From positions 17,908-81,907 of IMG/VR virus record IMGVR_UViG_3300045974_000399: a DNA stretch of 64,000 nt; one strand, written 5' to 3'. A program made the translations under genes and the position numbers. Numbering within the stretch: the first letter of the stretch is position 1; each line of letters starts with the position of its first letter. This stretch comes from a virus. Shown one piece after another: positions 1 to 64,000 of the stretch. Under the pieces are notes generated by a model, which was given only the letters and a program-made list of their open reading frames with translations, ran no database searches and was not told where the DNA came from.

Positions 1-909
1 CCTGTTTATATTGCAATTCAAGGTGGGCCGGCTTGGGTTATTTCTTAAGTAGTTTAGGCCTCTGATGTCTGCTGATTTGAAGTTTTGTGCGGCAGATTGC
101 TCAGGGACGCTATCAACTAAGTCCTGTATAAATCGGTTCATGTTCATATTGTACGGAGGATTAATCTTGTGGTCGGATACCTTGGAGATAACTATGTCGG
201 TATTCTTTAGCTTACGGAGCCTCTCAAAGATGTGTAGAATTTCACCTGATCTACCTGGTAAGACGTTCAACACAAAGACAAGATTATCATTAGGAATGGG
301 GTCAAAATAGTCGTATGACAATCTACTGAATTCTTGGTCAAAGTTATCTACATTTAGTGACCTGAGGATCAGGATCTTTGTAGGTAGTATTCGGATAAAA
401 CCCATCAAGTCATCATCCAAGTTAAGGCCATTAGTGAATAGTGTAATGCTATCAAAAGAGTGATACACACCCAACAATAGATTCTTTAATGCCCCCTTGT
501 CAATAGTAGGCTCACCCCCAAAGATATGTAAGTCTCGTATACTAGGATATAGCTCTTTATGCTTTAAGATGTGAGTAACGGACGCAAAGTCAGCTACGGG
601 TCTATTCCTACTCAGACAATACTCGCAGCTTAGATTGCACTCTGAGTTTGATACTACCAACGTAGTGTACTTTATTTCCTTTCGGTCTAGAGTATTGGCA
701 TAAAAGATTTGTCTCTGCTTAGGCGTTACCTCTTTTAGGTACACGCTACAAAACTGAACGTCTTCTATGCCCTCGCTGGATATTGAGATCAAAGGACTTA
801 CTTCAGCAAAGTTATCAAAAAGTATGTGACCATCTTTGACTTTTATTATGAACCCAGAAGTAACATCAGACAGAGCAATTAAGTTGTTTTTGGTTATTGC
901 AGGAATCAT
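1..909 (-). CDS. Radical SAM enzyme, truncated at the left window edge
   Basis: Partial gene: 303 codons are open from ATG (907-909) to the window edge with no stop. Cys91, Cys95 and Cys98 form the CxxxCxxC motif that binds the [4Fe-4S] cluster of radical SAM enzymes, and FGGEPT at residues 130-135 is the SAM-binding GGE motif. About 85 residues precede the cysteines, as in peptide-modifying SPASM-type enzymes with an N-terminal substrate-binding region; the SPASM part, if present, lies outside the window. The ATG overlaps the upstream stop (ATGA), so translation is probably coupled to the tail operon. QueE or NrdG are alternatives, but they usually carry the cysteines nearer the N-terminus and would be odd in a tail operon. 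Radical SAM family assignment is strong; the substrate is inference. Confidence 0.85.
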   Translation of the reverse strand, partial: MIPAITKNNLIALSDVTSGFIIKVKDGHILFDNFAEVSPLISISSEGIEDVQFCSVYLKEVTPKQRQIFYANTLDRKEIKYTTLVVSNSECNLSCEYCLSRNRPVADFASVTHILKHKELYPSIRDLHIFGGEPTIDKGALKNLLLGVYHSFDSITLFTNGLNLDDDLMGFIRILPTKILILRSLNVDNFDQEFSRLSYDYFDPIPNDNLVFVLNVLPGRSGEILHIFERLRKLKNTDIVISKVSDHKINPPYNMNMNRFIQDLVDSVPEQSAAQNFKSADIRGLNYLRNNPSRPTLNCNINR

Positions 910-1658
910 ATTGCAGATACTCGATAATAGCTACTGTAGATTCCAAAAGAAGTACCTGCTATGTTTATGGTCTTACCTGATTTGAACACGTACTCACCAG
1001 AAACATTGAGAGTTATCTCAGCCTTGTGCAGATGCAAATCTAGGAGTGGATATGCTCCAGTACTTGGGTTAAGCTTAAGCTCCGTTATGTCCCTTAAAAG
1101 GTAGACTGAAGCAGCGCTATCAGAGGGACTAGATACAACCTCCAGAGAAACCTGACCAAGGGGGTCATACAGATTAAAATCCAGAGTTGTCGGATAATTA
1201 GGGCTAGATACCCAAGCTTCTCTTGATCTGTAAGCTACTACCTCAAGGCCATCCCTACTAATGCACTTGGTTATCAAACGGCTTGCTAAACGAGACTGAA
1301 GAAATGCACACAGCGTATCTGGATCGCTGAAGTACAAGAGGTTTATGTCTGCGTGTCGGTATATTGTAACTCCGAGCAAGTCCGTGGTATCCAGTATTCC
1401 GAATGAGCTTAACTCAAGCTCAAACTTGCTCTTGTAAAAGGATAGATCTTTAGTCTCCTCGTAGTCAAAGCCCCTGAAGGTGAAATCCCTGGCAGTTATC
1501 AAGGATACACCTTCCCGAATATTATTGTAAAACGGCGTGGCATTCAGATTAACGTCCGTAAGGATAAGACCCGAGGGGTCACCCGCTATATCAGGTACAA
1601 CCCGAATTAAGTCTGCCGTGCTAGCTGCATTCTTGTCTTTAACCATTAAGATCAACAT
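906..1658 (-). CDS. Virion-associated protein of unknown function (250 aa)
   Basis: I do not recognise this protein. It is acidic to neutral, mostly predicted beta, and has no membrane segment or signal peptide. The start ATG at 1658 follows GGAG by about nine bases. It lies between the tail-fibre gene, 27 bases upstream, and the radical SAM gene, with which its stop overlaps. A tail-tip protein, a fibre chaperone or an adaptor for the radical SAM enzyme would all fit this place. Nothing in the sequence decides between them. Confidence 0.75.
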   Translation of the reverse strand: MLILMVKDKNAASTADLIRVVPDIAGDPSGLILTDVNLNATPFYNNIREGVSLITARDFTFRGFDYEETKDLSFYKSKFELELSSFGILDTTDLLGVTIYRHADINLLYFSDPDTLCAFLQSRLASRLITKCISRDGLEVVAYRSREAWVSSPNYPTTLDFNLYDPLGQVSLEVVSSPSDSAASVYLLRDITELKLNPSTGAYPLLDLHLHKAEITLNVSGEYVFKSGKTINIAGTSFGIYSSYYRVSAI

Positions 1659-1685
1659 GTGTTTGTCTCCTAGAGAAGATTGACG

Positions 1686-3812
1686 TTACATCATTCCTTG
1701 GCAGCAGCTATGCGGAGAATAAAACTGACAAGTGCAAGGACAGGTACAGGTACAAGTGCAAGTACATGAGCAAAACTGAACGTTAGGCGGGTTAGAGTCA
1801 GAATATGGAACATACACAGGATTACTCGGGTCCGAAGTAAACGTTAGCTTTAGTGCATTCCCCAGAATCATATCCTTAGCTGGAACCAGAACATGGGCGG
1901 CAGCTGCATCCGTTTTATCGTATGCTAGTAAATTATACTGACCTGCCAATTTTTCAGCAGAAACCGGAGGGGCGATACCGTTCAAAGTAACTGTATTAGT
2001 TGCATTGTCCAGAGCTATGGTTAGGTAGCTACCTACAGCAATATTAAGAACATCCTCCGTGCCCTTGGCTATGATAGGTGTTTTACCTGGAGAGGCTATC
2101 GTTTTATACGCCAGCAACGTGCCGAGATTTGTTATGGTCATGGTTTTATTTACAGGGTCTGTTATTACAGCAACACCTGTACCACCATTTACTACCAGAG
2201 TATCCTGTAAAGCATTCATGTTAATTTGACCCTGCGAAGCATAGGCAGGGGTACTATTCGAGACCGCAATAGAGTGAACGTTCTGAGTGGTGTTTGTAAC
2301 CGTTATGGTCTCGGTAGCTGGATCTGTGGCTAAACCTATTCCCGGTCCAGCGCTAATTGCTCTCCGTGTTCCAACAATTCTACCCCAGGTAGAGTTACCT
2401 TCGTAGATAAGATAATCTCCAACGTTAAAGTGAACCCCACCCATTGTACCCTGAAGAGATATCTTCCAGTAGTGACCCTGACGAAGTTCAGTAAATATCG
2501 TGGTTGGTGTAGCGGGAGGATAAACTCCAGAGGAAGCGTCCCAAAGCCCTTTGTATAAGACATAGGGTAGCTCTGTGTTGTCAATCTTGTCCCACAAGCC
2601 AGTTCCTTCGTATACCAGCCAGTCACCTGTTTGGTAAGCTACGTTATTCAAGACCCCACCTACAGCGATAACGTAGTAACTACCGGGTGTTACTGCGTTG
2701 TTTGGATATCCTGCTGCGCCGGCATAAGTTCCATCTGGATTCTTGATATTCCAGCGACCTGCATATACCAAACCGGCAACGTGAGAGTAGGGCAATGACC
2801 AGATTATGATGTTTGATTTATCCGCCTCATTGTTAGCCGCCATGTTTACAACTTGGCTGGTGGGTATGATTGTTCCTGTTGTGGTTATCCCACAAGGATC
2901 CGAACTTTCCGGGGTAGCACCTGTTGCACCCAGCAAAGATAAGGCTTCATACAGCACCTCAAACTTACCTGTAAGTGCACCTGAACTGTGATACTTTATC
3001 GCCCGACATTGACCCTTACCTCGACCGGAATAGATATACATGAACGCCCAGTCAACAGAAATAAGTGGTGGCGGGGAGTCTACGATTAACGCAGAAAACA
3101 AGGTAAACGTATTGTGTACTCCGTCACCTGCCCCTGGAGAAGTTTCAGGAACGTCAGATGTAACACTCGTTACGGTACCCTGATATAGCAAGGAGCCATT
3201 CAAGAGACCCCAAGCTAGTGGGCCAGTATCAGACATTGCATACCGGGTAACGATTGCAGGATGAATCTTGGTATTCGTGGGAGAGTAATCCTTTGTTATC
3301 CCATGATTGACCACGTAGGCGTTACTTCCCGTCTTGGCAGGATGAGGAAGATCCCCATAGAAGTTGACTCGGGGTAAACTCATGGCCCAAGTCAGAGTCA
3401 AGTCAACTACTGAGCCCAAATAAGGAGATAATAAGACACAGTGCGTCTTATATATCTGACCAGGCTGCTTGACTATAGGCTCCGCGTAACAGGTAAGGGC
3501 AAAAAGTATCTGGACTCCAGCATTATTGGGGTCATCAATGTATAGACCGATTTCCCCAATAAACAAAGGACCTAGACCGGATGCGGTAACAGGTACAGTA
3601 CATACAAAGTCCATTACCTCATCCGTTAAAACGTCTACTGTGCCTATTGTCCCCTCGTACACTATTTCCCCATGAAGTGCAGTGTCCTCTTTCACAGGCG
3701 AGTAGTTTGTTCCGCTGCCTACCTTGAAGTTGAGTATCTGAAGCTTTATCTGCTTTGAGTTCGCATCAAGTATTCTTTCGTACCCGATGGCTGTTATCTG
3801 CATAGTGCTCAT
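1686..3812 (-). CDS. Tail fibre protein with Cys-Thr repeat C-terminus
   Basis: The N-terminal ~150 residues match the phage tail-collar fibre family (P2 gpH-like N-terminus): a short ITAxG opening, a 'FKVGSGTNY' stretch and an 'IGEIGLYI' strand. Glycine- and threonine-rich beta repeats follow. The last 28 residues are exceptional: CSCTCTCTCTCPCTC, then a short spacer and a final CC pair, giving ten cysteines. Synonymous codons are mixed in the run (TGC/TGT, ACT/ACC), so it is kept at protein level and is not a fresh microsatellite. I start at ATG 3812 because AAAAGGAG lies six bases before it; a more upstream reading frame start has no such site. The protein is 708 aa. It follows the baseplate genes as P2 gpH follows gpI. 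Confidence 0.85.
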   Translation of the reverse strand: MSTMQITAIGYERILDANSKQIKLQILNFKVGSGTNYSPVKEDTALHGEIVYEGTIGTVDVLTDEVMDFVCTVPVTASGLGPLFIGEIGLYIDDPNNAGVQILFALTCYAEPIVKQPGQIYKTHCVLLSPYLGSVVDLTLTWAMSLPRVNFYGDLPHPAKTGSNAYVVNHGITKDYSPTNTKIHPAIVTRYAMSDTGPLAWGLLNGSLLYQGTVTSVTSDVPETSPGAGDGVHNTFTLFSALIVDSPPPLISVDWAFMYIYSGRGKGQCRAIKYHSSGALTGKFEVLYEALSLLGATGATPESSDPCGITTTGTIIPTSQVVNMAANNEADKSNIIIWSLPYSHVAGLVYAGRWNIKNPDGTYAGAAGYPNNAVTPGSYYVIAVGGVLNNVAYQTGDWLVYEGTGLWDKIDNTELPYVLYKGLWDASSGVYPPATPTTIFTELRQGHYWKISLQGTMGGVHFNVGDYLIYEGNSTWGRIVGTRRAISAGPGIGLATDPATETITVTNTTQNVHSIAVSNSTPAYASQGQINMNALQDTLVVNGGTGVAVITDPVNKTMTITNLGTLLAYKTIASPGKTPIIAKGTEDVLNIAVGSYLTIALDNATNTVTLNGIAPPVSAEKLAGQYNLLAYDKTDAAAAHVLVPAKDMILGNALKLTFTSDPSNPVYVPYSDSNPPNVQFCSCTCTCTCTCPCTCQFYSPHSCCQGMM
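1728..1772 (-). other. Alternating Cys-Thr tract coding segment
   Basis: Fifteen codons near the 3' end of the tail-fibre gene encode eight cysteines, each separated by one residue: Ser once, Thr five times, Pro once. The tract is a candidate site for thioether cross-links, disulfides or metal binding. Confidence 0.9.
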
Positions 3813-3840
3813 ACTGCTCTCCTTTTTGGTACGAAATTTC

Positions 3841-5679
3841 CTAGCCAAAATCCACTATTTTTCGAGACTTAACATCAGATAACTTTGCCACGTTTCTGCA
3901 TAAATACTGGATAGTAACACCTTCTTCAATCTCAGAGCACTCAGGAGTAATTTCCACTAGTCTAGGTATCCCGAATATAACCGCGTTATAGTCAGGATAT
4001 GGAGAGTACAAAACCATCTCAGAAGGAGCAAGCATGTAAAACATATCTACTACGCTCTTATCTAAAGGTAAATGCACAATATCATCTCGGGTATATGGCC
4101 TAAGATGATTCCAGTAGCTACGATATGTAGCCGGTGTAGTTATACTTGATATGAGCGCCCAGGATGAGGGGTTAGTTGTAGGATACTGATTCGTAGACAA
4201 TGCCCCTGATGCTACAGTGCACTTGTAAAATTTGCCCGAGGTCAACTCATACCTAGAGGTAGCATAAGGTTTTCCCGAGCCAACGTGAACTATATCTCCT
4301 ATATTGTACGGAATGAAAGGGTTCCAGATACCTTTGTGGGCTGCGGCGTCCGCGTCGGTCCAAATCAGACTGGAGGATCTAACTGACCACTTACTTAAGG
4401 TATCCGCGGGAGTAACATTGGGATTTATATGACCAATTCTAGGGTCTCCTGCGGTTAAGGTAGGATAGTGTAGATTAGACCCCATCATAAGATATATCGG
4501 TGCATAGTTTACAGTGCACACGTAGTCAATACCTGGGTCATTCTCATAAATTTCAGTCGTATAAATATTAGTTACAGGATTTACTGGTAGAGTCTCAGGA
4601 CGATAAAATAGCAGATAATTGCGGGTGTATAACTGAGTCAGAGTCCACGTGTCTGTAGGATCGCGCTGTTTCAACAGGAAGTTCAACAACAGCATGAATT
4701 TATCTGTGCCAGCCACAGACTTATACCTAGAAAGGTATATAACATAGTTAAGAAATGTTCCTGATAAAAGCCAGCTGAATTTGCTGAGGTCAAATCCCAA
4801 AAGTTTAGAGGTACGTGAAACTATTTCTGGATGAGTATCAATGGTTATCTGCCTAAGCCTACCTAGCTCTACGATAGGCATATCTACCTGGTCAAGAAGT
4901 GTTTCATCCGAAGCGGAAATATAGTCGGCAATGAACGGAGAATCCTGCATCCAAGGGGGTGCTTGTTTCTTACGAAGCGGAATATACTCCCACACTTTAA
5001 CGTATATATTCCAAGAAGTAACCGTAACAATAGAGTCTGGATCTACTCCACCTACAGAATCAGAGTCAACGCCACCAATGGAATCAACGCTTACGGTTAA
5101 ACTTGTTGGACTAGAAGAGGTTACAAATCCCTCAACAAAGGTCTTACTCTTTCCAGGTAGGGTACAGGAACAACGCACTCTTTCATTTACTGCTATTGTG
5201 TTCCCTGTAACTACAAACGTTAAACTACCATACCCGATATTATGAGAGGTCGAACTAGTTATTGGGGTGGTATAAAAATCCTTCCGAAAGGAAGCCGATG
5301 ACTCATGCCGAGAAACGCACACAAAGTGTATATGACCATACAGAACAATCTCATTCTCAGAGTACAGATGTCTAAATATCCAAGGTCGAGGTAAATCCCA
5401 GGACAGTCTATTCCAGCGACGCGCTAAGAAATCGGTCTTAAATAGCGTACTCGGGTTATGCGCTATCACGCACTCATAAACTGAGTTGTCATATTTTACA
5501 TTTTGTCCCACCTGGTATAGTTTTGTCCATATAGCGGGGTTTGATTCTGGAGCTTTCCCAACATTACTTTCTACCGCTGTATATATGAATCCGCTCCGAA
5601 GTACTACTGCGTTTATCAGATACGCTGTGCCAATATTCCAGGGCGTAGTAATTCCAGGTTTCCATATGTCCGCTCGCAT
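3841..5679 (-). CDS. Baseplate/fibre-linker protein with carbohydrate-binding-like modules
   Basis: At 612 aa, this gene sits where P2 encodes gpI, between the J-like wedge protein and the tail fibre, so a role linking fibre to baseplate is likely. Near the N-terminus and again around residues 480-520 are short motifs of the pattern W-x-(5)-Y-x-x-G-D-x-V plus 'Y-x-C', like type 5/12 carbohydrate-binding (chitin-binding type 3) modules. The middle contains a small beta domain with a repeated 'GGVDSDS' loop. Start ATG 5679 has AGGAGG six bases upstream. The gpI role is inferred from position; the modules are inferred by eye. Confidence 0.7.
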   Translation of the reverse strand: MRADIWKPGITTPWNIGTAYLINAVVLRSGFIYTAVESNVGKAPESNPAIWTKLYQVGQNVKYDNSVYECVIAHNPSTLFKTDFLARRWNRLSWDLPRPWIFRHLYSENEIVLYGHIHFVCVSRHESSASFRKDFYTTPITSSTSHNIGYGSLTFVVTGNTIAVNERVRCSCTLPGKSKTFVEGFVTSSSPTSLTVSVDSIGGVDSDSVGGVDPDSIVTVTSWNIYVKVWEYIPLRKKQAPPWMQDSPFIADYISASDETLLDQVDMPIVELGRLRQITIDTHPEIVSRTSKLLGFDLSKFSWLLSGTFLNYVIYLSRYKSVAGTDKFMLLLNFLLKQRDPTDTWTLTQLYTRNYLLFYRPETLPVNPVTNIYTTEIYENDPGIDYVCTVNYAPIYLMMGSNLHYPTLTAGDPRIGHINPNVTPADTLSKWSVRSSSLIWTDADAAAHKGIWNPFIPYNIGDIVHVGSGKPYATSRYELTSGKFYKCTVASGALSTNQYPTTNPSSWALISSITTPATYRSYWNHLRPYTRDDIVHLPLDKSVVDMFYMLAPSEMVLYSPYPDYNAVIFGIPRLVEITPECSEIEEGVTIQYLCRNVAKLSDVKSRKIVDFG

Positions 5680-5689
5680 GGAGTTCCTC

Positions 5690-7642
5690 CTAGTTCGGAA
5701 TAAGCTGTATTGAACCGTCAGCTCTAGTAACCTTAGTAAAGTTACCAGCCGCCTCCGAGGGGTCCACATAATTTACAGTATTCCGACTGGAGTAACCGGT
5801 TTCAATAACCAGATCACTACTGGAAACACTTATGTATGCGGGGGGTGTTGGTATGCCCGTTACGGGATGCACCGAAATTGGTATAGGGATAAAGTCAGAC
5901 GCAGGTACTAAGTCACCCGCTGGAGTTGGGTCAAAAAACTCTATATAGTCAATTTCAGGAATACTTGTCTTAAGGATATTAGATATATCTGTGAGTGCTA
6001 TTCGCTTATTCAATATCTGCTGGCTTGTGCTGAACACACTCAAAATAAAAGTTCTAGCACTAGCTGCAACCGTGGATAAATCTGTCCTCAAAAAGCACAT
6101 TATCTTTACTTGTAACTTGCGGGCATCCTTTATAGGATTCTGAGGTTTAAGAATTGAACCCTTATACTTATACTGGTCAAACCAGGTTAGAAACGCTGCC
6201 CACTCTGAGTTTGTCCAGTTTACGCCTGTATCAGAAAGAATACTCACCCATATTAGATTCATAAGCTTTGGGTGTGCATCTGTGGTTGTAAGGATATAAT
6301 CCACGGTCTCAACAGGATTTATTGGAGGCTCTGCGCTCTTATCCCAGAGTGGAATCATCATCTTAAGCAAGAGATCTCTTTCAAAGCGAATACAGACATC
6401 TCCAACCCCTGGATACGATAAACAATATGCAATATGGTCATCTGTTGTAACTGCTCTACAATTAGCTTTGAAGAGCATTGAGGCAGTAGCTTTGTAATAG
6501 CGTGCCGGCCTTTCATCATGCCCTGTGGCAGTAGTAGTCAAAATCCAAGTGCCTGCAGCTAACAGTTTTGCCTTGAAGTTATTTACGATAGATACAGTAG
6601 CATCCCTGCCGGAAACATGAACAATGGTTCCTATTCCGACTCCAGTTACCTCTTCTATCTGAAGTCCGACAAAAGACTTAGACCAAATACTACCAACAGG
6701 TAGATTAAATATTGGCAGCGCATCTGTGATTGAACTGATTTGAATAGATACGCTAGAAAGAGTCATACCCTCTGCGCTTTGCAGTACATTATCACGAGTT
6801 ACAAATCCCTTGACACCCTGTGGGGGTGTACTATTTAGGATAGCATTCAGAGTTACCGAGCTAAAGACCGAAGTAATTGGAGAACTGGCACCTAGGGTCT
6901 CAACATAAGTTATTTCTATGCTAGATCCATAAGCTGGTTTGGCACCATTTATTCCGTTACCAAATTGTAGTACAACGTCACCTGTCCCTAAGGTATCATC
7001 CACAAAAACAGTTGCGGAGGGGCCATAATTCCAAAGGCCGTCAATTATGCGTGTCCAAGTTACACCGCCAATTATCATCCTTATGTCTAAGTCTGAGATA
7101 CTCATTGGAGATATAGCAGGTATCGACAACTGCTGAAAGTCTGTTCCATCGGAAACATAGTTTCTGTAGTATAGAGAACCTTGATGTATAAATACTTTAT
7201 CAATTGCTGAAGTTGGATTACCTGAGATATCATTGGCAAAAGTTATCGGCGTTCGATTGAAGTAGTCAACACCAAGAACGTTAAACTGGGAGTACTCAGG
7301 AATAGTTACAGTTCCGGTTATTGGAAGAGTATCCTGAGAAAACCTGTTAAGCGTTATAATTTGCGCTGCAGGAAGCTTACGCATTATCCTAACACCTAGC
7401 ATCCGAGTAAGCGCATATATCGTGCTATCTCTATTTGCTGTGTCAAAAAAACCTTCCTTTAGTGACTGCTCGATAGACCACTGATTGTAGGTTCCAATTG
7501 CGCTGTTATGCTCAATCAGAGTTTCACCTGTAGACCCTTCGTTAAGATCAGTCCAAGAGTCTCTTTGCTTAAGGTCATCCTGAAGCGCAGCTACATAGGA
7601 TGTAAAATCTGCTTTTACGTTTATTAAATCCAGTTTTGGCAT
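5690..7642 (-). CDS. Baseplate wedge protein, gpJ/T4 gp6-like
   Basis: At 650 aa, the N-terminus has the pattern of baseplate J-like proteins: an acidic 'DxLxxRDSW' segment, a conserved ~20-residue helix, 'IYALTRMLGVRIMRKLPA', then a long beta-rich core. J-like proteins form the wedge ring around the baseplate hub and trigger sheath contraction. The gene follows the gp25-like gene with a 21-base gap, the order seen in P2 (W-J-I) and in many myoviruses. GGGAGG lies about eight bases upstream of the ATG. Confidence 0.85.
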   Translation of the reverse strand: MPKLDLINVKADFTSYVAALQDDLKQRDSWTDLNEGSTGETLIEHNSAIGTYNQWSIEQSLKEGFFDTANRDSTIYALTRMLGVRIMRKLPAAQIITLNRFSQDTLPITGTVTIPEYSQFNVLGVDYFNRTPITFANDISGNPTSAIDKVFIHQGSLYYRNYVSDGTDFQQLSIPAISPMSISDLDIRMIIGGVTWTRIIDGLWNYGPSATVFVDDTLGTGDVVLQFGNGINGAKPAYGSSIEITYVETLGASSPITSVFSSVTLNAILNSTPPQGVKGFVTRDNVLQSAEGMTLSSVSIQISSITDALPIFNLPVGSIWSKSFVGLQIEEVTGVGIGTIVHVSGRDATVSIVNNFKAKLLAAGTWILTTTATGHDERPARYYKATASMLFKANCRAVTTDDHIAYCLSYPGVGDVCIRFERDLLLKMMIPLWDKSAEPPINPVETVDYILTTTDAHPKLMNLIWVSILSDTGVNWTNSEWAAFLTWFDQYKYKGSILKPQNPIKDARKLQVKIMCFLRTDLSTVAASARTFILSVFSTSQQILNKRIALTDISNILKTSIPEIDYIEFFDPTPAGDLVPASDFIPIPISVHPVTGIPTPPAYISVSSSDLVIETGYSSRNTVNYVDPSEAAGNFTKVTRADGSIQLIPN

Positions 7643-7663
7643 CGGCTGTGCCTCCCTAAAGTA

Positions 7664-8041
7664 TTAGCTGCGCTTGAAAACCAAAGGAACTGTTGACTTA
7701 GAACCTGTAGCCATATTAACTATTACCAGCGATATATAATAAGCGCTATCGTCTTGAGATTCCACTACCGCAGTTTCATCTTCTACTACTTTACCCCGTG
7801 GCTCATACTGCGCCGCGTACATCATTTCATCTTTGATGTAGGATGCTGTAAGAGCACAAACCGGCTGAAATAGAAGACTGATTATGTCGCACCCAAGATA
7901 ATACTTGAAGGGACGGTCTCCCCTTAGGGTGCTAAACAAGTTTATAAAACTATTCAGAATGGCGCGGTCGTCTTCCAGTAAGATAACGTTAGAATCGGCC
8001 CCAAAGAAAGTGTTGATATCCCTGTAAAGTGGCTTTGACAT
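7664..8041 (-). CDS. Baseplate wedge protein, gp25/W-like
   Basis: At 125 aa this has the usual length and layout of the GpW/Gp25 family. The short N-terminus with 'VILLEDDRAILNSFINLFST' and 'RPFKYYLGCDIISLLFQPV' corresponds to the conserved 'AIxxSIxNILxTxxGER...P.fG' core. The protein forms the inner wedge that joins the sheath to the baseplate. It lies directly before the J-like gene, which supports the call. The start overlaps a copy of the recurring TAATTTAGG motif whose AGGGAG also serves as the ribosome binding site. Confidence 0.85.
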   Translation of the reverse strand: MSKPLYRDINTFFGADSNVILLEDDRAILNSFINLFSTLRGDRPFKYYLGCDIISLLFQPVCALTASYIKDEMMYAAQYEPRGKVVEDETAVVESQDDSAYYISLVIVNMATGSKSTVPLVFKRS

Positions 8042-8052
8042 GTCTGTTACTC

Positions 8053-8063
8053 CCTAAATTACA
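8053..8063 (-). promoter_or_regulatory. Recurring TAATTTAGG motif (possible promoter)
   Basis: On the coding strand this reads TGTAATTTAGG, a variant of the sequence found before several other transcription units in the window. It is only about 12 bases before the gp25-like ATG and doubles as its ribosome binding site, so it is the weakest member of the set. Confidence 0.3.
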
Positions 8064-8078
8064 TAATCTTCCGTACTC

Positions 8079-9917
8079 TTAAGGGCGTGGTATCGGGGCG
8101 TCTGCTGCCTCTTTACCCTGGTTTATAACGGCAGTTAAGGTCTCGCCTCTGTAGGTAGCGGTTATAATATCCGTTCTAGGTACTCCTGCGATAGGCATGA
8201 TTACGGTTCCCGGACAAGTGTAAAGTCCAGATCCAGAAATAGTACCACCTAGGCTACCCGACACAGACCAAGTTGTTCCTACAGGAGCCTGTAATTGTAG
8301 TGTACGCCCAACCTCTACAAATGCACTAATAGGACTGAGCGTAAATTCTACTGCGGGAATAACTACGTAGGGGTTAACCACGGAAATAATATTTGTGTCT
8401 CTTGGACCTTCTAGCTCAGACATTCTGACGGTTTCATCCTGAGCTATGGGAGACGCATACTGGGTAAGCGGTAAATCATTCGGTACAATCATTACCACTA
8501 CCTCTACTTGTGCATAAGATATCTTGGTAGGATCTTTGTCACTGGTTATCTTTACCGTTACAATTTTTGCTACCCTTGGTGCGGTGTATAAACCAGTATC
8601 ACTTATTGTTCCAACATACCCGCTACCAGCTACTTCCCATAGAACCTTTTTGTTACCTGTACCTTCAACAACTGCAGTGAACTGATACTGCTCTCCGATG
8701 TTTACTTTAATGATACTTGGGTACACCTGAATGAATACTTCCTCTTCAGTCGGTTTTATAAGGGCCAGCTGCGTTGAATACGAAACAAGTAGGTTGGCGT
8801 ATGTGGTGGCTTTTATTGTTACAAATTCTGATGCTGATAGATTGGGAGTAGCGGTATAGAATCCATCCGCGTCTATTGTTCCGGAGCCAACCACACTCCA
8901 TATAACTCGATTGTTTGTAGACCCACTGACATACGCATAAAACTGGATTGTCCCGTCTAGCATTACCGAGGAATTTTCTGGACTTATTGTCAAGGAAACA
9001 ATTGCGTCACCCACACGATTACCCACTTCTGTCCCCGGGTAAATAAATCCGTCTGGATCGGGCACGTTTATCCCAATCTCAAGCTCAGGCGTAAACAAAG
9101 CTTGTAAGTCAGCATATCTACTATACATGGCGGAAGGGTCGACTCCAGTCATACAGGCGCAGAACCCACAAGTTGAAAGAAAGGGATTATCGGGAGGTCG
9201 ATTTGCTTCTGATTGCAGACGTGTGAAGATACCCCCGGAGGCAGGTGGTAGCATAATCATATACCCGCCTGCAGCAGCAAGGTTACCCATGAAGGCATTG
9301 GCTGAGGCTAATGCAGAATGATTTGCACTCAAAGCAAGACCCGCCGTTTTGGATGCGTAGCTTATATCCGCCATAATCCCCGTTATGGCATTAGCCACGC
9401 TATCCATTGTGCCGCCTAAACCAGGCATAAGATCTCTAAGCGTGGCAGACAGCCAAATATCTGTTGTAATACTGGGCGGATTAGGTTTTGGCGGTTGTAT
9501 CTTTGCCGTATTATTTATCCTGTCTGGCGGGCGAGCTATCTCTTTTACGATATCCAAAGAGGCCTTCATTTGAGCGTAGGTATCCAATAGAACATCGAAC
9601 TCAGGGGCAATAAAAATGCTGCAAACGCCCGTCGAAAAACCAGAGTTGAGCGGGGCATTAGCAGCCATTTCTAAGCGTGACAGCCAGTTGCCACGAGCAG
9701 GGGAAAGTCGGATAACGTAAAAGCCTGACGCTTCAAGTGCCGAGATTAAGGCTTCCATAGCTTGCATCTGAGCAGATATAGTTCCAAGCGCCATGTCTAA
9801 CACAGCTTTTAGCGCAACGAGTTTAAGCATCTCTTTAGACAAACCTGCTGATAGCGCATTTACAGAGGCTGCGACAGGACCAAGAGCTGCGGCTAGCGTT
9901 ACAGAGGACCAGGGCAT
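8079..9917 (-). CDS. Baseplate-region protein with duplicated domain and three Ig-like domains
   Basis: At 612 aa, the N-terminal half holds two copies of a ~57-residue unit (about residues 65-122 and 210-270). Both have the pattern Y-x-I-x-L-x-P-A-x-G, then RL, AN-x-P, then a 'Y-A-x-[ML]' end. The C-terminal half carries three bacterial Ig-like (BIG2-type) domains, each with a 'GLY-T-[AC]-P' or 'GFYTATP' signature. Ig-like domains on phage structural proteins usually mediate weak surface binding. The gene lies between a tube-tip/hub candidate and the gp25-like wedge gene, so a virion role near the baseplate is likely. AAGGAG precedes the ATG. Confidence 0.75.
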   Translation of the reverse strand: MPWSSVTLAAALGPVAASVNALSAGLSKEMLKLVALKAVLDMALGTISAQMQAMEALISALEASGFYVIRLSPARGNWLSRLEMAANAPLNSGFSTGVCSIFIAPEFDVLLDTYAQMKASLDIVKEIARPPDRINNTAKIQPPKPNPPSITTDIWLSATLRDLMPGLGGTMDSVANAITGIMADISYASKTAGLALSANHSALASANAFMGNLAAAGGYMIMLPPASGGIFTRLQSEANRPPDNPFLSTCGFCACMTGVDPSAMYSRYADLQALFTPELEIGINVPDPDGFIYPGTEVGNRVGDAIVSLTISPENSSVMLDGTIQFYAYVSGSTNNRVIWSVVGSGTIDADGFYTATPNLSASEFVTIKATTYANLLVSYSTQLALIKPTEEEVFIQVYPSIIKVNIGEQYQFTAVVEGTGNKKVLWEVAGSGYVGTISDTGLYTAPRVAKIVTVKITSDKDPTKISYAQVEVVVMIVPNDLPLTQYASPIAQDETVRMSELEGPRDTNIISVVNPYVVIPAVEFTLSPISAFVEVGRTLQLQAPVGTTWSVSGSLGGTISGSGLYTCPGTVIMPIAGVPRTDIITATYRGETLTAVINQGKEAADAPIPRP

Positions 9918-9931
9918 GTTATTGCTCCTTG

Positions 9932-10591
9932 TTAGGAAGAGACTTTTATTCCACCCTTTATCAAGGTGTCAATGTCTTCAACGGTTATAATATAGAAGCT
10001 GCGTACTTGCAAGTCTACTTTAGCTGATATGGGATTGCCTTTACGGTCAAATATAGAATCATATGACTGGCTTATGCTGGTTATAACGCAGCTAGGAAGC
10101 CGAAAGAAATCTCCAAACTTTATGTCCACGCTAACCCCATTATCTGCAGTAGAGGTGGCCTGCTTCAAGGGTGAGAAGGGAGATTCAAGAGTTCCGATAG
10201 CGCTTACAGAAGGCAAAGCAATCTTCATCAACTGCTTTATTGGGTTTACTACCTCTATATCAGAGTCACTTTGCGCTTTGAAAATGAAAGGCACAGTTAA
10301 CTCTAACCCTGAAGTACCCTGCCATATCTGAGCGGTCATTACTTTTGCTTGAGTGGACTGCCCAAATATCGGGGCTAGCTTTGACACAAGCCCCGCTACC
10401 TGTCCTGCAGTTCCACCTAGCTTATTCATTTGTTCCTGGATGATACTCGCATACTGTGAAGCCCACTCTATAGTAAGATTAACCGAAAAGTTTTCAGGCA
10501 TGGGAGTTTCTATCCTGACGGTATCACCAACCCTAGGTTTAGCCGTGAGCTTTATAAGATATCGAGGATTCGTTGGATTTATTGTGCTCAC
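9932..10591 (-). CDS. Probable tail tube tip or baseplate hub protein
   Basis: At 219 aa this begins with GTG behind GGAGAG. A beta-rich C-terminal part contains 'IKFGDFFRLPSCVITSI', similar in style to tube-like proteins that close the tube at the baseplate. It lies between the tape-measure gene and the wedge genes, where myoviruses encode tube-tip or hub proteins such as T4 gp48/gp54. The role comes mainly from position. Confidence 0.6.
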   Translation of the reverse strand: MSTINPTNPRYLIKLTAKPRVGDTVRIETPMPENFSVNLTIEWASQYASIIQEQMNKLGGTAGQVAGLVSKLAPIFGQSTQAKVMTAQIWQGTSGLELTVPFIFKAQSDSDIEVVNPIKQLMKIALPSVSAIGTLESPFSPLKQATSTADNGVSVDIKFGDFFRLPSCVITSISQSYDSIFDRKGNPISAKVDLQVRSFYIITVEDIDTLIKGGIKVSS

Positions 10592-10604
10592 CGTAATCTC
10601 TCCT

Positions 10605-13600
10605 TTATACCAAACCAGCGGTAACCAGAAACAGGCCTAAATCATCTACTACGAAAGTGGCATCAGATAATGAGGGTGGTTTAGCTGGCTGAGCTAGCTG
10701 TGAGGACGCCATTGGCGGAGCACTCTTTATCTCAACACCCTTTTCAACGTCCTTATCGCCCGGATCGTGTGTTACTCTGCTTACCTTAAAAGGAGTTTCC
10801 TCCCTAGAAACAGGGAGTCCAATAGGCACCGTAGTATCATAGGCCTTGCGGGGAAAGGATGTTGCGTCATTAAGTAGCCGTGACGCAGTTATCTTTTCAG
10901 GCAACTCGGAGGCACTAACCGGTGGTCCAACAGCTTCCTGTCCCGGAGCTACAGCTACCGCTGCTTTTTCAGTAGGTTTTGTGGTAGTGGCTATACTAGA
11001 CTTATACGTGGGATAACCGATTGTTTTGGGTTCAGGCACAAGCTTTGAATACAGCTTACTTACCGTGCCAAATAAACCATTCTTAGACAATCCCTCAAGA
11101 GATAGTAAATCTAGAGTTGACTCAGGTTTTGCCTCCACAGGTTTCTGTTCAGGTGGCTTAGCACTAGCTACAGCTACCGCGGTCTTTGCCTTGAGTGGGC
11201 TAGGCCCAGATTCTGGTCTAGCCGTCTCTTTTCTTACAGATGCTGGCTTAGGTCTATCTTCAGGTGCTTCCTTATAAGATTCAGTTGAAATGGCAGCAGC
11301 AGTTTTGGGAGTAGTTCCAGGTTCTTTTGGTATTACTGGCCTTACTTCAGACTCAAGTGCTAGCCCGGATACTATCTCAGGTGCTATCGCTGTTGCCTCT
11401 AAATCTAACTTAGTCTCCGGAAGCATGACCGCAGGTTTTTCGTCTACGGCGGTCTTAACAGGCGCTCCTGCTGTAGGTAACACAGCAGCTTTAGCCTTTT
11501 CTGCTTTTGACTCAGCTGTTGGAAGTAAAGCATCTGTAAGTGGAGTATCAACCTTAGCGGCGGTTTTGTTGTCCATCGACAGACTATCTGCCAATGACTT
11601 TCTTACTTCAGCTGGAGCTTTACCCACACCCAAAAGTAGGGGTGGCTTTGTCCAAGCCGCAGGTAATACATTTTTCTTTACGCCTGTGCTTCCGCCTTTA
11701 CTCCCAGAACTTGACTCAAATATTACTATCTTTCCACTGTCATTCGATGCCACCATTGCTACGTGAGTTGGTGTAGTTGCGCTACGAGTATTACCATCAC
11801 GGTCAACGCTTGTTTTACCATTTCCAATGAATATTAAGTCTCCAGGTTGAGCATTAGCAAGCCCGATATCACCCTCAAGGAATCTATTCTCTTTCCTAGC
11901 CTTAGACATCTGGCCCATTGAACCGGCTCCTGCTTCAGCGCCCATTCTAGAGTATAGCTTACTTGTAAGCCCGGAGCAGTCAATACCGCCAGATTCACCG
12001 CTCTTAGCTCCCCACTGATATTGCAACCCGGACAAATCTGCAGCATACGCGTCAACCGGTGTAGCTACCTTACCAGCGCTACCTCGGAAGTCAACTCCAG
12101 CTAACTTGTCAAAAGCTTTACCGATGCCCCTACGAGCTTTTGTTCCGAAGCTCTCTTTTACAGGAGCACCTGCGGTAGGCTCGGGTGGATGTAAGGCATC
12201 ATAAACAGAGGCACCTCCACCCCCTGTTGCTAGATCCGCAGCCGCGTTAGCAGCCTTCTTTGTTTCACCGACAGGGTCAGCCAGAAACTTACCGATACCC
12301 CCAAACAGCGTAGCAAAAAACCCACCTTCTTTATATGCGTCCACTGTAGTAGTATTTAGAGTGTTAAGGGTCTTGGAGTCAGCTACTGCTAGTTTACGCT
12401 CTGCATTCCACCTGTCAGCCGCTTTCTTATCCTGCATGTCCTTATCTCGGGACATGCTTATTGTAGATATAGCAGCAGGCTTAGTCTCAGAAGGTATTAC
12501 CTTTGTGGTTTCGACAACCTGCTGAGCTAATGGAACCGCAGGAATATTCAGAGCTGACTTGGGTATATCAGCTGCGTAAGCCTCGCTAGGAGAAAAAGCT
12601 GAACTTATAGCTGAAGGTATCGCCGAAAGAGCCTCTACCTTTTTGTCATCTGTTTTCTCTTTTACTTCGACAGCTTCATCCAGTTTCTTTCCTTCTTTTT
12701 CTTCGGACTTGAATATCTTGTGGCTAAGGGCTTTCATTGACTTTTCGCCAACGATGCCCCCAACTATTGCGCCGATGGCTCCAGTGATAAGTGCAACAGG
12801 TCCACCTGGAGCACCAACAGCTGCGCCCAGTGTACCACCCAAAAGAGCGCCACCCATTGCCCCTCCACCTGTTGCTACGGCTCGGGCAGTTTTCACTCCT
12901 GTTGACTGATCCTTGTTTTCGTCGCTGGTATACTCTAGACCGCCTGAGACTACACCTGCAAGAGGAACCGCAATTTTCCCCAGTACTCTACCACCGGCTT
13001 TAGCTATTCCCATAGCTCCAGCTGCGCCTTCAGCTCCCTTGACCGCAGTAGCCGCACCTTCAGCAGCAACGGCAACTCCCTCCGCACCTTTTGCAGCTGT
13101 GGCGGCACCTTCAGCACCTTTGGCTAATGTAGACGCTCCTTTGGCGCCACCCTTAACCGCTCCTGCCTTCTTAGGGTTTCTCTTGAAGAAGTCATAGAGT
13201 CCACCACCTCCGGGTGACTGGAGGTCTATCGCCCTATGGATGCCCTTAAGCTCTTTTATGATTGTAGTAAGCTGATCTTCTGTTGTCTCTATGCTTTCAG
13301 CTACTAGCTCATTCTGTTCATCCTGTTTTGCTTCTCTTCTACTTTCTCCGATACCACCTGTAACTGAAGGGGTAGCTTGTGCTGAAGTAGCCTCGGCTGC
13401 AGAATGCGTGTGCTCCACGCTATCAGTTAATGCTTCAAGAACCGGCGCAGGTACCGCAGTACTAGGTAATCCCATAAGCTCAGACAACCTACGGGCCAAT
13501 GCACCGATACCTGGCATAAGGGTATTATTTCGATTTATCGTTCTTTCAAATACAGAGTCTTCTGCATTGGCAGGGATAGCGTGCGGTACTTCTTCTACAG

Positions 13601-14423
13601 GTCTTCTTTCCAACCTAGTCGGTTCAGGAATAGCAACAGCAGTTTGTTCTTCTACTGATGCTGGCTCAACTGCAACCGCAGGTGCGCTTACGGGTTCTGC
13701 TGATCTTATTATCGGGTTGGAGCTTTCTCCGTAGGTCCTACCTAAGATTGATGCCAAAAGATTTACTGCTCTTTCACCTAGTAAACCTGCTCTGCCTAAT
13801 TGATGCTCCACTGCTTCTGATCTATCTGGAGCAATTCTTTCGGTGGCAGCTAAAATACCAGTTCGACCCAAATTTCCAATACGTCTTGCCAAGGGTTCAA
13901 TGTAAGGAACTACCCTAGCCATTATGGCAGGTGTAGCATCTACTGCTACTTTCCTTACCACGTCCTCAAATAGGGTCTTTAGCAAACCTTTAGGCTGAGT
14001 ATTTTTATCAATTTTCTTAAGGGCTTCATGTATGAGAGTTAAAAGAGCCGCATTAGTTTTGAACCCCGTGCGTGTTACGTCTGCATGTTTTTTAGCATGC
14101 TCTTTCTTTTCTTTTCTCTCCTTCTTTTCTCCACTATGAACGCTTACGTTCTTTTCTTCCTTGGGTGCTTTTTCAACAGGAGCGGCTTCATCACCTTTTA
14201 AGCCCTTCTTAGGAGACTCTTCCTTTGCGTGGCTTACCGATACGTGGATAGCTATCTTACCATCCGTTCTTACGTCTTTCACAGACACCAAACGCTCAGA
14301 GGTACTCTCAGTAGACGGGGCTTCGCTACCGCCCAATCTACTGTGGAGTCTCCCTAAGCCAAGTTTGTGAACATGCTCTATATCTCTCGGTTTACTACGC
14401 CGATCTTTATCAGTTGTGGACAT
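10605..14423 (-). CDS. Tape-measure protein with NlpC/P60 peptidoglycan hydrolase domain
   Basis: At 1272 aa this is the longest gene in the tail block and lies directly after the frameshifting chaperone, the standard tape-measure position. It has a charged N-terminus and long Ala/Pro/Glu-rich stretches. A central Ala/Gly-rich 'KGAEGA' repeat leads into glycine-zipper hydrophobic segments, as expected for a tape measure that enters the membrane. Around residues 795-930 is an NlpC/P60 domain with the nucleophile in 'GIDCSGL' (Cys816) and a histidine in 'PTHVAMV' (His887). It would cut peptidoglycan stem peptides during DNA entry. I start at ATG 14423, not at a GTG nine bases upstream, because AGGTG is well placed for it; the frameshift product stops six bases before. 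Confidence 0.85.
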   Translation of the reverse strand: MSTTDKDRRSKPRDIEHVHKLGLGRLHSRLGGSEAPSTESTSERLVSVKDVRTDGKIAIHVSVSHAKEESPKKGLKGDEAAPVEKAPKEEKNVSVHSGEKKERKEKKEHAKKHADVTRTGFKTNAALLTLIHEALKKIDKNTQPKGLLKTLFEDVVRKVAVDATPAIMARVVPYIEPLARRIGNLGRTGILAATERIAPDRSEAVEHQLGRAGLLGERAVNLLASILGRTYGESSNPIIRSAEPVSAPAVAVEPASVEEQTAVAIPEPTRLERRPVEEVPHAIPANAEDSVFERTINRNNTLMPGIGALARRLSELMGLPSTAVPAPVLEALTDSVEHTHSAAEATSAQATPSVTGGIGESRREAKQDEQNELVAESIETTEDQLTTIIKELKGIHRAIDLQSPGGGGLYDFFKRNPKKAGAVKGGAKGASTLAKGAEGAATAAKGAEGVAVAAEGAATAVKGAEGAAGAMGIAKAGGRVLGKIAVPLAGVVSGGLEYTSDENKDQSTGVKTARAVATGGGAMGGALLGGTLGAAVGAPGGPVALITGAIGAIVGGIVGEKSMKALSHKIFKSEEKEGKKLDEAVEVKEKTDDKKVEALSAIPSAISSAFSPSEAYAADIPKSALNIPAVPLAQQVVETTKVIPSETKPAAISTISMSRDKDMQDKKAADRWNAERKLAVADSKTLNTLNTTTVDAYKEGGFFATLFGGIGKFLADPVGETKKAANAAADLATGGGGASVYDALHPPEPTAGAPVKESFGTKARRGIGKAFDKLAGVDFRGSAGKVATPVDAYAADLSGLQYQWGAKSGESGGIDCSGLTSKLYSRMGAEAGAGSMGQMSKARKENRFLEGDIGLANAQPGDLIFIGNGKTSVDRDGNTRSATTPTHVAMVASNDSGKIVIFESSSGSKGGSTGVKKNVLPAAWTKPPLLLGVGKAPAEVRKSLADSLSMDNKTAAKVDTPLTDALLPTAESKAEKAKAAVLPTAGAPVKTAVDEKPAVMLPETKLDLEATAIAPEIVSGLALESEVRPVIPKEPGTTPKTAAAISTESYKEAPEDRPKPASVRKETARPESGPSPLKAKTAVAVASAKPPEQKPVEAKPESTLDLLSLEGLSKNGLFGTVSKLYSKLVPEPKTIGYPTYKSSIATTTKPTEKAAVAVAPGQEAVGPPVSASELPEKITASRLLNDATSFPRKAYDTTVPIGLPVSREETPFKVSRVTHDPGDKDVEKGVEIKSAPPMASSQLAQPAKPPSLSDATFVVDDLGLFLVTAGLV

Positions 14424-14428
14424 TAGGT

Positions 14429-14588
14429 TCACCTGGTCCTTTGTGTACTCTTTTTACGCTCAATATCTTCCACATAGGAGTCATACCAGTACAAAAGGCT
14501 TTTAACCGGAGTGAGATCATCCGTATGCCTATTACGCATTGAAGACAGAGTTATCTGAATATCGAGTATCTGCTTTTCAGTCAAGCTA
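14429..14588 (-). CDS. Frameshift extension of the tail assembly chaperone (+1 at CCC-TAG)
   Basis: The 312-aa upstream gene ends with TTT CCC TAG at 14586-14594. Reading +1 at CCC (CCC T to CCT) gives AGC TTG ACT and continues open for 52 codons to TGA at 14429-14431, six bases before the tape-measure ATG. This reproduces the tail-chaperone frameshift arrangement, and the CCC-stop type of site is known from Listeria phage PSA. The extension is charged and rich in helix formers, like other extension domains. A separate 36-residue gene starting at an internal ATG is possible but has no clear ribosome binding site. Confidence 0.7.
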
Positions 14589-15524
14589 GGGAAAGAAGGA
14601 AATATAATCCAGCACTAATTTCCTTCTTGAAGTCCCTCCACACTTCTGACAGGTAACATTGACGTATTCAGCAACGCCAAAATCAGTTAGCTCAGAAAGC
14701 AGCTCCTCAATTCCATCCTGAAGTGTGAAGTCAGGCTGACCTTCTAGTATATAAATCTTGTCCTTTAGTGTCTCCCCGTCTTTAATCCACTGAGCTAGTC
14801 CTACAATGTAAGCAGCTCCCTCAATGTCCATTATTTCTTCTTCTGTTAGCGTAGAGGTACCATTAAGAATCTGTTTCCTGCATTCCGAAAGCCTCTGATT
14901 AACTGACCAGACGTCCTCAAACAAACTCATCGAGGGCAAATCAATAGTTTCTGGAGCAGATATCTCATCGGGAAAAGTGTCAATGATAAGACTTGTCATA
15001 CCCAGTGTGGACAAGTTCTTGTACCCACATTCAGCTCCCTCTTCATTTGGAACAGGCTCCTCCGCACTAACTAGACCGGAGGTTAGGAATGCTGGTACAT
15101 TATCGCAGGTCCATTCAACCTTAAAGGGTTTCTTGGGATACGAATTGAGACGTAGCCAGTAAAGGCAATACTCGAAATCCTGTATCTTAAGAGAGAATAC
15201 ATCTTCAGATAGACATGCAGCTACTGCAGAAATAAGATACGTCAAGTTACCTGATTTCTTAGCCATGTATATAAGCTTGGCTTCTGAGGTACTGAATGGA
15301 CGTATCCAGAGTTGCTTGAAAGCATAGAACCGATAAGAAGTGGGTATAGGGTCTAGTAATACATACCGACCATCATTCCGAACGAATGTCTTTGGTGGAG
15401 TGGCTTTTTCAGGTTTGGGTGATTCTTTTACAGCAGGAATAGCAGCTTCCAAAACTACAAGCTGTTCTGGTTGAGTTGTGAGCTTAGTAGATTTATCGGG
15501 TGACGCAATTAGTATCTTTCGCAT
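14586..15524 (-). CDS. Tail assembly chaperone / hub assembly factor, zero-frame product
   Basis: At 312 aa, this protein lies between the tube-like genes and the tape measure. Its C-terminus has a CxxC ('CQKCGG') and other cysteines that may bind zinc. Many myoviruses encode a T4 gp26-like or chaperone protein here. The N-terminus MRKILIASPDK resembles the short leader seen on many proteins in this window, followed by a Pro/Lys-rich stretch to about residue 45. The gene ends at the putative +1 frameshift site. Role from position and the frameshift; no strong family match by eye. Confidence 0.65.
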   Translation of the reverse strand: MRKILIASPDKSTKLTTQPEQLVVLEAAIPAVKESPKPEKATPPKTFVRNDGRYVLLDPIPTSYRFYAFKQLWIRPFSTSEAKLIYMAKKSGNLTYLISAVAACLSEDVFSLKIQDFEYCLYWLRLNSYPKKPFKVEWTCDNVPAFLTSGLVSAEEPVPNEEGAECGYKNLSTLGMTSLIIDTFPDEISAPETIDLPSMSLFEDVWSVNQRLSECRKQILNGTSTLTEEEIMDIEGAAYIVGLAQWIKDGETLKDKIYILEGQPDFTLQDGIEELLSELTDFGVAEYVNVTCQKCGGTSRRKLVLDYISFFP

Positions 15525-15541
15525 GTATATCCCCTTTAGGG

Positions 15542-16105
15542 TTATCGAGTAATTGGTCTCTCTATCTTGCAGGAATCAACTGATAGAGTTACCTTTAGAG
15601 ACAGTCGTTCTTCTGTAGAAGTAAGCGCCAGTGGTTCTATTTGGGTTGGCCATATCCCTGAGAGTATGGCAGTTGTAACGATGTTACCTGTTATGTCAGA
15701 CAAAAGGCTTGCCTCAAGACGTGCCTTATATACATCAGGTAACGTGTAACAACCTTCATAACCTGCTCCGCTCTCTAGGATAAGATTCTGCCATTTTAGA
15801 ACGCGATCCAGAGTGGTTCCCTGGTTATCTTCATACAGCGTTAAGACCGTTGAGTTAACGTTGTTGAATCCAGGAAAGTAAGTTTTGCTAGCTTGAATAT
15901 GAACGTCCGTTATGTCAAAGTAAGGAAAAGGCATATCTATGGACTCGACATGCGTTTTTAACCAAGCATTGTCAAACAGCGTAGAATTATACGCTGCTCC
16001 CTTACCAATTGCCAGTGATCTAACCACCCAGTGCGTAGATAAGAGCGGAGAACCTAGACTATTTACGCTGGCAATATCTGTTAACCAAAGTCCGGCTCCA
16101 GCCAT
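15542..16105 (-). CDS. Second tail tube-like protein
   Basis: At 187 aa this is similar in length to the tube protein just upstream. It shares features of the myoviral tube fold: an N-terminal 'STHWVVRSLAIG' strand, a central 'PYFDITDVHI', and a C-terminal beta pair. It may cap or initiate the tube, or it may be a tube paralogue. A strong terminator separates it from the tube gene. AGGGAG precedes the ATG. Confidence 0.6.
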   Translation of the reverse strand: MAGAGLWLTDIASVNSLGSPLLSTHWVVRSLAIGKGAAYNSTLFDNAWLKTHVESIDMPFPYFDITDVHIQASKTYFPGFNNVNSTVLTLYEDNQGTTLDRVLKWQNLILESGAGYEGCYTLPDVYKARLEASLLSDITGNIVTTAILSGIWPTQIEPLALTSTEERLSLKVTLSVDSCKIERPITR

Positions 16106-16127
16106 GGCTGCACTCCCTATCTGAGAA

Positions 16128-16153
16128 AAGACGGGGCAACTACGCCCCGTCTT
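16128..16153 (-). terminator. Terminator after the tail tube gene
   Basis: A ten-base-pair perfect stem (AAGACGGGGC / GCCCCGTCTT) with a six-base loop is followed on the minus strand by TTTTCTC. It lies 22 bases after the tube stop, so it may trim or attenuate transcription between the abundant tube and the less abundant downstream tail genes. Confidence 0.75.
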
Positions 16154-16174
16154 CTCGGTGATTTCCCTCTGGTA

Positions 16175-16720
16175 TTAAATGCGCTCTACTTCAAAGTAGT
16201 CATACCTGAAGTTTGCGCTTACGTCCACGAAAGCCGCACTGGAGTTATCCAACGCGGTATCGGATACGTCCGTACACCAGAAGTTCTTGAACGTGATGAT
16301 CTTGACAGGTGTTGCTCCGTCAATCTCATTATACACATTCAGCAGGGCACTCATTGCCAGATAACCGCCGGGGAGCTGATTTTTTCCGCCACTGAGCTGC
16401 GTCCGGTAGTCTCGGGCCGCTTGCACCCAGCCAAGCATGGATGAGTAGATTTCGAGAGCATTGCTTTCGTTGTAGGTAATGCCCAGTGTTCCTGGGAACG
16501 TTGTCCGTCCGGCGAAGTTCAGCTTGTACCCGTGAAGCGGCAATTCCTGCGGCTCATTGGTAAGGCCAGGCATGCTGATGGTCTTGCAGCGGATCCGGAG
16601 TGCTTCTCGTGCAACCCGGTTACCGAAACCGGTAGGGATGCCTGTGAGAATCAACTCCCAGTTATCGGACATAAGAGGACTGTCGATTACTAGAGTTTCG
16701 TCAATGGTTATCCTTGCCAT
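16175..16720 (-). CDS. Tail tube protein
   Basis: At 181 aa, directly after the sheath gene, the length and position are those of the T4 gp19-like tube family. It contains strands such as 'PLMSDNWELILTGIP' and 'FPGTLGITYN', and ends 'NFRYDYFEVERI' as tube proteins often do. Codons are biased to G/C endings like the sheath and capsid genes, which fits high expression. The ATG has an AAAGGAG site. A strong terminator follows. Confidence 0.85.
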   Translation of the reverse strand: MARITIDETLVIDSPLMSDNWELILTGIPTGFGNRVAREALRIRCKTISMPGLTNEPQELPLHGYKLNFAGRTTFPGTLGITYNESNALEIYSSMLGWVQAARDYRTQLSGGKNQLPGGYLAMSALLNVYNEIDGATPVKIITFKNFWCTDVSDTALDNSSAAFVDVSANFRYDYFEVERI

Positions 16721-16751
16721 CTCTTTCTCCTTTATGTGATATGGTCGTTCT

Positions 16752-18590
16752 TTACTTCACGACGGCGATTGTGACACCAGTTCTGGTAAGGATGAACCTG
16801 ACGTAAGCGCGCTTGAGCGGCATTCTGGGGTTCAGGTAAATGTCGATGTTGAGGTTACCTGCATCGGCATCGTCCTGCGTGTTGTTCGACTTGTCGCAGA
16901 TAATATCGTAGCTGATGAGTCCCTCTCCCAGTTTGATGGGGTCAAGCAGCGCAACCAGCCGGCCGAGAACTTCCTGCTTGAGAGCGTCTGACAACGGATC
17001 GAACACCGTATGCAGGATGGTGATCTCAGTGTAGAAAGCCAGGAATAGCATGAGGCGCCGGATGCTAATGGTTGAAAGAACGGTTTCACGGAGCTGAAGG
17101 GTAACGTCACCCCAAACAAATATCCCCAGATTCGGGATTACCCGGGTCGGATTGATCTGACTCTCAACCAGAAGATCCCGAGCTGCTTGGTCATAGGTAG
17201 CGCCTACATCCAGAATGTTGAGGTACGCACGCTTGATACCTGCCGGAGCAAACCAGGCTGCGGTGGTTCGGTCGGTTCGTGCGAAGATGGCCCCGAGATG
17301 CCCAGAAGGTGGAATCTGGATGACCGTATTATTGAAGGTGTCCTTGACCACGTACCATGGGGTATACAGAGCCCCATACGTAGAATCAGCATTACCGAGA
17401 TACGCTGCATCCGTACGATACTCGATGGGCTTGGTGGTAAGGTCGTAGCGGTCACCCTGAGCTGCACTGGAGATATCCAGAATGGCAAAAGCATCCTGAC
17501 GGTCCCGAGCCACGTTCATCATCTCTTTCTGAACTGCCGGGATGGTGTAGCCGCCGTTGATGAGGATGCTTGTTACTACACGCTCCTTACTCCGGTACAA
17601 CTGCCAACCACTGATTTTCTTGGTGGGAGTAGCAAACACATCCGTAGGGAACTCATCCACACCGTTGAGGATATCCGCCATTTCACTAGAGGTGAAACCC
17701 AAGCCAGAGTCTCCGCCTTTAAGGATGGCAAGATGCGTGTCGGTAGCGTCCTTGGAGTAGACTGCGGGCGTACCTGTCGGAGCGGGAAGCAAGTATTCCG
17801 AGGCCGCAGCATTGGCACGAACTCGTATGTACTTGGACTTACTGTTGACAACGTCTTCGATGAACTGCTGGGCACCCATACCGCTCAACTGCTGCTTGAG
17901 GCTGACAACGAAGGTCTCCAGAACTTTCGGACTGGTTGCTACGTCAGCAGCACCCACCACACTCAGACGGAAGGTGTTGGGATTCGCCGCATCAGTTTTT
18001 CCCTTGACGTCGCTGATGATAACACGATAGTCAGAGGTACTGGTACGCGGGTCAACGCCGAACACCCAGAACAGGTCGATATTGTGGGTTGTAGCGCTGA
18101 GCGTGGCATCAATGTCGGTATCGAGAGGTTTAGCGAAGAAAGTGCTGGGGTTGTAGGGGTCAACAAACTTTCCAGTTGTCCAGGATTCGAGGCCAACCGT
18201 GACAACGGTAGTGCCCTGAGCGCCCTGCTGTCCTTGAGGACCTTGCGGCCCAAGCTGGGGCAGCGAGTTAAGTTTCACTGAAAGTCCGCCAAAGCGGGCA
18301 TCCTTGTGAACACGGGTTACGAGAAGTGTGCGCATCTCGGTGAGGGCTTCAAGGGCGCAGTAAATTCCGTAATGCGACCCTGCGGCGGCAACGTTTACGT
18401 CAGGCGTACCGAACGTATCCAGCATCTGCTGGGTGCCTGTAATAGGCACAACCTGATCTACAGGCCCCTGCTTGGCAAAGATACAGATGGATCCAACTGA
18501 GGTATCGGGTGCTGTAGTTCCAGCCTTTTCCCCAGTGCGATCTTCTTCAGCAATGTAGACGCCAGCGCTTGCATGAATATTAGCTTTCAT
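16752..18590 (-). CDS. Tail sheath protein
   Basis: At 612 aa, the N-terminus 'SAGVYIAEED' matches the start of contractile sheath proteins. The C-terminal region has the conserved order found in them: 'AAWFAPAGIKRAYLNI', 'QARDLLVESQINPTRVIPNLGIFVWG' in part, then 'ISIRRLMLFLAFY' and a final beta strand. Sheath subunits surround the tube and contract at infection. A small collagen-like 'GPQGPQGQQGAQG' stretch (about residues 113-125) is unusual and may be a flexible surface loop. Codon use is strongly G/C-ending. Confidence 0.95.
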   Translation of the reverse strand: MKANIHASAGVYIAEEDRTGEKAGTTAPDTSVGSICIFAKQGPVDQVVPITGTQQMLDTFGTPDVNVAAAGSHYGIYCALEALTEMRTLLVTRVHKDARFGGLSVKLNSLPQLGPQGPQGQQGAQGTTVVTVGLESWTTGKFVDPYNPSTFFAKPLDTDIDATLSATTHNIDLFWVFGVDPRTSTSDYRVIISDVKGKTDAANPNTFRLSVVGAADVATSPKVLETFVVSLKQQLSGMGAQQFIEDVVNSKSKYIRVRANAAASEYLLPAPTGTPAVYSKDATDTHLAILKGGDSGLGFTSSEMADILNGVDEFPTDVFATPTKKISGWQLYRSKERVVTSILINGGYTIPAVQKEMMNVARDRQDAFAILDISSAAQGDRYDLTTKPIEYRTDAAYLGNADSTYGALYTPWYVVKDTFNNTVIQIPPSGHLGAIFARTDRTTAAWFAPAGIKRAYLNILDVGATYDQAARDLLVESQINPTRVIPNLGIFVWGDVTLQLRETVLSTISIRRLMLFLAFYTEITILHTVFDPLSDALKQEVLGRLVALLDPIKLGEGLISYDIICDKSNNTQDDADAGNLNIDIYLNPRMPLKRAYVRFILTRTGVTIAVVK

Positions 18591-18620
18591 ACTAAGAGAT
18601 CTCCTTTTCCTGGTTTTTTG

Positions 18621-19037
18621 TTACCGATTACGTTTGAGATATTTCTGAGGTCTGTCGTCCGCGGCTGATACATCGGCCGAGTCTTCAGATGTATCTCCGA
18701 CAGGTTCTTCTACACTGGGTTCTTCTACAAATGACCCTTCAAAGCTGGGTTCCACCTCAGATGCTTCCTCAGCTACAAACTCTGCTACTAACTGTTCCTC
18801 AGCCACAGAGTCTGTGGCTACTACTTCTGGAACTGCCTTGGAAACACTACCGTTAGCAGGATCTTGGTACACCAAACCTTCAAAGCGGAGTTCCTCTTCG
18901 GTATTAACTAGAGTAGCCTGCTCAATCAGGTCTGATTGCCCTGATGGTATACTTACCGCTTGTATACCGCCATCCGAGCTACGTACCTTTACTTCCTTGC
19001 CGATGGAACTGATGTTGTATACCCGTACAGTAACCAT
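18621..19037 (-). CDS. Small acidic neck-region protein
   Basis: This 138-aa protein has a folded N-terminal part of about 65 residues ('VTVRVYNISSIGKEVKV...') and a disordered tail very rich in Glu, Val and Ser, ending in the basic QKYLKRNR. It starts at ATG 19037 behind AAGGAGGAG. It lies between the neck genes and the sheath. No family recognised. Confidence 0.7.
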   Translation of the reverse strand: MVTVRVYNISSIGKEVKVRSSDGGIQAVSIPSGQSDLIEQATLVNTEEELRFEGLVYQDPANGSVSKAVPEVVATDSVAEEQLVAEFVAEEASEVEPSFEGSFVEEPSVEEPVGDTSEDSADVSAADDRPQKYLKRNR

Positions 19038-19059
19038 GAGCTCCTCCTTCGTGTATAAA

Positions 19060-19404
19060 TTATGTATCTGTGCTAAAATATGCACTAATGCCAGGAGTAG
19101 TGCCTGGCAGCTTGGGGAATACAGTTATCGTTCCAGGCTCACCATATAGCAAGAACAGCTCACTGCAGTCGATATCTATTGAAACCCCCGCTTTGGTCAT
19201 GCGAAGGATAACTGTGCTCGCTGGAACTATACAAATGAACCCTTTTGCAACCAACTCTACTCCCGCATCGGTAACCGTGTGGTTGGCTACCCTGAAATTA
19301 GATCCAGTTACTCTGGCCCCAACTCTGGCCTCAAGTAAATTTCGGCGCGAATCCAACTCCGTGAATAGCAAGGAAAAAATTGTGGTTATTGCCTTATCGC
19401 CCAT
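19060..19404 (-). CDS. Neck-region protein of unknown function
   Basis: A 114-aa protein starting at ATG 19404 behind GAGG, overlapping the previous gene by 11 bases. Its beta-rich C-terminal half suggests a small structural protein. Position between capsid and sheath genes suggests head completion or tail termination. Confidence 0.65.
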   Translation of the reverse strand: MGDKAITTIFSLLFTELDSRRNLLEARVGARVTGSNFRVANHTVTDAGVELVAKGFICIVPASTVILRMTKAGVSIDIDCSELFLLYGEPGTITVFPKLPGTTPGISAYFSTDT

Positions 19405-20140
19405 TTGCTTGTTCCTCGGTAACTCCAATCTCAGCAGCAGAGACAACTACCTCTTGACCTTTTTCGTCCCTAATGCGTATATTGGTAGTGACATTGATGG
19501 TATCAACTGATTTCGCCAGCGTGGCAAATCCTAGTTTACAGTGCATCTCAAAGGACACAGACAAATGCCCTGCTTCTGGATCCGTATCATTGCTGGTGTC
19601 AAGCATTGGATCAGGTGTACTAATAGAACCTGACTTCTTTACTATCACTTCATACTCGGTACCGAATGCCCGCAAAACAAAGTTTAACGCCCTGCCCATA
19701 TCCGCCAATAGTATACTTTGGCTTATCAAGAACAACCTTCGAGCATCATTGTCCATAACATGAAGCGTGAATTGCACCGTGCCCGGAAATACGTAGGCTA
19801 CAGTTACTGGCGAATTTCGTATCCGACTACCTCTGTCGTATATACCAGAATGTGCTATTGCCGTATTATTTCCCTGAGCTCGGTCTATATCTATGTCCGA
19901 TACAACCAGGTAGGCATAGGGGTACTTAGGGTTATTACCAGAACGTTTTTGTAGTAGCTCCTTCACGCGCTCAGTAAAAACAATGTCGATAACAGACTTT
20001 GTATCCAGGAGTCGATTAAATGCAGCGCGTACCCCATGAAAAGCCAACTCCAAGTAGGTTGTATCCTGAAGAGCTTTCAAGTTTGCATGACTATACTTGG
20101 TAAGGGTAGAGTCAAAGACAAAGGTGCAGTCAGCGTTCAT
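19394..20140 (-). CDS. Neck or tail-terminator region protein
   Basis: At 248 aa, there is no clear family match. It is alpha/beta, with 'YLVVSDIDIDRAQG' and a C-terminal set of strands. The place between the major capsid gene and the sheath is where myoviruses encode head-completion and sheath-terminator proteins (T4 gp3/gp15). The role is inferred from position only. Confidence 0.6.
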   Translation of the reverse strand: MNADCTFVFDSTLTKYSHANLKALQDTTYLELAFHGVRAAFNRLLDTKSVIDIVFTERVKELLQKRSGNNPKYPYAYLVVSDIDIDRAQGNNTAIAHSGIYDRGSRIRNSPVTVAYVFPGTVQFTLHVMDNDARRLFLISQSILLADMGRALNFVLRAFGTEYEVIVKKSGSISTPDPMLDTSNDTDPEAGHLSVSFEMHCKLGFATLAKSVDTINVTTNIRIRDEKGQEVVVSAAEIGVTEEQANGR

Positions 20141-20145
20141 AGCGG

Positions 20146-20448
20146 TTATTCCCCCATCCAGGGTAGCGTCTTCCGTACTCTTTCCAAAAGGTCTGCGTCC
20201 CCATTCCTTAGAAGGTTCTTGTACTTGTGCATCTGCTTAGTGTACGTAGCGTCTCCCTTCTGCTTATTCAAGAATGTATGCCACAAAGCATTTACACCCC
20301 TTGGGTGTTTGGGAACGTGTAATCCACTTGAGGGGTTGTCCAATACAACTAGAACTTTAGCCGCCCCCGTCATCTCACCTTCTGTGTAAAGTTTATCTGA
20401 GGCTTGCAAAGCCATATACTTAAGTCGGAATCCTATAACTTTTAGCAT
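20146..20448 (-). CDS. Small basic neck-region protein
   Basis: At 100 aa and basic, this has no recognised domain. 'LHVPKHPRGVNALWHTFLNKQKGD' lies in its middle. Spacing to both neighbours is under ten bases, so it is co-translated with the neck genes. Confidence 0.65.
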   Translation of the reverse strand: MLKVIGFRLKYMALQASDKLYTEGEMTGAAKVLVVLDNPSSGLHVPKHPRGVNALWHTFLNKQKGDATYTKQMHKYKNLLRNGDADLLERVRKTLPWMGE

Positions 20449-20451
20449 TGG

Positions 20452-21141
20452 CTAGACCTCGAATTTTTTGGTAGCCTTGGCAAGCGCCACTATCTGCTGA
20501 GCAGATAAGGACTTGAGCTTGTTTAGCATTGAGTTGATAACGGACCGTACTCCGGGTTCATCAAACTCAGTCGGAAGAGACGCAGCATCACCTGAAAAAA
20601 GATTTGGAAATATTGAAACCAGAATGGGTATCTCTCTACGAACTTCCCAGTCTGCAGAACGGGCTTTCATGACCTTAAGTCTACTTCGGATTATGCCCAT
20701 GACATCTGAGCTGAGTTCAACTTCATCCGTTTCGACTATTGAGTCAAATTCAGGTACATCCTCATCAGAATCATTTACTACTTCCTCCTCAGGTTCATCT
20801 TCATCCGATATATCAATGGTTTCATCGTCATCTACATCCGAAGCTTGTTCTTTGACGAACTTGATAGCCGCCATAAGCGCGTCTCTATCATCTTTCGTCT
20901 CTTCAGCCAGTGATAGCGCAAGACTGAATGCTGACGCTGCCTCCTCATCTTCGGAAAGTTCAACCTGGCATATTTCATCTTCGGCACACTCAGCTAAACT
21001 AGCTAGGTGTGATTCAAAGGAACGAGAGTCAGATGCGGACGCAGCAGCAACAAATAAGCGTGCACTAGCTGAGACCTCACCGTGACGATATGCCTTCAGG
21101 GCTAGTAACAGCATATCTTCTGCAACCATACGTCCTTTCAT
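20452..21141 (-). CDS. Acidic capsid-region protein
   Basis: This 229-aa protein has an Ala-rich helical N-terminal half with repeated 'ASAR/ASAS' and two acidic clusters, the second at about residues 112-145, very rich in Asp and Glu. A helical C-terminus follows. The acid-rich design is like the scaffold gene upstream. ATG 21141 is preceded by GGAGGAG. It may be a neck or head-completion protein. It is separated from the capsid gene by a bidirectional terminator. Confidence 0.65.
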   Translation of the reverse strand: MKGRMVAEDMLLLALKAYRHGEVSASARLFVAAASASDSRSFESHLASLAECAEDEICQVELSEDEEAASAFSLALSLAEETKDDRDALMAAIKFVKEQASDVDDDETIDISDEDEPEEEVVNDSDEDVPEFDSIVETDEVELSSDVMGIIRSRLKVMKARSADWEVRREIPILVSIFPNLFSGDAASLPTEFDEPGVRSVINSMLNKLKSLSAQQIVALAKATKKFEV

Positions 21142-21178
21142 ACACTCCTCCAGCACACGGCAAATTGATAGTGAGAAA

Positions 21179-21205
21179 GGGTGAGTGATATGACGTCACT
21201 CACCC
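21179..21205. terminator. Bidirectional terminator after the major capsid gene
   Basis: A nine-base-pair stem (GGGTGAGTG / CACTCACCC) with a nine-base loop lies 42 bases past the capsid stop. The plus strand continues with TTTTT and the minus strand with TTTCT. In the coding direction it would end the highly expressed scaffold-capsid transcript. Confidence 0.75.
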
Positions 21206-21246
21206 TTTTTGGAGCAAAACCGATTCATCCACGTTGTAGCACAGGC

Positions 21247-22341
21247 TTAAATTTTCTGGCCTTTCGCTACGGACCGGGCATTGGCGATGACGAGGGAGAG
21301 GCTCTCGCTCATGAACCAGCCGCGGGTGTTACGGCCCTGGAGGGCGCCGTCAATCGGGGTGGACTCAACGCCACCACGGGTGGTGAACTGACCATGATTC
21401 TGCTGGGCGCCGACGATGTAGATTTCACCCGTTCCGAGAACCTGGAGTTCCGGAGCGCGGTAGCCGTCGGTGACGAGCCGCATGCCGAGGAGGGTTCCGA
21501 GCTCGCCGTTCAGCACGAGGTCGAACTTGGTGACCGGATCAAGCATGGACATGAACTCGCTGTTGCCAACAATGTCATTCCAGTAGTCGTAGGAGAGCAG
21601 ACAGGTCGTTGCCGGAATTTTCCATTTTGCAACTTCGTTCCGAAGCGAGGTAAGGGTTGTCGGGGTCAGGGCGCCGGCGATGTATTTGATGAAGTTCGAG
21701 GAGCCTACGGTGGCGTCCGCAGCACGTTTCCAGAGACGATCTTCGGTGGTCATGATGGCCTGGAGGCCTTCGGTGTACTTCTCGTCCAGGATGTCCGAAG
21801 AGATCTGGTCGATATCTCGGTTTTCAACTTCGATGTTGGCATCGACGTAGAATTCCGGCGGGTACATCATGCGCTCACGGACGAGCTGGGGGAGAACCAT
21901 GGCGGCGCTGGTTGCCATTACGGCAACAACGTTGTTAACCCGCATTCTGCAGCGAGCTACTTCGCCCTGATTGAGCTGCTCTTCAATCAGGAGGTTCCGC
22001 ATGAAACCCTCACGCTGGCCGGATTCTTCGATCTTGGCAGCGAGAGCCATGCCGAGTTTCTGCCACTTGGTGCCGGTGCGGTCGTTGAAAGCAGCGGCGA
22101 GTACTTCACGGTGCATACGACGGTTGGTGTCGCTGGTCTTGCGGACGATTTCACCACGGCTACTGGCAGTTACCAGCTTGGCGATCTGGCCGAGCATGTC
22201 CTTGTCGGAAGTTGCGTTGAGGGTCCCGTCACTGGCAATAGCGGCTTCGCGGGAATCACCCAGCTTGAGGTCCTGAATTTCAGCGCCCGATGCGAGTGTA
22301 AACGTAACACCAGCATAAGGGTTCTTTTTCTGAGTTTTCAT
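21247..22341 (-). CDS. Major capsid protein, HK97 fold
   Basis: At 364 aa, position (after protease, scaffold and decoration genes), length and sequence style fit an HK97-fold capsid protein. The N-terminal ~90 residues look like an arm, then 'AFNDRTGTKWQKLGMALAAKI', a spine-helix region, and an A-domain-like 'LDPVTKFDLVLNGELGTLLGMRLVTDG'. The C-terminal strands end near residue 355. Codons are strongly G/C-ending, as expected for the most abundant virion protein. Cleavage of its N-terminus by the prohead protease is possible but not shown. Confidence 0.85.
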   Translation of the reverse strand: MKTQKKNPYAGVTFTLASGAEIQDLKLGDSREAAIASDGTLNATSDKDMLGQIAKLVTASSRGEIVRKTSDTNRRMHREVLAAAFNDRTGTKWQKLGMALAAKIEESGQREGFMRNLLIEEQLNQGEVARCRMRVNNVVAVMATSAAMVLPQLVRERMMYPPEFYVDANIEVENRDIDQISSDILDEKYTEGLQAIMTTEDRLWKRAADATVGSSNFIKYIAGALTPTTLTSLRNEVAKWKIPATTCLLSYDYWNDIVGNSEFMSMLDPVTKFDLVLNGELGTLLGMRLVTDGYRAPELQVLGTGEIYIVGAQQNHGQFTTRGGVESTPIDGALQGRNTRGWFMSESLSLVIANARSVAKGQKI

Positions 22342-22404
22342 GCGTCCATTCTCCTTTGGTTATTTTGGCGTAACGTTGAATTAAGCTTGGCAGTTCAGTT
22401 CAGA

Positions 22405-23124
22405 TTAACCGCTGTACGGCCCGAAGCCGATGGTGAGGAATGCCGACCCGAGCGCCGGGATGGACAGGATGTTGGCGTTCTTCAGTTCGGTCCCGCCGGA
22501 TTTGAGGGTGAACATGCCGCTGCCGCCCAGGTAGATGGGCCCGCCAGCTGCCCAGTTGTCACTGGAGTCGTACTGGTCAGTTGCCACGTCGCCGTCAACG
22601 ATAACGCCGACCACGCCAAGAGAAGATGCACCGGTAACGCCGCCCACCGGGCCGTTGCCCTGGATCTGGATTGCTTCGGTTACGGTCGGAGTGTAACGGT
22701 ACTGCACAGACAGGGTTTTGGTGTTGCTGGGTGAACCGGTATCAGAGGTATTCAGTTCGATGACGCCGGTGAGCAGGGTAATTTTGTATTTGCCTGCGTC
22801 AACGGAACCGGTGGTGGCCGTAAGCTTCGTGCCGTCAAGAAGAACCAGAATCTGGCCGGAGATGACATTGCCACGGTTGAGGGTTACGCTGGCATCGCCA
22901 GCAAGGGTAAACGAGTCGATGCGAGCGATGCTGTCGGGAACCTGGGTCTGGGACAGACTGATACCTGCGAACTTTTCGCCGGAAATCCCACCAGCAGGCT
23001 TAACTTTGCCAACGCCGTTTTCGAGGACATAAACCAGGGCGACGCCCTCGTTCTTGATGTCGTAGCCCAGTGCTACATCCCGGTGAAGGGAGTTCCGGAT
23101 CCGAGTACTCTGCTGTTTAATCAT
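22405..23124 (-). CDS. Head decoration or capsid-associated protein
   Basis: At 239 aa, the N-terminal 'GVALVYVLENGVGKVKPAGG' followed by 'GEKFAGISL' matches the style of capsid decoration/stabiliser proteins (DUF2190-like). The rest is beta-rich. It lies between scaffold and capsid genes and shares their codon bias. Confidence 0.65.
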   Translation of the reverse strand: MIKQQSTRIRNSLHRDVALGYDIKNEGVALVYVLENGVGKVKPAGGISGEKFAGISLSQTQVPDSIARIDSFTLAGDASVTLNRGNVISGQILVLLDGTKLTATTGSVDAGKYKITLLTGVIELNTSDTGSPSNTKTLSVQYRYTPTVTEAIQIQGNGPVGGVTGASSLGVVGVIVDGDVATDQYDSSDNWAAGGPIYLGGSGMFTLKSGGTELKNANILSIPALGSAFLTIGFGPYSG

Positions 23125-23159
23125 CGTGCTTCTCCTTTTGTGTGATGTACTTCAGGGTG

Positions 23160-24863
23160 TTATAGCGATTTCATCACTGCGCCCAGATCGGTATCGAACG
23201 AGCTGGCCGAGGCTGTTTCCTCATGAAGAGGATGATTTCCGCGCGAGAAAGAGCTGAAAGGCACTGCCGTTGTTTCCATCTGACTGGCCAGCGCTTCAGA
23301 CACACTTTCGGGTTCTTCATCTTCGGACTCAACTACGTCCATATAGTTGGTTCCGGCGATTGCTTGCGAGAGTTCGATACGAACCGCTCGGGGTTTCGCG
23401 TGAAGTTCAGACGCTTTGTCGACCAGGGTCTGACAGAAAGCTTCAGCGGTTTCCTTGAAACAGCGGTCCATGATGCGTTCCGGGGAAGGAATACCAAGAG
23501 CACTGAGCTCCTGCCACATCTTCACCTTGAGCGGATTTACCACGTCCGCGAAAAATCCGCGGTTGATGCCGGCAGCGGCTAGACACATTGCCGAAGAGAA
23601 ATCCTTGGCAAGAGCTTCAGACTGTTTCCGGTAGTCAGCTTTTACGGAAGCGGTTTCAGCTTCCACCTGGCTGGCGATGAGACTGCGAATGGGTGCCTGG
23701 ATAACAAAGGGAGTGAATCCAATGCCGAGCAGCCCTTTGACGCCGTCACTGGCAAGAACAGCATTGGCTACTTTGGCAAACGCCTCGGTGTGGAAAATGG
23801 CCTTGTTGTTTCCAGCAGAGGCTTCGGTGATATAAGCTACCGGCTGAATGCCGACGGCCGCGATCCAACGTTTTGCACCTGTTGACGAGCAGGAGTATTC
23901 CACGGAGGTAACGTCGCCATCTTCCGCCAGGGTATCATTCACCATGTCGATGTCCACGGAACCTTCGTCATTGATGTAGTAAGCATCATCCGCCGAAGCT
24001 TCTTCAACTACTTCTTCGTCGTCCCCTGCGTCCTCATCGGCGTCGTCCTCGTCACCGAGATCTTCATCGGCGTCGTCCTCAATTACTTCCTCGTCATCCG
24101 AAGCTTCTTCGGCGTCGTCCTCATCCTCGTCCGGAAGCTCGATGTCTGCATCATCATCGCCTGCTTCTTCAGAGTCAACGTCTTCGGCGTCGTCTTCGTC
24201 GACTTCGTCCTCGGTATCCCCGTCAACGTCCGCGTCCGCGTCTTCATCATCCGCGTCTTCGTCATCTTCGGTTACTACCTCTTCATCACCCTCGTCTTCG
24301 TCAGCGGCTTCGTCTTCATCGCTGTCGTCTTCGTCGGCATCCCCGGCGTCTTCGTCTTCGTCAGAGTCATCTTCCTCTGCTTCGACGTCTTCGTCCTCGT
24401 CCTCGTCCGAAGATTCGGTTACAACCAGATCCCCAGAGTTGGAAGCTTGCGCCAGCTGAAGTTCCTCGGAGGAGGGCATCTGCAACTCTATCTGCTCGTA
24501 GGACGCGGCTTCAATACCCGAGCCACAAAGCAGACAATTTTCCAGCTTCTTTTCCGTCAGTACGACTTCGGCGCACTCACTGCACTCTGCGGTATAGGCA
24601 CGGATGCCTTCTCCGCCTTCCCCATCAGAAGCGAGAACCAGCCCGAGTTCCTTCTTGAGGACCCTTGCATGCTCGACGCCCAGCTTGGGGTCAAAGAACT
24701 GCACGTCTGCCAAGGGGTTAACTGCATAAACCCCATTGTCAGAGCTAACGATGAGCTGCCGCGACTTGCCCATGATGACCTGAGCAAACGATACAGCCGC
24801 CTCATTCAGTGTTCCGCCGACCGCAGATACACCTCTGAATTTAAGCGCGGTCTTCTGTTTCAT
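23160..24863 (-). CDS. Highly acidic scaffold-type protein with a zinc ribbon
   Basis: A 567-aa protein immediately upstream of the capsid genes. Residues ~150-310 are almost only Asp, Glu, Ala and Val. An N-terminal domain contains CxxC twice ('CSEC', 'CLLC', near residues 110-135), a likely zinc ribbon. The C-terminal ~250 residues are helical. Position and composition suggest a scaffold or prohead core protein. I start at ATG 24863 behind AAAGGAGAG; the GTG further upstream falls inside that site. The acidic tract is encoded mostly by GAC/GAG and creates long false serine-rich frames on the other strand. Confidence 0.7.
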   Translation of the reverse strand: MKQKTALKFRGVSAVGGTLNEAAVSFAQVIMGKSRQLIVSSDNGVYAVNPLADVQFFDPKLGVEHARVLKKELGLVLASDGEGGEGIRAYTAECSECAEVVLTEKKLENCLLCGSGIEAASYEQIELQMPSSEELQLAQASNSGDLVVTESSDEDEDEDVEAEEDDSDEDEDAGDADEDDSDEDEAADEDEGDEEVVTEDDEDADDEDADADVDGDTEDEVDEDDAEDVDSEEAGDDDADIELPDEDEDDAEEASDDEEVIEDDADEDLGDEDDADEDAGDDEEVVEEASADDAYYINDEGSVDIDMVNDTLAEDGDVTSVEYSCSSTGAKRWIAAVGIQPVAYITEASAGNNKAIFHTEAFAKVANAVLASDGVKGLLGIGFTPFVIQAPIRSLIASQVEAETASVKADYRKQSEALAKDFSSAMCLAAAGINRGFFADVVNPLKVKMWQELSALGIPSPERIMDRCFKETAEAFCQTLVDKASELHAKPRAVRIELSQAIAGTNYMDVVESEDEEPESVSEALASQMETTAVPFSSFSRGNHPLHEETASASSFDTDLGAVMKSL

Positions 24864-25058
24864 ACGGTACTCTCCTTTCACAACGGTTTGGATTGATGTA
24901 GCTCGGTGAATCTACAAATAGGTTTGCTGCGACGGTAACCTTATAAAACAATTACACTTAATTATAATCACCAAGTAAAATATCTACAGATAAGTGTAGG
25001 CCGTCTAGTGCGGGACTAGACGGCCTATATCCAAGTATACTCATGCTACCTAGCAATA
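24864..25058 (-). promoter_or_regulatory. AT-rich leader before the scaffold-capsid operon
   Basis: No gene is visible here. On the minus strand the segment reads ...TTGGTGATTATAATTAAGTGTAATTG..., which contains TATAAT and a near copy of the recurring TAATT motif about 80-100 bases before the scaffold start. I read it as the promoter and 5' leader of the capsid operon. No convincing -35 hexamer is visible. Confidence 0.4.
24997..25027. terminator. Perfect 13-bp hairpin before the capsid operon
   Basis: TAGGCCGTCTAGT and its exact reverse complement flank a five-base loop. It lies 32 bases after the stop of the upstream gene. There is no long T run on either side, so it may be a terminator of unusual type or an RNA-stabilising stem. 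Confidence 0.6.
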
Positions 25059-25442
25059 TTACACTTTAGTAACATTTGGTTCCAGAGCAGATATATCTAT
25101 TGCGTACCCTTCTAGCAGTAATGCTAGGTTTTTTAACCGGGTGGCACGTATCCGATTAATCTTGTTTGTTACCCGGACAAGAGCCTTAGGGTTTATCTGA
25201 CTAGATACGCTGGCAAGATACCTATCGAAAGAAGCATTGAGTAAGGTTTTACCAGCATCCAGTATTCTCGCGGTTATGACGGAAGCGTCTATCTCTGGAA
25301 ATACTGTCAAGGTAAACAAAGGCTTTTCTGGCTTTACCTCTGTAATAGTATCCTCAGCATCGTCTGTTTCAATGACCTCAGACTCGTCTACAACTGTGTC
25401 TTCAGTGTCATCTGCAATTACCACAGCATTAACTTTACGCAT
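25059..25442 (-). CDS. Leader-bearing small protein (127 aa)
   Basis: It begins MRKVNAVVIAD, matching the shared leader, then an acidic Asp/Glu/Thr linker to about residue 38 and a helical, more basic C-terminal domain. The design (leader, disordered acidic linker, folded domain) fits a packaged internal protein. No family recognised. Confidence 0.7.
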   Translation of the reverse strand: MRKVNAVVIADDTEDTVVDESEVIETDDAEDTITEVKPEKPLFTLTVFPEIDASVITARILDAGKTLLNASFDRYLASVSSQINPKALVRVTNKINRIRATRLKNLALLLEGYAIDISALEPNVTKV

Positions 25443-25453
25443 CTCATCCCCCT

Positions 25454-25759
25454 TTATAGGCGTATACCCGCGATATCCTGCTCTATTTCATCGACAAGTT
25501 GTAAGCAGTCTGCTCTTACTTCCTTGCTTACGCTATCGCTGAGTTTAGAGAAAGCCGCGGTTATTGTTGTTACCTGCTTAATTGAGTATACCTTACCGAG
25601 TGCCCCAAGAACTTCTTCCTCGACCTCAGATATTACTTCGGTTACTAAACCGATTAACCCATTACAGAGGTCATCTGTGCTACCAAAGGTAGGTAGAGAT
25701 GTAAGATAAATACCGGTGTCTCCTCCTGCGGTCTCTTCTACAACTTGCGTCTTACGCAT
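25454..25759 (-). CDS. Leader-bearing small helical protein (101 aa)
   Basis: It begins MRKTQVVEETAGG, carrying the leader and the recurrent 'ETA' end. The remainder is predicted helical with 'VISEVEEEVLGALGKVYSIK'. AAGGAG precedes the ATG. It lies directly after the ferritin gene. No family recognised. Confidence 0.7.
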   Translation of the reverse strand: MRKTQVVEETAGGDTGIYLTSLPTFGSTDDLCNGLIGLVTEVISEVEEEVLGALGKVYSIKQVTTITAAFSKLSDSVSKEVRADCLQLVDEIEQDIAGIRL

Positions 25760-25776
25760 AACTGGCTCCTTGTATG

Positions 25777-26676
25777 TTATTTAAGCTCAAAATCAATCTG
25801 CAACAGTGCCGCGGAATTACCAGAAGCCAGACGTATTCGGTCAAGGATGGATTTTACTCCAGCTTCTTCTTCAACCTGCTCACGGACGTACCACTCCAGG
25901 AATATGCAGGTGGCAGCGTCAGTTTCCCTAGCCAGGAAATAAAGGTCGCTTATCTTACGAGTAATCATCTTCTCGTGCTGTAATGCAGCCATGAAAAACT
26001 CTTCGAGACTACATGGAGCGGTAACGATGGCTGGTTGCTCAGGTATGAAGACCATCCATTGTTTATCGAGCAGAAACTTGAACATCCCATCTGCGTGCTT
26101 TATCTCCTCCGAGTACTTATCCTTGAAAAACTTCTCGGTTCCAAATAGCCCTCGATTGTTTGCTACTCCGCTAAGCACCCAGTATAAGTTAGCAGATGCT
26201 ATTTCGAGGCCAACCTGGAGATTGAGAAGATTGAGCAGCTCAACATTCGTGGGCGTGATATCCACAGTACACCCACACGGGTTGTATCCTTTTCCCATTC
26301 CTTCAGGGGGATTTAAGAATGGATTATCCAAAACAGGTTCCGGAGGTGCTGGCTCGGTCTCACAAACTGGAGCAGTGCACTCAGGAGCTGGCTCACATAC
26401 AGGAGCAGGTTCAGGACAAGTCTCACAAACTGGAGCAGGTTCAGGGTAGGGCACGTTATCAGTTATGAGTTCCTCGGGGACTACAGCCGCAGGTGTCTCA
26501 ATTACTTCCAGCCTTTCAGAAGCCTCCCGTAGCTCGTCCAGTGAAATCGGTCTTAAGCTTAGCGCTCCATCCTGCTCTGGGATATCACCCATGCTTGTAG
26601 GAGCAGTAACGAATACCTCTGCAGAGGAAAACTCTGCATCTCCGTATAAACCTTGCAGTATTGCTTTCTTCATCAT
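25777..26676 (-). CDS. Ferritin with a Cys/Pro-rich N-terminal extension
   Basis: Residues ~143-290 are a four-helix ferritin. The di-iron ligands are in place: Glu158, Glu191 and His194 (E-x-x-H), Glu235, Gln267 and Glu270. The spacing between the first ligands, 33 and 44 residues, equals that of E. coli FtnA (17-50-94). The helix 'FLEWYVREQVEEEA' is typical. It should oxidise Fe(II) and store iron in a 24-mer. Unusually, ~140 residues precede it: a leader-like start, a helical stretch, then Pro-Glu-Ala repeats ('PEPAPVCE') with five cysteines at residues 84-105 and 'CGC' at 134-136. Free ferritins lack this. Neighbours are head genes, so a virion location is possible. Confidence 0.9.
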   Translation of the reverse strand: MMKKAILQGLYGDAEFSSAEVFVTAPTSMGDIPEQDGALSLRPISLDELREASERLEVIETPAAVVPEELITDNVPYPEPAPVCETCPEPAPVCEPAPECTAPVCETEPAPPEPVLDNPFLNPPEGMGKGYNPCGCTVDITPTNVELLNLLNLQVGLEIASANLYWVLSGVANNRGLFGTEKFFKDKYSEEIKHADGMFKFLLDKQWMVFIPEQPAIVTAPCSLEEFFMAALQHEKMITRKISDLYFLARETDAATCIFLEWYVREQVEEEAGVKSILDRIRLASGNSAALLQIDFELK

Positions 26677-26682
26677 GCACCC

Positions 26683-27087
26683 CTATTTCTTCTGTGATAG
26701 TATTACTTCGTATATGAGGTTTGACAGGATCTTTCCCTGCTCAAGTAGCTTCTTATTACCTTTTGCGGCAGCCAGATTTATCAGTACGCCTGACTGTCTG
26801 TATCTCCTGGCTACATCCACTTTATCCCGATGTTCCAAGTAGTTTATTATTTGGTTCCGTTGAAAATCCGTAAGCTTTTTTAGGTCTTTCGGTAGATCTA
26901 CTTCAGGTAGTACATCAGATATCTCGTAGCTGAGTATTGGGGTTGCCCATGCTTCTGTGAATGTCTTCTGGGCAACGTTGGACCAAGGCTTACCCCTTCG
27001 ATCATAGAGGTCTTTGGCCCATTCTAAAACTTTGGCCCGAGTATACCCCTGTCTTTTAAGCTGGAGTATTTTGTCGTACAGCTTCAT
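26683..27087 (-). CDS. Protein with shared ~45-residue N-terminal module (134 aa)
   Basis: The N-terminus, MKLYDKILQLKRQGY through W-x(4)-Q-x-x-F-x-x-A-W, aligns with the first ~50 residues of the proteins at 39407-40291 and 47282-48442. The rest is basic and helical. It overlaps none of its neighbours and lies six bases upstream of the ferritin. No enzymatic motif. Confidence 0.7.
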   Translation of the reverse strand: MKLYDKILQLKRQGYTRAKVLEWAKDLYDRRGKPWSNVAQKTFTEAWATPILSYEISDVLPEVDLPKDLKKLTDFQRNQIINYLEHRDKVDVARRYRQSGVLINLAAAKGNKKLLEQGKILSNLIYEVILSQKK

Positions 27088-27097
27088 AAGCGCCTCG

Positions 27098-27532
27098 TCA
27101 TCCTGTTATTTTTAGAACTTTGAGGGCTATCGGGAAGATAAATGACTCGCCCCACGGAATCTCTTTTTCTGTGAGCTTGAAGGGTGGCAGCCCATAACGC
27201 GCTAAGATGTCTGGAAGAAAATCCTTCTCGAATATCTCCCAAAATCCGTAGATAATCCCAAGCTTTACCCCGAACTTCCTAATGCTAGTGGCAAGGGTTT
27301 CAGCTACATCCTTAAGGTCTACTCTACTTAAGGTATTTTCAGCTATTTCAACCATGGCCTTATACTTTATTTCCTTAGTGGGAAACTTCTTGACCATGTA
27401 CTCCCATATCTTAGGGAGAGCTTTAGCAAGGGCCAGGATAATGAATTTCTTTGCATTGTTAAGAAGTAGCTGCTTGACTTGAATGCTAAGAGCAACCTCT
27501 TTATGAGTATACGTACACCTTGCTACACGCAT
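27098..27532 (-). CDS. Leader-bearing helical protein (144 aa)
   Basis: It begins MRVARCTYTHKEVALS. Most of the chain is amphipathic helix rich in Lys and Leu, with 'KKFIILALAKALPKIWEYMVKKF' and 'GVKLGIIYGFWEIF' perhaps touching membranes. No family recognised. Confidence 0.65.
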   Translation of the reverse strand: MRVARCTYTHKEVALSIQVKQLLLNNAKKFIILALAKALPKIWEYMVKKFPTKEIKYKAMVEIAENTLSRVDLKDVAETLATSIRKFGVKLGIIYGFWEIFEKDFLPDILARYGLPPFKLTEKEIPWGESFIFPIALKVLKITG

Positions 27533-27543
27533 CTGGATTCCTC

Positions 27544-27969
27544 CTATATTTCCCCTCGGTAAGGTGGAAATAGCATACTGGGGGTCTTAGCTTCATACTC
27601 AGGGAGAACGTCATCTTCCTTTGGCTTCATTTTCTTCTTTGCTTCAAGCTCAACTATCAGATCCCTAGGCATGTCTCGTATTTCATCTTCATGCAATGCC
27701 CCACAAAATAGCTTTACTTTAATCTGTCTAGCAACGTCACGGGTCTCAACAGGCAGTTCTACATCCATATCATCGTCTACTCTGCCCAAAGGCCGAATAC
27801 GATTTTTATTTCTGAGGTTACCTTTTTTTGTTGTAGGAAAATCTTTAACGTCATACTTAGCGTTATCGTTAGACGGGAGATCTCCATTGGACGGTGTGTT
27901 ATTAAACGCGGGACGAGGAACCATTGGAGTAGGGGTGTTATACGCTATAACTACCGAGATTATACGCAT
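27544..27969 (-). CDS. Leader-bearing protein (141 aa)
   Basis: It begins MRIISVVIAYN, then a disordered Pro/Asn/Lys-rich stretch and a charged helical C-terminus. The recurring promoter-like motif lies about 40 bases before its ATG, so it may start a transcript that runs into the ferritin and beyond. Confidence 0.65.
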   Translation of the reverse strand: MRIISVVIAYNTPTPMVPRPAFNNTPSNGDLPSNDNAKYDVKDFPTTKKGNLRNKNRIRPLGRVDDDMDVELPVETRDVARQIKVKLFCGALHEDEIRDMPRDLIVELEAKKKMKPKEDDVLPEYEAKTPSMLFPPYRGEI

Positions 27970-28008
27970 GCTAGACTCCGAAGCCAGAGGGCATCATAAT
28001 TGACTATA

Positions 28009-28021
28009 CCTAAAATTATAA
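28009..28021 (-). promoter_or_regulatory. Recurring promoter-like motif
   Basis: On the coding strand this is TTATAATTTTAGG, about 40 bases before the ATG at 27969. It overlaps the stop of the preceding 63-aa gene. It belongs to a set with near-identical copies at 38682, 43969, 48483, 50545 and 55873. Confidence 0.45.
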
Positions 28022-28207
28022 ACTTTCCGTTTTTTCTTTCAGACCAAACTTCTTGTTAGTAGGGTTAACCCAATAGCTATCTGGGTTACTAATCCAGTCA
28101 TAATACTCGGTCATTGTAACATCTATTAAGTCGGACGCCTTAGAAAGTGCCGAAGTAACCCTGCCCTGTATCTCACCGGTAGTCAAGTCAAATTTTAAGC
28201 AGTACAT
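28016..28207 (-). CDS. Small protein downstream of fibre genes (63 aa)
   Basis: ATG behind TTAGGAGA, nine bases past the previous stop. 'FDLTTGEIQGRV' is its only notable stretch. It may be a small fibre-associated or chaperone protein; this is a guess from position. Confidence 0.6.
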   Translation of the reverse strand: MYCLKFDLTTGEIQGRVTSALSKASDLIDVTMTEYYDWISNPDSYWVNPTNKKFGLKEKTESL

Positions 28208-28215
28208 GTTTTCTC

Positions 28216-28815
28216 CTAAGGATCAAAGTGTATGGGATCTGCACCCAGTTTATAAACAAGCGCATTTATCTGGTAAAATCGCCTAAGCGTAATAATCGGA
28301 TTGTTTATCAGAGTAAAGGTATCCCAGTACAATGCCTTATACAATCCTGCTGGCCTAGGTGTAGAAAAATTTACCCAGTCTATTGTCTTGGTTAGATACG
28401 CATAATTGTGAGAGACATGGGTATACGCCAGCATGTATATGTTACCATTCACAAATATGTTAGGGCATGAACCAAACATATCAGGCAATTGCCTCTTCTC
28501 AAGCGGCTCCTCACTACTCATATCCACCTTCATCAGGTAAAACTTAGTATTTAAGGAATATATAACCGTCCAGACTTTTGGGCTTAGCTTCGCCCAAACC
28601 ATGCCTCCATATAAGCCTTGACCCATATAGTAGTCTAGACCAGCACTAGTGTCAAGTGCGTCTTGTGCCGTAACAGGTTCATACTTCTGTACCTTTGAGC
28701 GCAATGAGAAGTAATCTAGGTTTTTTAGTACCCAAATCTTTCGGTTGTCGCTAGTGCCATAGTCTCTACAGTCTACCGCCAGACCACCTGGCCCTGAGAT
28801 ACGTCTCTGGAACAT
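28216..28815 (-). CDS. Small beta-rich fibre-cluster protein (199 aa)
   Basis: This beta-rich, aromatic protein has the composition of the adjacent 1547-aa protein and begins only four bases past its stop. It looks like a detached propeller or fibre domain. 'PNIFVNGNIYMLAYTHVSH' resembles a propeller blade. Confidence 0.65.
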   Translation of the reverse strand: MFQRRISGPGGLAVDCRDYGTSDNRKIWVLKNLDYFSLRSKVQKYEPVTAQDALDTSAGLDYYMGQGLYGGMVWAKLSPKVWTVIYSLNTKFYLMKVDMSSEEPLEKRQLPDMFGSCPNIFVNGNIYMLAYTHVSHNYAYLTKTIDWVNFSTPRPAGLYKALYWDTFTLINNPIITLRRFYQINALVYKLGADPIHFDP

Positions 28816-28819
28816 AAAA

Positions 28820-31800
28820 TCACCATGACCTTAGTAAATAAACATACGCCATGTAAAAATCTTTGTTCGCGTCACTTCTACTGAAATAGATACGACCAAG
28901 GAGTTCATCAAATATAACCACATTCGTCTGTAAAGTATTAGAGTATATATCCGTGATGCTAACAGCTGACGCAGGGGACAGTATCGAAAACTTATCCCCG
29001 ACACTGGGTGTAGACGAGAATGGGTCGCAGGTGAATAGCTTAAGAGTGCTATCGTAAGCAATTATCTTTCGTGTCTCACCATTCCACTTAAGGTAATTGC
29101 CTAGGTAGAAATTATACCCTTTTGCTACCTCTGTAGAGTCAGTTATAATTGATCCGGAGTCTATAACAGCTGATATGTTCTGATTCAACAGATAGTCGGT
29201 TAAGTATGCGTGATACCCTGTTGACTTATCTAAGAAATAAAATTCAGAGTCACCACCAAAATCAGCACGAAGCCACTTGTCCATGTGTAATGCTCTAGCT
29301 TCTATAGTGGTATAGGGTATCCAACTTACTGTTCCTGAGTTTATCTTGAAATTATTAAACCGTGTAGCAGTAGATGGAGTAGAACAATATATATTTACCC
29401 TCATGTCATTCCATACTTGCATCGTAGTTATACTAAATGATACCCAAGCTGAACTGGTGCTATTCCAGTAGTAACCTGTGAATATATTGGATGACCTAGC
29501 TAGTCTGAACTTGGTTGTTGTATCCGCAGTAACTACCTGAGTACCTACCTGAGATCCAGAAGCTAACCACTGATAAAAGGTAAACCGATGATTCTGTAGA
29601 AATACCCCAATAGCATATCCCGTCTTGACGTCTACAACCCTTAGACCAGACCAGTTAGTGGTTCCATCATTAGAAATGCTAGGAACGTCTATCTGAATAT
29701 CGAAGTCACCTTCCAAGCTATACACACTAGTACAAGACGCGGTCTGCCCTGCAGTAAACTGGAGAGCTCCGGCAGTTAGCAGTGGGGCAGTACCTGAAGT
29801 TGTCCATCTTGAGGTATTCGGCACTTGACCTGTACTGTCAGTAAAGTACTCATCCCCAGGTTCTACGTTCTGTGTTGACTGCGTCACAAGATCATAGGTT
29901 TCAAACATCTGACGGGCATCCGCAAAGTAACTGACAAGTCTAACCCCTGTTAGGTATTGCTGGTTGTCTTTTATGAAACCATTCTTAACCGCGCCAAACT
30001 CATACCGGTCGGTATTGGCAAACGTTAGATTTTCATTCAGTGGGTTGGGCTGACAGCGTATCTGGATCTCATCAAACATATCCTGCCAATCAGCATGAAC
30101 AGGTCGGCCACGCATTGTAAGCATGTTGGAAGTCCAGTCTACTCTAACCCACTTTTCGTAAACGGTATCCCAAGAGTATCTAGAGTAGTCCATCTCGTGG
30201 TGACTGTTAGGGTACCCCTTCCAATCGTTGTAACTATTACCGGACCACCACGTGCCATGACCAAAAGCGATGATATGCTTCTTATTGATTACCCCTGTAG
30301 CCATCCGAGCACCCTCATTGTATGAAGATAAAGGCAGTGGGTACTGCTGACAAGCCCATGTAACCAGGGTAGGCTCATACACATATATTCTATCCACTTT
30401 TATGCTATCATTATTACTTCCCTGATACTCATCATATGCGGTGGTTGTGCTGTTGTCGAATAGGAAAGCTGAGGTAAAGGTTTGGTCAGGGTTATCATGA
30501 AAGTACCCACACCGAGTTGAAGTATTGTTTACATGTGGCCGTTGACTGAGAATGGTAAAGTCGGCAGGGTCAATTGTAACCATCTTGGTCTGACCAATAA
30601 CGTGTAGATAGTTGTCTATTGTCCGTATAACTGAACCTGCTCGGCTAACACGCCTGCAGTCATTTACTACCTTGGTGGTAAGATTTATGTAGTTTACTCG
30701 TTTGTCTACCTCACCAATGTTTACCCGATAGTCTAATACTTTGAACTCGTATCCTTTTTCGTGAGATTGATCTTTCAAGAAAGCAGCAATTCCCACATAT
30801 AGGTCACCCGCTATAGTCTGAGTGCTGGTACCAATATTTGTCCAAGTACAATCACCATCAGGAACATATAACTCATCCAGACTGTAAAAAGCTTGTACCA
30901 CGTTCGCCGAATCTCGGGTAAGCTTGAGATGTATAACTTGGAGCGTGTTAGAAGTCCTGACCGAAGGGTCCTCATAGTGAAGCTCTATACTTGATAAGCA
31001 TCCAGGATAACTCCCAGGATTATGATAGAAAGAGTCATACGCAGATAGACGATAGTAAGAATATGCGTCCACGTTGTTGAAATATCTGTAATTCGTGAAT
31101 CCTGCTGTAGTAGGCTCCCACTCTTGCGAAGCAACAGAATCCAGGGTTACCCAGGTTGTTCCATCCATACTACCTGACAAGGTCCAGGAATACAGCTGAT
31201 AGCTACCTGACCTATCAGTAGGGTTAACCAAAGCGTACTTGTTTATTACCGTAGGAGCGTTAAATTTCCACTGTGTATACCCACCTGTGCTGTTAACCTG
31301 CCAGTAGTCGTTATTAGACGTCCAGGCGTTTGCAGGACCAGACAGATTACCTGAGTTATAGGCACCATTAGCTGTGATGGCTAAATTCGAGGTATTAACA
31401 AGGCCGCTCTTAACTACCGCTGTAGCATCGGTAGTTGATACTCCAGATACGGTAGACAATGCCTCTGCCACCATCTGGGTGCCTACCCTGTTCATAAGCA
31501 CGGATTTATGCGTGTAGTTATTATTGGTGGGCGTAGGTATCGCTACTAAGCCAATACGCTGGTTTAGGTGCCGGGCATCGTACTTTAAGGCCATTGTAAC
31601 TTCAAAGGGGCCTGAGCGAAGACGCTGCGCCAAGAAGGTAGGGTGAAAGACAGTTCCTCCTATATTTCCACCGTTAGGCTGAATATATAGACTACTATCA
31701 GCCATACGAAAGAATCCACACCGATGCTGTATCAAAGACCAGTTATTTACTGTATAGGCGTTGAAGTTGGCAATACCGTTGAACTGACTTCGGTCTTGAA

Positions 31801-33463
31801 TGCCAATGCGCTCCATAATTATCATGGAGCTATCTTGACACAGAACAATTTCGTCAGTATCAGCCAAATAATTTCCCCAGCTATAATACTTGCAGAGACC
31901 ATCAGACCGCTCTACTACACCTGAAGAGAAAAGCCATAAGTCAGGGGAATGTATCCAGCTTGGCGTAAATATATAGGAAACTAGGTCAAGAATTGAAACC
32001 AAGCACTCATTTCTATGCCAGATGAGCATTGTCTTATTGTCAAGTATGATAGCGTGATGCGCTACATAAGGTGCAGTAGCAACCTTAGTCTCAACTAGAG
32101 TGGCAACGGTACCATCACCTGAAACATAACTGTAGATGTCTCTTTGATTATTTCTAGCATCAATGGCAAAGAACCTGTCGAAATAATCAACTACGGTATC
32201 ATACACAATATACAAGGCTTTTCTTGACCCTGGAAGGGCAATGTTACCACCACCTGTATCTAGGTTTTCAAGACAAGTGAATAGTCTTTCATCCCAGTTA
32301 TATCGAGTGGAAAAAACTACCCAGTCTCTAGATCCGAATTTTCCAAACAAAGTCTCTGCATGGACAACGTTTGACCAATCGGTATCATAGTAATGATGAG
32401 CGGGTCTTAAAATCCAGTCCTCTTTCTGAACCCAGTACAAAGCGGTGCTCATCCCAGCTATGTCATAGAGGTTTTCACCTGCGTCAATATATAGTGAGAA
32501 CTTGGCCCTGTTCATATCCAAAGGGGTAAAGGGATAATTCTTAGCCCTAACTTGAAATGCTTTCATGTACCCTACAGTAGGATTATTCAGGTCATAAAAG
32601 TCAATGGGGTTAGTCGCGGTTCCATCCGTTAGTCTCCAGCGTTTACCCCATACCCTACCAAGAGTGCTAAAAGGGAAGTACTTAATCGGTCCGAAGTAGT
32701 CAAAGGAAATAGACTTCCAGCCCCAGCCAACCCAGCTACCTAGGTTGTCCTTGCTACCAAGGCCAATAATTCCAGTGTCATATCTGAGATGTGTCCAGTC
32801 GAAAGACAGATCTCCAACGTTACCTACGGTGGATCCATACCACTGCCACTCTAGAGTAGTATTAGCAGACTCATCTGGCATTATATCATTTGAGAGGATT
32901 GAATCAAAAAGACGATATGAACTATACCTACTACCATCTCGGAACAACTGCCAATAAAGCATCCAGTTAACCGTGGTGCCATAGCCATAGTTCTGACGAG
33001 AAGTGGTTACATAGATATAGTAGAATACGGTTAGGGTTGTTTTGTCATCTTGAACTAAAGGAGTGGTAAGAACAGTGTAACAATACGCGGAAGTACCAGA
33101 ACCGCTGGTAGCTATACCAATTGTATTTACCGTTCTAACGGTACCTACCGCAGGGGCTAGAAAGGTAGTCTGAAACTTCCAGCGCTTATATGAATCCTCA
33201 CGAGATGGCCAAAGCGCATTGGCTATAACCACGTTAGGTATAACTGTGTCGGTGTACTTTGGTAAAACAGTATTTGTGCTAAGGCATACATAAGGTATAG
33301 CATTACCATTACGCATTGAGTTACCCAATCTACGGGTTCCCTCATCTAGCCAGAGGTTAGGCTGGGTGTGGTCAAATATGGTTTCACCATCACGCGTCGC
33401 TACCACCCTGACGATACCCTTGGCAGAAAAACCAGCCATACTAAATAATACTTTTGGATCCAT
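28820..33463 (-). CDS. Giant receptor-binding/fibre protein with discoidin-like and LamG-like domains
   Basis: This is the longest protein here at 1547 aa. Residues 1-110 look like an attachment region. The middle has many short aromatic beta units typical of propeller blades. Around residues 690-840 is a discoidin (F5/8C) type domain: 'GNLSGPANAWTSNNDYWQV', 'YTQWKFNAPTVINKYAL', 'SWTLSGSMDGTTWVTLDS'. At about 1280-1400 is a LamG/DUF1349-like jelly roll ('GDFDIQIDVPSI...'). Such domains bind glycans, so receptor binding is likely. It lies between the prohead protease and scaffold genes, not in the tail block, so head or collar fibres are possible. Confidence 0.75.
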   Translation of the reverse strand: MDPKVLFSMAGFSAKGIVRVVATRDGETIFDHTQPNLWLDEGTRRLGNSMRNGNAIPYVCLSTNTVLPKYTDTVIPNVVIANALWPSREDSYKRWKFQTTFLAPAVGTVRTVNTIGIATSGSGTSAYCYTVLTTPLVQDDKTTLTVFYYIYVTTSRQNYGYGTTVNWMLYWQLFRDGSRYSSYRLFDSILSNDIMPDESANTTLEWQWYGSTVGNVGDLSFDWTHLRYDTGIIGLGSKDNLGSWVGWGWKSISFDYFGPIKYFPFSTLGRVWGKRWRLTDGTATNPIDFYDLNNPTVGYMKAFQVRAKNYPFTPLDMNRAKFSLYIDAGENLYDIAGMSTALYWVQKEDWILRPAHHYYDTDWSNVVHAETLFGKFGSRDWVVFSTRYNWDERLFTCLENLDTGGGNIALPGSRKALYIVYDTVVDYFDRFFAIDARNNQRDIYSYVSGDGTVATLVETKVATAPYVAHHAIILDNKTMLIWHRNECLVSILDLVSYIFTPSWIHSPDLWLFSSGVVERSDGLCKYYSWGNYLADTDEIVLCQDSSMIIMERIGIQDRSQFNGIANFNAYTVNNWSLIQHRCGFFRMADSSLYIQPNGGNIGGTVFHPTFLAQRLRSGPFEVTMALKYDARHLNQRIGLVAIPTPTNNNYTHKSVLMNRVGTQMVAEALSTVSGVSTTDATAVVKSGLVNTSNLAITANGAYNSGNLSGPANAWTSNNDYWQVNSTGGYTQWKFNAPTVINKYALVNPTDRSGSYQLYSWTLSGSMDGTTWVTLDSVASQEWEPTTAGFTNYRYFNNVDAYSYYRLSAYDSFYHNPGSYPGCLSSIELHYEDPSVRTSNTLQVIHLKLTRDSANVVQAFYSLDELYVPDGDCTWTNIGTSTQTIAGDLYVGIAAFLKDQSHEKGYEFKVLDYRVNIGEVDKRVNYINLTTKVVNDCRRVSRAGSVIRTIDNYLHVIGQTKMVTIDPADFTILSQRPHVNNTSTRCGYFHDNPDQTFTSAFLFDNSTTTAYDEYQGSNNDSIKVDRIYVYEPTLVTWACQQYPLPLSSYNEGARMATGVINKKHIIAFGHGTWWSGNSYNDWKGYPNSHHEMDYSRYSWDTVYEKWVRVDWTSNMLTMRGRPVHADWQDMFDEIQIRCQPNPLNENLTFANTDRYEFGAVKNGFIKDNQQYLTGVRLVSYFADARQMFETYDLVTQSTQNVEPGDEYFTDSTGQVPNTSRWTTSGTAPLLTAGALQFTAGQTASCTSVYSLEGDFDIQIDVPSISNDGTTNWSGLRVVDVKTGYAIGVFLQNHRFTFYQWLASGSQVGTQVVTADTTTKFRLARSSNIFTGYYWNSTSSAWVSFSITTMQVWNDMRVNIYCSTPSTATRFNNFKINSGTVSWIPYTTIEARALHMDKWLRADFGGDSEFYFLDKSTGYHAYLTDYLLNQNISAVIDSGSIITDSTEVAKGYNFYLGNYLKWNGETRKIIAYDSTLKLFTCDPFSSTPSVGDKFSILSPASAVSITDIYSNTLQTNVVIFDELLGRIYFSRSDANKDFYMAYVYLLRSW

Positions 33464-33475
33464 GTCATGCTCCCT

Positions 33476-34405
33476 TTATACGATAACTTTAGCTTCCATA
33501 CTGTATATCGTTAGCCGTCTAGCGGAGTAGCCTGCAACAGCCACCGCGTTAATATTTTCAACTACTGTTTCTATTATGCACTCATAGTTTGCTACCGGTC
33601 TAACTTTACTTACGATTGATCTTGGATGTGCCTCAAGAAAATTAGCTGTATCAGTAATAAAGAACTGAATAGGTTCACTGCTTAACCTAACTAGCTTTCT
33701 ATTAGTGTAACCGGCTAAAAACGCATCCAGAGTGTCCTCAACTGAAACCAGAAATGGAGTATTGATTTCTTCTTTTCGGCTCTCAGTTGTTATCTCAAGT
33801 ATTGTATAGACCGTAGTAAAAGAGTACTTGGCATAGGCTTTAACTCGCCAGTCTAACCAAGTATTCGTTGTTTCGCCAATCAATACGTCCTCTTCATAAA
33901 CCTTATACCAAACTTTAACCCCATTATACTGTGGGGCAGCTGTCCAATAAAGACGATACCCCTCAGCAACAGGATTAACTGGTTTTGGCTGAAAGTCAGG
34001 CCAGTCATCGGTAACACTTCTATACTGTAGCCCCTTATACATCAGTCTGCTGGGCTCTATATAGACCGTAACACCCTTAAAGCGTGGATCAATAGCATCC
34101 CACAATTGCAGTGGAGAAACAGGAAGTCCAAGCTCACCTGGTAGCATTTCTAAGCGCTGTATCTTAGCACCATTCTCGAAGTACAAGTATGCCTGAGGAT
34201 TCTCATATGAAAGAGTAGGATGCTGGCCCTGGATTACCTTATACGGAGTACTCCAAGACCCATCATCAGTTGTCTTGATTATATAAATGTCTAAACCTAT
34301 TGTGAATACTGCCCAGATTTTACCGTCAACAGTGGCAATATCACAAACATTTATTAGCTCAAGCATCTGCAGCATGTCATTATATGGCTGGCAGCATATC
34401 AGCAT
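33476..34405 (-). CDS. Fibre-cluster structural protein (309 aa)
   Basis: A beta-rich protein whose N-terminal third contains 'VDGKIWAVFTIGLDIYIIKTTDDGSW', similar to Asp-box/propeller blades. A fibronectin-like middle ('YRLYWTAAPQYNGVKVWYKVYEED') follows. It is packed between two larger fibre proteins with gaps of 12 bases, so it probably belongs to the same appendage. Confidence 0.65.
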   Translation of the reverse strand: MLICCQPYNDMLQMLELINVCDIATVDGKIWAVFTIGLDIYIIKTTDDGSWSTPYKVIQGQHPTLSYENPQAYLYFENGAKIQRLEMLPGELGLPVSPLQLWDAIDPRFKGVTVYIEPSRLMYKGLQYRSVTDDWPDFQPKPVNPVAEGYRLYWTAAPQYNGVKVWYKVYEEDVLIGETTNTWLDWRVKAYAKYSFTTVYTILEITTESRKEEINTPFLVSVEDTLDAFLAGYTNRKLVRLSSEPIQFFITDTANFLEAHPRSIVSKVRPVANYECIIETVVENINAVAVAGYSARRLTIYSMEAKVIV

Positions 34406-34417
34406 ATTGGTATCCTC

Positions 34418-35836
34418 CTATATTAAGGACCCCAGAATGTACCAGCTTACACCTTGCAAAGATTCATCCTCTGTACTTTGTGTAGTAAATATCAGAGTTT
34501 CTCCAGGAGCAAAGTACATCGGCTGCTGAGTCAAGGATATAAATGCCCCATCTCTGCTGTCCTTTACAAAACGAATAGCACCTATCATGATACCTGACTT
34601 TACTATAGATATATCAAAACGGTTACTAGTAGGTGCAACCGCAGCAAGAGCCTGACTACCCAAGAAACCAGAAGGTATTACCAGAGGCCTGCCTGCTAAA
34701 AATATGCTTACCACAGTGTTACCTGGGACAAAACTAGGAATACTCCCTACTATATCATACATGCCTGAATCAACTATCCAACAAGCATCAGATAGAAATA
34801 AAGATGGAGTTATCAGGACATAGGTAATCTGAGTTTCCACTATAAAAACTTTAAGTCCCTGCACTTGTTGATTTGTTGTTATCCTATCCCTGTCAGCTTT
34901 TGTTGGAACAGTTATGTAGGGCCTAGGCATCCAGATTAGTTGCCTGCCTGCGGTGTCAACGGTTGGTATACTCCCGTTGTAGCCATCGTAGGTATCTGGT
35001 GTATCTGTAAGCCGTAAGAATGTAGTATTATTTATATTGAATTGATTTGTAGGGTCAAGTAGCTCTGGGAATAATTCTTTTGGGTTGCGCTGCGGAGCCT
35101 CTGACCAAATAGCTAGCCGAACGTTACCTGCTAATACGGATACCCAGTTAAGTATAAAACCCCTGAACCCAAGTTGAATTCTTAAATACCAGTCAAGCTC
35201 ATCCATTCGTGCAGCTATAATTGCGCTACCCCAAGGGTCAGTTATACTATTTCTTCCATAAACAGAACAAAGGTCCCCCTCCCTGATGATTTTTTTCATC
35301 GTGGTGGCGGGACCCTTCAGTTCATGCTTAACTCCCCACTTGTCAATTAGACCAACCTGCTCATAACCTGTCCATAGCCTGAACTGGTTAGAAGCTCTAT
35401 AGCTGGGAGTATCTGGGTTAAATCCGAGGTAACCTGTATTCATATCAACAGGCATAACCTCATATTGGAACTCAAAGTCACCTGATAGCACCCATGTGCT
35501 TTCAAGCCAGTTATCAGTATGGTTCTGGTCTACTCGTAGATATCCACCTGCTGTATAGTAAGCACCTGAGTAGAACCCTGTTTGTCCGTACTCAGGTAAC
35601 TTAAGCCAGCGTGTAGGATCAGGGTAGGGTTCCACAGTAAAGTCATCGTCTGCGTACAAGAAGTGAACCTTAACTTCTCTGTAGTAGGGAACAACAACTA
35701 TGTAGCCTTTTGTCCAGGCTTGTTCAATGTCATTTGTGAGAATATCTAGGTATACGGACTCCCCGGCATTAAGTGTAATATCATTGACGACTACCCCACC
35801 ATTCCCGGCAAAGGCCGTTGCTATAACCTTAAACAT
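34418..35836 (-). CDS. Fibre protein with LamG-like domain (472 aa)
   Basis: The first ~50 residues (start MFKV, then GNGG, 'L-x-AGES' and 'TKGYIVVV') align with the start of the repeat fibre at 46059-46844, suggesting a common attachment module. Residues ~95-215 look like a LamG/DUF1349 jelly roll ('GDFEFQYEVMPVDMNTGYLGF'). The C-terminal half is beta-rich. A glycan-binding fibre is likely. Confidence 0.65.
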   Translation of the reverse strand: MFKVIATAFAGNGGVVVNDITLNAGESVYLDILTNDIEQAWTKGYIVVVPYYREVKVHFLYADDDFTVEPYPDPTRWLKLPEYGQTGFYSGAYYTAGGYLRVDQNHTDNWLESTWVLSGDFEFQYEVMPVDMNTGYLGFNPDTPSYRASNQFRLWTGYEQVGLIDKWGVKHELKGPATTMKKIIREGDLCSVYGRNSITDPWGSAIIAARMDELDWYLRIQLGFRGFILNWVSVLAGNVRLAIWSEAPQRNPKELFPELLDPTNQFNINNTTFLRLTDTPDTYDGYNGSIPTVDTAGRQLIWMPRPYITVPTKADRDRITTNQQVQGLKVFIVETQITYVLITPSLFLSDACWIVDSGMYDIVGSIPSFVPGNTVVSIFLAGRPLVIPSGFLGSQALAAVAPTSNRFDISIVKSGIMIGAIRFVKDSRDGAFISLTQQPMYFAPGETLIFTTQSTEDESLQGVSWYILGSLI

Positions 35837-35866
35837 AGTGGCTCCTGCCTAAACGGTAATAGTTGC

Positions 35867-36604
35867 TTAAGTAGCCATCGACATTACCCTGTCCGAAACA
35901 GCGTAGATAAACGCAGGTGAGCCTACTGAGCTTGTCTCGAATGGAACAATCTTGTAGATACGTCTGTATACCAGTTCACCAGAAGTATCCCGATACAGCG
36001 TTTCCTTTGGACCGGTGTGCCGGCAACGCCCACGTTCCGCTCCACACTTGGAACAGGTATAACCTTCAAAGTAGGCACCCATTGAGTAACAATTTCTTTC
36101 CCCACTGAGTATCTGGTTTGCCAGCACAGGGTCTTTACTTCGGTCAAAGGACAGTAGTTCTACTACCTTAGCGAAGCCCTGACCCCAGCCTCGCAGCGGG
36201 GTAACGAAAGCATCCAGAATTACGCCTTTGGCCTGAGTCATATCTTGATTAGCGTGCTCGCTGTATGTTGGCTTACCTTTGAACCCCTTGTACGCCAGCT
36301 GTCCCATTTCGGGGTCGAAGCGAAGTAATTCATCCTTGGGAAAGGCAACACCATTGGTATTAGGCATATCGGACACAATTGTAGGCACTGGAACCATTAT
36401 GTAATCACGAAGATCCTTAGACAGATTATAGCACTCCGCAGCCGCAGGTAGCCAGAAATCGGCATCAAGTCGTGCTCCATTTACTCCTGTCATGTCAGAA
36501 GACAGAGCGGCGTTACGAGTAGTTTCTTTATACAGTTCCAGTGGCGCACTCCCACGAGAAGCACAGCTATACGTCACCATTTTTCCATCTTTAAAGAGTT
36601 CCAT
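35867..36604 (-). CDS. Prohead maturation protease
   Basis: At 245 aa, this follows the portal gene as in T4 (gp20, gp67/68, gp21). Catalytic residues of the phage prohead protease families are visible: His117 in 'YSEHAN' followed by 'AKGVILDAFV', and Ser174 in 'CYSMGAYFEG'. The C-terminal 'VPFETSSVGSPAF' matches the usual end. A small zinc knuckle (Cys184, Cys187, Cys194, His196) is inserted after the serine. The enzyme would cut scaffold, capsid and internal-protein propeptides. Start ATG 36604 has GGAGG five bases upstream; the GTG further up lies inside that site. Confidence 0.85.
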   Translation of the reverse strand: MELFKDGKMVTYSCASRGSAPLELYKETTRNAALSSDMTGVNGARLDADFWLPAAAECYNLSKDLRDYIMVPVPTIVSDMPNTNGVAFPKDELLRFDPEMGQLAYKGFKGKPTYSEHANQDMTQAKGVILDAFVTPLRGWGQGFAKVVELLSFDRSKDPVLANQILSGERNCYSMGAYFEGYTCSKCGAERGRCRHTGPKETLYRDTSGELVYRRIYKIVPFETSSVGSPAFIYAVSDRVMSMAT

Positions 36605-36628
36605 CTCAGCCTCCACCTGTTTGATATG

Positions 36629-36769
36629 TTAGAATACCTTTGGTGCTGGTGTTATTTTTAGCTTTTTCCTACCCACCTTGGTTTTAGCATACTGCATCAA
36701 AATGGATGGCTTCTTTTTCTTACCTGTACGTGTCAGTCTTCGCTTTTTCATCAGCATAGAGCGCTTCAT
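36629..36769 (-). CDS. Very basic 46-aa protein between portal and protease
   Basis: ATG 36769 follows GGAGGT by nine bases, and the frame is 46 codons plus TAA. About a third of the residues are Lys or Arg ('MKKRRLTRTGKKKK'). In T4 the small head proteins gp67 and gp68 occupy this place, although gp67 is acidic. A DNA- or scaffold-binding role would fit the charge. No family recognised. Confidence 0.65.
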   Translation of the reverse strand: MKRSMLMKKRRLTRTGKKKKPSILMQYAKTKVGRKKLKITPAPKVF

Positions 36770-36787
36770 GGCTTATAACCTCCAGAA

Positions 36788-38647
36788 TTATCTTTTACTT
36801 TCGTGCTTAGCACGAGCAGCTTCATCCTTGTGTAATTTTTCTGCAGCTTTGGCAATCAAGCGGTTCATCTTTGCATGAGCTCCTTTTTGGTTAGATATAT
36901 ACTTCGGCTTACCTGATTTAGTTTCACCGATTATATCGGAAGCTACTCCGTACTCTCTACCCAGAAGACCCTTTGATGCCTTACCTTTACTTTCCAGAAG
37001 CTTTCGATGCGTGGCTGAGATGTAGGGATTGTCCGAGCTAACGTGACCCAGGGTAGTGAACAGCTCATGAAGATCAGATGCCTCCTCAGAGTCGTCTTCA
37101 CTTTCAGGTGCGCCACCCCCGCCTTCAAGGCGTTTCTTTTGCTCAGATATCATCTTTCGTACCTTGAAGTCATCGTCCATCTCTTGGATTAGAGCATCAA
37201 GGGATAACCCGCCTGCCGCAGCCATAGTCCGCAGACTTACAGGTACACCTGCTTCGGTTAGGGTGTTTAGCATCTGAATATAATCTGTATCGCCCTCGGG
37301 CTTTAACTGTTTGTGCCAGTGAACCTGTGGTATAACCAGAGATGAGTTGTCCTGCAGTTCATAAAGAATTTCCTCTGGGTCCATACCCTTCTTTTTCCAT
37401 TTTCGGGCATCATCTGCATTCTTATAATACCCATTCACCACGGAAATCAAAGGGAATAATTTGTCATAAAATACCTTCCGAGTAAGCATGTCCCGATATG
37501 AGCGAAGACCTTCAATGAATACCGAAAGAGCTGCTTCAGCCGAGTTATAGTTAGCGTCTCCAGACAAGAATGACTCGCTTATGCCTAACGCTCTAAGCTT
37601 AGCAGGAACTGTCTCAGACCAAACACTAGTGATATTCCAGAAGTCTCCACCCTGCCTAATGTCAGCCACGTTAATATCCGACCGAGTCGCAACAATCGCC
37701 CCAATTGGATCAGCGTCAGCATTCATAAACAGTTCGGTTAAGTACTCCAAGTCCATGAGAGTAGGTTCCCAGTCCATGCCGTTTCCCGCTGTGATATGCA
37801 GGATGGCACGCTGCCGCTTAGCACTCTCAATAAGCGTACCCTTGAACAGATTTTTCTCCAGAAGGTATATCGGTAGGATACGTTTGTAGTAGGATATGCC
37901 TTCTCGGTTAGAAAGTGCTTTCCGGGGAACATACAGGGTTGTGAGGTTATCCAGTTCAAAAGATCCACCCTGCAACTTCTTGATGATGTCCTCTCCTAGA
38001 CGTTTCTTTATTCGCTCAATTCTTTTTGACTTACTGTTCAGTACATCAAGGGTTTCTCGAGCTACGGTCACGTTAATGATTGGGTCCTGTCCATAGAATG
38101 GCAACGGACTTATCTTACAGTGGTCAATGTCTTGCGGGATTATGTCGGTGAATATTCCCTTCTGTTTATTGAAAACCAGGGTACCAATAAAAGTCCCTAG
38201 AACAAGGTAGTCGATACTCATCTCTGGAAGAAGACGGAATATGTTTATCCTATCCAAAGACTCATAAAATTTACCCAGAAGCTGGTTCTGATCTTTGGAT
38301 ACACCACCCAGTGTAATATCTGAGAAGGGTAAGGTAGACATCAAGTCTGCTGCCGCTCCCGCCACGTTATCATAGTAGTATATATCTCGGTATAGATTAT
38401 TCAGCAAAGGGAAGTTTTCGTAGCCATCGGGAACAATACCCTTTAGCAGAGGGAACAGGTCTATATTCAACATGTTGTTACTTACAGAGGTGTTTCTCAA
38501 GGATGTGCTTTGCATTCCATCAAAAGCTGCCGAAGTTTCAATCATCCGGTCAGTTACTTTCTTAGAATCAGCCTTAGCTGCTACTGCTCGGGATGCAGTT
38601 CCTTGCAGCGTCCTTTCGTCCTGAATATGTCTACGAGAGCGAATCAT
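36788..38647 (-). CDS. Portal protein
   Basis: At 619 aa, this has the length and layout of T4 gp20-type portals: a variable N-terminus, 'LPFSDITLGG' and the clip/stem region, 'ALGISESFLSGDANYNSAEAALSVF' near residue 370, and a long charged C-terminal tail with 'KSKRIERIKKRLGEDIIKKL' upstream. The dodecamer forms the DNA channel at the unique vertex and binds the terminase. GGTGGAG precedes the ATG, and the promoter-like motif lies about 40 bases upstream. Confidence 0.9.
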   Translation of the reverse strand: MIRSRRHIQDERTLQGTASRAVAAKADSKKVTDRMIETSAAFDGMQSTSLRNTSVSNNMLNIDLFPLLKGIVPDGYENFPLLNNLYRDIYYYDNVAGAAADLMSTLPFSDITLGGVSKDQNQLLGKFYESLDRINIFRLLPEMSIDYLVLGTFIGTLVFNKQKGIFTDIIPQDIDHCKISPLPFYGQDPIINVTVARETLDVLNSKSKRIERIKKRLGEDIIKKLQGGSFELDNLTTLYVPRKALSNREGISYYKRILPIYLLEKNLFKGTLIESAKRQRAILHITAGNGMDWEPTLMDLEYLTELFMNADADPIGAIVATRSDINVADIRQGGDFWNITSVWSETVPAKLRALGISESFLSGDANYNSAEAALSVFIEGLRSYRDMLTRKVFYDKLFPLISVVNGYYKNADDARKWKKKGMDPEEILYELQDNSSLVIPQVHWHKQLKPEGDTDYIQMLNTLTEAGVPVSLRTMAAAGGLSLDALIQEMDDDFKVRKMISEQKKRLEGGGGAPESEDDSEEASDLHELFTTLGHVSSDNPYISATHRKLLESKGKASKGLLGREYGVASDIIGETKSGKPKYISNQKGAHAKMNRLIAKAAEKLHKDEAARAKHESKR

Positions 38648-38681
38648 TTTGTCTCCACCTCTTTTATCGAATTAGGGCCTA

Positions 38682-38694
38682 CCTAAAATTACGA
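38682..38694 (-). promoter_or_regulatory. Recurring promoter-like motif before the portal
   Basis: The coding strand reads TCGTAATTTTAGG in the gap between the 72-aa zinc-ribbon gene and the portal, about 35 bases before the portal ATG. A separate ribosome binding site lies downstream, so this copy is not simply a Shine-Dalgarno sequence. Confidence 0.5.
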
Positions 38695-38711
38695 AATTCC
38701 GGTATTATTCC

Positions 38712-38930
38712 CTAATTGTGTACTGGGTATGCTACGCGACAGGGGACACAGTAATTAACCTTCTGATGCCCACTAGCCTTGCCTAGTCTTGCATGTTCCA
38801 TGTTACTGTTGCACTTGGGACAAATTCCTTCTGTCTCCAAGGTAAGCGCACCGGCCACGGTAACATCACCGCGCGCAACTTCTAGAGTTTTGAGTGGATT
38901 TGGTATCTCATCCAGACGATTTCGTAGCAT
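38712..38930 (-). CDS. Small zinc-ribbon protein (72 aa)
   Basis: Two CxxC pairs, 'CPKC' and 'CVPC', separated by 21 residues, make a zinc ribbon. The N-terminal ~35 residues form a short strand-helix. The start overlaps the upstream nuclease gene by 23 bases, so translation is probably coupled. Unknown role next to the portal. Confidence 0.7.
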   Translation of the reverse strand: MLRNRLDEIPNPLKTLEVARGDVTVAGALTLETEGICPKCNSNMEHARLGKASGHQKVNYCVPCRVAYPVHN

Positions 38931-39420
38931 TGGCTATCTCCTTGTGTATGTAGATTCTTCTTCTTCTAGTATTTCTTTTTGAATATGTAGCCGCGCGCCA
39001 GGCAAGTCTGCATATCATTTTATACTTGAATGACTTCTTCATTTTTCTTTTCTTGGCGTTTAAGACCGTCCTAAGAAATCCTGTGCGGTTGCATAGGAGT
39101 AGTACGCCAATACCAAGCCTTCTGAGCTCCGGGTAGCAAGGTACAATCCAATCAGTATCATGAACACAGAAATATAACTGGTGAGAATAGGGTAAGTAGC
39201 TCTCATATTTATGATCCGATTTGAAGTCTGCTCGGCCAGATTTAACTTCTATTGCTATGGTTTTACCTCTAAGATTTATACCATATACATCAATACGCTT
39301 TTTATGCCACGTACTCTCCGCAATGCCAATTTCAGTGAATACTCCAAAGCCCCGCTTAGACAGGTGCATGGCTGCGGCAGTTGTAAGCGCCTTCGTAATA
39401 TGTTTCCTATCTGTTGACAT
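38908..39420 (-). CDS. MmcB-like PD-(D/E)xK nuclease
   Basis: At 170 aa, 'KRIDVYGIN' followed by 'IAIEVKSGRADFKSD' gives the catalytic D...ExK of the MmcB/PD-(D/E)xK fold. 'HQLYFCVHDTDWIVPCYPELRRLGIGVLLL' matches the rest of that family. MmcB proteins are linked to DNA repair, including mutagenic repair in some bacteria. The C-terminal 45 residues are very basic. It could repair or process phage DNA, or degrade host DNA. Confidence 0.75.
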   Translation of the reverse strand: MSTDRKHITKALTTAAAMHLSKRGFGVFTEIGIAESTWHKKRIDVYGINLRGKTIAIEVKSGRADFKSDHKYESYLPYSHQLYFCVHDTDWIVPCYPELRRLGIGVLLLCNRTGFLRTVLNAKKRKMKKSFKYKMICRLAWRAATYSKRNTRRRRIYIHKEIANATKSSG

Positions 39421-40291
39421 GCTCTCTGTCCCGCTGCTCTCTTATTGCTTTGAAATCAGCATCGAAATCTTTTCTGGCATTGTAAATGTTGTTCCACTGA
39501 GCTACAGTAAACTTAGAGGTATACTCTTGCCAGTGCAGTACATTCTGGCCATCAAGGAAAGAACCTTCCGCTAATCTAGTGGCATCAGTAGGTTGAATCC
39601 ACTTGGTTCGGCACACCCTTAAGATACGAGCTTTCTTTCTTTCGTCTTCAACAAGGTAAAACGTACCCTTCTTAAGAATAGCCGCCCTAACTGCTTTTAT
39701 GTCCAGGGCCTTAGAGGGCTTGGTGTTGGTAACAAGATTCGGAAACCCTATGATAGGTTCCCCTGCGTCATCCGTTTCCCTTCTCCATATGAAGGCCCCT
39801 GACTTTGGTGCTTTATTTGGATCTGAGTACACCGTACCGTCAGTCCCAGGATAGTTAGACAATAGCGGCTTCTTAAGCTTGGAATCCAGCAAAAGGCTGC
39901 GTAGATTTTTTGGGTCTAGGTTACCCGAATACTTTGATATGTACTTATTGACCCTAACTTCTCGGGGCGTCGCAGGTTTCTTGGGAGCCCCGGTAGAATC
40001 TGTACGCTCATCTTTGATCTTTGTTGTACGCGGCTTCTTATCGGACCGAATGTCTTTGATAGGTGACTTCCCTTTTTTAACCGGAGATTCCTTTATGGCT
40101 ACCTTCGGCTTCTTTTCAGGCTTTTCCTTAGCGATAGGCACCCGCTTTTTCCAGGAGGTGTCAAAAACTTCCTGAACGCTGGTTGTCCAGCGCTTACCTG
40201 CCAGCTTAACCTTGGACTTTGCCTTGACTAGTACCTCTGGCTTAGATAGACCTTTACCCTTCAGCTTAAGAATGTAATCAGATAACGTCAC
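39407..40291 (-). CDS. Protein with shared N-terminal module and unknown C-terminal domain (294 aa)
   Basis: It starts at GTG behind GGAGG. Residues 1-50 share 'K-x-KG-x-SK-x-x-x-L-x-KAK' and 'GKRWTTSVQEVFDTSWKKRV' with the SprT-like protein at 47282. A Lys/Pro-rich linker follows, also similar ('SPIKDIRSDKKP' against 'KPIKNVKTDVAP'), and then a basic unrecognised C-terminal domain from about residue 130. It is likely a DNA-binding or packaged protein; this is inference. Confidence 0.65.
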   Translation of the reverse strand: MTLSDYILKLKGKGLSKPEVLVKAKSKVKLAGKRWTTSVQEVFDTSWKKRVPIAKEKPEKKPKVAIKESPVKKGKSPIKDIRSDKKPRTTKIKDERTDSTGAPKKPATPREVRVNKYISKYSGNLDPKNLRSLLLDSKLKKPLLSNYPGTDGTVYSDPNKAPKSGAFIWRRETDDAGEPIIGFPNLVTNTKPSKALDIKAVRAAILKKGTFYLVEDERKKARILRVCRTKWIQPTDATRLAEGSFLDGQNVLHWQEYTSKFTVAQWNNIYNARKDFDADFKAIREQRDREHVNR

Positions 40292-40303
40292 GGCCCCCTC
40301 CTG

Positions 40304-40936
40304 TTAAAAGTCGATATTCTGTTGCTTAACTATATCACGGGTCCTGAAGTTATACGCTATGAGCTGACCCATACCCTTCTTATCCCGCGTTATGCCTCCA
40401 TCCAGTACTACCTTTGTCCTCTTTCGGGCTTGACTCTTTATTACACTCTGCTTAGTTGGAGTGTGACCCTCCAATATAGTAGTATGAGTATCCACGTTAA
40501 CTATATCCAGATCACCATGATGAAGCACATACTTCTTTGTAGTAACAACTGAAGGCATCTCACGCAGAAGCTTTATATACTTTCGAGGTATCTGCTTAAC
40601 TTCACTAGCTCCAAAGCTTTGAAGAGTCTCTGGATACTTTTTCTCAAACTCAACCCGATGCACAGGCATTGTCCAAGCATCAAGAAGTTTCTGGTCATTG
40701 TTCCCGCGAATGAATACTACTTCTTGGCCTCTGTCCCGCAATGCTATCAGGATATCCAAAACGCCTTTAGAATCAGGGCCCTTGTTGATATAGTCCCCAA
40801 GAAAGTACAGTTTATCAATAGCCCTAAGCTTTATCTTGGATAACAGCTTTAGAAGTGTCTTGGGACATCCATGCGTGTCACCTATCGCCCATTTATTTCT
40901 AGTTTCAATACTTGCCAACGCTCTGATAACTTTCAC
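40304..40936 (-). CDS. Calcineurin-like metallophosphatase with leader
   Basis: At 210 aa, the PPP-family signatures are visible: 'WAIGDTHGC' (D-x-H), 'FLGDYINKGPDS' (GDxxxxGP) and 'RGNND' for GNH. 'LHHGD' and 'LEGHTP' follow. It resembles the lambda-type phosphatases that act on phosphoproteins or nucleotides. The usual fold starts at the 'WAIGD' strand, but here 15 residues precede it, MKVIRALASIETRNK, which match the shared leader and its 'ET' ending. It starts at GTG behind AAGGAGG, overlapping the upstream stop by one base. Confidence 0.85.
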   Translation of the reverse strand: MKVIRALASIETRNKWAIGDTHGCPKTLLKLLSKIKLRAIDKLYFLGDYINKGPDSKGVLDILIALRDRGQEVVFIRGNNDQKLLDAWTMPVHRVEFEKKYPETLQSFGASEVKQIPRKYIKLLREMPSVVTTKKYVLHHGDLDIVNVDTHTTILEGHTPTKQSVIKSQARKRTKVVLDGGITRDKKGMGQLIAYNFRTRDIVKQQNIDF

Positions 40937-41499
40937 TATGTCCTCCTTGCCATTCCCTCTGGTCTGGATACGTTAAGACCCTTAGAGTCTCTGTCGTAGC
41001 GTTCCTTAGGGAAGGTCTTGAATATATCCGAGATGTCTTCGCACTCAATCTTACTAAATAGCATTTCATCGGTAGTACGAGAGTTCTTTGATGGCCGTAA
41101 AAGTAAATGCACAGGAATAAGCACGTTATCCCCGAATACATCCTGAATGGCTTTACAACGAGTACGGCCTTCATGCCCACCTGTCTGCCAAAACTTATCC
41201 GCTATAACCCAATGCAGGGTTAAGAATGGATTACCCATCGGTGTACCCTCCTCAATACATCTTTTCATGAAGTTTGAGTTAGGGTACTCAGTTCTAACTT
41301 TAGCCAGAAACAGAAACTCTTTGGGCTTCATATAGCAGGTTACACCTTCATACTCTATATTCTCATTGAATGGCGTCTGACCCACTCCATAACGAGCATT
41401 AAACAGTTGATCCATGCAGGGCATACCAGCTATGTACTTATTATCCCCTACTCGGGGCTTGAAGGAGTTGGAAAGTATTCTATATCGGGTCACACGCAT
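40936..41499 (-). CDS. ParB/sulfiredoxin-like domain protein with leader
   Basis: At 187 aa, it starts at ATG 41499 (MRVTRYRI) behind AAGGAG and overlaps the TerL stop by one base. 'GGHEGRTRCKAI' around residue 108 is the GxxGRxR signature of the ParB/sulfiredoxin fold, which binds nucleotides and can be a nuclease or CTPase. The N-terminal segment looks like the shared leader. Its role beside terminase is unknown. Confidence 0.65.
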   Translation of the reverse strand: MRVTRYRILSNSFKPRVGDNKYIAGMPCMDQLFNARYGVGQTPFNENIEYEGVTCYMKPKEFLFLAKVRTEYPNSNFMKRCIEEGTPMGNPFLTLHWVIADKFWQTGGHEGRTRCKAIQDVFGDNVLIPVHLLLRPSKNSRTTDEMLFSKIECEDISDIFKTFPKERYDRDSKGLNVSRPEGMARRT

Positions 41500-43019
41500 C
41501 AGCATCTCCTTCGTATCGTCCCCATTGCCTTACCGTCAGATGCTAACTGAGAACCTACACTTGCGCCTTTACTACTCCCCATCTTTGTTGTAACTGAACC
41601 CAGCGCGCCACCCCCTGATGATACTGCGTCAGGACCATTAAACAGGTCTTGATTCTCATCTGCCAGAAGTCTAGTCATAGCCAAGCAATATGCACGGAAC
41701 ATATCATCATTAAGATTTTCGCCTTTCAGCACCTTAGACCCAGAGTCCTGAACGGTAATACATTGAAGAACAAAGTGGGCGACAGGGGCCTTAGAGAAGC
41801 AATTAGGATAACTGGCGTGGTCATACTCCATTATCTCATCTTTTTCCCACTCAGGCCGCGGTAAAGATACTTCCTTGTCTTCTAGATAGGCTTTGGCAAT
41901 GCCCATTTCAGAATACGATACTGAGTACTGATGAGCATCTATCTCATGGGCTGCTGCGATATCCTGCAACAGCTTTATAGATTGCCACCTGTCAGCACAA
42001 ACCATCTGTATGTTCCGGCTCTCTATCAAGGGCACGATGAGCTTGGCATACACAAGAGAGTGGTTAACTGGAACTCCAGGCAAAGGCTGTACTTCAAGAA
42101 GCAAATCAATAACTGGCTGACCGGTATCCCTGTCGATATGCGCTATGCAGCAACCAAAAGCGTTGTTTGAAAACCCTGCATCCAAAGCCAGTATGGAAGG
42201 ACGCTTGGCTCTTCGTATCTTTCCAGGGATAGCAAATCGCGTTATATCCTTTGACTTCTTATTCGTGCGCTGTCTAAAGGATATCTCTGTGGCATTCCGA
42301 TAGTTCTTAGAGCACTCCAGAACAGTCATTATATTTCGGATGAACGGGTTATTCGTCAAAGGTGGATTTGCCCCGTAGTCGCGTTCCGCTTCAACAGGGT
42401 CCTTTGTATACTCAGCAGCCAAATCTTCCCGGGTTATGTTTGGATTCATCTCCCAGGTTGGTCGGTGAAACGCCAGTATTGTATTCGTCAACTTGGCCTG
42501 CTTTACCAAGCTCATTATCTTATCACGAGCATGCGAAGGAGAACTGACGTTTGTGAAGTATGCAGTTAGGATGTTGTCGTAGCCATTTCGTATCAGCTTA
42601 TTCGCTGCTGCTCTAACAGTAAGAAGCGAACGCTCAAGCGCGATATACACCTCGCCCGCGTCATCCTTTATCTTCTTCTTCAAAGCGTCGTTATTGAACC
42701 ACCCGATCTCATCTATAGCCCCAAAGAATCTGGTTCTACCGCGTAGAGTTTTCTTGTTTGGACCCGAGGCGTACATCAGGAGTTTTCTGTGGCGATATAG
42801 GATGAACGTATCCTTAAACCGATATAGCTCTTCACCGTACCGCTCTGAGTACTCATCCAGCATTTCATGATAAGCACAATTATGAACATTTACCCCATTC
42901 GCAAAATAGTTATGATGATTCTCAACCTCTATATCGTAAACTGGTTTTAACCCCACAGAACGTATTGAAGTAACCGTTGCTAACTTTATTCTTTTACCGT
43001 CAATTTCAATCTCACGCAT
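41499..43019 (-). CDS. terL: Terminase large subunit C-terminal half preceded by intein C-half
   Basis: It starts at ATG 43019 behind AAGGA. Residues 1-47 are the C-terminal part of an intein: block F 'VYDIEVENHHNYFANGV' and block G ending 'VHN', followed by Cys48 as the first extein residue. The extein carries the Walker B and catalytic glutamate in 'FFGAIDEIGW' (Asp103, Glu104). Next comes the RNase H-like nuclease domain, with 'ILALDAGFSNNAFGCCIAHID', a 'VCADRW' strand and a distal 'AYCLAMTRL' region. It is joined in trans to the product at 44019-45005. It cuts and translocates DNA at the portal. Confidence 0.9.
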   Translation of the reverse strand: MREIEIDGKRIKLATVTSIRSVGLKPVYDIEVENHHNYFANGVNVHNCAYHEMLDEYSERYGEELYRFKDTFILYRHRKLLMYASGPNKKTLRGRTRFFGAIDEIGWFNNDALKKKIKDDAGEVYIALERSLLTVRAAANKLIRNGYDNILTAYFTNVSSPSHARDKIMSLVKQAKLTNTILAFHRPTWEMNPNITREDLAAEYTKDPVEAERDYGANPPLTNNPFIRNIMTVLECSKNYRNATEISFRQRTNKKSKDITRFAIPGKIRRAKRPSILALDAGFSNNAFGCCIAHIDRDTGQPVIDLLLEVQPLPGVPVNHSLVYAKLIVPLIESRNIQMVCADRWQSIKLLQDIAAAHEIDAHQYSVSYSEMGIAKAYLEDKEVSLPRPEWEKDEIMEYDHASYPNCFSKAPVAHFVLQCITVQDSGSKVLKGENLNDDMFRAYCLAMTRLLADENQDLFNGPDAVSSGGGALGSVTTKMGSSKGASVGSQLASDGKAMGTIRRRC

Positions 43020-43941
43020 ATGATTTTTCCTTGACGAGGGAGCCATTACGCCGCATTACTAGGATTTTAAATTCAAATCCAGCTTCTAGGCAGGCTTTAC
43101 GTTTTCTTGTATTCACCTTTTTCTTTTGTCGCTGCGTAAAGGTACTCTTTACTTCAACGATAAGATTTAAATGTGGAATATAAATATCAGGATGGTATAC
43201 GTGTTTCTTTCTCTCAAAGGTATAGGGTATACTAGGAATACCTTTGCAGCCAATACCACACCTTATTTGAGAAGGCGATATACCTGAGGCCAGTAGATAA
43301 TCCAAAGCTTGTGGCTCATAACCTTGAATCAAAACAATTTTTCTACCCAACTTGTACTCTTTGTGATTATACGAAGTAATTAGATTCTTATCAAATAGTT
43401 CTTTATTCTGAAGTGCATGCTCAGCTCCATAGCGTTTTAACATCGTGCTTTTAATCTTTTCTCTTACCTCAGGTCTCTGTGCAGAATGTGCTACCCCGTA
43501 CTTTTTTATACTCTTCTTTTTAGCACGTAACTTAGAACAATCTGGTTCAGGACAACCTGCTATTCGTAAGTTAGAAAATATTGGTTTCCATATATGCCCA
43601 CAACGTAGACATTCTGCAGTTACTCTTTTGTTCATCCTAAGCAATAGCTTTTTGGTAATAACCCTTATTTTTTGTTTACTAAGATTTTTCAGCATTCTTT
43701 CAGTTGAAAAGCTAGAGCTATTCTTTGCCCTCTCAAGCTGGTCCTTTTGACGTTGACAGACACAGCGATATTTACGAAAATAGTAAAGGTGTCGTTCTCG
43801 AGTATCCCCGCATTCCCTACATTTAGCCTTTAAGATGCTAGAGGTTACACGCTCTAGTATTTCGTAGGTAGATACCTTGAGTATCTGCTGGACCTCAAGA
43901 AATGTTCTTTCAGTTTTTTCCTTGCGTGTTTCTGTAGGCAT
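43012..43941 (-). CDS. Free-standing Vsr-like homing endonuclease within the split intein locus
   Basis: A 309-aa protein between the two intein halves. N-terminal zinc-binding pairs ('CREC', 'CLRCG') are followed by NUMOD-like repeats ('KKYGVAHSAQRPEVREKIK', 'KRYGAEHALQNKELF'). The C-terminal EDxHD/Vsr-like nuclease core has 'HPDIYI' and 'LIVEVKST'. This matches the homing endonucleases described in fractured genes with split inteins. ATG 43941 is preceded by CTAGGAGA. The stop overlaps the IntC start. It would cut intein-less terL alleles and spread the insertion. Confidence 0.85.
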   Translation of the reverse strand: MPTETRKEKTERTFLEVQQILKVSTYEILERVTSSILKAKCRECGDTRERHLYYFRKYRCVCQRQKDQLERAKNSSSFSTERMLKNLSKQKIRVITKKLLLRMNKRVTAECLRCGHIWKPIFSNLRIAGCPEPDCSKLRAKKKSIKKYGVAHSAQRPEVREKIKSTMLKRYGAEHALQNKELFDKNLITSYNHKEYKLGRKIVLIQGYEPQALDYLLASGISPSQIRCGIGCKGIPSIPYTFERKKHVYHPDIYIPHLNLIVEVKSTFTQRQKKKVNTRKRKACLEAGFEFKILVMRRNGSLVKEKSYA

Positions 43942-43968
43942 GCTGTCTCCTAGACAATCTTTGATATA

Positions 43969-43981
43969 CCTCAAATTACGA
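43969..43981 (-). promoter_or_regulatory. Recurring promoter-like motif before the homing endonuclease
   Basis: The coding strand reads TCGTAATTTGAGG about 28 bases before the endonuclease ATG. The endonuclease therefore seems to carry its own promoter within the fractured terminase locus. Confidence 0.45.
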
Positions 43982-44018
43982 TAATCAAAGATTGTCTAGC
44001 ATTGCGTGATAAACCAGC

Positions 44019-45005
44019 CTATTCTACTACAACTTCATCACCTTCACGCAGTTCAGATACTTTCTTCCAAACTAGCCGGTTGTTCTCAAAGACACGTACC
44101 TGATGTTTATCTGTAGCAGGAAGCTGTTGATTTGTGTCTAGAGAGATTTCAAAGCATTCCTTCACACCATTATTGAATAGCTGTACCGCCTTTTCGGGCC
44201 CCTCAAGTGTCCGAAGTAAATCACCTGGGCAGATGTCTTCGATCAACTTCTTTGAGCCATCAGCTAAGGTAATCTCTGTACCTTTGGCGATACAGAACCA
44301 AGGCGACTCAGCTAGATATTCATAGAAAGGGTCCCACAGTGTTTCCTTTGCTTGTGCGTAAGTCAAAGCAACGAAAGTACCATGAAGTATTGTCCCTGCA
44401 TTTAATCCTAACAGTTGGATAGGATTCTGCAGCTTAAGAAACCTGTGGACAATGTACGCAGCAATCATGGCAATCATATGCGACTTGGCACTACGTTGCC
44501 CTGCTAGTCCAGCTAGCTCTTGATAGGGTTTAAGCTCCCCGTTGTTTATCATGTCAGAGCGCTTAGCCCCGCACTTAGGGCACTTACCATACACAAGCAG
44601 CGTTACTTTTTTCTTGAACAGCTTAAGAGAGGCGTCAACAGGAACGTTCTCAAACCACACTAAGTCAGTACAGTGTGGACAATACTCCTGAAATAATTTT
44701 GTGGGTATCTCATTCTGACGAGCAAATCCCTTAACCTTAAGGAACTCTGCCCCGTTCAAGAATGTTACAAAGTTTGGAGCAGTAGGAAGATGTGAATCAT
44801 TTATTTTTACGTCCAGCGGCACGCCCAAATCGGACTTAAGTATCGACTTAATCAGGCGATACATGTTGAACTTTACATCTGGAGCCGATACTTCGGGTAA
44901 CCGTGAACTGGTTGATGTCTGGTTAGGGTCTGTGTTTACATCTAGAAATAAATCTACTCTCTTTATTGGTACAGGTTTTACTGATTTCAGTTTTTTGCGC
45001 TTCAT
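44019..45005 (-). CDS. terL: Terminase large subunit N-terminal half followed by intein N-half
   Basis: At 328 aa, residues 1-237 are the N-extein. A zinc ribbon is formed by Cys109, Cys112, Cys142 and Cys145, and the Walker A-like loop is 'GQRSAKS' (169-175). Residues 238-328 are the intein N-half: Cys238 begins block A ('CIAKGTEITLADGS'), and block B is 'TDKHQVRVF' with its conserved histidine. The gene then stops. Splicing in trans with the 47-residue IntC restores one ATPase-nuclease chain, breaking between Walker A and Walker B. Neither half alone can be an active terminase. Confidence 0.9.
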   Translation of the reverse strand: MKRKKLKSVKPVPIKRVDLFLDVNTDPNQTSTSSRLPEVSAPDVKFNMYRLIKSILKSDLGVPLDVKINDSHLPTAPNFVTFLNGAEFLKVKGFARQNEIPTKLFQEYCPHCTDLVWFENVPVDASLKLFKKKVTLLVYGKCPKCGAKRSDMINNGELKPYQELAGLAGQRSAKSHMIAMIAAYIVHRFLKLQNPIQLLGLNAGTILHGTFVALTYAQAKETLWDPFYEYLAESPWFCIAKGTEITLADGSKKLIEDICPGDLLRTLEGPEKAVQLFNNGVKECFEISLDTNQQLPATDKHQVRVFENNRLVWKKVSELREGDEVVVE

Positions 45006-45022
45006 TTAGTGCCTCGTGGCAT

Positions 45023-45205
45023 CTATTTAGTTTTTCTTGACTTAGCTCTATTACTAGTTATCCTAGAGACATACGCCCAGTAATGAGAATCGCGTTCGCC
45101 AAACTTCTTATCGGCTTGTAACTTAGCGGCTTCCCAGTACTCCTCTAGTTTCGCAAGAGGTACTCTAGTAGATTTATGTAAAGCAAGTAGCTGATTAGCT
45201 GGCAT
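45023..45205 (-). CDS. Small basic protein (60 aa)
   Basis: Helical and basic, ending 'SNRAKSRKTK', with GGGAG before the ATG. It sits 17 bases before terL. In many phages a small terminase subunit is near here, but this is too short to claim that. No family recognised. Confidence 0.6.
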   Translation of the reverse strand: MPANQLLALHKSTRVPLAKLEEYWEAAKLQADKKFGERDSHYWAYVSRITSNRAKSRKTK

Positions 45206-45220
45206 ACACGTCTCCCTGCA

Positions 45221-45475
45221 TTATACGGTTATCTGTTCACCTTGATGCCCTGTATTAGCATCCTTCGGTGGATTTCTTTTGCCTCGGGCTCCCATGCCCC
45301 TCGGCCAACCTTTTTGGCTCTTTATATCATCTTCTGTTTGTTCCATCACCTGCTCCAGCGCATCCACGTTAGGGTGTAGTGGCTCCTCATCCAATGGCCC
45401 GGACTGAGTTTTAGGTGCCATATTATAGTCGGATCCCCACCCACTTGAAGTTATTGCTACACGTTTTATTTTCAT
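45221..45475 (-). CDS. Leader-bearing small protein (84 aa)
   Basis: I start at ATG 45475, giving MKIKRVAITSSGWG, which fits the shared leader better than an ATG seven codons upstream. The rest is disordered and Pro/Gly/Asp-rich. No family recognised. Confidence 0.6.
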   Translation of the reverse strand: MKIKRVAITSSGWGSDYNMAPKTQSGPLDEEPLHPNVDALEQVMEQTEDDIKSQKGWPRGMGARGKRNPPKDANTGHQGEQITV

Positions 45476-45485
45476 GGCCACACCC

Positions 45486-45992
45486 TTAGGATTCATCTAG
45501 TGGTTCAGAGGTCTCACTGGTTAGGGTTAATTTTCTATCCAGGAATATTTTGTTCAATATCTCCAAGAAATACTCCTTTTCACCTTGACTGCTCCAGCTG
45601 TTTACTACGCATAAAGTAAGATGTGGCTTATACTCTTCATAGTCAAAGGTGAACCCGTATTTCTTACGCAAAGCTGACTGGCGTTTATCCAAACTAGGGC
45701 AGGATAGCAGAGCTACCAGTATATCTCCCTCTGAAGTCTCTGCCCAATTCTCAACCCCAGTTATGTACGCAGTGTGCATTAGAGTTGGATCAGCAGAAAA
45801 CGCATCATTATCGGTTCGCGAGTATATCTCAGTAACATGCAAGCTATCTGGATCTCTAACAGTGCAGTTAATCTGGAGCTTAACTCTGTCTATCAAACAG
45901 CAGATTGTGTTAGCGGCACTCAGTAGAGGTTTTACTGAAACATATACTCCACCGGGCGCTGCTTTGGCTAAAGTAATAGTCAGTACTCTCAT
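45486..45992 (-). CDS. 2H phosphoesterase, candidate Acb1-like anti-CBASS enzyme
   Basis: At 168 aa, two H-x-T motifs of the 2H superfamily are clear: 'LHVTEIYS' (His52, Thr54) and 'YKPHLTLC' (His124, Thr126). The spacing of 72 residues and the length are close to those of T4 Acb1 (gp57B), which degrades the cyclic oligonucleotide signals of CBASS immunity. Other 2H enzymes cut 2',3'-cyclic phosphates or RNA ends, so Acb1 function is not proven. The N-terminus MRVLTITLAKAA matches the shared leader, raising the possibility that it is packaged and injected. Confidence 0.75.
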   Translation of the reverse strand: MRVLTITLAKAAPGGVYVSVKPLLSAANTICCLIDRVKLQINCTVRDPDSLHVTEIYSRTDNDAFSADPTLMHTAYITGVENWAETSEGDILVALLSCPSLDKRQSALRKKYGFTFDYEEYKPHLTLCVVNSWSSQGEKEYFLEILNKIFLDRKLTLTSETSEPLDES

Positions 45993-46023
45993 ACGATTTC
46001 CTTTTATCTGAATTTAGTACATA

Positions 46024-46043
46024 GGAGGGGCGATTGCCCCTCC
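46024..46043 (-). terminator. GC-rich hairpin after the repeat fibre gene
   Basis: GGAGGGGC and GCCCCTCC flank a four-base loop, 16 bases past the fibre gene stop. There is no T run, so termination is uncertain. Confidence 0.5.
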
Positions 46044-46058
46044 CCTCAATCTAGGTAG

Positions 46059-46844
46059 TTACGCTTTATGCTTCAAGGCATATAGCGTGTAAGTATCCCC
46101 GGCAGTGGGGGTTATTACAGGCGCGCCAGAGTTGAAGAAAATAACAGACAGGGTTGTGCTGTTTGCGAAACTACACCCCAAAATGGTTAGCCCGGCTTGC
46201 AAAGTCTGTTTTGTCAGCCGAATAGGAATGTCCGTGGCGCTTAGCCCAGTAAAACCATCCAGGTACTGTTCGCTAATACCTGTAGCTACCCCGTTAAGAG
46301 CTCCGGTGGACGCATGGGATACAACTTCGTACCCATTGAGATATGCTGCGTCTGTTGCGCTTGTGGCACTTGTTGCTGTGTCCGCGGTAGTAGCGTGGTC
46401 CGCATTGGTGGCTGTGGTAGCTGTTGTGGCTGTGGTAGCAGAGTCTGCGGTGGTAGCATGACCGGCATTGGTAGCTGTTGTAGCTGTAGTGGCTGTAGTG
46501 GCGCTATCGGCAACAGTAGCATGTCCTGCATTTGTTGCTGTGTCAGCGGTAGTAGCATGATCCGCATTGGTAGCAGAATCAGCTGTGGTAGCATGACCAG
46601 CATTAGTCGCGGTAGTAGCTGTAGTTGCATGACCGGCATTGGTAGCGGTATCCGCTGCTACCGCATGGGCTACAGTACCCTCGAGATCAATTATGCCCAC
46701 TGCAGTAATGTACCCCGTTGATAAAGCATCAGAAAGGTCTGCTGACAGCGCGGATACTTCAAAAGAAGCACCAGCAGTTCTTTCCATGCCGTCAAGCTCA
46801 AGAGATCCATTCCCAATCTTACCTGTTACTGTGATCTTAATCAT
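46059..46844 (-). CDS. Fibre protein with A-T-x tripeptide repeats
   Basis: This 261-aa protein has three parts. Residues 1-55 align with the N-terminus of the fibre at 34418-35836. Residues ~57-170 are tripeptide units of the form Ala-[Thr/Asp/Gly]-x, e.g. 'ATNAGHATTADS', which would form a regular beta or triple-stranded shaft. The end is a beta-rich head from 'YLNGYEVVSH'. The DNA repeats with synonymous differences. Such A-T-N-A-x repeats occur in some phage fibres. A trimeric head or collar fibre is likely. AAGGAG precedes the ATG. Confidence 0.75.
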   Translation of the reverse strand: MIKITVTGKIGNGSLELDGMERTAGASFEVSALSADLSDALSTGYITAVGIIDLEGTVAHAVAADTATNAGHATTATTATNAGHATTADSATNADHATTADTATNAGHATVADSATTATTATTATNAGHATTADSATTATTATTATNADHATTADTATSATSATDAAYLNGYEVVSHASTGALNGVATGISEQYLDGFTGLSATDIPIRLTKQTLQAGLTILGCSFANSTTLSVIFFNSGAPVITPTAGDTYTLYALKHKA

Positions 46845-46908
46845 CTCATTTCTCCTTGTGTGTGATATACCTCGTTAAGTTAATCGGCGGGGCAAAGTAG
46901 GGCGATAA

Positions 46909-47199
46909 CTAGATAGTAATCAGTTTAAGACCATTGACAAACTCCAGAAGCTTTTTGTCCACAGCAGTAAACAGGTCCGTATTATCTGTAGCTGCAGACT
47001 TTGTCTTTCGTAAAGCTGTTAGAGTCTCAATGTTCCTGCGATAGCATTGATGTAGCTCAGACTCAGGGCTGAGCTTAGCCGACCTAACCTCGGATGCTGC
47101 ACGGTCTTTCCAGTGGTCAAAGTCAAATTGGTCGCGCTTAGCTGCTATTCGTGATACTTCAGTTTCTGCCTCTTCCTTACTTAATTTTACGTCTTCCAT
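46909..47199 (-). CDS. Small helical protein (96 aa)
   Basis: A charged helical protein, probably a coiled coil ('LSKEEAETEVSRIAAKRDQF'). AAAAGGAG lies before the ATG. No family recognised. Confidence 0.65.
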   Translation of the reverse strand: MEDVKLSKEEAETEVSRIAAKRDQFDFDHWKDRAASEVRSAKLSPESELHQCYRRNIETLTALRKTKSAATDNTDLFTAVDKKLLEFVNGLKLITI

Positions 47200-47281
47200 G
47201 TCTGTGTCTCCTTTTCACGCTATGCCCTCTCGGGCGCCCCCTGTGAGTTAAGGCCACAAACTTTTCCCCGCCAAATCGTTG

Positions 47282-48442
47282 TTACCAGAGTATTCCCTTA
47301 CGCGTGTTCCTACGCATGGTCCTTATTTCTTTCTTGTCTTTCTTGTAGCCTACAATGTTACGAGCGGCGCTGAGCATTGCCTCGGTCTTTATCCGGGTGG
47401 CCTCTGTCTCTTCCACCTGATACAGCCAAGAACGAGGTACTATTTTCCATCGACTTGAATCCGGGATGGTGATAAATATGAAGCGTTTACCTGCTTCATC
47501 GTTACGCGTAACTACCATTCCAGTGTGCCAGGTTTTCTTTTCAGGGTCAAAGTACTTGGCAGCAGCAGGCAACTGATGAGCCATCAAGGTATAGAATGGC
47601 TTCTCTGTTTTCTCAGCCTCCTTCTTAGCCTCTTTCTTCTCTACGTGATGCTCGCGCTCCTCTTCAGTCATGTAGACATCGTTATGGTTTTTGTCGAAGC
47701 GTGAAGGGTTAACCCCGCAACGCCGCATCCAGTTACACCAGATAGTTCCGTGAGCTTCCCTGGCAGTTTTATATGTCGCCCCGTCAATTTTCCTAGCCGC
47801 TTGGTGACACATCTCATGGACACACAGCTCACGAAACTCCTCGTAAGGCGCTAGGAATGTTCTCGTACTGAAAGAAAATTCGTTCCGTCCTTGCTGATAA
47901 CAAGCTCGCCTACGGAACCCCTGTCCAGTGTCGCGAGTAAAAGACCAAACAGCTTTAGGCAGCTTGTTATGGAAGTATAGCTTATTTAGATACGGCCACA
48001 AGTCTTTGGCAAGGAAATCAAGCTTGCTCTGCGCTTTCTTGTCGCCCATAGCAGCAAATTTAGCATATTTCAATTTCAATGCCTCTTCGTCACCTCGGGA
48101 GGGTACTGCGTCTTCCTTTGGCTCAGGACTTTTAGCTACTTTTACAGGCTTACCTTCAGGCGGTTCTTCTGTTTTCTTAATCAGCTTAACCTTCTTTGGA
48201 GCAACGTCTGTTTTCACGTTCTTAATAGGCTTTTTGGTTATCGCAGGCTTTTCAGCCACTACCTTCTTTTCCTTCGCAGGAGCCTTAGCAACTCTCTTTT
48301 TCCACGCGGTGTCAAATACTTCTTGCTGAGCTTTTGTCCAGCGTTTGCTTATCTTCTTTAGGGCAGCCTTGGCTTTTTCCAGGGCAGCTACCTTGGATAT
48401 TCCTTTGGCTTTCCACTTCTGGATGGCTGTGGATAATAGCAT
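47282..48442 (-). CDS. SprT-like metalloprotease with shared N-terminal module
   Basis: At 386 aa, residues 1-50 share the module seen at 26683 and 39407 ('KRWTKAQQEVFDTAWKKRV'). A Lys/Pro-rich linker to about residue 130 follows. Then comes a SprT-like domain: 'LNKLYFHNKLPKAVWSF', the zinc-binding 'HEMCHQAA', and a third ligand in 'AHGTIWCNWMRRCG'. SprT/Spartan-type enzymes digest proteins cross-linked to DNA. A charged C-terminal domain follows. The promoter-like motif lies about 40 bases upstream. If packaged, it could clear DNA-bound host proteins; this is inference. Confidence 0.8.
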   Translation of the reverse strand: MLLSTAIQKWKAKGISKVAALEKAKAALKKISKRWTKAQQEVFDTAWKKRVAKAPAKEKKVVAEKPAITKKPIKNVKTDVAPKKVKLIKKTEEPPEGKPVKVAKSPEPKEDAVPSRGDEEALKLKYAKFAAMGDKKAQSKLDFLAKDLWPYLNKLYFHNKLPKAVWSFTRDTGQGFRRRACYQQGRNEFSFSTRTFLAPYEEFRELCVHEMCHQAARKIDGATYKTAREAHGTIWCNWMRRCGVNPSRFDKNHNDVYMTEEEREHHVEKKEAKKEAEKTEKPFYTLMAHQLPAAAKYFDPEKKTWHTGMVVTRNDEAGKRFIFITIPDSSRWKIVPRSWLYQVEETEATRIKTEAMLSAARNIVGYKKDKKEIRTMRRNTRKGILW

Positions 48443-48482
48443 CCTGAGTCTCCTTTAACCACGGTCTTGTACGTTTCAATAA

Positions 48483-48493
48483 CCTAAATTACA
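48483..48493 (-). promoter_or_regulatory. Recurring promoter-like motif before the SprT-like gene
   Basis: The coding strand reads TGTAATTTAGG, overlapping the CorA stop codon and lying about 40 bases before the next ATG, which has its own AAAGGAG. Confidence 0.45.
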
Positions 48494-49490
48494 TGTTTTT
48501 TGAGTGCATTCTTTTCCCCATTCGCCTAAAGTATAACATTTGGCAGAGGGTAAGTAACAGACAGAACAGTATAAAGTCAGGCAATACCCAGGGTTCGGTT
48601 ATATAGGGCAAAGGTATATTCATACCAAACCACCCTGTAAGAAATGATAGGGGTACAAATATTGACATTAGTATTGTGAGTTGATTCATCTGTTTTTGCT
48701 GTCGCATACTACTGTCATTATTGATAAAGTCCAGGAGGTCTCTATTGCCTTGTAGAAGAAACTCAAAATCTTGTGTCAAAATAAGTAAGTGGTCATGTAA
48801 GTCACAGAAATATCCATGCGTACCCTCTAAAATAAAAGGCCTACAGTTTTCCTTTAACTCAGCAGCGATATCTCGCATGGAGCGAGTACTAACCAAAAAG
48901 GCATATGACTTTGACCTGTGAGACTGTATACTTCGTAATGAAGGCGAAGTATTATTGAAGGCAAGAGCATCCATCTCTGATAATTCATCTGTCCAGCGCT
49001 GTACTAGAGGAAAGTAATTATCTACGATTATATCCATTAATGCCCACAGTAGATAATCAAGTCCAGAACTTCGTATGTGAGAACCAGACTGAGCTAGTCT
49101 TTCTCTAACTGGTTCAAAGATATCTTCTAAGTTTGGTTGAAATGATAATAATACGTTGTACTGCGGTAACAAGACAAATGATACCTGTTCATTGTCTTTG
49201 GTTATTGTGGTTATAAACAAGTAATTTTCTCTACACTCAATCTTAGGTCTTTGGCTAAGACTAAGAATGTCTTCCACGCATAGTCTGTGTAGACAGTACT
49301 TGTCTTTTAGCACAACTATACTAGCAACATCTTCAAGCCCCCTAACTTCAATCCAGTGATTCGTTTCCAAATACGGTTCAGTTCCAAGTGACTCTGATGA
49401 ATAGTAAAGATCGAATATCTTTGTACCTACTCCAGGTGGCCCATGATAGGTTAAACTTCCTGGGGGTGCTCCTACTTTATTAGCGTTCAT
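48489..49490 (-). CDS. CorA-family divalent cation channel
   Basis: At 333 aa this is full length for CorA (usually about 310-340). The soluble N-terminal domain is followed by a long helix. TM1 (about 271-288) ends in the pore signature Gly-Met-Asn at 289-291 ('GWFGMN'). A short periplasmic loop and TM2 (about 303-320) follow, then a basic tail. CorA pentamers import Mg2+ (or Co2+/Ni2+) at the inner membrane. The ATG overlaps the stop of the 73-aa Cys-rich gene (ATGA). All features needed for function are present. A CorA gene in a phage morphogenesis region is unusual. Confidence 0.9.
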   Translation of the reverse strand: MNANKVGAPPGSLTYHGPPGVGTKIFDLYYSSESLGTEPYLETNHWIEVRGLEDVASIVVLKDKYCLHRLCVEDILSLSQRPKIECRENYLFITTITKDNEQVSFVLLPQYNVLLSFQPNLEDIFEPVRERLAQSGSHIRSSGLDYLLWALMDIIVDNYFPLVQRWTDELSEMDALAFNNTSPSLRSIQSHRSKSYAFLVSTRSMRDIAAELKENCRPFILEGTHGYFCDLHDHLLILTQDFEFLLQGNRDLLDFINNDSSMRQQKQMNQLTILMSIFVPLSFLTGWFGMNIPLPYITEPWVLPDFILFCLLLTLCQMLYFRRMGKRMHSKNM

Positions 49491-49708
49491 TCGCTAACCC
49501 CCGCGTTGAATGAGTCCTCTCCTAGTCCACAATGATGTCTATAACTAGAGTAAGAAACTGCGGATACATCTATAGCGGACATAAACAGCTGTTGATGCCT
49601 AAGTTTATCTTGGAAGGAATCAAGCAAAGCGCACTTATCCCTACAGGACTCTTTCTGTTTAATCCCATTACAAACGCGGCAAGGTGATTCCAAAATTACA
49701 TCCTTCAT
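49487..49708 (-). CDS. Small Cys-rich protein coupled to CorA (73 aa)
   Basis: Cysteines at 'CRVCNG', 'CRDKC' and 'HHCG' suggest metal binding. Its stop overlaps the CorA start, so the two are co-translated; a regulator or partner of the channel is possible. No family recognised. Confidence 0.65.
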   Translation of the reverse strand: MKDVILESPCRVCNGIKQKESCRDKCALLDSFQDKLRHQQLFMSAIDVSAVSYSSYRHHCGLGEDSFNAGVSE

Positions 49709-49725
49709 GGTATGACTCCTATGGT

Positions 49726-49986
49726 CTAAGGTGGTTTTAACCCAAATACGTTTTCTTTAACACCGAAAAGGTACCCACAGCTAGGACAGTACAGCTGCGT
49801 TTTTTGATTTGGGTTGAAATCACCAATAGACCACCAGTCAGTGCAGTTACCACAATTAAAGTGATAAAGTATCTCCTTAGAGTATGTGTGCACTATGCTC
49901 TTACTGGTTACTGCAGACGGAAATGCAGAGGGGTCTAGAAGATTAAGGTGGCATAATACCTTTGTTAACCACGTTTTTGCTTTCAT
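49726..49986 (-). CDS. Small zinc-ribbon protein (86 aa)
   Basis: 'CGNC' and 'CPSCG' make a zinc ribbon. The N-terminal ~40 residues are hydrophobic and helical without a clear signal peptide. It is the first gene after a terminator. No family recognised. Confidence 0.65.
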   Translation of the reverse strand: MKAKTWLTKVLCHLNLLDPSAFPSAVTSKSIVHTYSKEILYHFNCGNCTDWWSIGDFNPNQKTQLYCPSCGYLFGVKENVFGLKPP

Positions 49987-50019
49987 GGAGTACCTTCCGT
50001 TACCATTTAGAGAAGAAAA

Positions 50020-50043
50020 GGGTGGTCGAAAGATCGACCACCC
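50020..50043 (-). terminator. Terminator after the 131-aa gene
   Basis: A ten-base-pair perfect stem (GGGTGGTCGA / TCGACCACCC) with a four-base loop is followed on the minus strand by TTTTCTTCT. It ends the right-hand block of leader-bearing genes, 43 bases past the last stop. Confidence 0.85.
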
Positions 50044-50086
50044 TCACTCCTACGACCACCTCGTAGAAATATTAAGGTGGCGTTGC

Positions 50087-50482
50087 TTATCGTGCTTGGT
50101 GCTCCCTGCAGACGTCAATATTATTTTCAGAATCGGCGTCGTATACCTCTGTTATGGTTGGGGGCTCTTTCTGAAGACTAACTGAAGGCGTTGACTTCTT
50201 TCCTTTCTTTGGGGAAACCTTTACCTTTTTCTCTGCTTGTGCGCTGAGCAGTTGCTCACGAAGAGCCTTCAACGTCAACTCTGGAACAGGGTTTAATTCC
50301 TTAAAGATGCGTACTGCATCCCGAGCCTCTGCGATATGCCTCGGGGCGGCTCTTTTAGCTTTGAATGTAGCCAGCTTATTCTTAAGCTGCTCATACTTGG
50401 CTCTTACTCTAATCTGGCCTTGCAGTTCACGCCTAACGCTAACTGTCCCTGCTGTTACCACGCCCACCTGACGTACTAGCAT
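50087..50482 (-). CDS. Leader-bearing protein, paralogue of the 319-aa neighbour (131 aa)
   Basis: Residues 20-95 align with residues 16-85 of the protein at 50962-51921: 'YE[KQ]L-x-x-KL', 'AVR-[IA]-FK', 'L-x-x-QLLSA' against 'LQKKLDSA', then 'KVKV'. The unit is a basic helical hairpin. The start MLVRQVGVVTAG is leader-like. The C-terminus is acidic. Confidence 0.7.
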   Translation of the reverse strand: MLVRQVGVVTAGTVSVRRELQGQIRVRAKYEQLKNKLATFKAKRAAPRHIAEARDAVRIFKELNPVPELTLKALREQLLSAQAEKKVKVSPKKGKKSTPSVSLQKEPPTITEVYDADSENNIDVCREHQAR

Positions 50483-50544
50483 AACTGCTCCTGCTTTGTG
50501 GGTACATCTACAAATAGTCGGCTATTGGGATTTGCCGATATCCA

Positions 50545-50557
50545 CTTAAAATTATGA
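50545..50557 (-). promoter_or_regulatory. Recurring promoter-like motif
   Basis: The coding strand reads TCATAATTTTAAG, about 65 bases before the ATG at 50482, in a gap with no gene. Confidence 0.45.
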
Positions 50558-50567
50558 AGTTCAATTA

Positions 50568-50945
50568 TTAGGTAATGCTGTGTAAAGCGGTTGTGGCTTC
50601 TGAGATGCAAGCACGTAACCTAAGTGAGTTCTCAAGGGTAGGATACAAGGCTTTTACGTTCTGGATTTTATCCAAAGCCTGAACCAAAACCATGTTGTTT
50701 TGCTCCTGAAGAACTGCATCTGCGGTGCGAAAAGCATCCATGTGATCCAGGGTAGATGACCCATTACACACCGCAGTAACACATAACATCATATCCATTA
50801 CCTTGTCCAACTCTGCTATTAGGAATCCGATTACCGAGCCGTGAGTTTCACCTTCTAGACCCTTGCCTTCACAAAGCACCGAAAGGTCATCTTGAACGTC
50901 CAGGTCGTCTTTCCAGCTTTTTATATCCGTGAGTTTCAGCACCAC
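50568..50945 (-). CDS. Small helical protein (125 aa), GTG start
   Basis: AAGGAG lies six bases before GTG at 50945; frames starting further upstream would run into the preceding gene. The chain is helical and neutral, without the shared leader. No family recognised. Confidence 0.6.
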   Translation of the reverse strand: MVLKLTDIKSWKDDLDVQDDLSVLCEGKGLEGETHGSVIGFLIAELDKVMDMMLCVTAVCNGSSTLDHMDAFRTADAVLQEQNNMVLVQALDKIQNVKALYPTLENSLRLRACISEATTALHSIT

Positions 50946-50961
50946 GCCGTTCTCCTTGTTA

Positions 50962-51921
50962 TTATTTCTTGATGGGCTTAACCATCGTGAAGTAGGTTGG
51001 ACTACCTGTTGCATACCCTGCTGCAATCAGAGCAGCCACTTCTTTCTTGGCGGGTTCTGCTCCTCCAGGGCCAATCATGGTCATCCACTTACCGCACTTG
51101 TAGAAACTGCTGTCCCCGCCGAAGTGGGAAATGGGCTTACCTTTAGACCAGTTCAGCAGGAACTCCGCTGACTGCTGTAAAGGAAATATGGCACCAGGTT
51201 TCACAGGTTTTTGTTTTTCTACCTTGACCCTGCGTACTTCAACCGTTGGCTTCTTGGGTATCTTGGGGGCCCTGACAGGCGCAGGCTTGGGGGAGTCCTG
51301 CTTAACGTTGATAGGGCCAGTGCCCTTAGTATCAACTTTAGTTTTGGACTTTGCGTTTTCCGCGGCTATCATGTCCTCAATCTTCTTTATTTCTTTATTC
51401 CAGTGAGCGATCTTGGTGCGGGATCCCTCTTTGGTGTCGATCTTCAGCATGGCCTTTGCCGAACGAAGTGACAGCTTCAGCATCTTCATACGGTCTGCCC
51501 CCCTCTCGTACTGCTTAGGGTGCTTGAGCTGATCTTTCCAGGCTTGGATAACCATAGGCGGAGTACCCTTTGGGGGCAGCTGGCCATTACTTATGAAGAA
51601 CTTCACCGCGGCGTCCATTTCTGCCCTGTCATAGCCCAAGTCTTTTTCTTTCCGCTTCACAGGGACCTTGACCGTGGTTTTTTCTCCAGCTGAGTCAAGC
51701 TTCTTCTGAAGAACCGCAACAGAAGACGTTGGCACAGCATTTGCAGACTTGAACGCCCGAACGGCTTCCTTGGCTGCTGTGATACGGATCTTGGACGCGC
51801 CTTTGGCTTTCAGGCCATCCAGCTTGGCCACAAGCTTCTCGTAGCGCTGCCGGAGTTTAAGCTTCTTTTTCAGCTCACGAGCATCTGCTGAAATCTCCAT
51901 TGTTAGTCGATGTATCTTCAT
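50962..51921 (-). CDS. Leader-bearing basic protein (319 aa)
   Basis: Leader-like MKIHRLTMEIS is followed by a basic helical hairpin shared with 50087-50482, a Lys/Pro-rich linker around 195-250, and a small C-terminal domain with 'FYKCGKWMTMIGPGG'. Composition suggests DNA binding or internal head protein. No family recognised. Confidence 0.7.
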   Translation of the reverse strand: MKIHRLTMEISADARELKKKLKLRQRYEKLVAKLDGLKAKGASKIRITAAKEAVRAFKSANAVPTSSVAVLQKKLDSAGEKTTVKVPVKRKEKDLGYDRAEMDAAVKFFISNGQLPPKGTPPMVIQAWKDQLKHPKQYERGADRMKMLKLSLRSAKAMLKIDTKEGSRTKIAHWNKEIKKIEDMIAAENAKSKTKVDTKGTGPINVKQDSPKPAPVRAPKIPKKPTVEVRRVKVEKQKPVKPGAIFPLQQSAEFLLNWSKGKPISHFGGDSSFYKCGKWMTMIGPGGAEPAKKEVAALIAAGYATGSPTYFTMVKPIKK

Positions 51922-51940
51922 CTCGTTGCTCTCCCTTTCA

Positions 51941-52270
51941 TCAAAATGGTTTTACATTAAGGACGGTGCCTTTCGTCCGTATGGTCTTTGTGCTTAAGCT
52001 TGCCCTAACCGTGACCTGAGCGGGAAGATTTGTATCACCCATCTCAAGACGGTATACATGTATGACCTGCATCGGAGTATCCCGAACAGTACTAGAGGTC
52101 TGTTTATACCCTTGGCCTTCCAGAAACTTACGAAGGCCAAGAAGTGTATCGTCACCGTCCAGAGGAGCAGAATAAATCTCCCCACGTTTTAGCACGGTAT
52201 CGGCAATTGTCCGTATGATCTTCATTGTCTCTCGACTAATCATTGAGCATTCTACTTTTAATACTCGCAT
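51941..52270 (-). CDS. Leader-bearing protein (109 aa)
   Basis: ATG 52270 (MRVLKVECSMI) follows AAGGAG. A GTG one codon upstream is less likely. An alpha/beta protein follows. No family recognised. Confidence 0.65.
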   Translation of the reverse strand: MRVLKVECSMISRETMKIIRTIADTVLKRGEIYSAPLDGDDTLLGLRKFLEGQGYKQTSSTVRDTPMQVIHVYRLEMGDTNLPAQVTVRASLSTKTIRTKGTVLNVKPF

Positions 52271-52279
52271 CACATCTCC

Positions 52280-53956
52280 TTATATCAGCGCCCAACTTTC
52301 TTTACCATTGACGAGTGGGTGTATTCCTCGGATTATTACCTCAGTAAATAGGTACGCAGGCGCCCACGTATCATAGGCCTCCGCTACCTTCTCAGGGTCA
52401 TCATATATCTGCTCACGCAGGTTAGAGTTCGGGACGTAGAATTTCTGATAGGCTCGGTAGCGCATGTCCCGAATAAACTTGGACAGTAGCCACTCTGGAA
52501 CCCACTCAAAACCCTTATTCGACTCCAATACTTCTAACGCTGGAACCTTTACCGAATGTATCCAGACGTTTTGACCAAACAGCGTATACTGAACATATGC
52601 TGCAGTAAGAATATGAGAAATGTAGGGATCTTCCCGCTCACGCATTATCTTCTTAAGTGCCACCCTAAGGTCTTTTGGGAGCTCAGAAAGGTCTTTCAAA
52701 GTGAGTCCAACGGCGTATGCCTTTTGTATCTGGTCAAATACATCACGGTCTTCAAAGCCCATACTATAGACATCCGCTTGGTGTATCAAAGACCCTAATC
52801 CTTCTTCTGGGGAAGGTGGCTCTTTATCCCGAGTTTTAGCCAGGATGGTTTTGTTGATTATGCCCTTCTTTGCTGCTTTCCTAAGCAAGGGAACAAGAGG
52901 ACTATCCTTAGCCCAAGGTTCTTTTTTGAGGTCATTGTAGGTTGTTTCGTCCTGATGCCGACGATCCAAGAAGCGGTATACGCGTAGCTGCTCAAGGGTC
53001 AAGTCTTCAGGAAGATCCAACTTCTTCTCAGCTTTTTCTTGGAATTTCCGGCCGTCCAGAAGCTCCTCCATCACCTTATCATCCACGCGCCCAACAAGAT
53101 CGAAGATCCTGGGATGAGATTTTACGCGCTTCAATAACTCCTGCTGAACCTTCTTGGAGGGCTTAAACCACTGAACGTTCTCAGGATCCGCGTTTACTGC
53201 ATCCAATTGAACCCGTTCTGTAGGACTCGGTAGGTATTTCAGATTTGCTTTGTTCTTGAAGTACGCTACTTCCTGCGCTTTGGGAGTAGGGTTAGTGATA
53301 TAGCGTATGGCCAGACCTTTCGGACTGGATTCAATAGCCAGCAGCTGTAGGTCTTCTGCAGGACGGTCATAGAACTCAATTGAAAGCCCATTGTTCTCGA
53401 TGGCCGCTCGAAGTACTTTCTTGGTTGGTTGGTCTATCAAGGATATAGCAGAGGGATGCGCCTTAACCGCCAACAGCTGTTGTGGTTCGGTTGGTCGTTC
53501 GATGAACTGAATTGCCAGGCCATTTGACTTCAACGCCAAAGCAATAGCATCGGCATGCGGGGATTTTATGTGCTGAATAGCAAATGGGTCGGACAACACA
53601 GCTGCTTTCTGCTGGTCACGCGTCGGGTTTTGTACGTACTGAATTGCTATACCATTCTGACGTAGGGCCTCCGAGATCAGACTATTGCTGGGTATCAAGA
53701 GATGCCTAAGCTGCAATCCGTCTTCACGGACCGCCGCCATATAATCTGCCTCTGTCGGAGCATGCAATTCTGAAATCAAGTCAGGTCGCTCCGTCAATGC
53801 TATCTTACGGAGGTCTTCATCAGGGTCCTTAAGCTGGAGAATATACTCAGGGTGACGAAGAAGGCGCGTGGACAACTCGTCCTTTGTAAGCGCGTTTATT
53901 TTTTCAGGCGTAAGCACCTTGGAGTGCTCACGATAACGTAGGCGTGTTACTCGCAT
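52280..53956 (-). CDS. Leader-bearing helical-repeat protein (558 aa)
   Basis: It begins MRVTRLRYREHSK. Residues ~35-290 contain about nine repeats of some 24 residues with the pattern 'AV-x-x-[NDP]-x-x-AIQ-x-I-x-x-PT-x-x-QQ', like the DUF4116 helical repeats. A charged middle and a C-terminal helical domain without a known family follow. Repeats of this kind form extended solenoids that bind proteins or nucleic acid. It is among the largest leader-bearing proteins, so a good candidate for a packaged internal protein. Confidence 0.7.
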   Translation of the reverse strand: MRVTRLRYREHSKVLTPEKINALTKDELSTRLLRHPEYILQLKDPDEDLRKIALTERPDLISELHAPTEADYMAAVREDGLQLRHLLIPSNSLISEALRQNGIAIQYVQNPTRDQQKAAVLSDPFAIQHIKSPHADAIALALKSNGLAIQFIERPTEPQQLLAVKAHPSAISLIDQPTKKVLRAAIENNGLSIEFYDRPAEDLQLLAIESSPKGLAIRYITNPTPKAQEVAYFKNKANLKYLPSPTERVQLDAVNADPENVQWFKPSKKVQQELLKRVKSHPRIFDLVGRVDDKVMEELLDGRKFQEKAEKKLDLPEDLTLEQLRVYRFLDRRHQDETTYNDLKKEPWAKDSPLVPLLRKAAKKGIINKTILAKTRDKEPPSPEEGLGSLIHQADVYSMGFEDRDVFDQIQKAYAVGLTLKDLSELPKDLRVALKKIMREREDPYISHILTAAYVQYTLFGQNVWIHSVKVPALEVLESNKGFEWVPEWLLSKFIRDMRYRAYQKFYVPNSNLREQIYDDPEKVAEAYDTWAPAYLFTEVIIRGIHPLVNGKESWALI

Positions 53957-53988
53957 CTTCAGCTCCCTTTGAACACGGGGGGTGGTTG

Positions 53989-54429
53989 TTACATTTCTTC
54001 CATGTACTCTGCTACCAAGGCAACAACCTTCTTGGAATGCCCTTGACTCCAGGCATGACAGAATTGAGTGCGCTGCTCCGGATTATCCAGCATGTACTGA
54101 TTGAAACCAGAAGTGAAGTCCGTTACTTCTACCGGAAGTCGCGCAGAACCTTTTGCGTTGCCCCCGAGCAAGATCCTTGCCATCCGTACTTCAGCAGGGT
54201 CAATGTCATTCTCATCAATCGAGTCCTGCCCGTATACATCCTCTAGGAGTCTTTTCCGGTCTTCTTTTGAAGCCGCATCAGCAAGCTTCTTACACTCAGC
54301 CCGATGCCAGCGCGTAAGCTCATCACCCTGGCCACTACCTAGAACGTCCAGCCATGCTTCTCTTAAGGCCTCGTAGCTCTCGGTGCCTACGGCTGCTGTC
54401 TCTTGAATTGATACGGTTACGCGTCTCAT
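53989..54429 (-). CDS. Leader-bearing protein (146 aa)
   Basis: It begins MRRVTVSIQETAAVG, nearly identical in pattern to the start of the gene at 62891-63772 (MRRVTLSSVETAAVA). An acidic helical domain follows. No family recognised. Confidence 0.7.
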   Translation of the reverse strand: MRRVTVSIQETAAVGTESYEALREAWLDVLGSGQGDELTRWHRAECKKLADAASKEDRKRLLEDVYGQDSIDENDIDPAEVRMARILLGGNAKGSARLPVEVTDFTSGFNQYMLDNPEQRTQFCHAWSQGHSKKVVALVAEYMEEM

Positions 54430-54454
54430 GTCTTAATCTCCTTATGTACGTTAG

Positions 54455-54721
54455 TTATTCCTGAATAAGGGTTGCAAGCTCTAAGCTATTAGAGCCCACC
54501 AGTTCTCTGAGCAGCATTCTAGCCGTGCCCAAGGCGCTGGGTGGGTCCAACTCACGCTTTGACTCGATGTTCAGCGTAATCAGCGAGGTTTGGGTAAGTC
54601 CGGCAGAAACTATTCCAGCCAAGCCTTTGGGTTTGTAGTCGGTCTTCTTAAGGCGAAGTGTCACCATGTAGTTGTAGTTCTCGATGCCTGCGGTAGCCTG
54701 CTGCAAAGTTACGCGTCTCAT
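54455..54721 (-). CDS. Internal in-frame gene starting at the second leader (88 aa)
   Basis: ATG 54721 sits behind GGAGG and begins MRRVTLQQATAGIE. It would make the C-terminal part of the 184-aa gene as an independent leader-bearing protein. Confidence 0.5.
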   Translation of the reverse strand: MRRVTLQQATAGIENYNYMVTLRLKKTDYKPKGLAGIVSAGLTQTSLITLNIESKRELDPPSALGTARMLLRELVGSNSLELATLIQE

Positions 54722-55009
54722 TTCTACGTCCTCCGAGATATGTTGATACTGTTGTTGGTGTCGTTTCAATCTGGCTACTGACAGCATAACCAGGCGCACA
54801 AGCTCATTACGACCCACTGTCCCTGCCCTGCTGGGTACTAGTCGGAAGTTTTTATACATACTGTCCAGGATGTCCATGATTTTCCGTGTAGACTTTCCTT
54901 CCTGAAGGAACTCCTTTGCTTCCTCGTCTACATCAACCAAGGTGGTTGTTCCCAGATCATTCTCCACACGGACTTTCGTTTCGGCAAAAGCAAGGGCCAA
55001 GTGTCTCAT
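54455..55009 (-). CDS. Two-in-one leader-bearing protein (184 aa)
   Basis: It begins MRHLALAFAETK. At residue 97 the same reading frame contains a second leader, MRRVTLQQATAG, with its own Shine-Dalgarno sequence (CGGAGG) nine bases before that ATG (54721). The gene may therefore yield a 184-residue protein and an 88-residue C-terminal product. The two halves look like separate small domains that were joined by loss of a stop. No family recognised. Confidence 0.65.
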   Translation of the reverse strand: MRHLALAFAETKVRVENDLGTTTLVDVDEEAKEFLQEGKSTRKIMDILDSMYKNFRLVPSRAGTVGRNELVRLVMLSVARLKRHQQQYQHISEDVEMRRVTLQQATAGIENYNYMVTLRLKKTDYKPKGLAGIVSAGLTQTSLITLNIESKRELDPPSALGTARMLLRELVGSNSLELATLIQE

Positions 55010-55021
55010 TACGCATACTCC

Positions 55022-55186
55022 TTATGTGTTCCTACTTCGTTTTTGCCATGTTACTGCCACAGCCAAAATAACTATCAATAGCACTAGCTCTGATTCAATG
55101 ATTGTATCCACGCTGTATCCCGCAGTTACAAGTAAAAGGAATAAGATTGTTCCTACTATTACCGCGGCTATAATTTTAAGTAACAT
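55022..55186 (-). CDS. Small membrane protein (54 aa)
   Basis: ATG 55186 follows AGGAG. Two hydrophobic helices ('IIAAVIVGTILFLLLVTAG', 'LVLLIVILAVAVTW') are joined by a short acidic loop, with a basic C-terminal end. Holins and small membrane effectors look like this, but there is no lysin next to it. Confidence 0.65.
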   Translation of the reverse strand: MLLKIIAAVIVGTILFLLLVTAGYSVDTIIESELVLLIVILAVAVTWQKRSRNT

Positions 55187-55252
55187 CCGTATCTCCTGTG
55201 AAGGTCGGTGCCCCTTCGACAAGCGCGGAAATATCTTAGGGGCGGGGGGTTC

Positions 55253-55432
55253 TTAGTGGAAATTAGTTACCAATATCAGAAGAAAAGCAGTGGCTACAGC
55301 TAGGTATTCCGGATATTGATTGAGCAATCTTTGGACATTAGCACCACGCCTAAACAGCGGTGTAGTAACTATTGACCCAAGTTTATCCAAGGCTGGTCCA
55401 AACACTCTATCCACTTTCGTAAACAAGGCCAT
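55253..55432 (-). CDS. Small membrane-anchored protein (59 aa)
   Basis: ATG 55432 follows AAAGGAG. A basic amphipathic N-terminal half is followed by one hydrophobic C-terminal helix ('YLAVATAFLLILVTNF'). It is adjacent to the other small membrane protein, and they may act together. No family recognised. Confidence 0.65.
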   Translation of the reverse strand: MALFTKVDRVFGPALDKLGSIVTTPLFRRGANVQRLLNQYPEYLAVATAFLLILVTNFH

Positions 55433-55465
55433 TTGGTATCTCCTTTCGTGTAGGATATGCGTCAT

Positions 55466-55858
55466 TTATTCCGCGCTTGGGGATGCTGTGGGCACCCCTT
55501 TTCTGACTATCACCCGGAGAGCTTCGTTACGCCAAGGTTTTGTTATGTAATGGTGTATCTGATTTGTCCGAACAGCGCGCTGTAAAAGTGGACGTGCTGC
55601 AAAGCCCGAAAGTATTATCCGGAGCGCAGTGGGAACAAGATCACGTACCTGACGGAGCAGTACTAGCCCGTCCATCACAGGCATCCTGTAGTCTGCTATT
55701 ACTGCAAATACATTTTGGTCCATGGTAATTAAGTCAATTGCTTCTTGACCAGACAGCAAAGGACGTACTTGGTAGGGCTCACTACGGAATGTCCGACAGA
55801 GCGCGGTTAAAATCAGCGGTTCATCATCAACTAGTATCAGTATCGGTCGGGGGTCCAT
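55466..55858 (-). CDS. Stand-alone response regulator receiver domain
   Basis: At 130 aa this is a complete CheY-like receiver: acidic pair Asp11-Asp12, phospho-acceptor Asp56 ('IADYRMPVMDG'), Ser84 ('ILSGFA') and Lys107 ('YITKPW'). No output domain follows. It could take phosphate from a host histidine kinase or compete with a host regulator; the 'DYRMPVMDG...ITKPW' type is common in bacterial single-domain and RpfG-like regulators. It lacks the shared leader. The promoter-like motif is immediately upstream. Confidence 0.9.
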   Translation of the reverse strand: MDPRPILILVDDEPLILTALCRTFRSEPYQVRPLLSGQEAIDLITMDQNVFAVIADYRMPVMDGLVLLRQVRDLVPTALRIILSGFAARPLLQRAVRTNQIHHYITKPWRNEALRVIVRKGVPTASPSAE

Positions 55859-55872
55859 GTGCCCTCCTTTCC

Positions 55873-55885
55873 CCTAAAATTACGA
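55873..55885 (-). promoter_or_regulatory. Recurring promoter-like motif before the response regulator
   Basis: The coding strand reads TCGTAATTTTAGG, identical over 13 bases to the copy before the portal. It is followed by GAAAGGAGGG and the response regulator ATG. Confidence 0.5.
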
Positions 55886-55912
55886 TTCTATCGGGTTTCC
55901 ACTAACCAAAGA

Positions 55913-55941
55913 AGGCCCCCACCCACTCGGGGTAGAGGCCT
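55913..55941 (-). terminator. Terminator after the 75-aa gene
   Basis: A 12-base-pair stem with two G-T pairs and a five-base loop is followed on the minus strand by TTCTTT. It separates the right-hand genes from the response regulator transcript. Confidence 0.7.
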
Positions 55942-55949
55942 ATCTACTG

Positions 55950-56177
55950 TTACTTCTTTCGGCCTTCTGGCCAAATTTTCTCTTCCGTCAGAAGATATCC
56001 CTTGTTAGTCAGACCAACCAGGGTAACGTACATCCGAGTTAGAGCCCTCTCCGCGGAGAGGTGTTTCTGGTCGATCTTGTAGAGCAATACTCGCATCTCG
56101 GCTACTGCTTGCTCGTACACATCCTGCTTACTTGGCTGTGGTTCAGATGGCGAAACAACTTTTTTGGTCGGTGGCAT
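55950..56177 (-). CDS. Small helical protein (75 aa)
   Basis: A Pro/Ser-rich first 18 residues are followed by two helices. No leader and no family recognised. Confidence 0.6.
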   Translation of the reverse strand: MPPTKKVVSPSEPQPSKQDVYEQAVAEMRVLLYKIDQKHLSAERALTRMYVTLVGLTNKGYLLTEEKIWPEGRKK

Positions 56178-56222
56178 GATGAACCCCCTGCTTTGGATTT
56201 GCCTTCACCACCTTATTTACAG

Positions 56223-57038
56223 TTATTTTTTCGCGGTCTTCATGGTCTTCTTTGCAATCATACGCTGAGGAGCAATCTTGTTGAGTAGGGTCCGGAGTTT
56301 TTCGGCACGAGCTTCTTTCTTACCCATTGCCTGCTGATAGGCAGCATTAGCATCGTCAATCGTTTTCTGAACGGTGCTCTTGGCAACCTGGATCTCGGCC
56401 TGGAGTTTCTTAAGCTCCGCCTGGAGCGCCTTGATCTTGTCCTTGGGGTACTTCTCGTCCTGAGCGGTCTTTCCCTGCAGGGGCTTAAGGTACTCGTTAA
56501 TCAACTTGACGTCCACTTTGGGAGCCACTTTGATCTTCTTGGCCGTCAGCTGCTCCTTGATGATCCTTTGAGCTTCTTTCAGACATTTCTCCGCGGTAAC
56601 CTTGGGATCAGCCTTGTACGCGGCGGAAATCATCTTGTCCACCAGAGGACGCACCTTTGCCCATGCCCGCATATCCTCGGTCATAGGTTTGTCTACCTTA
56701 CCTACATTCCGCTTCTTACTAGCGGCTGCCGCATCTTTAGGGGCCTTGGCTGCCGCAGGTTTAGGGGCTTTCCACGCTTTGCCACTCAACTGCTTGTACT
56801 TACCCAGGATATCGGAATGATCTCCGGTAGTTGGGATAACCACAGCCATTAACTTCTTTACCTGGTCAGAAAGACGACCTTCTCGCGTTTCCAGGGCCTC
56901 ACGGGTATCGTCATCAACGTCCCCATCCAGCTTGCCTTGAACTCTTTCCCAGTCGGATAGGGCTTTGTTAAGCTCCCTCTCCGTTACCGCAGGGCTGGGC
57001 TTCTTTACGGCACTTGTTTCCAGCATTACCTTTCGCAT
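56223..57038 (-). CDS. Leader-bearing coiled-coil protein (271 aa)
   Basis: ATG 57038 (MRKVMLETSAVKK) follows GAGGAG; earlier in-frame starts lack a site and would overlap the upstream gene. It is Lys/Ala-rich with helical segments and a long coiled coil near residues 205-255 ('IKALQAELKKLQAEIQVAKS'). G/C-ending codons are common. A nucleic-acid-binding internal protein is plausible. Confidence 0.7.
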   Translation of the reverse strand: MRKVMLETSAVKKPSPAVTERELNKALSDWERVQGKLDGDVDDDTREALETREGRLSDQVKKLMAVVIPTTGDHSDILGKYKQLSGKAWKAPKPAAAKAPKDAAAASKKRNVGKVDKPMTEDMRAWAKVRPLVDKMISAAYKADPKVTAEKCLKEAQRIIKEQLTAKKIKVAPKVDVKLINEYLKPLQGKTAQDEKYPKDKIKALQAELKKLQAEIQVAKSTVQKTIDDANAAYQQAMGKKEARAEKLRTLLNKIAPQRMIAKKTMKTAKK

Positions 57039-57051
57039 TGTTCTCTCCTCT

Positions 57052-57513
57052 TCATAGTGAGTTATGGAATTCAGCCTGTCTGGCTTTGGTTTCGTTGTCA
57101 TATTGCAATCGCCGTTTCTTCTCTGCTCTTTGGAACGCCCTGATGGCTGTAACGGTGTTCCCAACAACTACCTCAAGCTCGGTGATAACGCCCTTCAAAG
57201 TGAGACCAGGCGCCAAGGGTTTGGGCGGTCCTATGTTGGAGTTAGTCTGAGTGGTCTCCTGCAACTGGAAGACATAGCGCCCATTCCGGTAGCTAATGGA
57301 CACAGCTATGTTCTGCGCAAGCTGGACCGTGAGGTTAGACACTCCGTGACCCAGCTGTCCACCTTTGGAGATATACTGGACGCCCTTTATATCCTTCTTG
57401 TTCAGGGCGTCATGTAGTTGCTCCAGGGCCTTGCCTCCAACGTTCTTTGCTTTGGGCATAACCATCGACATTAAATTCTCTACTTCCTTCTTTGCCAAAG
57501 TTGTACATCTCAT
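57052..57513 (-). CDS. Leader-bearing protein (153 aa)
   Basis: It begins MRCTTLAKKEVEN. An alpha/beta N-terminal part is followed by a basic C-terminal helix ('AFQRAEKKRRLQYDNETKA'). No family recognised. Confidence 0.65.
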   Translation of the reverse strand: MRCTTLAKKEVENLMSMVMPKAKNVGGKALEQLHDALNKKDIKGVQYISKGGQLGHGVSNLTVQLAQNIAVSISYRNGRYVFQLQETTQTNSNIGPPKPLAPGLTLKGVITELEVVVGNTVTAIRAFQRAEKKRRLQYDNETKARQAEFHNSL

Positions 57514-57516
57514 CTT

Positions 57517-57963
57517 TTATTCTCCTTTGGGAGTGACGACCAGTTCGTAGCGGTTTTCCTTATCCACTACTTTAAGGGCCCGTATGTTTCCACGGATGAT
57601 TGCCAGTATTTTCTTGATCTCCAGCCGTGGGTTCTTTTTCTGAAGTTTCACTTCGGGCTTCGTTCGGATGATACCCAACGTCCGTGCGTACTTACGGCCA
57701 GCAGGCGTGATCTTGATCTCACCAGGGATGGGCCGCGTCTTCTTCGCGTACTCTTTTTTCACCAGCCATTGCAGGGCCTGCTGGACAGTCTTGGACCTGT
57801 CACGGACCGAGTGAATGCCCATGCTGTAGCCTCGGCCGCTGACCAAGTCCGCCAGGATCTCTCGTATTGCTTTGTCCATCTTTGGACTGCCACCCAACTG
57901 GCGTGTATTCACCTTAGGGGTGGGATCTACTTTAGGCGTAGCGGCCAAGACTACTTTTCGCAT
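57517..57963 (-). CDS. Leader-bearing protein, possible winged helix (148 aa)
   Basis: Leader MRKVVLAATPK is followed by a helix-turn-helix-like region ('TVQQALQWLVKKEYAKKTR') and a 'ITPAGRKYARTLG' wing typical of winged-helix proteins. DNA binding is likely, but it is uncertain whether it is a regulator or a packaged protein. Confidence 0.65.
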   Translation of the reverse strand: MRKVVLAATPKVDPTPKVNTRQLGGSPKMDKAIREILADLVSGRGYSMGIHSVRDRSKTVQQALQWLVKKEYAKKTRPIPGEIKITPAGRKYARTLGIIRTKPEVKLQKKNPRLEIKKILAIIRGNIRALKVVDKENRYELVVTPKGE

Positions 57964-57976
57964 GTTAGGCTCCTAT

Positions 57977-58456
57977 TCAGTCGAGTTGTCCTTCAATTTC
58001 TTCTGGGGTTATCGTTCGGTAATAGTCACCCGGGCACATTAAGACTTCCCCGTCAGTCGTGTACCCTACACCAAACGGGTCGTCCTTTGGTAGGTGATTA
58101 AGTTGGGCATACAGCTCAATGTTCACCACAATCTGCTCTGGCTCAACGTCTCTCTCAAGCACGACAGGGTTGTCCATATCATCGGAATAGCTTGCGGCTA
58201 CCTCTGGGTCGGTAGTCCAACTTTGAAGAGGAACCTTCCTGGTCTTAACTTCAGTACCTTTACGCAGAGCTCTGACCTGTGAGTCCGTTAGGTTTTGAGC
58301 TCTGTATAAAGGCCCTTTGGCCGAACGATACTTAGCTGCAACCATATTCCGGTTTATGCGGTTGGGACTATCCGGGTCTTCCAGCCAAGCTTTAATCAGC
58401 TCATACAGTTCATCCTCTGATGCCTGCTCTTCAAACCGAATAGTCAATTTCCGCAT
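57977..58456 (-). CDS. ADP-ribosyltransferase-like protein with leader
   Basis: ATG 58456 (MRKLTIRFEEQAS) follows GGAG; longer in-frame readings would overlap the upstream gene. The 159 residues show the R-S-E pattern of the ADP-ribosyltransferase fold. Arg52 is in 'PLYRAQNL', Ser79 in 'LQSWTTDPEVAASY', and Glu137 in 'TDGEVLMCPGDYY'. The residue two before the glutamate is Asp, where many toxins have Glu or Gln, so the target residue is uncertain. T4 packages the transferase Alt in its head using a leader; here too the enzyme carries the shared leader. Confidence 0.75.
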   Translation of the reverse strand: MRKLTIRFEEQASEDELYELIKAWLEDPDSPNRINRNMVAAKYRSAKGPLYRAQNLTDSQVRALRKGTEVKTRKVPLQSWTTDPEVAASYSDDMDNPVVLERDVEPEQIVVNIELYAQLNHLPKDDPFGVGYTTDGEVLMCPGDYYRTITPEEIEGQLD

Positions 58457-58461
58457 GATGG

Positions 58462-58998
58462 TTACTCCGGCATCATGAAGTCGTAGATGTCCATTGTTGC
58501 ACCAGTACGATTGATATCCGACTGCAGATGAATTTGAATCTGGCAAATACCCGCGGGAACAGTGAACTTCAACTCCTGGAAGTTGGTGTAAGGCGCCGCG
58601 GGTTTTCCAGGGAATGGAGCATTCCACAGTTTACCCACACACGATCCACAACCCAGCATATCGGTAGATATATACACCGCTAGAAACTGGTTGCTGAGTT
58701 TCAGACAACGTGCTTTTAGCGTAGCCTGGCCACCCTTGTTAGTGGCGGGTAACACCTTAGACAGCATGTAGGTATTGCCGGTATTACTACCGACAGGCAT
58801 GTTCGGGGGCTGCGGATCATTCCAGTAGTTACCTGGACGCGCTGACAGTCCCACTACATTGTTCGGACCCAGTTGTGGGAAGGAAAATGTTGGGGGGTCT
58901 GCCACAGGCTTCGCAGGTTTGCACAACTGGTTCCACGTGCCATTGTTGAGGGTCAAGTTCCAGCCATTGAGGTCTGCCTGTCCGAATTGTGATTTCAT
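58462..58998 (-). CDS. Beta-rich protein of unknown function (178 aa)
   Basis: It starts MKSQFGQADLNGWNL. Aromatic and beta-rich with a central 'CGSC', it looks like a jelly-roll binding domain ('NFQELKFTVPAGICQIQIHLQS'). It lacks the leader. It may be a virion decoration; no family recognised. Confidence 0.65.
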   Translation of the reverse strand: MKSQFGQADLNGWNLTLNNGTWNQLCKPAKPVADPPTFSFPQLGPNNVVGLSARPGNYWNDPQPPNMPVGSNTGNTYMLSKVLPATNKGGQATLKARCLKLSNQFLAVYISTDMLGCGSCVGKLWNAPFPGKPAAPYTNFQELKFTVPAGICQIQIHLQSDINRTGATMDIYDFMMPE

Positions 58999-59051
58999 CC
59001 TAGTCTCCTCGTTTATGCAGTTAGCTGCGGTTTATAGGGGACATCTATGGC

Positions 59052-59079
59052 GCTCTAGTGAGCTGGAACCCACTAGAGC
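59052..59079. repeat. Inverted repeat in the gap after the 805-aa gene
   Basis: GCTCTAGTG and CACTAGAGC flank a ten-base loop. No T run follows, so it may be a weak terminator or a processing signal. Confidence 0.45.
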
Positions 59080-59090
59080 ACCCGGGTTAA

Positions 59091-61508
59091 TCATGCTAGA
59101 TATTTATTGGCGGATATGGTGCAGGATTCCGTTCCAGCGTTCCACGTGGCGAACACGTCACCGCTAAGCTTGGAAGTATACACATAAGGCTGGCCACGCT
59201 TCTGACCGGGCTTTGAGGTGAACTCGGACATGCCAGCACGCTTCAGAACCGACTCAAAGAGGTAAGAGGTCTCGAACGTGCCCTTGCCAGAAGAGTAAAT
59301 GCCACCGCTGCCATTGAGCACACGTATCCCATCCAGATTGGCGATTATCTTATCGAGCCCGTAGGTAGCAGTGGGTTGCACTGTAGCCTTAGGCGCGACT
59401 GACCGGGGCGGCTTCGTGCCCAGGTATTCGATAGAGTTCTTGAGCCCCAGCTTCTGGATGATCTTGTCCATCTTAGGTTTCTTGCCAGGTGCCAGGATGC
59501 CCTCGACTTCACGCCCGCCACGCAGCCAGATAGATGTATCATCCCCGAAGTCCACCCGAAAGTCCGATCCTTCTTGTTCGGAGTCCTGGATGTCGTAAGC
59601 CTCCATAATGTCCTCAAGAAAGTCCGCGGCGTCCACAATCGGCTTGGTGATTGACTGCTTCGGCTTGTCCTCATGCTTACCTGGGACATTGTAGGCCAAC
59701 ACCCTCCCGACCTTCTTGGGGTAGTCATAGGAGAAGCCCAGGAGACCAAGGTTAGGGTCTGTCCACTGATACATTGACCAGACTGCTTTGGTCATCCCTG
59801 GATCACTTGAGCCACGGCCTGCGGTTATCGGAGCTTTGAGCTTATCAACTACAAAGCTCCGAACTACCTCAGCTTGACCTCTAGTCAGCGTGAGGTTAAC
59901 CGTGTCTACAGCGGTAGCGCTATTGTGCGTGGACACTTTCAGCGCGCCTTTGAGGCCCATCGTCTTAGCCCACGCTGCCAGATCGGCTTCGGTGCAGAAT
60001 GGAGTCTTACTGGTCTTGACCACCGGAGCCGCTGCAGCAGGTACTTCCGGAGCAACTACCGTCCGGCGCTCTTTGGTGGGCAGCGGAGGAACATCGCCTT
60101 CAACACGTACACGCTTGGCAGGTGAATCGCCGTAGACGTAGCCGCCCATATCCAACCATGAGGCCAGATCGCCAATCCACTGGCTGGCTTTGTACGAATG
60201 AAGGGGTGACCCTGGAGTTGAAGAGCCGTTGCCGTTGCCTACCCCACCGAACTGACGTGACCGAAGGAACCACTCAGGGCCAGACCGGTTGGTGCCCTGT
60301 GAGTAGCCTGTGGTGTAGGAGAACTCTTCCGGGAAGGTGTAAGAGCCCTTCTTGTTGTAGAACACCAACGACCAGATGGGAGACGTGTGGCGGTCGCCCG
60401 GTTGATCTTTAACTACCTTGGACTTGAATGTCTGCCCTTGAATCTGATACTCAAACTTGTTGGCGGTGCTGGAAGGACGAGTGCGACCTGGCGGTCGAGA
60501 AGGTCGGCCTGGACCAAGAACTTTCTTTACCTTCGGCTCGTGCCCAATAGGAGTGGTGCGCTCATCTACTACCTTAGCGGACTTCCCACCTTTCTGGGTT
60601 ACGGTTACAAAGAACGTTGTCTCACTGACCCAGAACTTAACCGATAGGTCAGGCGAAGTCCAAATGCGCTTGTTCTTCTCGGTGAAACCCTGCTTCGTCA
60701 GAAATACCTTGAACTTAGCCAGTTCCTTTTCGCCGAACAAGGCGACCTGCTTGATGAAGGTCCCCTCCGGAGCTGAAGCCCAAGGATGGAACCCCAGACC
60801 CTGCAGCTTGGTGGTTAAGTTACGCATGCCGATTGTGTCTGTTGAGGGTCCTTTTTTCACCGCAGGAGCAGGTCCCGGACCACGAGAACTCTTGGTGTAG
60901 GTTATCTCTGAATTTAAGCCCGCTTTCTTAATCGCGGGTTCAACTACATCTTCAAGAGATGCATCCAGAGAACCACCTACGGTTGTGCCATCCACTTTGA
61001 TTGTCTTACCGAGGATGTTCAAACCGTTTTTACCCTTAGGGGTTCCAACAGCGTCCAACGGGGTCAATACTTTGTTAAGGATCGTGATGAGCTTGGCCCA
61101 GCGAACTGCAGTTACTTTCGACCACTCTTTGGTAAAAGCGTTAACCGCGGGTACCGCCTTGGCAGGAGCAGGCGTATTGTCAGTAGCAGCGTTCAGTTTC
61201 TTGAGGAACCGTAGCCACGCTTTCATGTCGTAGCCGGCGATGCTGCTGGACTTGAATGACCCTGCTTTGAGGAACTTGATCTCGTGCTTGACACGCTTGC
61301 CAGCTACCTTGAGCGTGAACTCCAAGTTGTACCCTACGTCTTTGGCCCGGACACCCATCTCGGTCTTCAGGAACGCACGAATAGTATCTCGGTCAGTCGC
61401 AGGCACACCCTTCCCTTTACTTGTGCCAATCTTAAGCACCCTGGGCGCGGCAGCAGGGGCTTTAGCACTCTCTTCCTTCATCTTCATTGATACCGATACT
61501 ACTCTCAT
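59091..61508 (-). CDS. Large leader-bearing multidomain protein (805 aa)
   Basis: It begins MRVVSVSMKMKEESAK. Several small alpha/beta domains are joined by Pro/Ala/Lys linkers. One near residues 655-700 ('DFRVDFGDDTSIWLRGG') is shared with the protein at 62891-63772 ('GFKIDFGDDGTIYTKNG'). Basic overall, with G/C-ending codons suggesting strong expression. It is the largest leader-bearing protein and could be a major internal head protein. No family recognised. Confidence 0.7.
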   Translation of the reverse strand: MRVVSVSMKMKEESAKAPAAAPRVLKIGTSKGKGVPATDRDTIRAFLKTEMGVRAKDVGYNLEFTLKVAGKRVKHEIKFLKAGSFKSSSIAGYDMKAWLRFLKKLNAATDNTPAPAKAVPAVNAFTKEWSKVTAVRWAKLITILNKVLTPLDAVGTPKGKNGLNILGKTIKVDGTTVGGSLDASLEDVVEPAIKKAGLNSEITYTKSSRGPGPAPAVKKGPSTDTIGMRNLTTKLQGLGFHPWASAPEGTFIKQVALFGEKELAKFKVFLTKQGFTEKNKRIWTSPDLSVKFWVSETTFFVTVTQKGGKSAKVVDERTTPIGHEPKVKKVLGPGRPSRPPGRTRPSSTANKFEYQIQGQTFKSKVVKDQPGDRHTSPIWSLVFYNKKGSYTFPEEFSYTTGYSQGTNRSGPEWFLRSRQFGGVGNGNGSSTPGSPLHSYKASQWIGDLASWLDMGGYVYGDSPAKRVRVEGDVPPLPTKERRTVVAPEVPAAAAPVVKTSKTPFCTEADLAAWAKTMGLKGALKVSTHNSATAVDTVNLTLTRGQAEVVRSFVVDKLKAPITAGRGSSDPGMTKAVWSMYQWTDPNLGLLGFSYDYPKKVGRVLAYNVPGKHEDKPKQSITKPIVDAADFLEDIMEAYDIQDSEQEGSDFRVDFGDDTSIWLRGGREVEGILAPGKKPKMDKIIQKLGLKNSIEYLGTKPPRSVAPKATVQPTATYGLDKIIANLDGIRVLNGSGGIYSSGKGTFETSYLFESVLKRAGMSEFTSKPGQKRGQPYVYTSKLSGDVFATWNAGTESCTISANKYLA

Positions 61509-61529
61509 ACGCCTGTCTCCTTTAACCGC

Positions 61530-62144
61530 TTAATAGTATTGACCTTGATTCTTTTCGGTATCGAAATAAGCAAGTCTCTCACTCCGCTTGCTATGCGGGT
61601 TTACAACCGAGTAGACCCAAGAGTCCATCGACCCGAACCAGACTTTGGTGACCTCATTCGGATCGTAGACGCTGTGTATCTGCTTCTCCAGATCTTCTAT
61701 CCTGGTGTAAACCGCTTGCTTCTTGGATGAGGCTGTTTCACCTGAGCCAAGCGTAAAGGTAATGTCCAGGTTACGAAGCTTTATATCTTCGTGCGTCCGC
61801 AACTGGTTGAGATAATACAGATCGAGCTCACTCCCGCTGATACCTTTGGGTGCGGGTTTCCAGTGCGGCTCTTCCTCGATTAGGCCCTTCAGTCGAACCC
61901 AATCAGCTGCCTTGATCTCACCTGACCAGCTATAGGGTCCCAGCTGCTTGAGATGAGCATTGGTGTTATACATCTCATCAGTCAGGTAGAATACCTGCTG
62001 CATTATGGCAGTTGCCTTCCTGCGGGAGAAATCTTCCCCGGACTGATTCTCAACACCGGAACGCAGCGCCTCAATAACCTTGGGGGTTGTCTCAACTTGA
62101 AACTTAAGGGATGCCGCTGCTAGGGCTATGTGCAAGGTTCTCAT
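61530..62144 (-). CDS. Leader-bearing protein, tandem paralogue A (204 aa)
   Basis: It begins MRTLHIALAAASL. Residues ~20-135 align with the C-terminal half of the neighbour at 62160-62888: 'LKQLGPYSWSGEIKAADW' against 'LKKAGPNRWAGEIGGSDM', then 'QLRTHEDIKL' against 'QFRTHEALDL'. A tandem duplication is likely. No family recognised. Confidence 0.7.
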   Translation of the reverse strand: MRTLHIALAAASLKFQVETTPKVIEALRSGVENQSGEDFSRRKATAIMQQVFYLTDEMYNTNAHLKQLGPYSWSGEIKAADWVRLKGLIEEEPHWKPAPKGISGSELDLYYLNQLRTHEDIKLRNLDITFTLGSGETASSKKQAVYTRIEDLEKQIHSVYDPNEVTKVWFGSMDSWVYSVVNPHSKRSERLAYFDTEKNQGQYY

Positions 62145-62159
62145 TCCATCTCCTTTTTG

Positions 62160-62888
62160 TTACCGAAGTTCAAATTTAGCTTTGACCCAGTCAAGGTCAA
62201 GCGCTTCATGAGTACGGAACTGGTCCAGTATCTCCAGAGTGGCTGCGTCGCCTTTCAACTTAGGCGACCTCTCCCAACCCTGCTTGTCAAGATACTCTTG
62301 AAACTCCAGCATATCCGAGCCGCCGATTTCACCTGCCCACCGATTGGGCCCTGCCTTCTTAAGGTTGGGGTTAATGGTTGGCCCGTCATCAAAGGCAAAC
62401 AGATCAGTAACCAGCTCGATAGCTGTTGCTTCATCCGCCGAGTTATCCTCGTCCATATCAGAGATAGCGGACCTTATCTCTTCAATTGTCTCTGGCGGAA
62501 CAGTTATGTAGAACTTAACTGCAGGACCGGCTTTGCGTGGGGATACTTTCGTCTTGGATTTAGGGGCGACCTTACCCTCTAGCGTTGCCATCATTGCCAG
62601 AAGACCAGCATCGCCCGTTATCACCCCTACGTCCCTGTAAGAGTCGGCTATCCCCCGGAACTCCCGCACTTGCTTGAAGTGAGTAGTAGCGGTCTTGATA
62701 TCCTTCTTCTTGAGACACAGCAATCCCGCAGAAAACTCTTTGAGAATACCCTGCTTATCAGGAGGGCTTTTGAACCTGGCCTTCGCTGCTCTTAGGTTCT
62801 TTTCCAGAGCAACAATCAGCGCGGGCAAGAGTGGAGAATCAGCTATAGCAGCATCGTCCCCGGCTAGTGATATGTGCAGGGTTCTCAT
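62160..62888 (-). CDS. Leader-bearing protein, tandem paralogue B (242 aa)
   Basis: It begins MRTLHISLAGDDAAIA, sharing its first six residues with paralogue A. It has an extra helical domain before the common domain. The ATG lies just past the upstream stop, with GAGGTGG as ribosome binding site. Confidence 0.7.
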   Translation of the reverse strand: MRTLHISLAGDDAAIADSPLLPALIVALEKNLRAAKARFKSPPDKQGILKEFSAGLLCLKKKDIKTATTHFKQVREFRGIADSYRDVGVITGDAGLLAMMATLEGKVAPKSKTKVSPRKAGPAVKFYITVPPETIEEIRSAISDMDEDNSADEATAIELVTDLFAFDDGPTINPNLKKAGPNRWAGEIGGSDMLEFQEYLDKQGWERSPKLKGDAATLEILDQFRTHEALDLDWVKAKFELR

Positions 62889-62890
62889 GA

Positions 62891-63772
62891 CTAGACCACC
62901 TCGTAGCGCAGACCGTTACCTTCGGCTGCTCTCTGGATAAAATCCTTGTCGAGCTTGCTGCTGAGCTCTCCAGTTACCGCACCGTTTTTGGTGTATATCG
63001 TTCCGTCGTCACCGAAGTCGATCTTAAACCCACCACCGGGCCGCATATTAACTTCGCACTCGAACTCATTCTCAATAGTTTTGACAAACTTCCGAGTAGT
63101 AGGAGTACCTTTCGGGGCGGGAACAGCAGGTGCGGCAGGCACACGCCGTGCTTTGGGAGCCATGATACCTTTGCTAAGCAGGTCCATGGAGAAGTTCTTT
63201 AGGGCTACGCTGCCAGATCCGACCTTGGTCTCATAGTGAACAGTGTCATTCACAATGGTAACCTGCATCGGGCTATTTCCCTTGACGATGTACCCTGCGT
63301 ACTGACCCTTGAAGCTAGGGTCCTTAGTGTTATCCACAAACCCGGACTCGGTAAGCTGAGCCACTACGCTTTTGAGCAGGCGGGCGTTAGCGGACTTCAC
63401 CATCTTCGAAGGTTTTACTTCAGTAGTGGCAGGACGGTTGTCTGCTTTGCCAACCTTAGGCACCAACTTCTCTGCTTTGATGGGCTTGATCTTGACCCGG
63501 GTAATCCAGTGTGGGATGCTCTGTGCTTTCCCATAAGGAAGGAACGTAGCCGCCCAGTGCTTAACTTCGCTGGGGTGGTCTTTCGGAGCGGTAAGAATCT
63601 GGCCATTGCCGAACTTCTTCCACGTCCAGCCTGTGGCCAAGCAGTAGGTTACCAGCTCATCCAGCTGCTTCACAGTCAGTCCCAGTTGCCTGGCGCTCTG
63701 CTTCTTCAACAGCGTGAAGTCAATCTTGGCTACAGCCGCTGTCTCTACACTTGATAAGGTTACTCGTCTCAT
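62891..63772 (-). CDS. Leader-bearing protein (293 aa)
   Basis: It begins MRRVTLSSVETAAVA, the clearest leader of the set. A Lys/Pro-rich linker follows near residues 95-125. The C-terminal domain ('GGGFKIDFGDDGTIYTKNG') is shared with the 805-aa protein. It is the first gene after a 228-base gap with a promoter-like motif. No family recognised. Confidence 0.7.
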   Translation of the reverse strand: MRRVTLSSVETAAVAKIDFTLLKKQSARQLGLTVKQLDELVTYCLATGWTWKKFGNGQILTAPKDHPSEVKHWAATFLPYGKAQSIPHWITRVKIKPIKAEKLVPKVGKADNRPATTEVKPSKMVKSANARLLKSVVAQLTESGFVDNTKDPSFKGQYAGYIVKGNSPMQVTIVNDTVHYETKVGSGSVALKNFSMDLLSKGIMAPKARRVPAAPAVPAPKGTPTTRKFVKTIENEFECEVNMRPGGGFKIDFGDDGTIYTKNGAVTGELSSKLDKDFIQRAAEGNGLRYEVV

Positions 63773-64000
63773 TGTGTTCTCCTTTGGTTCGTTTCGGTTA
63801 TAAGTTAATTACGAAGACCCTGGACGTCCACACCCAGTATACGCCGAGTTCGGACACCCTGCGGTAGCCTTGAGTTTACTATGCTTGCCCAGAGAGTCTG
63901 CTTGGTATTCACTGGTATCTCGGGTGTCTACGTCTACCTAGATTAACTAGCTACTAGTGAGTGGGTAGCACAGTTATATAAGCGAAAGAGGCCCCAATTA
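63773..64000. promoter_or_regulatory. Non-coding leader region at the right edge
   Basis: No open frame is visible on either strand. A copy of the recurring motif (TCGTAATTAAC on the minus strand, 63804-63814) lies about 35 bases before the first leader-bearing gene. Several short CTAG-containing inverted repeats occur near 63938-63960. I read it as the promoter region of the right-hand block. Confidence 0.4.

Follow-up and report, generated by a model that had tools for sequence, protein, structure and literature searches.

Maturation of cysteine peptides by radical SAM enzymes is known from small bacterial peptides. The SCIFF/ranthipeptide maturases (CteB/ScfB, PapB) have short peptides as substrates, and in the CXXX-repeat pair TIGR04114/TIGR04115 a Cys-repeat protein adjoins a radical SAM/SPASM maturase. 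Repeats with other chemistry are also described: in the TvgA/TvgB poly-cyclopropylglycine system the radical SAM enzyme acts repeatedly along a repeat motif of a small peptide, by C-C chemistry at Val (PMC9062424), and the His-Xaa-Ser system HxsA/HxsB/HxsC (Haft and Basu), as far as it is cited in that same article, comprises a short-period repeat and two radical SAM enzymes.

The locus described here lies in the window, a 64,000-nucleotide stretch of an 81.9 kb IMG/VR record, which is a genome fragment from a jumbo myophage similar to PaBG and Lu11. A tail fibre protein ending in a Cys-Thr run is encoded beside two radical SAM enzymes, RS1 and RS2, an arrangement that resembles the CXXX-repeat pair in its genetic layout, the SCIFF/ranthipeptide maturases in enzyme architecture, top structural neighbours and, as proposed here, Cys-based thioether chemistry, and TvgA/TvgB in setting a radical SAM enzyme beside a many-fold repeat. 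It differs from the CXXX-repeat pair in that its CT repeats have a period of 2 and are fused to a large tail fibre, from the SCIFF/ranthipeptide systems in that their spacing from Cys to acceptor is longer and that RS1 and RS2 score far under their cut-offs, and from the Hxs system in having Cys rather than His repeats on a phage fibre rather than a bacterial repeat protein, with no HxsD identified. Residues whose side chains bind metal or form bonds also alternate in the HxH iron-binding needle of T4 gp37, although these are His rather than Cys and modifying enzymes are not known for gp37.

The Cys-Thr tip of the fibre protein

The candidate substrate is a tail-collar-type fibre protein (1686..3812, minus strand; 708 residues from the ATG at 3812). 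Its reading frame opens at TTG 3848, and the ATG at 3812, which is Met13 of that frame, is the likely start because the fibre of an IMG/VR relative (44-45% identical; 44% for L130:10004-12568) begins there. The protein matches the tail fiber family PHROG 1162 (E=4e-7), and its N-terminus aligns in the correct N-terminal position with Phage_tail_fib (PF12571) at 19.1 bits, under the 23-bit cut-off; together with a baseplate wedge gene nearby, these matches place it among the tail-collar fibres.

In the true coding frame the C-terminus reads FCSCTCTCTCTCPCTCQFYSPHSCCQGMM. Ten of the 15 Cys residues of the protein sit within the final 28 residues. Eight occupy alternate positions in the CSCTCTCTCTCPCTC run (1728..1772, minus strand; residues 693-707), with S, T, T, T, T, P and T as spacers, and a terminal pair, C715-C716 (1701..1706, minus strand), is kept in the relative too, so that the first-pass annotation had described the tip correctly as eight Cys alternating mostly with Thr, plus CC. 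Shuffling the protein 200,000 times never produced C.C.C.C.C. The accompanying claim, that the run is kept at the protein level, is supported by mixed codons (TGC and TGT for Cys, ACT and ACC for Thr), by synonymous differences from the relative at 9 of the 21 identical tip codons, and by 55-58% identity in the tip compared with 25% across the 160 residues preceding it. Ten residues ahead of the run is the segment NPVYVPY (1803..1823, minus strand), identical at 7/7 residues in this only close relative, which could possibly be an enzyme recognition or folding element.

Period-2 spacing would also suit a metal-binding or disulfide tip. The alternating Cys residues would face the axis of a fibre trimer, as each second residue does, and there might bind Fe or Zn, hold an Fe-S cluster or be joined by disulfides, with the radical SAM enzymes serving another purpose; the spacing fits the HxH pattern of fibre needles, iron-binding in T4 gp37 (PMC11705849), and CxC motifs are common metal ligands. 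We consider this unlikely, as it leaves unexplained why SPASM enzymes accompany Cys repeats in the relative as well as in further lineages, and why tip and enzymes are missing together from other relatives, and as the repeats in SPN3US-type phages have a period of 4, not 2.

Radical SAM enzymes RS1 and RS2

Upstream of the fibre lie a tail protein (3841..5769, minus strand) with a CBM_5_12 match, syntenic with L130:7805-9973 at 24% identity, and the baseplate wedge protein (5690..7642, minus strand), a synteny anchor 40% identical to L130:5945-7798. Downstream, a 250-residue protein with no assigned function (906..1658, minus strand) stands between the fibre and the enzymes, separated from the fibre gene by 27 bp and overlapping RS1 by 4 bp, in keeping with the tight operon, and the radical SAM enzyme two genes downstream of the fibre, that had been noted at first. 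The relative has a 245-residue gene in the corresponding place; comparison of the two middle genes detected no similarity.

RS1 (1..909, minus strand) is cut by the window edge. Completion from the sequence to its left, proposed earlier together with a check for SPASM, gives a protein of 417 residues (G000:C1:17563-18816) with a SPASM-like Cys cluster. RS2, a radical SAM and SPASM protein of 414 residues (G000:C1:16329-17573, outside the window), overlaps RS1 by 11 bp. The CxxxCxxC motifs are CNLSCEYC in RS1 and CNMDCSFC in RS2, both enzymes have GGEP, and the genome search with PF04055 gave 29.6 and 45.9 bits, respectively, against a cut-off of 29.5 (27.6 bits for RS1 by hmmscan, slightly below it); motif and model together place both in the radical SAM superfamily. 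The SPASM domain was defined by a C-terminal Cx9-15Gx4C ... Cx2Cx5Cx3C ... C pattern. The cluster of RS2 is C311-x9-G-x4-C326, C363-x3-C367-x5-C373-x3-C377...C388, whereas the C-terminus of RS1 has a canonical Cx2Cx5Cx3C with a non-standard first half. As no SPASM model match is listed for either enzyme, it is by motif that we assign both to the SPASM type.

RS2 matches the phage radical SAM family PHROG 1802 along its length (75.1 bits, residues 49-400) and belongs to it, while RS1 matches in the core only (36.4 bits). Sub-threshold NCBIfam matches of the completed enzymes include numerous peptide maturases, among them PapB, CbpB, HxsB/C and SkfB, with no maturase model attaining its cut-off on RS1 or RS2. 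RS2 scores 46.8 bits with PapB (cut-off 340) and RS1 16.7 bits with SCIFF (cut-off 425), which by score sets them outside the SCIFF/ranthipeptide families (TIGR03974, NF047865). With HxsB and HxsC, which are also among the weak matches of the relative's enzymes and of those of phage FLC8, RS2 scores ∼34 bits (cut-offs 370 and 268), and with His repeats lacking as well the locus falls outside the HxsA/B/C system. TIGR04115 is absent from the best listed matches of both enzymes, and neither a leader peptide nor an RRE domain was found. A grouping with QueE or NrdG, named in the first-pass annotation as contrary evidence, was found for neither enzyme: RS2 scores 32.1 bits with QueE and 34.1 with NrdG2, below the peptide-maturase models and PHROG 1802, and C-terminal SPASM-type Cys clusters are present in both. 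With a low-confidence RS2 model as the query, Foldseek places 5why/5wgg, entries for sactipeptide/SCIFF thioether maturases, at the top; because the AlphaFold models of RS1 and RS2 are poor (pLDDT 41.5 and 44.7), this lends weak support.

The Cys/Thr run might instead be modified to something other than a thioether: formylglycine, as by anSME-type enzymes; epimerised residues of the PoyD/YydG type, alternating L and D in a β-helical needle; methylthiolated residues; or C-C cross-links. Radical SAM/SPASM families perform all these chemistries, and strict alternation suits epimerisation of alternate residues. The YydG epimerase is matched weakly by RS1 and its counterpart in the relative (18.7 and 26.8 bits), anSME is also among the Foldseek matches of the RS2 model, and the relative has an additional MiaB/RimO-like enzyme. 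Jointly these products seem doubtful to us, given that RS2 and the SPN3US-type enzymes have thioether/ranthipeptide and Cxxx-repeat maturases among their highest-scoring matches below threshold, and that cysteine is what conservation singles out.

Relatives and other jumbo-phage lineages

The relative (L130-L133) keeps the tip, FCGCTCTCTCQCTAPCNCC, and the gene order of the window, conserving NPVYVPY...FCxCTCTCTC...CC. Near its fibre are four tandem radical SAM genes. RS1-type (2e-11) and RS2-type (34-35% identity) enzymes are represented, with another besides, and one of the four is the MiaB/RimO-like enzyme, which scores 148.5 bits with TIGR00089 (cut-off 251), the match ending short of the model C-terminus. 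Its 406-residue enzyme has a canonical Cx2Cx5Cx3C and scores 65.4 bits with PHROG 1802, its 422-residue enzyme 41.0. The complete genomes of Lu11, PaBG, phiXF1 and N46 yielded neither a PF04055 match nor a Cys tail in the fibre region, and the fibre relatives that lack the tip (Lu11, PaBG, phiXF1) also lack a radical SAM gene near the fibre. A Cys-Thr tail without such a gene in related phages, which would have told against the earlier proposal, was not found, and the co-occurrence that it anticipated holds in the one further case: a complete scan of 2.9 million viral contigs for FCxC[ST]C[ST]C[ST]C returned this relative, with its four radical SAM genes, as the only genuine fibre C-terminus. 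The Cys-Thr fibre is known from two independent genomes only.

The longest rival reading frames checked from that scan are antisense to EQEQEQ linkers or to other longer frames. A loose CxCxC pattern had at least 120 matches in IMG/VR, of which those listed were all judged repeat or other-frame artefacts in short reading frames; the L124 match is a shadow frame over a Pro-Ala linker. Among 84,980 bacterial and archaeal genomes, FCxCTCTCTC occurs at 39 loci, none convincingly coding and one (in L260) ambiguous. No close relatives of RS1 and RS2 were found in viral contigs, the fibre-tail alignment gave no matches as a query, the RS2-family alignment recovered the same relative and two weak core-domain matches, and a homologue search of bacterial genomes gave nothing. 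Unverified 'Bacteriophage sp.' records with radical SAM matches do not enter the comparison, being short, without annotation and perhaps bacterial.

Cys-repeat proteins beside related enzymes recur in two further jumbo-phage lineages. SPN3US-like phages of Salmonella, Erwinia and Cronobacter encode two overlooked CxxxCxxxC-repeat proteins (PHROG 6085) beside two radical SAM genes. One of the repeat proteins is unannotated (L289:3094-3486), and the annotation of the other, SPN3US_0166, begins at an internal start (L289:3497-3901). With TIGR04114, a model of radical SAM targets that matches neither the window fibre nor the relative's, one repeat protein scores 25.6 and the other 17.8 bits (cut-off 20), and one of the enzymes scores 113.7 bits with the CXXX-repeat maturase model TIGR04115 (cut-off 350). 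In Burkholderia phage FLC8 a CHSSCHTSCHGS tail lies beside three radical SAM genes. Such genes occur in FLC8 and in no fewer than 61 sequenced SPN3US-like records, and the Cys-repeat/radical SAM loci of all lineages adjoin fibre or virion genes. PHROG 1802, annotated merely as radical SAM, is common to RS2, the relative's enzymes and those of SPN3US-like phages, Phobos and FLC8. When profiles of the RS2 family and of the SPN3US-type enzymes are aligned, the match spans 286 columns, including the SPASM region, at 96% probability. SPN3US, Phobos and FLC8 differ from the window in carrying their Cys repeats on small proteins of their own, not on a large fibre.

Phage radical SAM genes need not imply fibre modification, because Campylobacter phages have many of them and one such region (L288) contains no Cys-repeat reading frame; in CP220 and CPt10, 11-12 radical SAM genes are interpreted as metabolic modules (PMC2853527). 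RS1 and RS2 might similarly be cargo that stands beside the fibre by chance and acts on a host metabolite, a nucleotide or the 250-residue protein, and viperin-like models are among their top domain-level matches. This appears improbable, more so than a metal-binding or disulfide tip: SPASM clusters indicate peptide or protein substrates, the order fibre, small gene, radical SAM is maintained across ∼45% identity, and such enzymes adjoin Cys-repeat proteins and virion genes in three lineages.

A proposed maturation of the fibre tip

The tail, the enzymes and their tight operon, both features being kept in a divergent relative and missing from more distant ones, suggest that the fibre tip is modified. 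The Cys-Thr tail would be the distal end of the fibre, acted on before or during assembly by the two enzymes encoded directly downstream, which would use the 5'-deoxyadenosyl radical and auxiliary Fe-S clusters and might divide sites or steps between them. The most likely product would be thioether links joining Cys sulfurs to carbons in nearby residues (Thr/Ser or backbone), either in the same strand of the tip or across strands, and these would leave the tip irreversibly cross-linked. The evidence supports in part the first-pass reading, in which the cross-linked tip would be a rigid, protease-resistant point, and the recurrence in two further jumbo-phage lineages strengthens it. That the tail is the substrate of RS1 and RS2 we regard as quite likely on the sequence evidence; the full proposal, including the preference for thioethers, as probable; and the thioether itself as a tentative choice, at a little below even confidence. 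Bridges in characterised thioether peptides span several residues, unlike the period-2 spacing seen here, which counts against this product. The 250-residue protein, or a small peptide encoded in the genome beyond the record, could be an alternative substrate.

We found no report in the open-licence literature of radical SAM maturation of a virus structural protein. The pairing of Cys repeats with radical SAM genes is seen again in a distant relative and in two further giant-phage lineages, which makes it probable that these phages use chemistry to harden or tailor the tips by which they attach. For the wider reading, in which several unrelated jumbo-phage lineages build cross-linked RiPP-like virion tips and the phage-specific radical SAM/SPASM family PHROG 1802 matures them, whether they are Cys-repeat fibre ends or small tip proteins resembling fibres, we judge the case evenly balanced. 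It is immediately testable, because cultured phages carry the pairing. Mass-spectrometric data on SPN3US virions exist (PMC5694885, PMC10052503), and the published search used fixed carbamidomethyl-Cys and a 273-sequence SPN3US database; if the proposal is true, such proteins would escape virion proteomics that relies on standard annotation and treats the cysteine modification as fixed. A large set of phage radical SAM genes now lacking an explanation would also gain a function, and the proposal would reveal a new route to stable attachment tips and a general, hitherto unrecognised class of viral post-translational modification.

The fibre protein and its cysteine tip

The source record, an 81,907-base fragment of a virus genome, supplies the window from its positions 17908–81907. 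To judge from its portal, terminase, sheath and baseplate genes, the source phage belongs with the PaBG/Lu11-like jumbo myophages; the portal protein is 46% identical to its PaBG counterpart. A tail-collar-type fibre is encoded on the minus strand by an open reading frame at 1686–3848, and because its homologue starts at the position of Met13, the gene most likely occupies 1686–3812, the bounds chosen in the first-pass annotation. The adjoining tail protein (3841–5769, minus strand) carries a CBM_5_12 carbohydrate-binding match (6e-11).

Ten of the 15 fibre cysteines fall within the last 28 residues; the tip has eight cysteines, one at every second position (693–707), plus a final cysteine pair. 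The run arose in none of 200,000 shuffles and is therefore not a chance product of composition, and, unlike nearly all other CxCxC matches examined in viral and bacterial DNA, it is no frame artefact. Elsewhere in the window, an open frame of 158 residues with 27 cysteines (46245–46718, plus strand) is probably an artefact; it lies antisense to a longer frame (46059–46844, minus strand).

A second phage, present in four IMG/VR records (L130–L133) that are identical over the 5-kb stretch compared, has a baseplate wedge protein 40% identical and a fibre 44–45% identical to those of the window phage. Its fibre tip reads NPVYVPY...FCGCTCTCTCQCTAPCNCCKG. Identity is higher in the tip (55–58%) than in the preceding 160 residues (25%), and 9 of the 21 codons for identical tip residues differ synonymously. 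We conclude that the cysteine pattern is held by selection in the protein, as originally proposed.

Radical SAM enzymes encoded beside the fibre

With the part of the record to the left of the window added, RS1, a radical SAM enzyme encoded downstream of the fibre, is complete at 417 residues. This added part also encodes a second enzyme, RS2 (414 residues; 11 bp overlap with RS1), all of whose coordinates fall beyond the window edge. Both contain the radical SAM core motif and GGEP. As to the SPASM domain to be looked for in the completed enzyme, the full cysteine pattern is present in RS2, and RS1 has its second half, together with extra conserved CxxC and Cys residues. In library scans both fall among peptide maturases, reaching no curated family cut-off, and PHROG 1802, a phage radical SAM family, is the best PHROGs family for each. 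These scans and the cysteine patterns exclude QueE and NrdG, the identities held to count against a maturase.

Downstream of these genes, also left of the window, is a 505-residue collagen-like tail fibre with a GPQGPQG repeat (L003:13657–15174). Another gene there (15190–15846) encodes 218 residues whose N-terminus resembles a signal sequence; it matches TIGR02594 weakly (0.014) and may serve in lysis, and it is preceded by a possible 122-residue holin (15859–16227).

In the second phage the fibre gene is followed by a 245-residue gene, unrelated to the 250-residue gene at this place in the window phage, and then by four tandem radical SAM genes of 454, 372, 406 and 422 residues; L131 shows one because the contig stops there. 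The 454-residue enzyme is RS1-like, and those of 406 and 422 residues are RS2-like. The 372-residue enzyme (L130:14700–15818) is MiaB/RimO-like, and its match stops short of the model's C-terminus, the expected place of the RNA-binding TRAM domain; it is possibly a methylthiotransferase for a protein tip. Two more radical SAM genes in the record of L130 (G002:C1:133309–133716 and 79130–79492) are distant from the fibre cluster.

No cysteine repeats end the related fibres of Lu11, PaBG, Motura and phiXF1. The radical SAM model PF04055 has no match in the whole genomes of Lu11, PaBG, phiXF1 and RHph_N46, and one in Motura, distant from the fibre. The co-occurrence anticipated from the window is seen in the second phage, and tip-less fibre relatives lack a radical SAM gene near the fibre. 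A complete IMG/VR scan for the tip pattern yielded no further genuine fibre tip. Tip and enzymes correlate cleanly, though over few independent points.

Cysteine-repeat proteins in SPN3US-like phages and FLC8

Cysteine-repeat proteins beside radical SAM genes have also arisen independently in other phages. Erwinia phage Phobos (KX397372), reached through a weak radical SAM match, is annotated on the wrong strand in the stretch adjoining two tandem radical SAM genes. Opposite gp168 and gp167, annotations that are probably spurious, lie two PHROG 6085 proteins (L287:7010–7396 and 7409–7807) of 128 and 132 residues, each with 21 cysteines in CxxxCxxxC repeats. Both of these repeat proteins, with two radical SAM genes, also occur directly 3' of a virion structural gene in SPN3US, Kwan, CR5 and Caitlin. 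In Salmonella phage SPN3US one repeat protein (L289:3094–3486; 130 residues, 21 cysteines) is unannotated, and the annotation of the other (3497–3901) begins at an internal start; the two radical SAM genes lie next to both. Of the repeat proteins, one scores above the cut-off of the NCBIfam model for Cxxx targets of radical SAM enzymes, and one SPN3US-type enzyme is related, below threshold, to the maturase that goes with that target. The enzyme is found in 61 phage records (>80% coverage) and the adjacent structural gene in 63.

In Burkholderia phage FLC8, three radical SAM genes of PHROG 1802 and a cupin-like protein adjoin gp72 (L299:14642–15202; 186 residues), which lies 3' of fibre-like genes and has the C-terminal end CHSSCHTSCHGSRGRR / VCHSSCHTSCHGSRGRR. 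In the distant relatives pVa-21, Goslar, Joad, PhiEaH1 and PhiPA3, neither these enzymes nor a cysteine-repeat protein is found near the homologous structural gene.

Predicted modification of the tip

Co-occurrence, conservation and enzyme class give the link between enzymes and tip strong genomic support, and the chemistry is a prediction. By analogy with PapB, CteB and the Cxxx-repeat maturases the product is most likely a thioether, although, compared with those systems, the cysteine spacing of two in the window tip is unusual for thioether formation. Formylglycine, epimerisation or methylthiolation are possible products instead, and the tip itself may be a metal site. There is precedent for two enzymes jointly serving a single sactipeptide system (PMC12093266).

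Phage radical SAM genes have been given without a substrate or read as metabolic in existing papers (PMC2853527, PMC11898562). The pairing of a cysteine-repeat target with a radical SAM/SPASM maturase is already known in bacteria, and the literature searched gave no report of this logic applied to a phage fibre. In these phages, the radical SAM enzymes would act on the cysteine repeats of fibre or fibre-like tips.

Follow-up and report, generated by a model that had tools for sequence, protein, structure and literature searches.

A gene in a 64,000-nucleotide stretch of viral DNA (hereafter, the window) is predicted to encode a ferritin of the FtnA type, the 24-mer kind, behind a long N-terminal arm. 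The window covers positions 17908 to 81907 of an 81.9-kb viral record (IMG/VR IMGVR_UViG_3300045974_000399), which, judged by its sequence, represents part of a jumbo phage of the PaBG/Y3-like kind. The reading that we tentatively prefer, by analogy with proteins of other phage lineages, is that of a working ferritin cage whose outward arms would serve as tethers to a late structure of the phage, perhaps the virion. The features concerned are as follows.

21247 to 22341, minus strand: major capsid protein (MCP); phrog_2522, E 1e-85; 45% identity to Pseudomonas phage PaBG
23160 to 24881, minus strand: acidic scaffold-like protein (PHROG name "ATPase"), flanking the insertion
25059 to 35836, minus strand: 11-kb insertion between protease and scaffold; no counterpart in relatives
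25777 to 26676, minus strand: ferritin gene with arm (P0001), 299 amino acids; Pfam and NCBIfam profiles, PDB matches, AlphaFold and Foldseek
25780 to 26244, minus strand: FtnA-type ferritin domain, residues 145 to 299; profile, ferroxidase ligands E158/E191/H194/E235/E270 and Y165
26245 to 26676, minus strand: N-terminal arm, residues 1 to 144; 7 Cys and 24 Pro, mostly disordered in the model
26359 to 26445, minus strand: 30-bp tandem array, a degenerate repeat of 2.8 copies coding for PEPAPVCE-type repeats
35867 to 36616, minus strand: head maturation protease, flanking the insertion; phrog_18299, E 1e-73
36788 to 38647, minus strand: portal protein; 46% identity to Pseudomonas phage PaBG

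The ferritin domain

Residues 145 to 299 scored over the cut-off of the Pfam Ferritin profile (E 2.3e-25), which identifies a four-helix ferritin domain, and matched PDB ferritins (E 8e-23), with identities of 31 to 38% to the structural matches. The NCBIfam FtnA model gave an E value of 3e-22, under its equivalog cut-off. The first-pass annotation had claimed that all di-iron ligands and their spacing are those of FtnA, and alignment to FtnA recovered every one of them: E158 (E17 in FtnA), E191 (E50), H194 (H53), E235 (E94), and E270 (E130). At the C site, E190, E266, and E269 are also kept, as is Y165 (Y24). An AlphaFold model built with 44 sequences has pLDDT values of >90 across nearly all of the domain and includes the fifth short helix (residues 288 to 298), a fold compatible with a cage. 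Foldseek matched the domain to the ferritins of Pyrococcus furiosus and Thermotoga maritima and to Escherichia coli FtnA (E of about 1e-8), with TM-scores against 24-mer ferritins of 0.87 to 0.92 by target length and an rmsd of mostly about 1.5 Å. The window protein thus has the fold, all ferroxidase ligands, and the fifth helix in common with these FtnA-type 24-mers, from which it differs in being phage borne, in its 144-residue Pro/Cys-rich arm, and in its low identity. Two other identities were rejected: NCBIfam gave no bacterioferritin family match, the best relatives being non-heme FtnA proteins, and the Dps-like DUF5856 mini-ferritin family (PF19174) is absent from the window's record.

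The closest matches to the window ferritin are cellular ferritins, at 38% identity at best, and in the tree it lies on a long branch without a supported neighbor, so neither a donor nor a common origin with the crAss-type ferritins described below is claimed. Cellular nearest matches also suit a soluble ferritin made late in infection, i.e., an acquired host-type protein that would take up Fe2+ and lower oxidative damage, with the arm serving as a linker or a tether to a cellular partner and having no use in the virion. Standard FtnA chemistry would be sufficient for this role, and two reports interpret phage Dps and ferritin-like genes as a defense against oxidative stress (PMC6669764, PMC8008677). 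This explanation is nearly as likely as the tethered cage, but it accounts neither for a 144-residue arm built of repeats nor for the frequent position of arm-bearing ferritins in viral head modules.

The arm and its genomic setting

The arm was described in the first-pass annotation as lying outside the known ferritin fold and carrying PEPAPVCE repeats and seven cysteines, a description that held: it comprises 144 residues, with Cys at positions 84, 87, 94, 100, 105, 134, and 136. Structure prediction, proposed there as a check, gave a disordered arm on an ordered ferritin domain; most of the arm has pLDDT values of <60, with low-confidence helices at residues 2 to 11 and 46 to 55 and disorder elsewhere. 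When 62 minus-strand genes of the window were tiled, the arm came first in Pro density (18 in 60 residues) and second in Cys density (7 in 60 residues), against a background of 5.0% Pro and 1.0% Cys. The upstream gene ends at 26683, 6 nt from the ferritin start, which is preceded by GGGGT; this start is credible because a later one would leave as much as about 400 nt uncovered. A prohead-protease cleavage of the arm (SAE|V at residue 20) was considered and dropped since the cleavage motif of that protease family could not be defined.

The ferritin gene lies in the late structural region, between the protease and scaffold genes. In relatives the scaffold gene closely follows the protease gene, whereas in the window the two are separated by about 11 kb holding the ferritin gene, small genes of unknown function, and tail-fiber-like genes (at 28820, 33476, and 34418). 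All ten inserted genes lack a counterpart at this place in relatives, no ferritin was found near the MCP in 44 MCP relatives, and none of 22 related jumbo-phage records, searched whole, contains a ferritin over the Pfam cut-off. A weak match in one relative, G002 (E 5e-4), is under the cut-off and contains a stop, leaving no ferritin ORF; one relative encodes an armless Dps-like DUF5856 protein elsewhere. Because the inserted genes are without counterparts and the related records without over-cut-off ferritins, the window ferritin is an accessory gene of its lineage in the late structural region and not a core head gene. The earlier placement of the gene among head-assembly genes therefore stands as far as the protease and scaffold genes flank the region, but these are separated by an insertion that also carries tail-fiber-like genes.

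No homolog of the arm was detected in the window's record, the 44 MCP relatives, or 40 further ferritin loci of viruses, and a DNA pattern for PEPAPVCE had 0 matches in 2.9 million viral contigs, a set that possibly omits records very near the window's own. The first-pass annotation had named absence of the arm from close relatives as the mark of a lone fusion, in which a recently captured ferritin was joined to unrelated phage sequence and the arm has no selected role. The evidence is divided on this point: no relative has an over-cut-off ferritin and the repeat pattern is without a match, but arm-bearing head-module ferritins recur in other lineages. The single instance, the long, unplaced ferritin branch, and a tandem array suggestive of simple repeat expansion would fit a lone fusion; however, the ligands are fully kept despite the long branch, the reading frame of the arm is open, with Cys and Pro regularly spaced, and the operon is compact, so we consider a lone fusion unlikely.

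The cysteines of the arm raise another possibility, that it binds a metal or a cluster, or is a substrate of the phage's two radical-SAM enzymes, and that the ferritin buffers iron for the Fe-S clusters of those enzymes. Two tandem minus-strand radical-SAM genes with SPASM-like Cys motifs (window positions 1 to 909, continuing in L012 at 17563 to 17928, and L012 16329 to 17573) lie just downstream of a tail-fiber gene. The window part of the first scored just under the Pfam Radical_SAM cut-off (E 2e-6) and the second reached 3e-11; both are over the cut-off in the whole-record search. The nearby tail-fiber-like protein (1686 to 3848, minus strand) has the C terminus FCSCTCTCTCTCPCTCQ...CC. No stretch of the window is denser in Cys, and the ferritin arm comes second; this tail may be a fiber tip that is modified (RiPP-like) or binds metal. 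A comparable Cys-rich tail was sought elsewhere and rejected, as the pattern appeared in 6 contigs, where it lay in short repeat ORFs if in any ORF, and radical-SAM genes were absent from its vicinity. The presence of the radical-SAM pair beside so Cys-rich a fiber, and the arm's rank next to it, speak for a metal or radical-SAM role of the arm, but the genes adjoin the fiber and are some 25 kb away from the ferritin gene, radical-SAM genes also occur in several related phages that lack an over-cut-off ferritin, and no known substrate motif could be recognized in the arm. Such a role is improbable.

Two further observations concern the surrounding genes. L012 also encodes a collagen-like fiber with GPQG/GXQG repeats (13657 to 15174, minus strand), the N terminus of which resembles the start of the window protein at 34418 to 35836 (MFKVIATAFAGNGG / MYKITATALAGTGG). 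The window terminase ORF, preceded by a homing-endonuclease-like ORF (41499 to 43046 and 43012 to 43974), aligns with no more than the C-terminal half of its PHROG (474 to 937 of 940), and the gene is possibly interrupted by an intein or intron.

Ferritins and Dps-like proteins of other viruses

Proteins named non-heme ferritin are already present for phages in viral databases. Two profile scans, the second of which gave 40 loci, together yielded 31 distinct viral ferritins. The ferroxidase ligands are invariant in all 31 except for one substitution at C-site E49; because an EQVEE pattern was used to assemble the set, the invariance of E126 to E130 is biased, whereas that of E17, E50, H53, and E94 is not. 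The median length of the N-terminal arm is 30 residues in viral ferritins versus 5 in cellular ones, the latter being the 80 cellular proteins that match the window's domain best and not a random sample, with lengths counted from the first start codon and hence some overstated in both sets. In Crassvirales-like contigs (L056, L057, L058, and L070) the gene order is portal-ferritin-scaffold-MCP, and the L057 MCP is most similar to those of gut crAss phages (55 to 62%). About 25 loci come from a lineage sister to Crassvirales and have the order MCP-adaptor-ferritin. Environmental Crassvirales and this sister lineage thus appear to carry, in the head module, ferritins that are catalytically intact as judged by their ligands. 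By contrast, the ferritins of the T4-like jumbo contigs L059 and L060 are armless and lie near the DNA polymerase gene, outside the head modules, an arrangement that would suit a soluble protein and weighs against tethering.

When the ferritins of L057, L059, and L075 were used as queries, no ferritin of an annotated isolate was found beyond UNVERIFIED INPHARED records. The "phage" ferritins of INPHARED (MT839617, MT836766, MT838721, OR845001, and others) were rejected as evidence for phage ferritins because of that status, although their sequences did enter profiles A2 and A3. Three of these records are L007 (MT839617), L009 (MT838721), and L010 (OR845001); L007 and L009 have bacterial-looking neighbors (desulfoferrodoxin-like and aldolase-like) and look like bacterial DNA. 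Separately, three uncultured-phage "prohead protease" models in BFVD (A0A6J7XDU5, A0A6J7WPK9, and A0A6J7WIS1) weakly matched the ferritin model in Foldseek, which hints at Dps/ferritin-like domains joined to head proteases.

The sister lineage was sampled further through 80 loci chosen by its MCP, 36 of which show the head-tail adaptor and the following gene. The slot after the adaptor holds an FtnA ferritin in 8 of them, a Dps-like DUF5856 protein in 25, neither in 3, and both in 0. L063, L064, and L071 to L077 are contigs of this lineage with the ferritin in the slot, and L184, L189, L197, L200, and L217 are among those with the Dps-like protein. The Dps-like slot proteins match Pfam DUF5856 and a PHROG named "starvation-inducible regulators," i.e., Dps, and keep H69, H81, D96, and E100 at spacings of 12, 15, and 4, which is the known ferroxidase spacing of Dps, as in Listeria Dps. 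Foldseek returned mostly Dps proteins as their best structures, at an E of only about 0.004. An LKR-type motif in the N-terminal arm occurs in 22 of 24 Dps-like proteins and 15 of 35 FtnA ferritins, compared with 2 of 687 other ORFs, and in a search with a Dps-arm profile the FtnA arms come next, before nearly all other proteins (best E 6e-5). The simplest reading of these sequences is that a single docking arm serves ferritin-superfamily cargoes that can be exchanged for one another. Homologs of the Dps-like protein are annotated as a "phage structural protein" in phiR1-37 (g280) and follow a portal-like "head to tail connecting protein" in podovirus ctEw122. A literature search covering few subscription journals turned up no account of ferritins in the head modules of Crassvirales, and none of DUF5856.

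The window ferritin resembles the crAss and sister-lineage proteins in having a ferritin-superfamily domain behind a disordered N-terminal arm in a structural region. However, their arms are mostly 19 to 53 residues long, often bear the LKR motif, and in the ferritins contain no Cys, whereas the window arm has 144 residues and 7 Cys, lacks the LKR-type motif, and is not detectably homologous to theirs. Their ferritin genes follow the portal or adaptor gene directly, unlike the window gene within its accessory insertion. The analogy is therefore architectural.

A tethered cage and its significance

In 24-mer cage ferritins the N termini face outside. Up to 24 flexible Pro/Glu/Cys-rich arms would therefore project outward from the cage, with which engineered ferritins bearing N-terminal additions in the PDB (5u1b and the fusion 8w3g) are consistent. 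Under the tethered-cage reading, the ferritin would be made alongside the late structural proteins, as its operon position suggests, and would oxidize and store iron in the usual cage, a step that sequence and model support. By analogy with the crAss-sister slot, where a ferritin or a Dps-like protein sits behind a shared type of arm, the arm might tether the cage to some late structure of the phage. The likeliest candidate for this structure is the particle, during assembly or once mature, and there the tethered cage might keep free iron off the DNA or bind virion iron. Injection of the assembled ferritin into the host is unlikely because a 12-nm cage is too big for the tail tube. Tethering is favored by the intact ligands here and in the 31 viral ferritins, the disordered arm on an ordered cage domain, the late structural position, the arm-bearing head-module ferritins of other lineages, the longer arms of viral than of cellular ferritins, the ferritin/Dps swap, and the structural annotation of g280. 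Against it stand the nonhomology of the arms and the position of the gene in an accessory insertion, with no over-cut-off ferritin in the 22 related records searched. A broader proposal, which we regard as doubtful, is that several unrelated tailed-phage lineages independently built virion-tethered iron-oxidizing cages from FtnA or Dps and a swappable head-encoded docking arm; the window phage would then be a separate invention, whose long Cys/Pro arm may bind metal.

The first-pass annotation went too far in supposing that a virion-linked ferritin was undescribed. A virion-associated "ferritin" has been published for the Vi01-like phage Sajous1 with a Ferrojan-horse reading, based on mass spectrometry of CsCl-purified virions and Phyre2, and the phage showed no dependence on the Ferrojan-horse pathway in the one host tested (PMC10892097). 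As far as the accessible text of that report goes, the ferritin identity of the protein, gp217, comes from Phyre2 only (Table 7) and no arm is described. Dps and Mn-catalase are also known from phages, namely, gut "Gratiaviridae" (both) and Lactobacillus phages (Dps), as phage-borne members of the ferritin superfamily with a proposed role in oxidative protection (PMC8008677, PMC6669764); they belong to other subfamilies than the window protein and, in the accessible parts of those reports, are not presented as virion or head-operon proteins.

Whether and where phage particles contain iron is the question posed by the Ferrojan horse hypothesis. The window gene adds a ferritin that is intact as judged by its ligands, with an arm positioned for tethering. 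The crAss-sister slot makes iron handling by virions, or the protection of packaged DNA, accessible to experiment, and its arm would provide a natural docking tag for attaching cage proteins to phage particles. The occurrence of arm-bearing ferritins and mini-ferritins among the particle-building genes of unrelated viruses suggests that some virus particles may carry iron-handling proteins.
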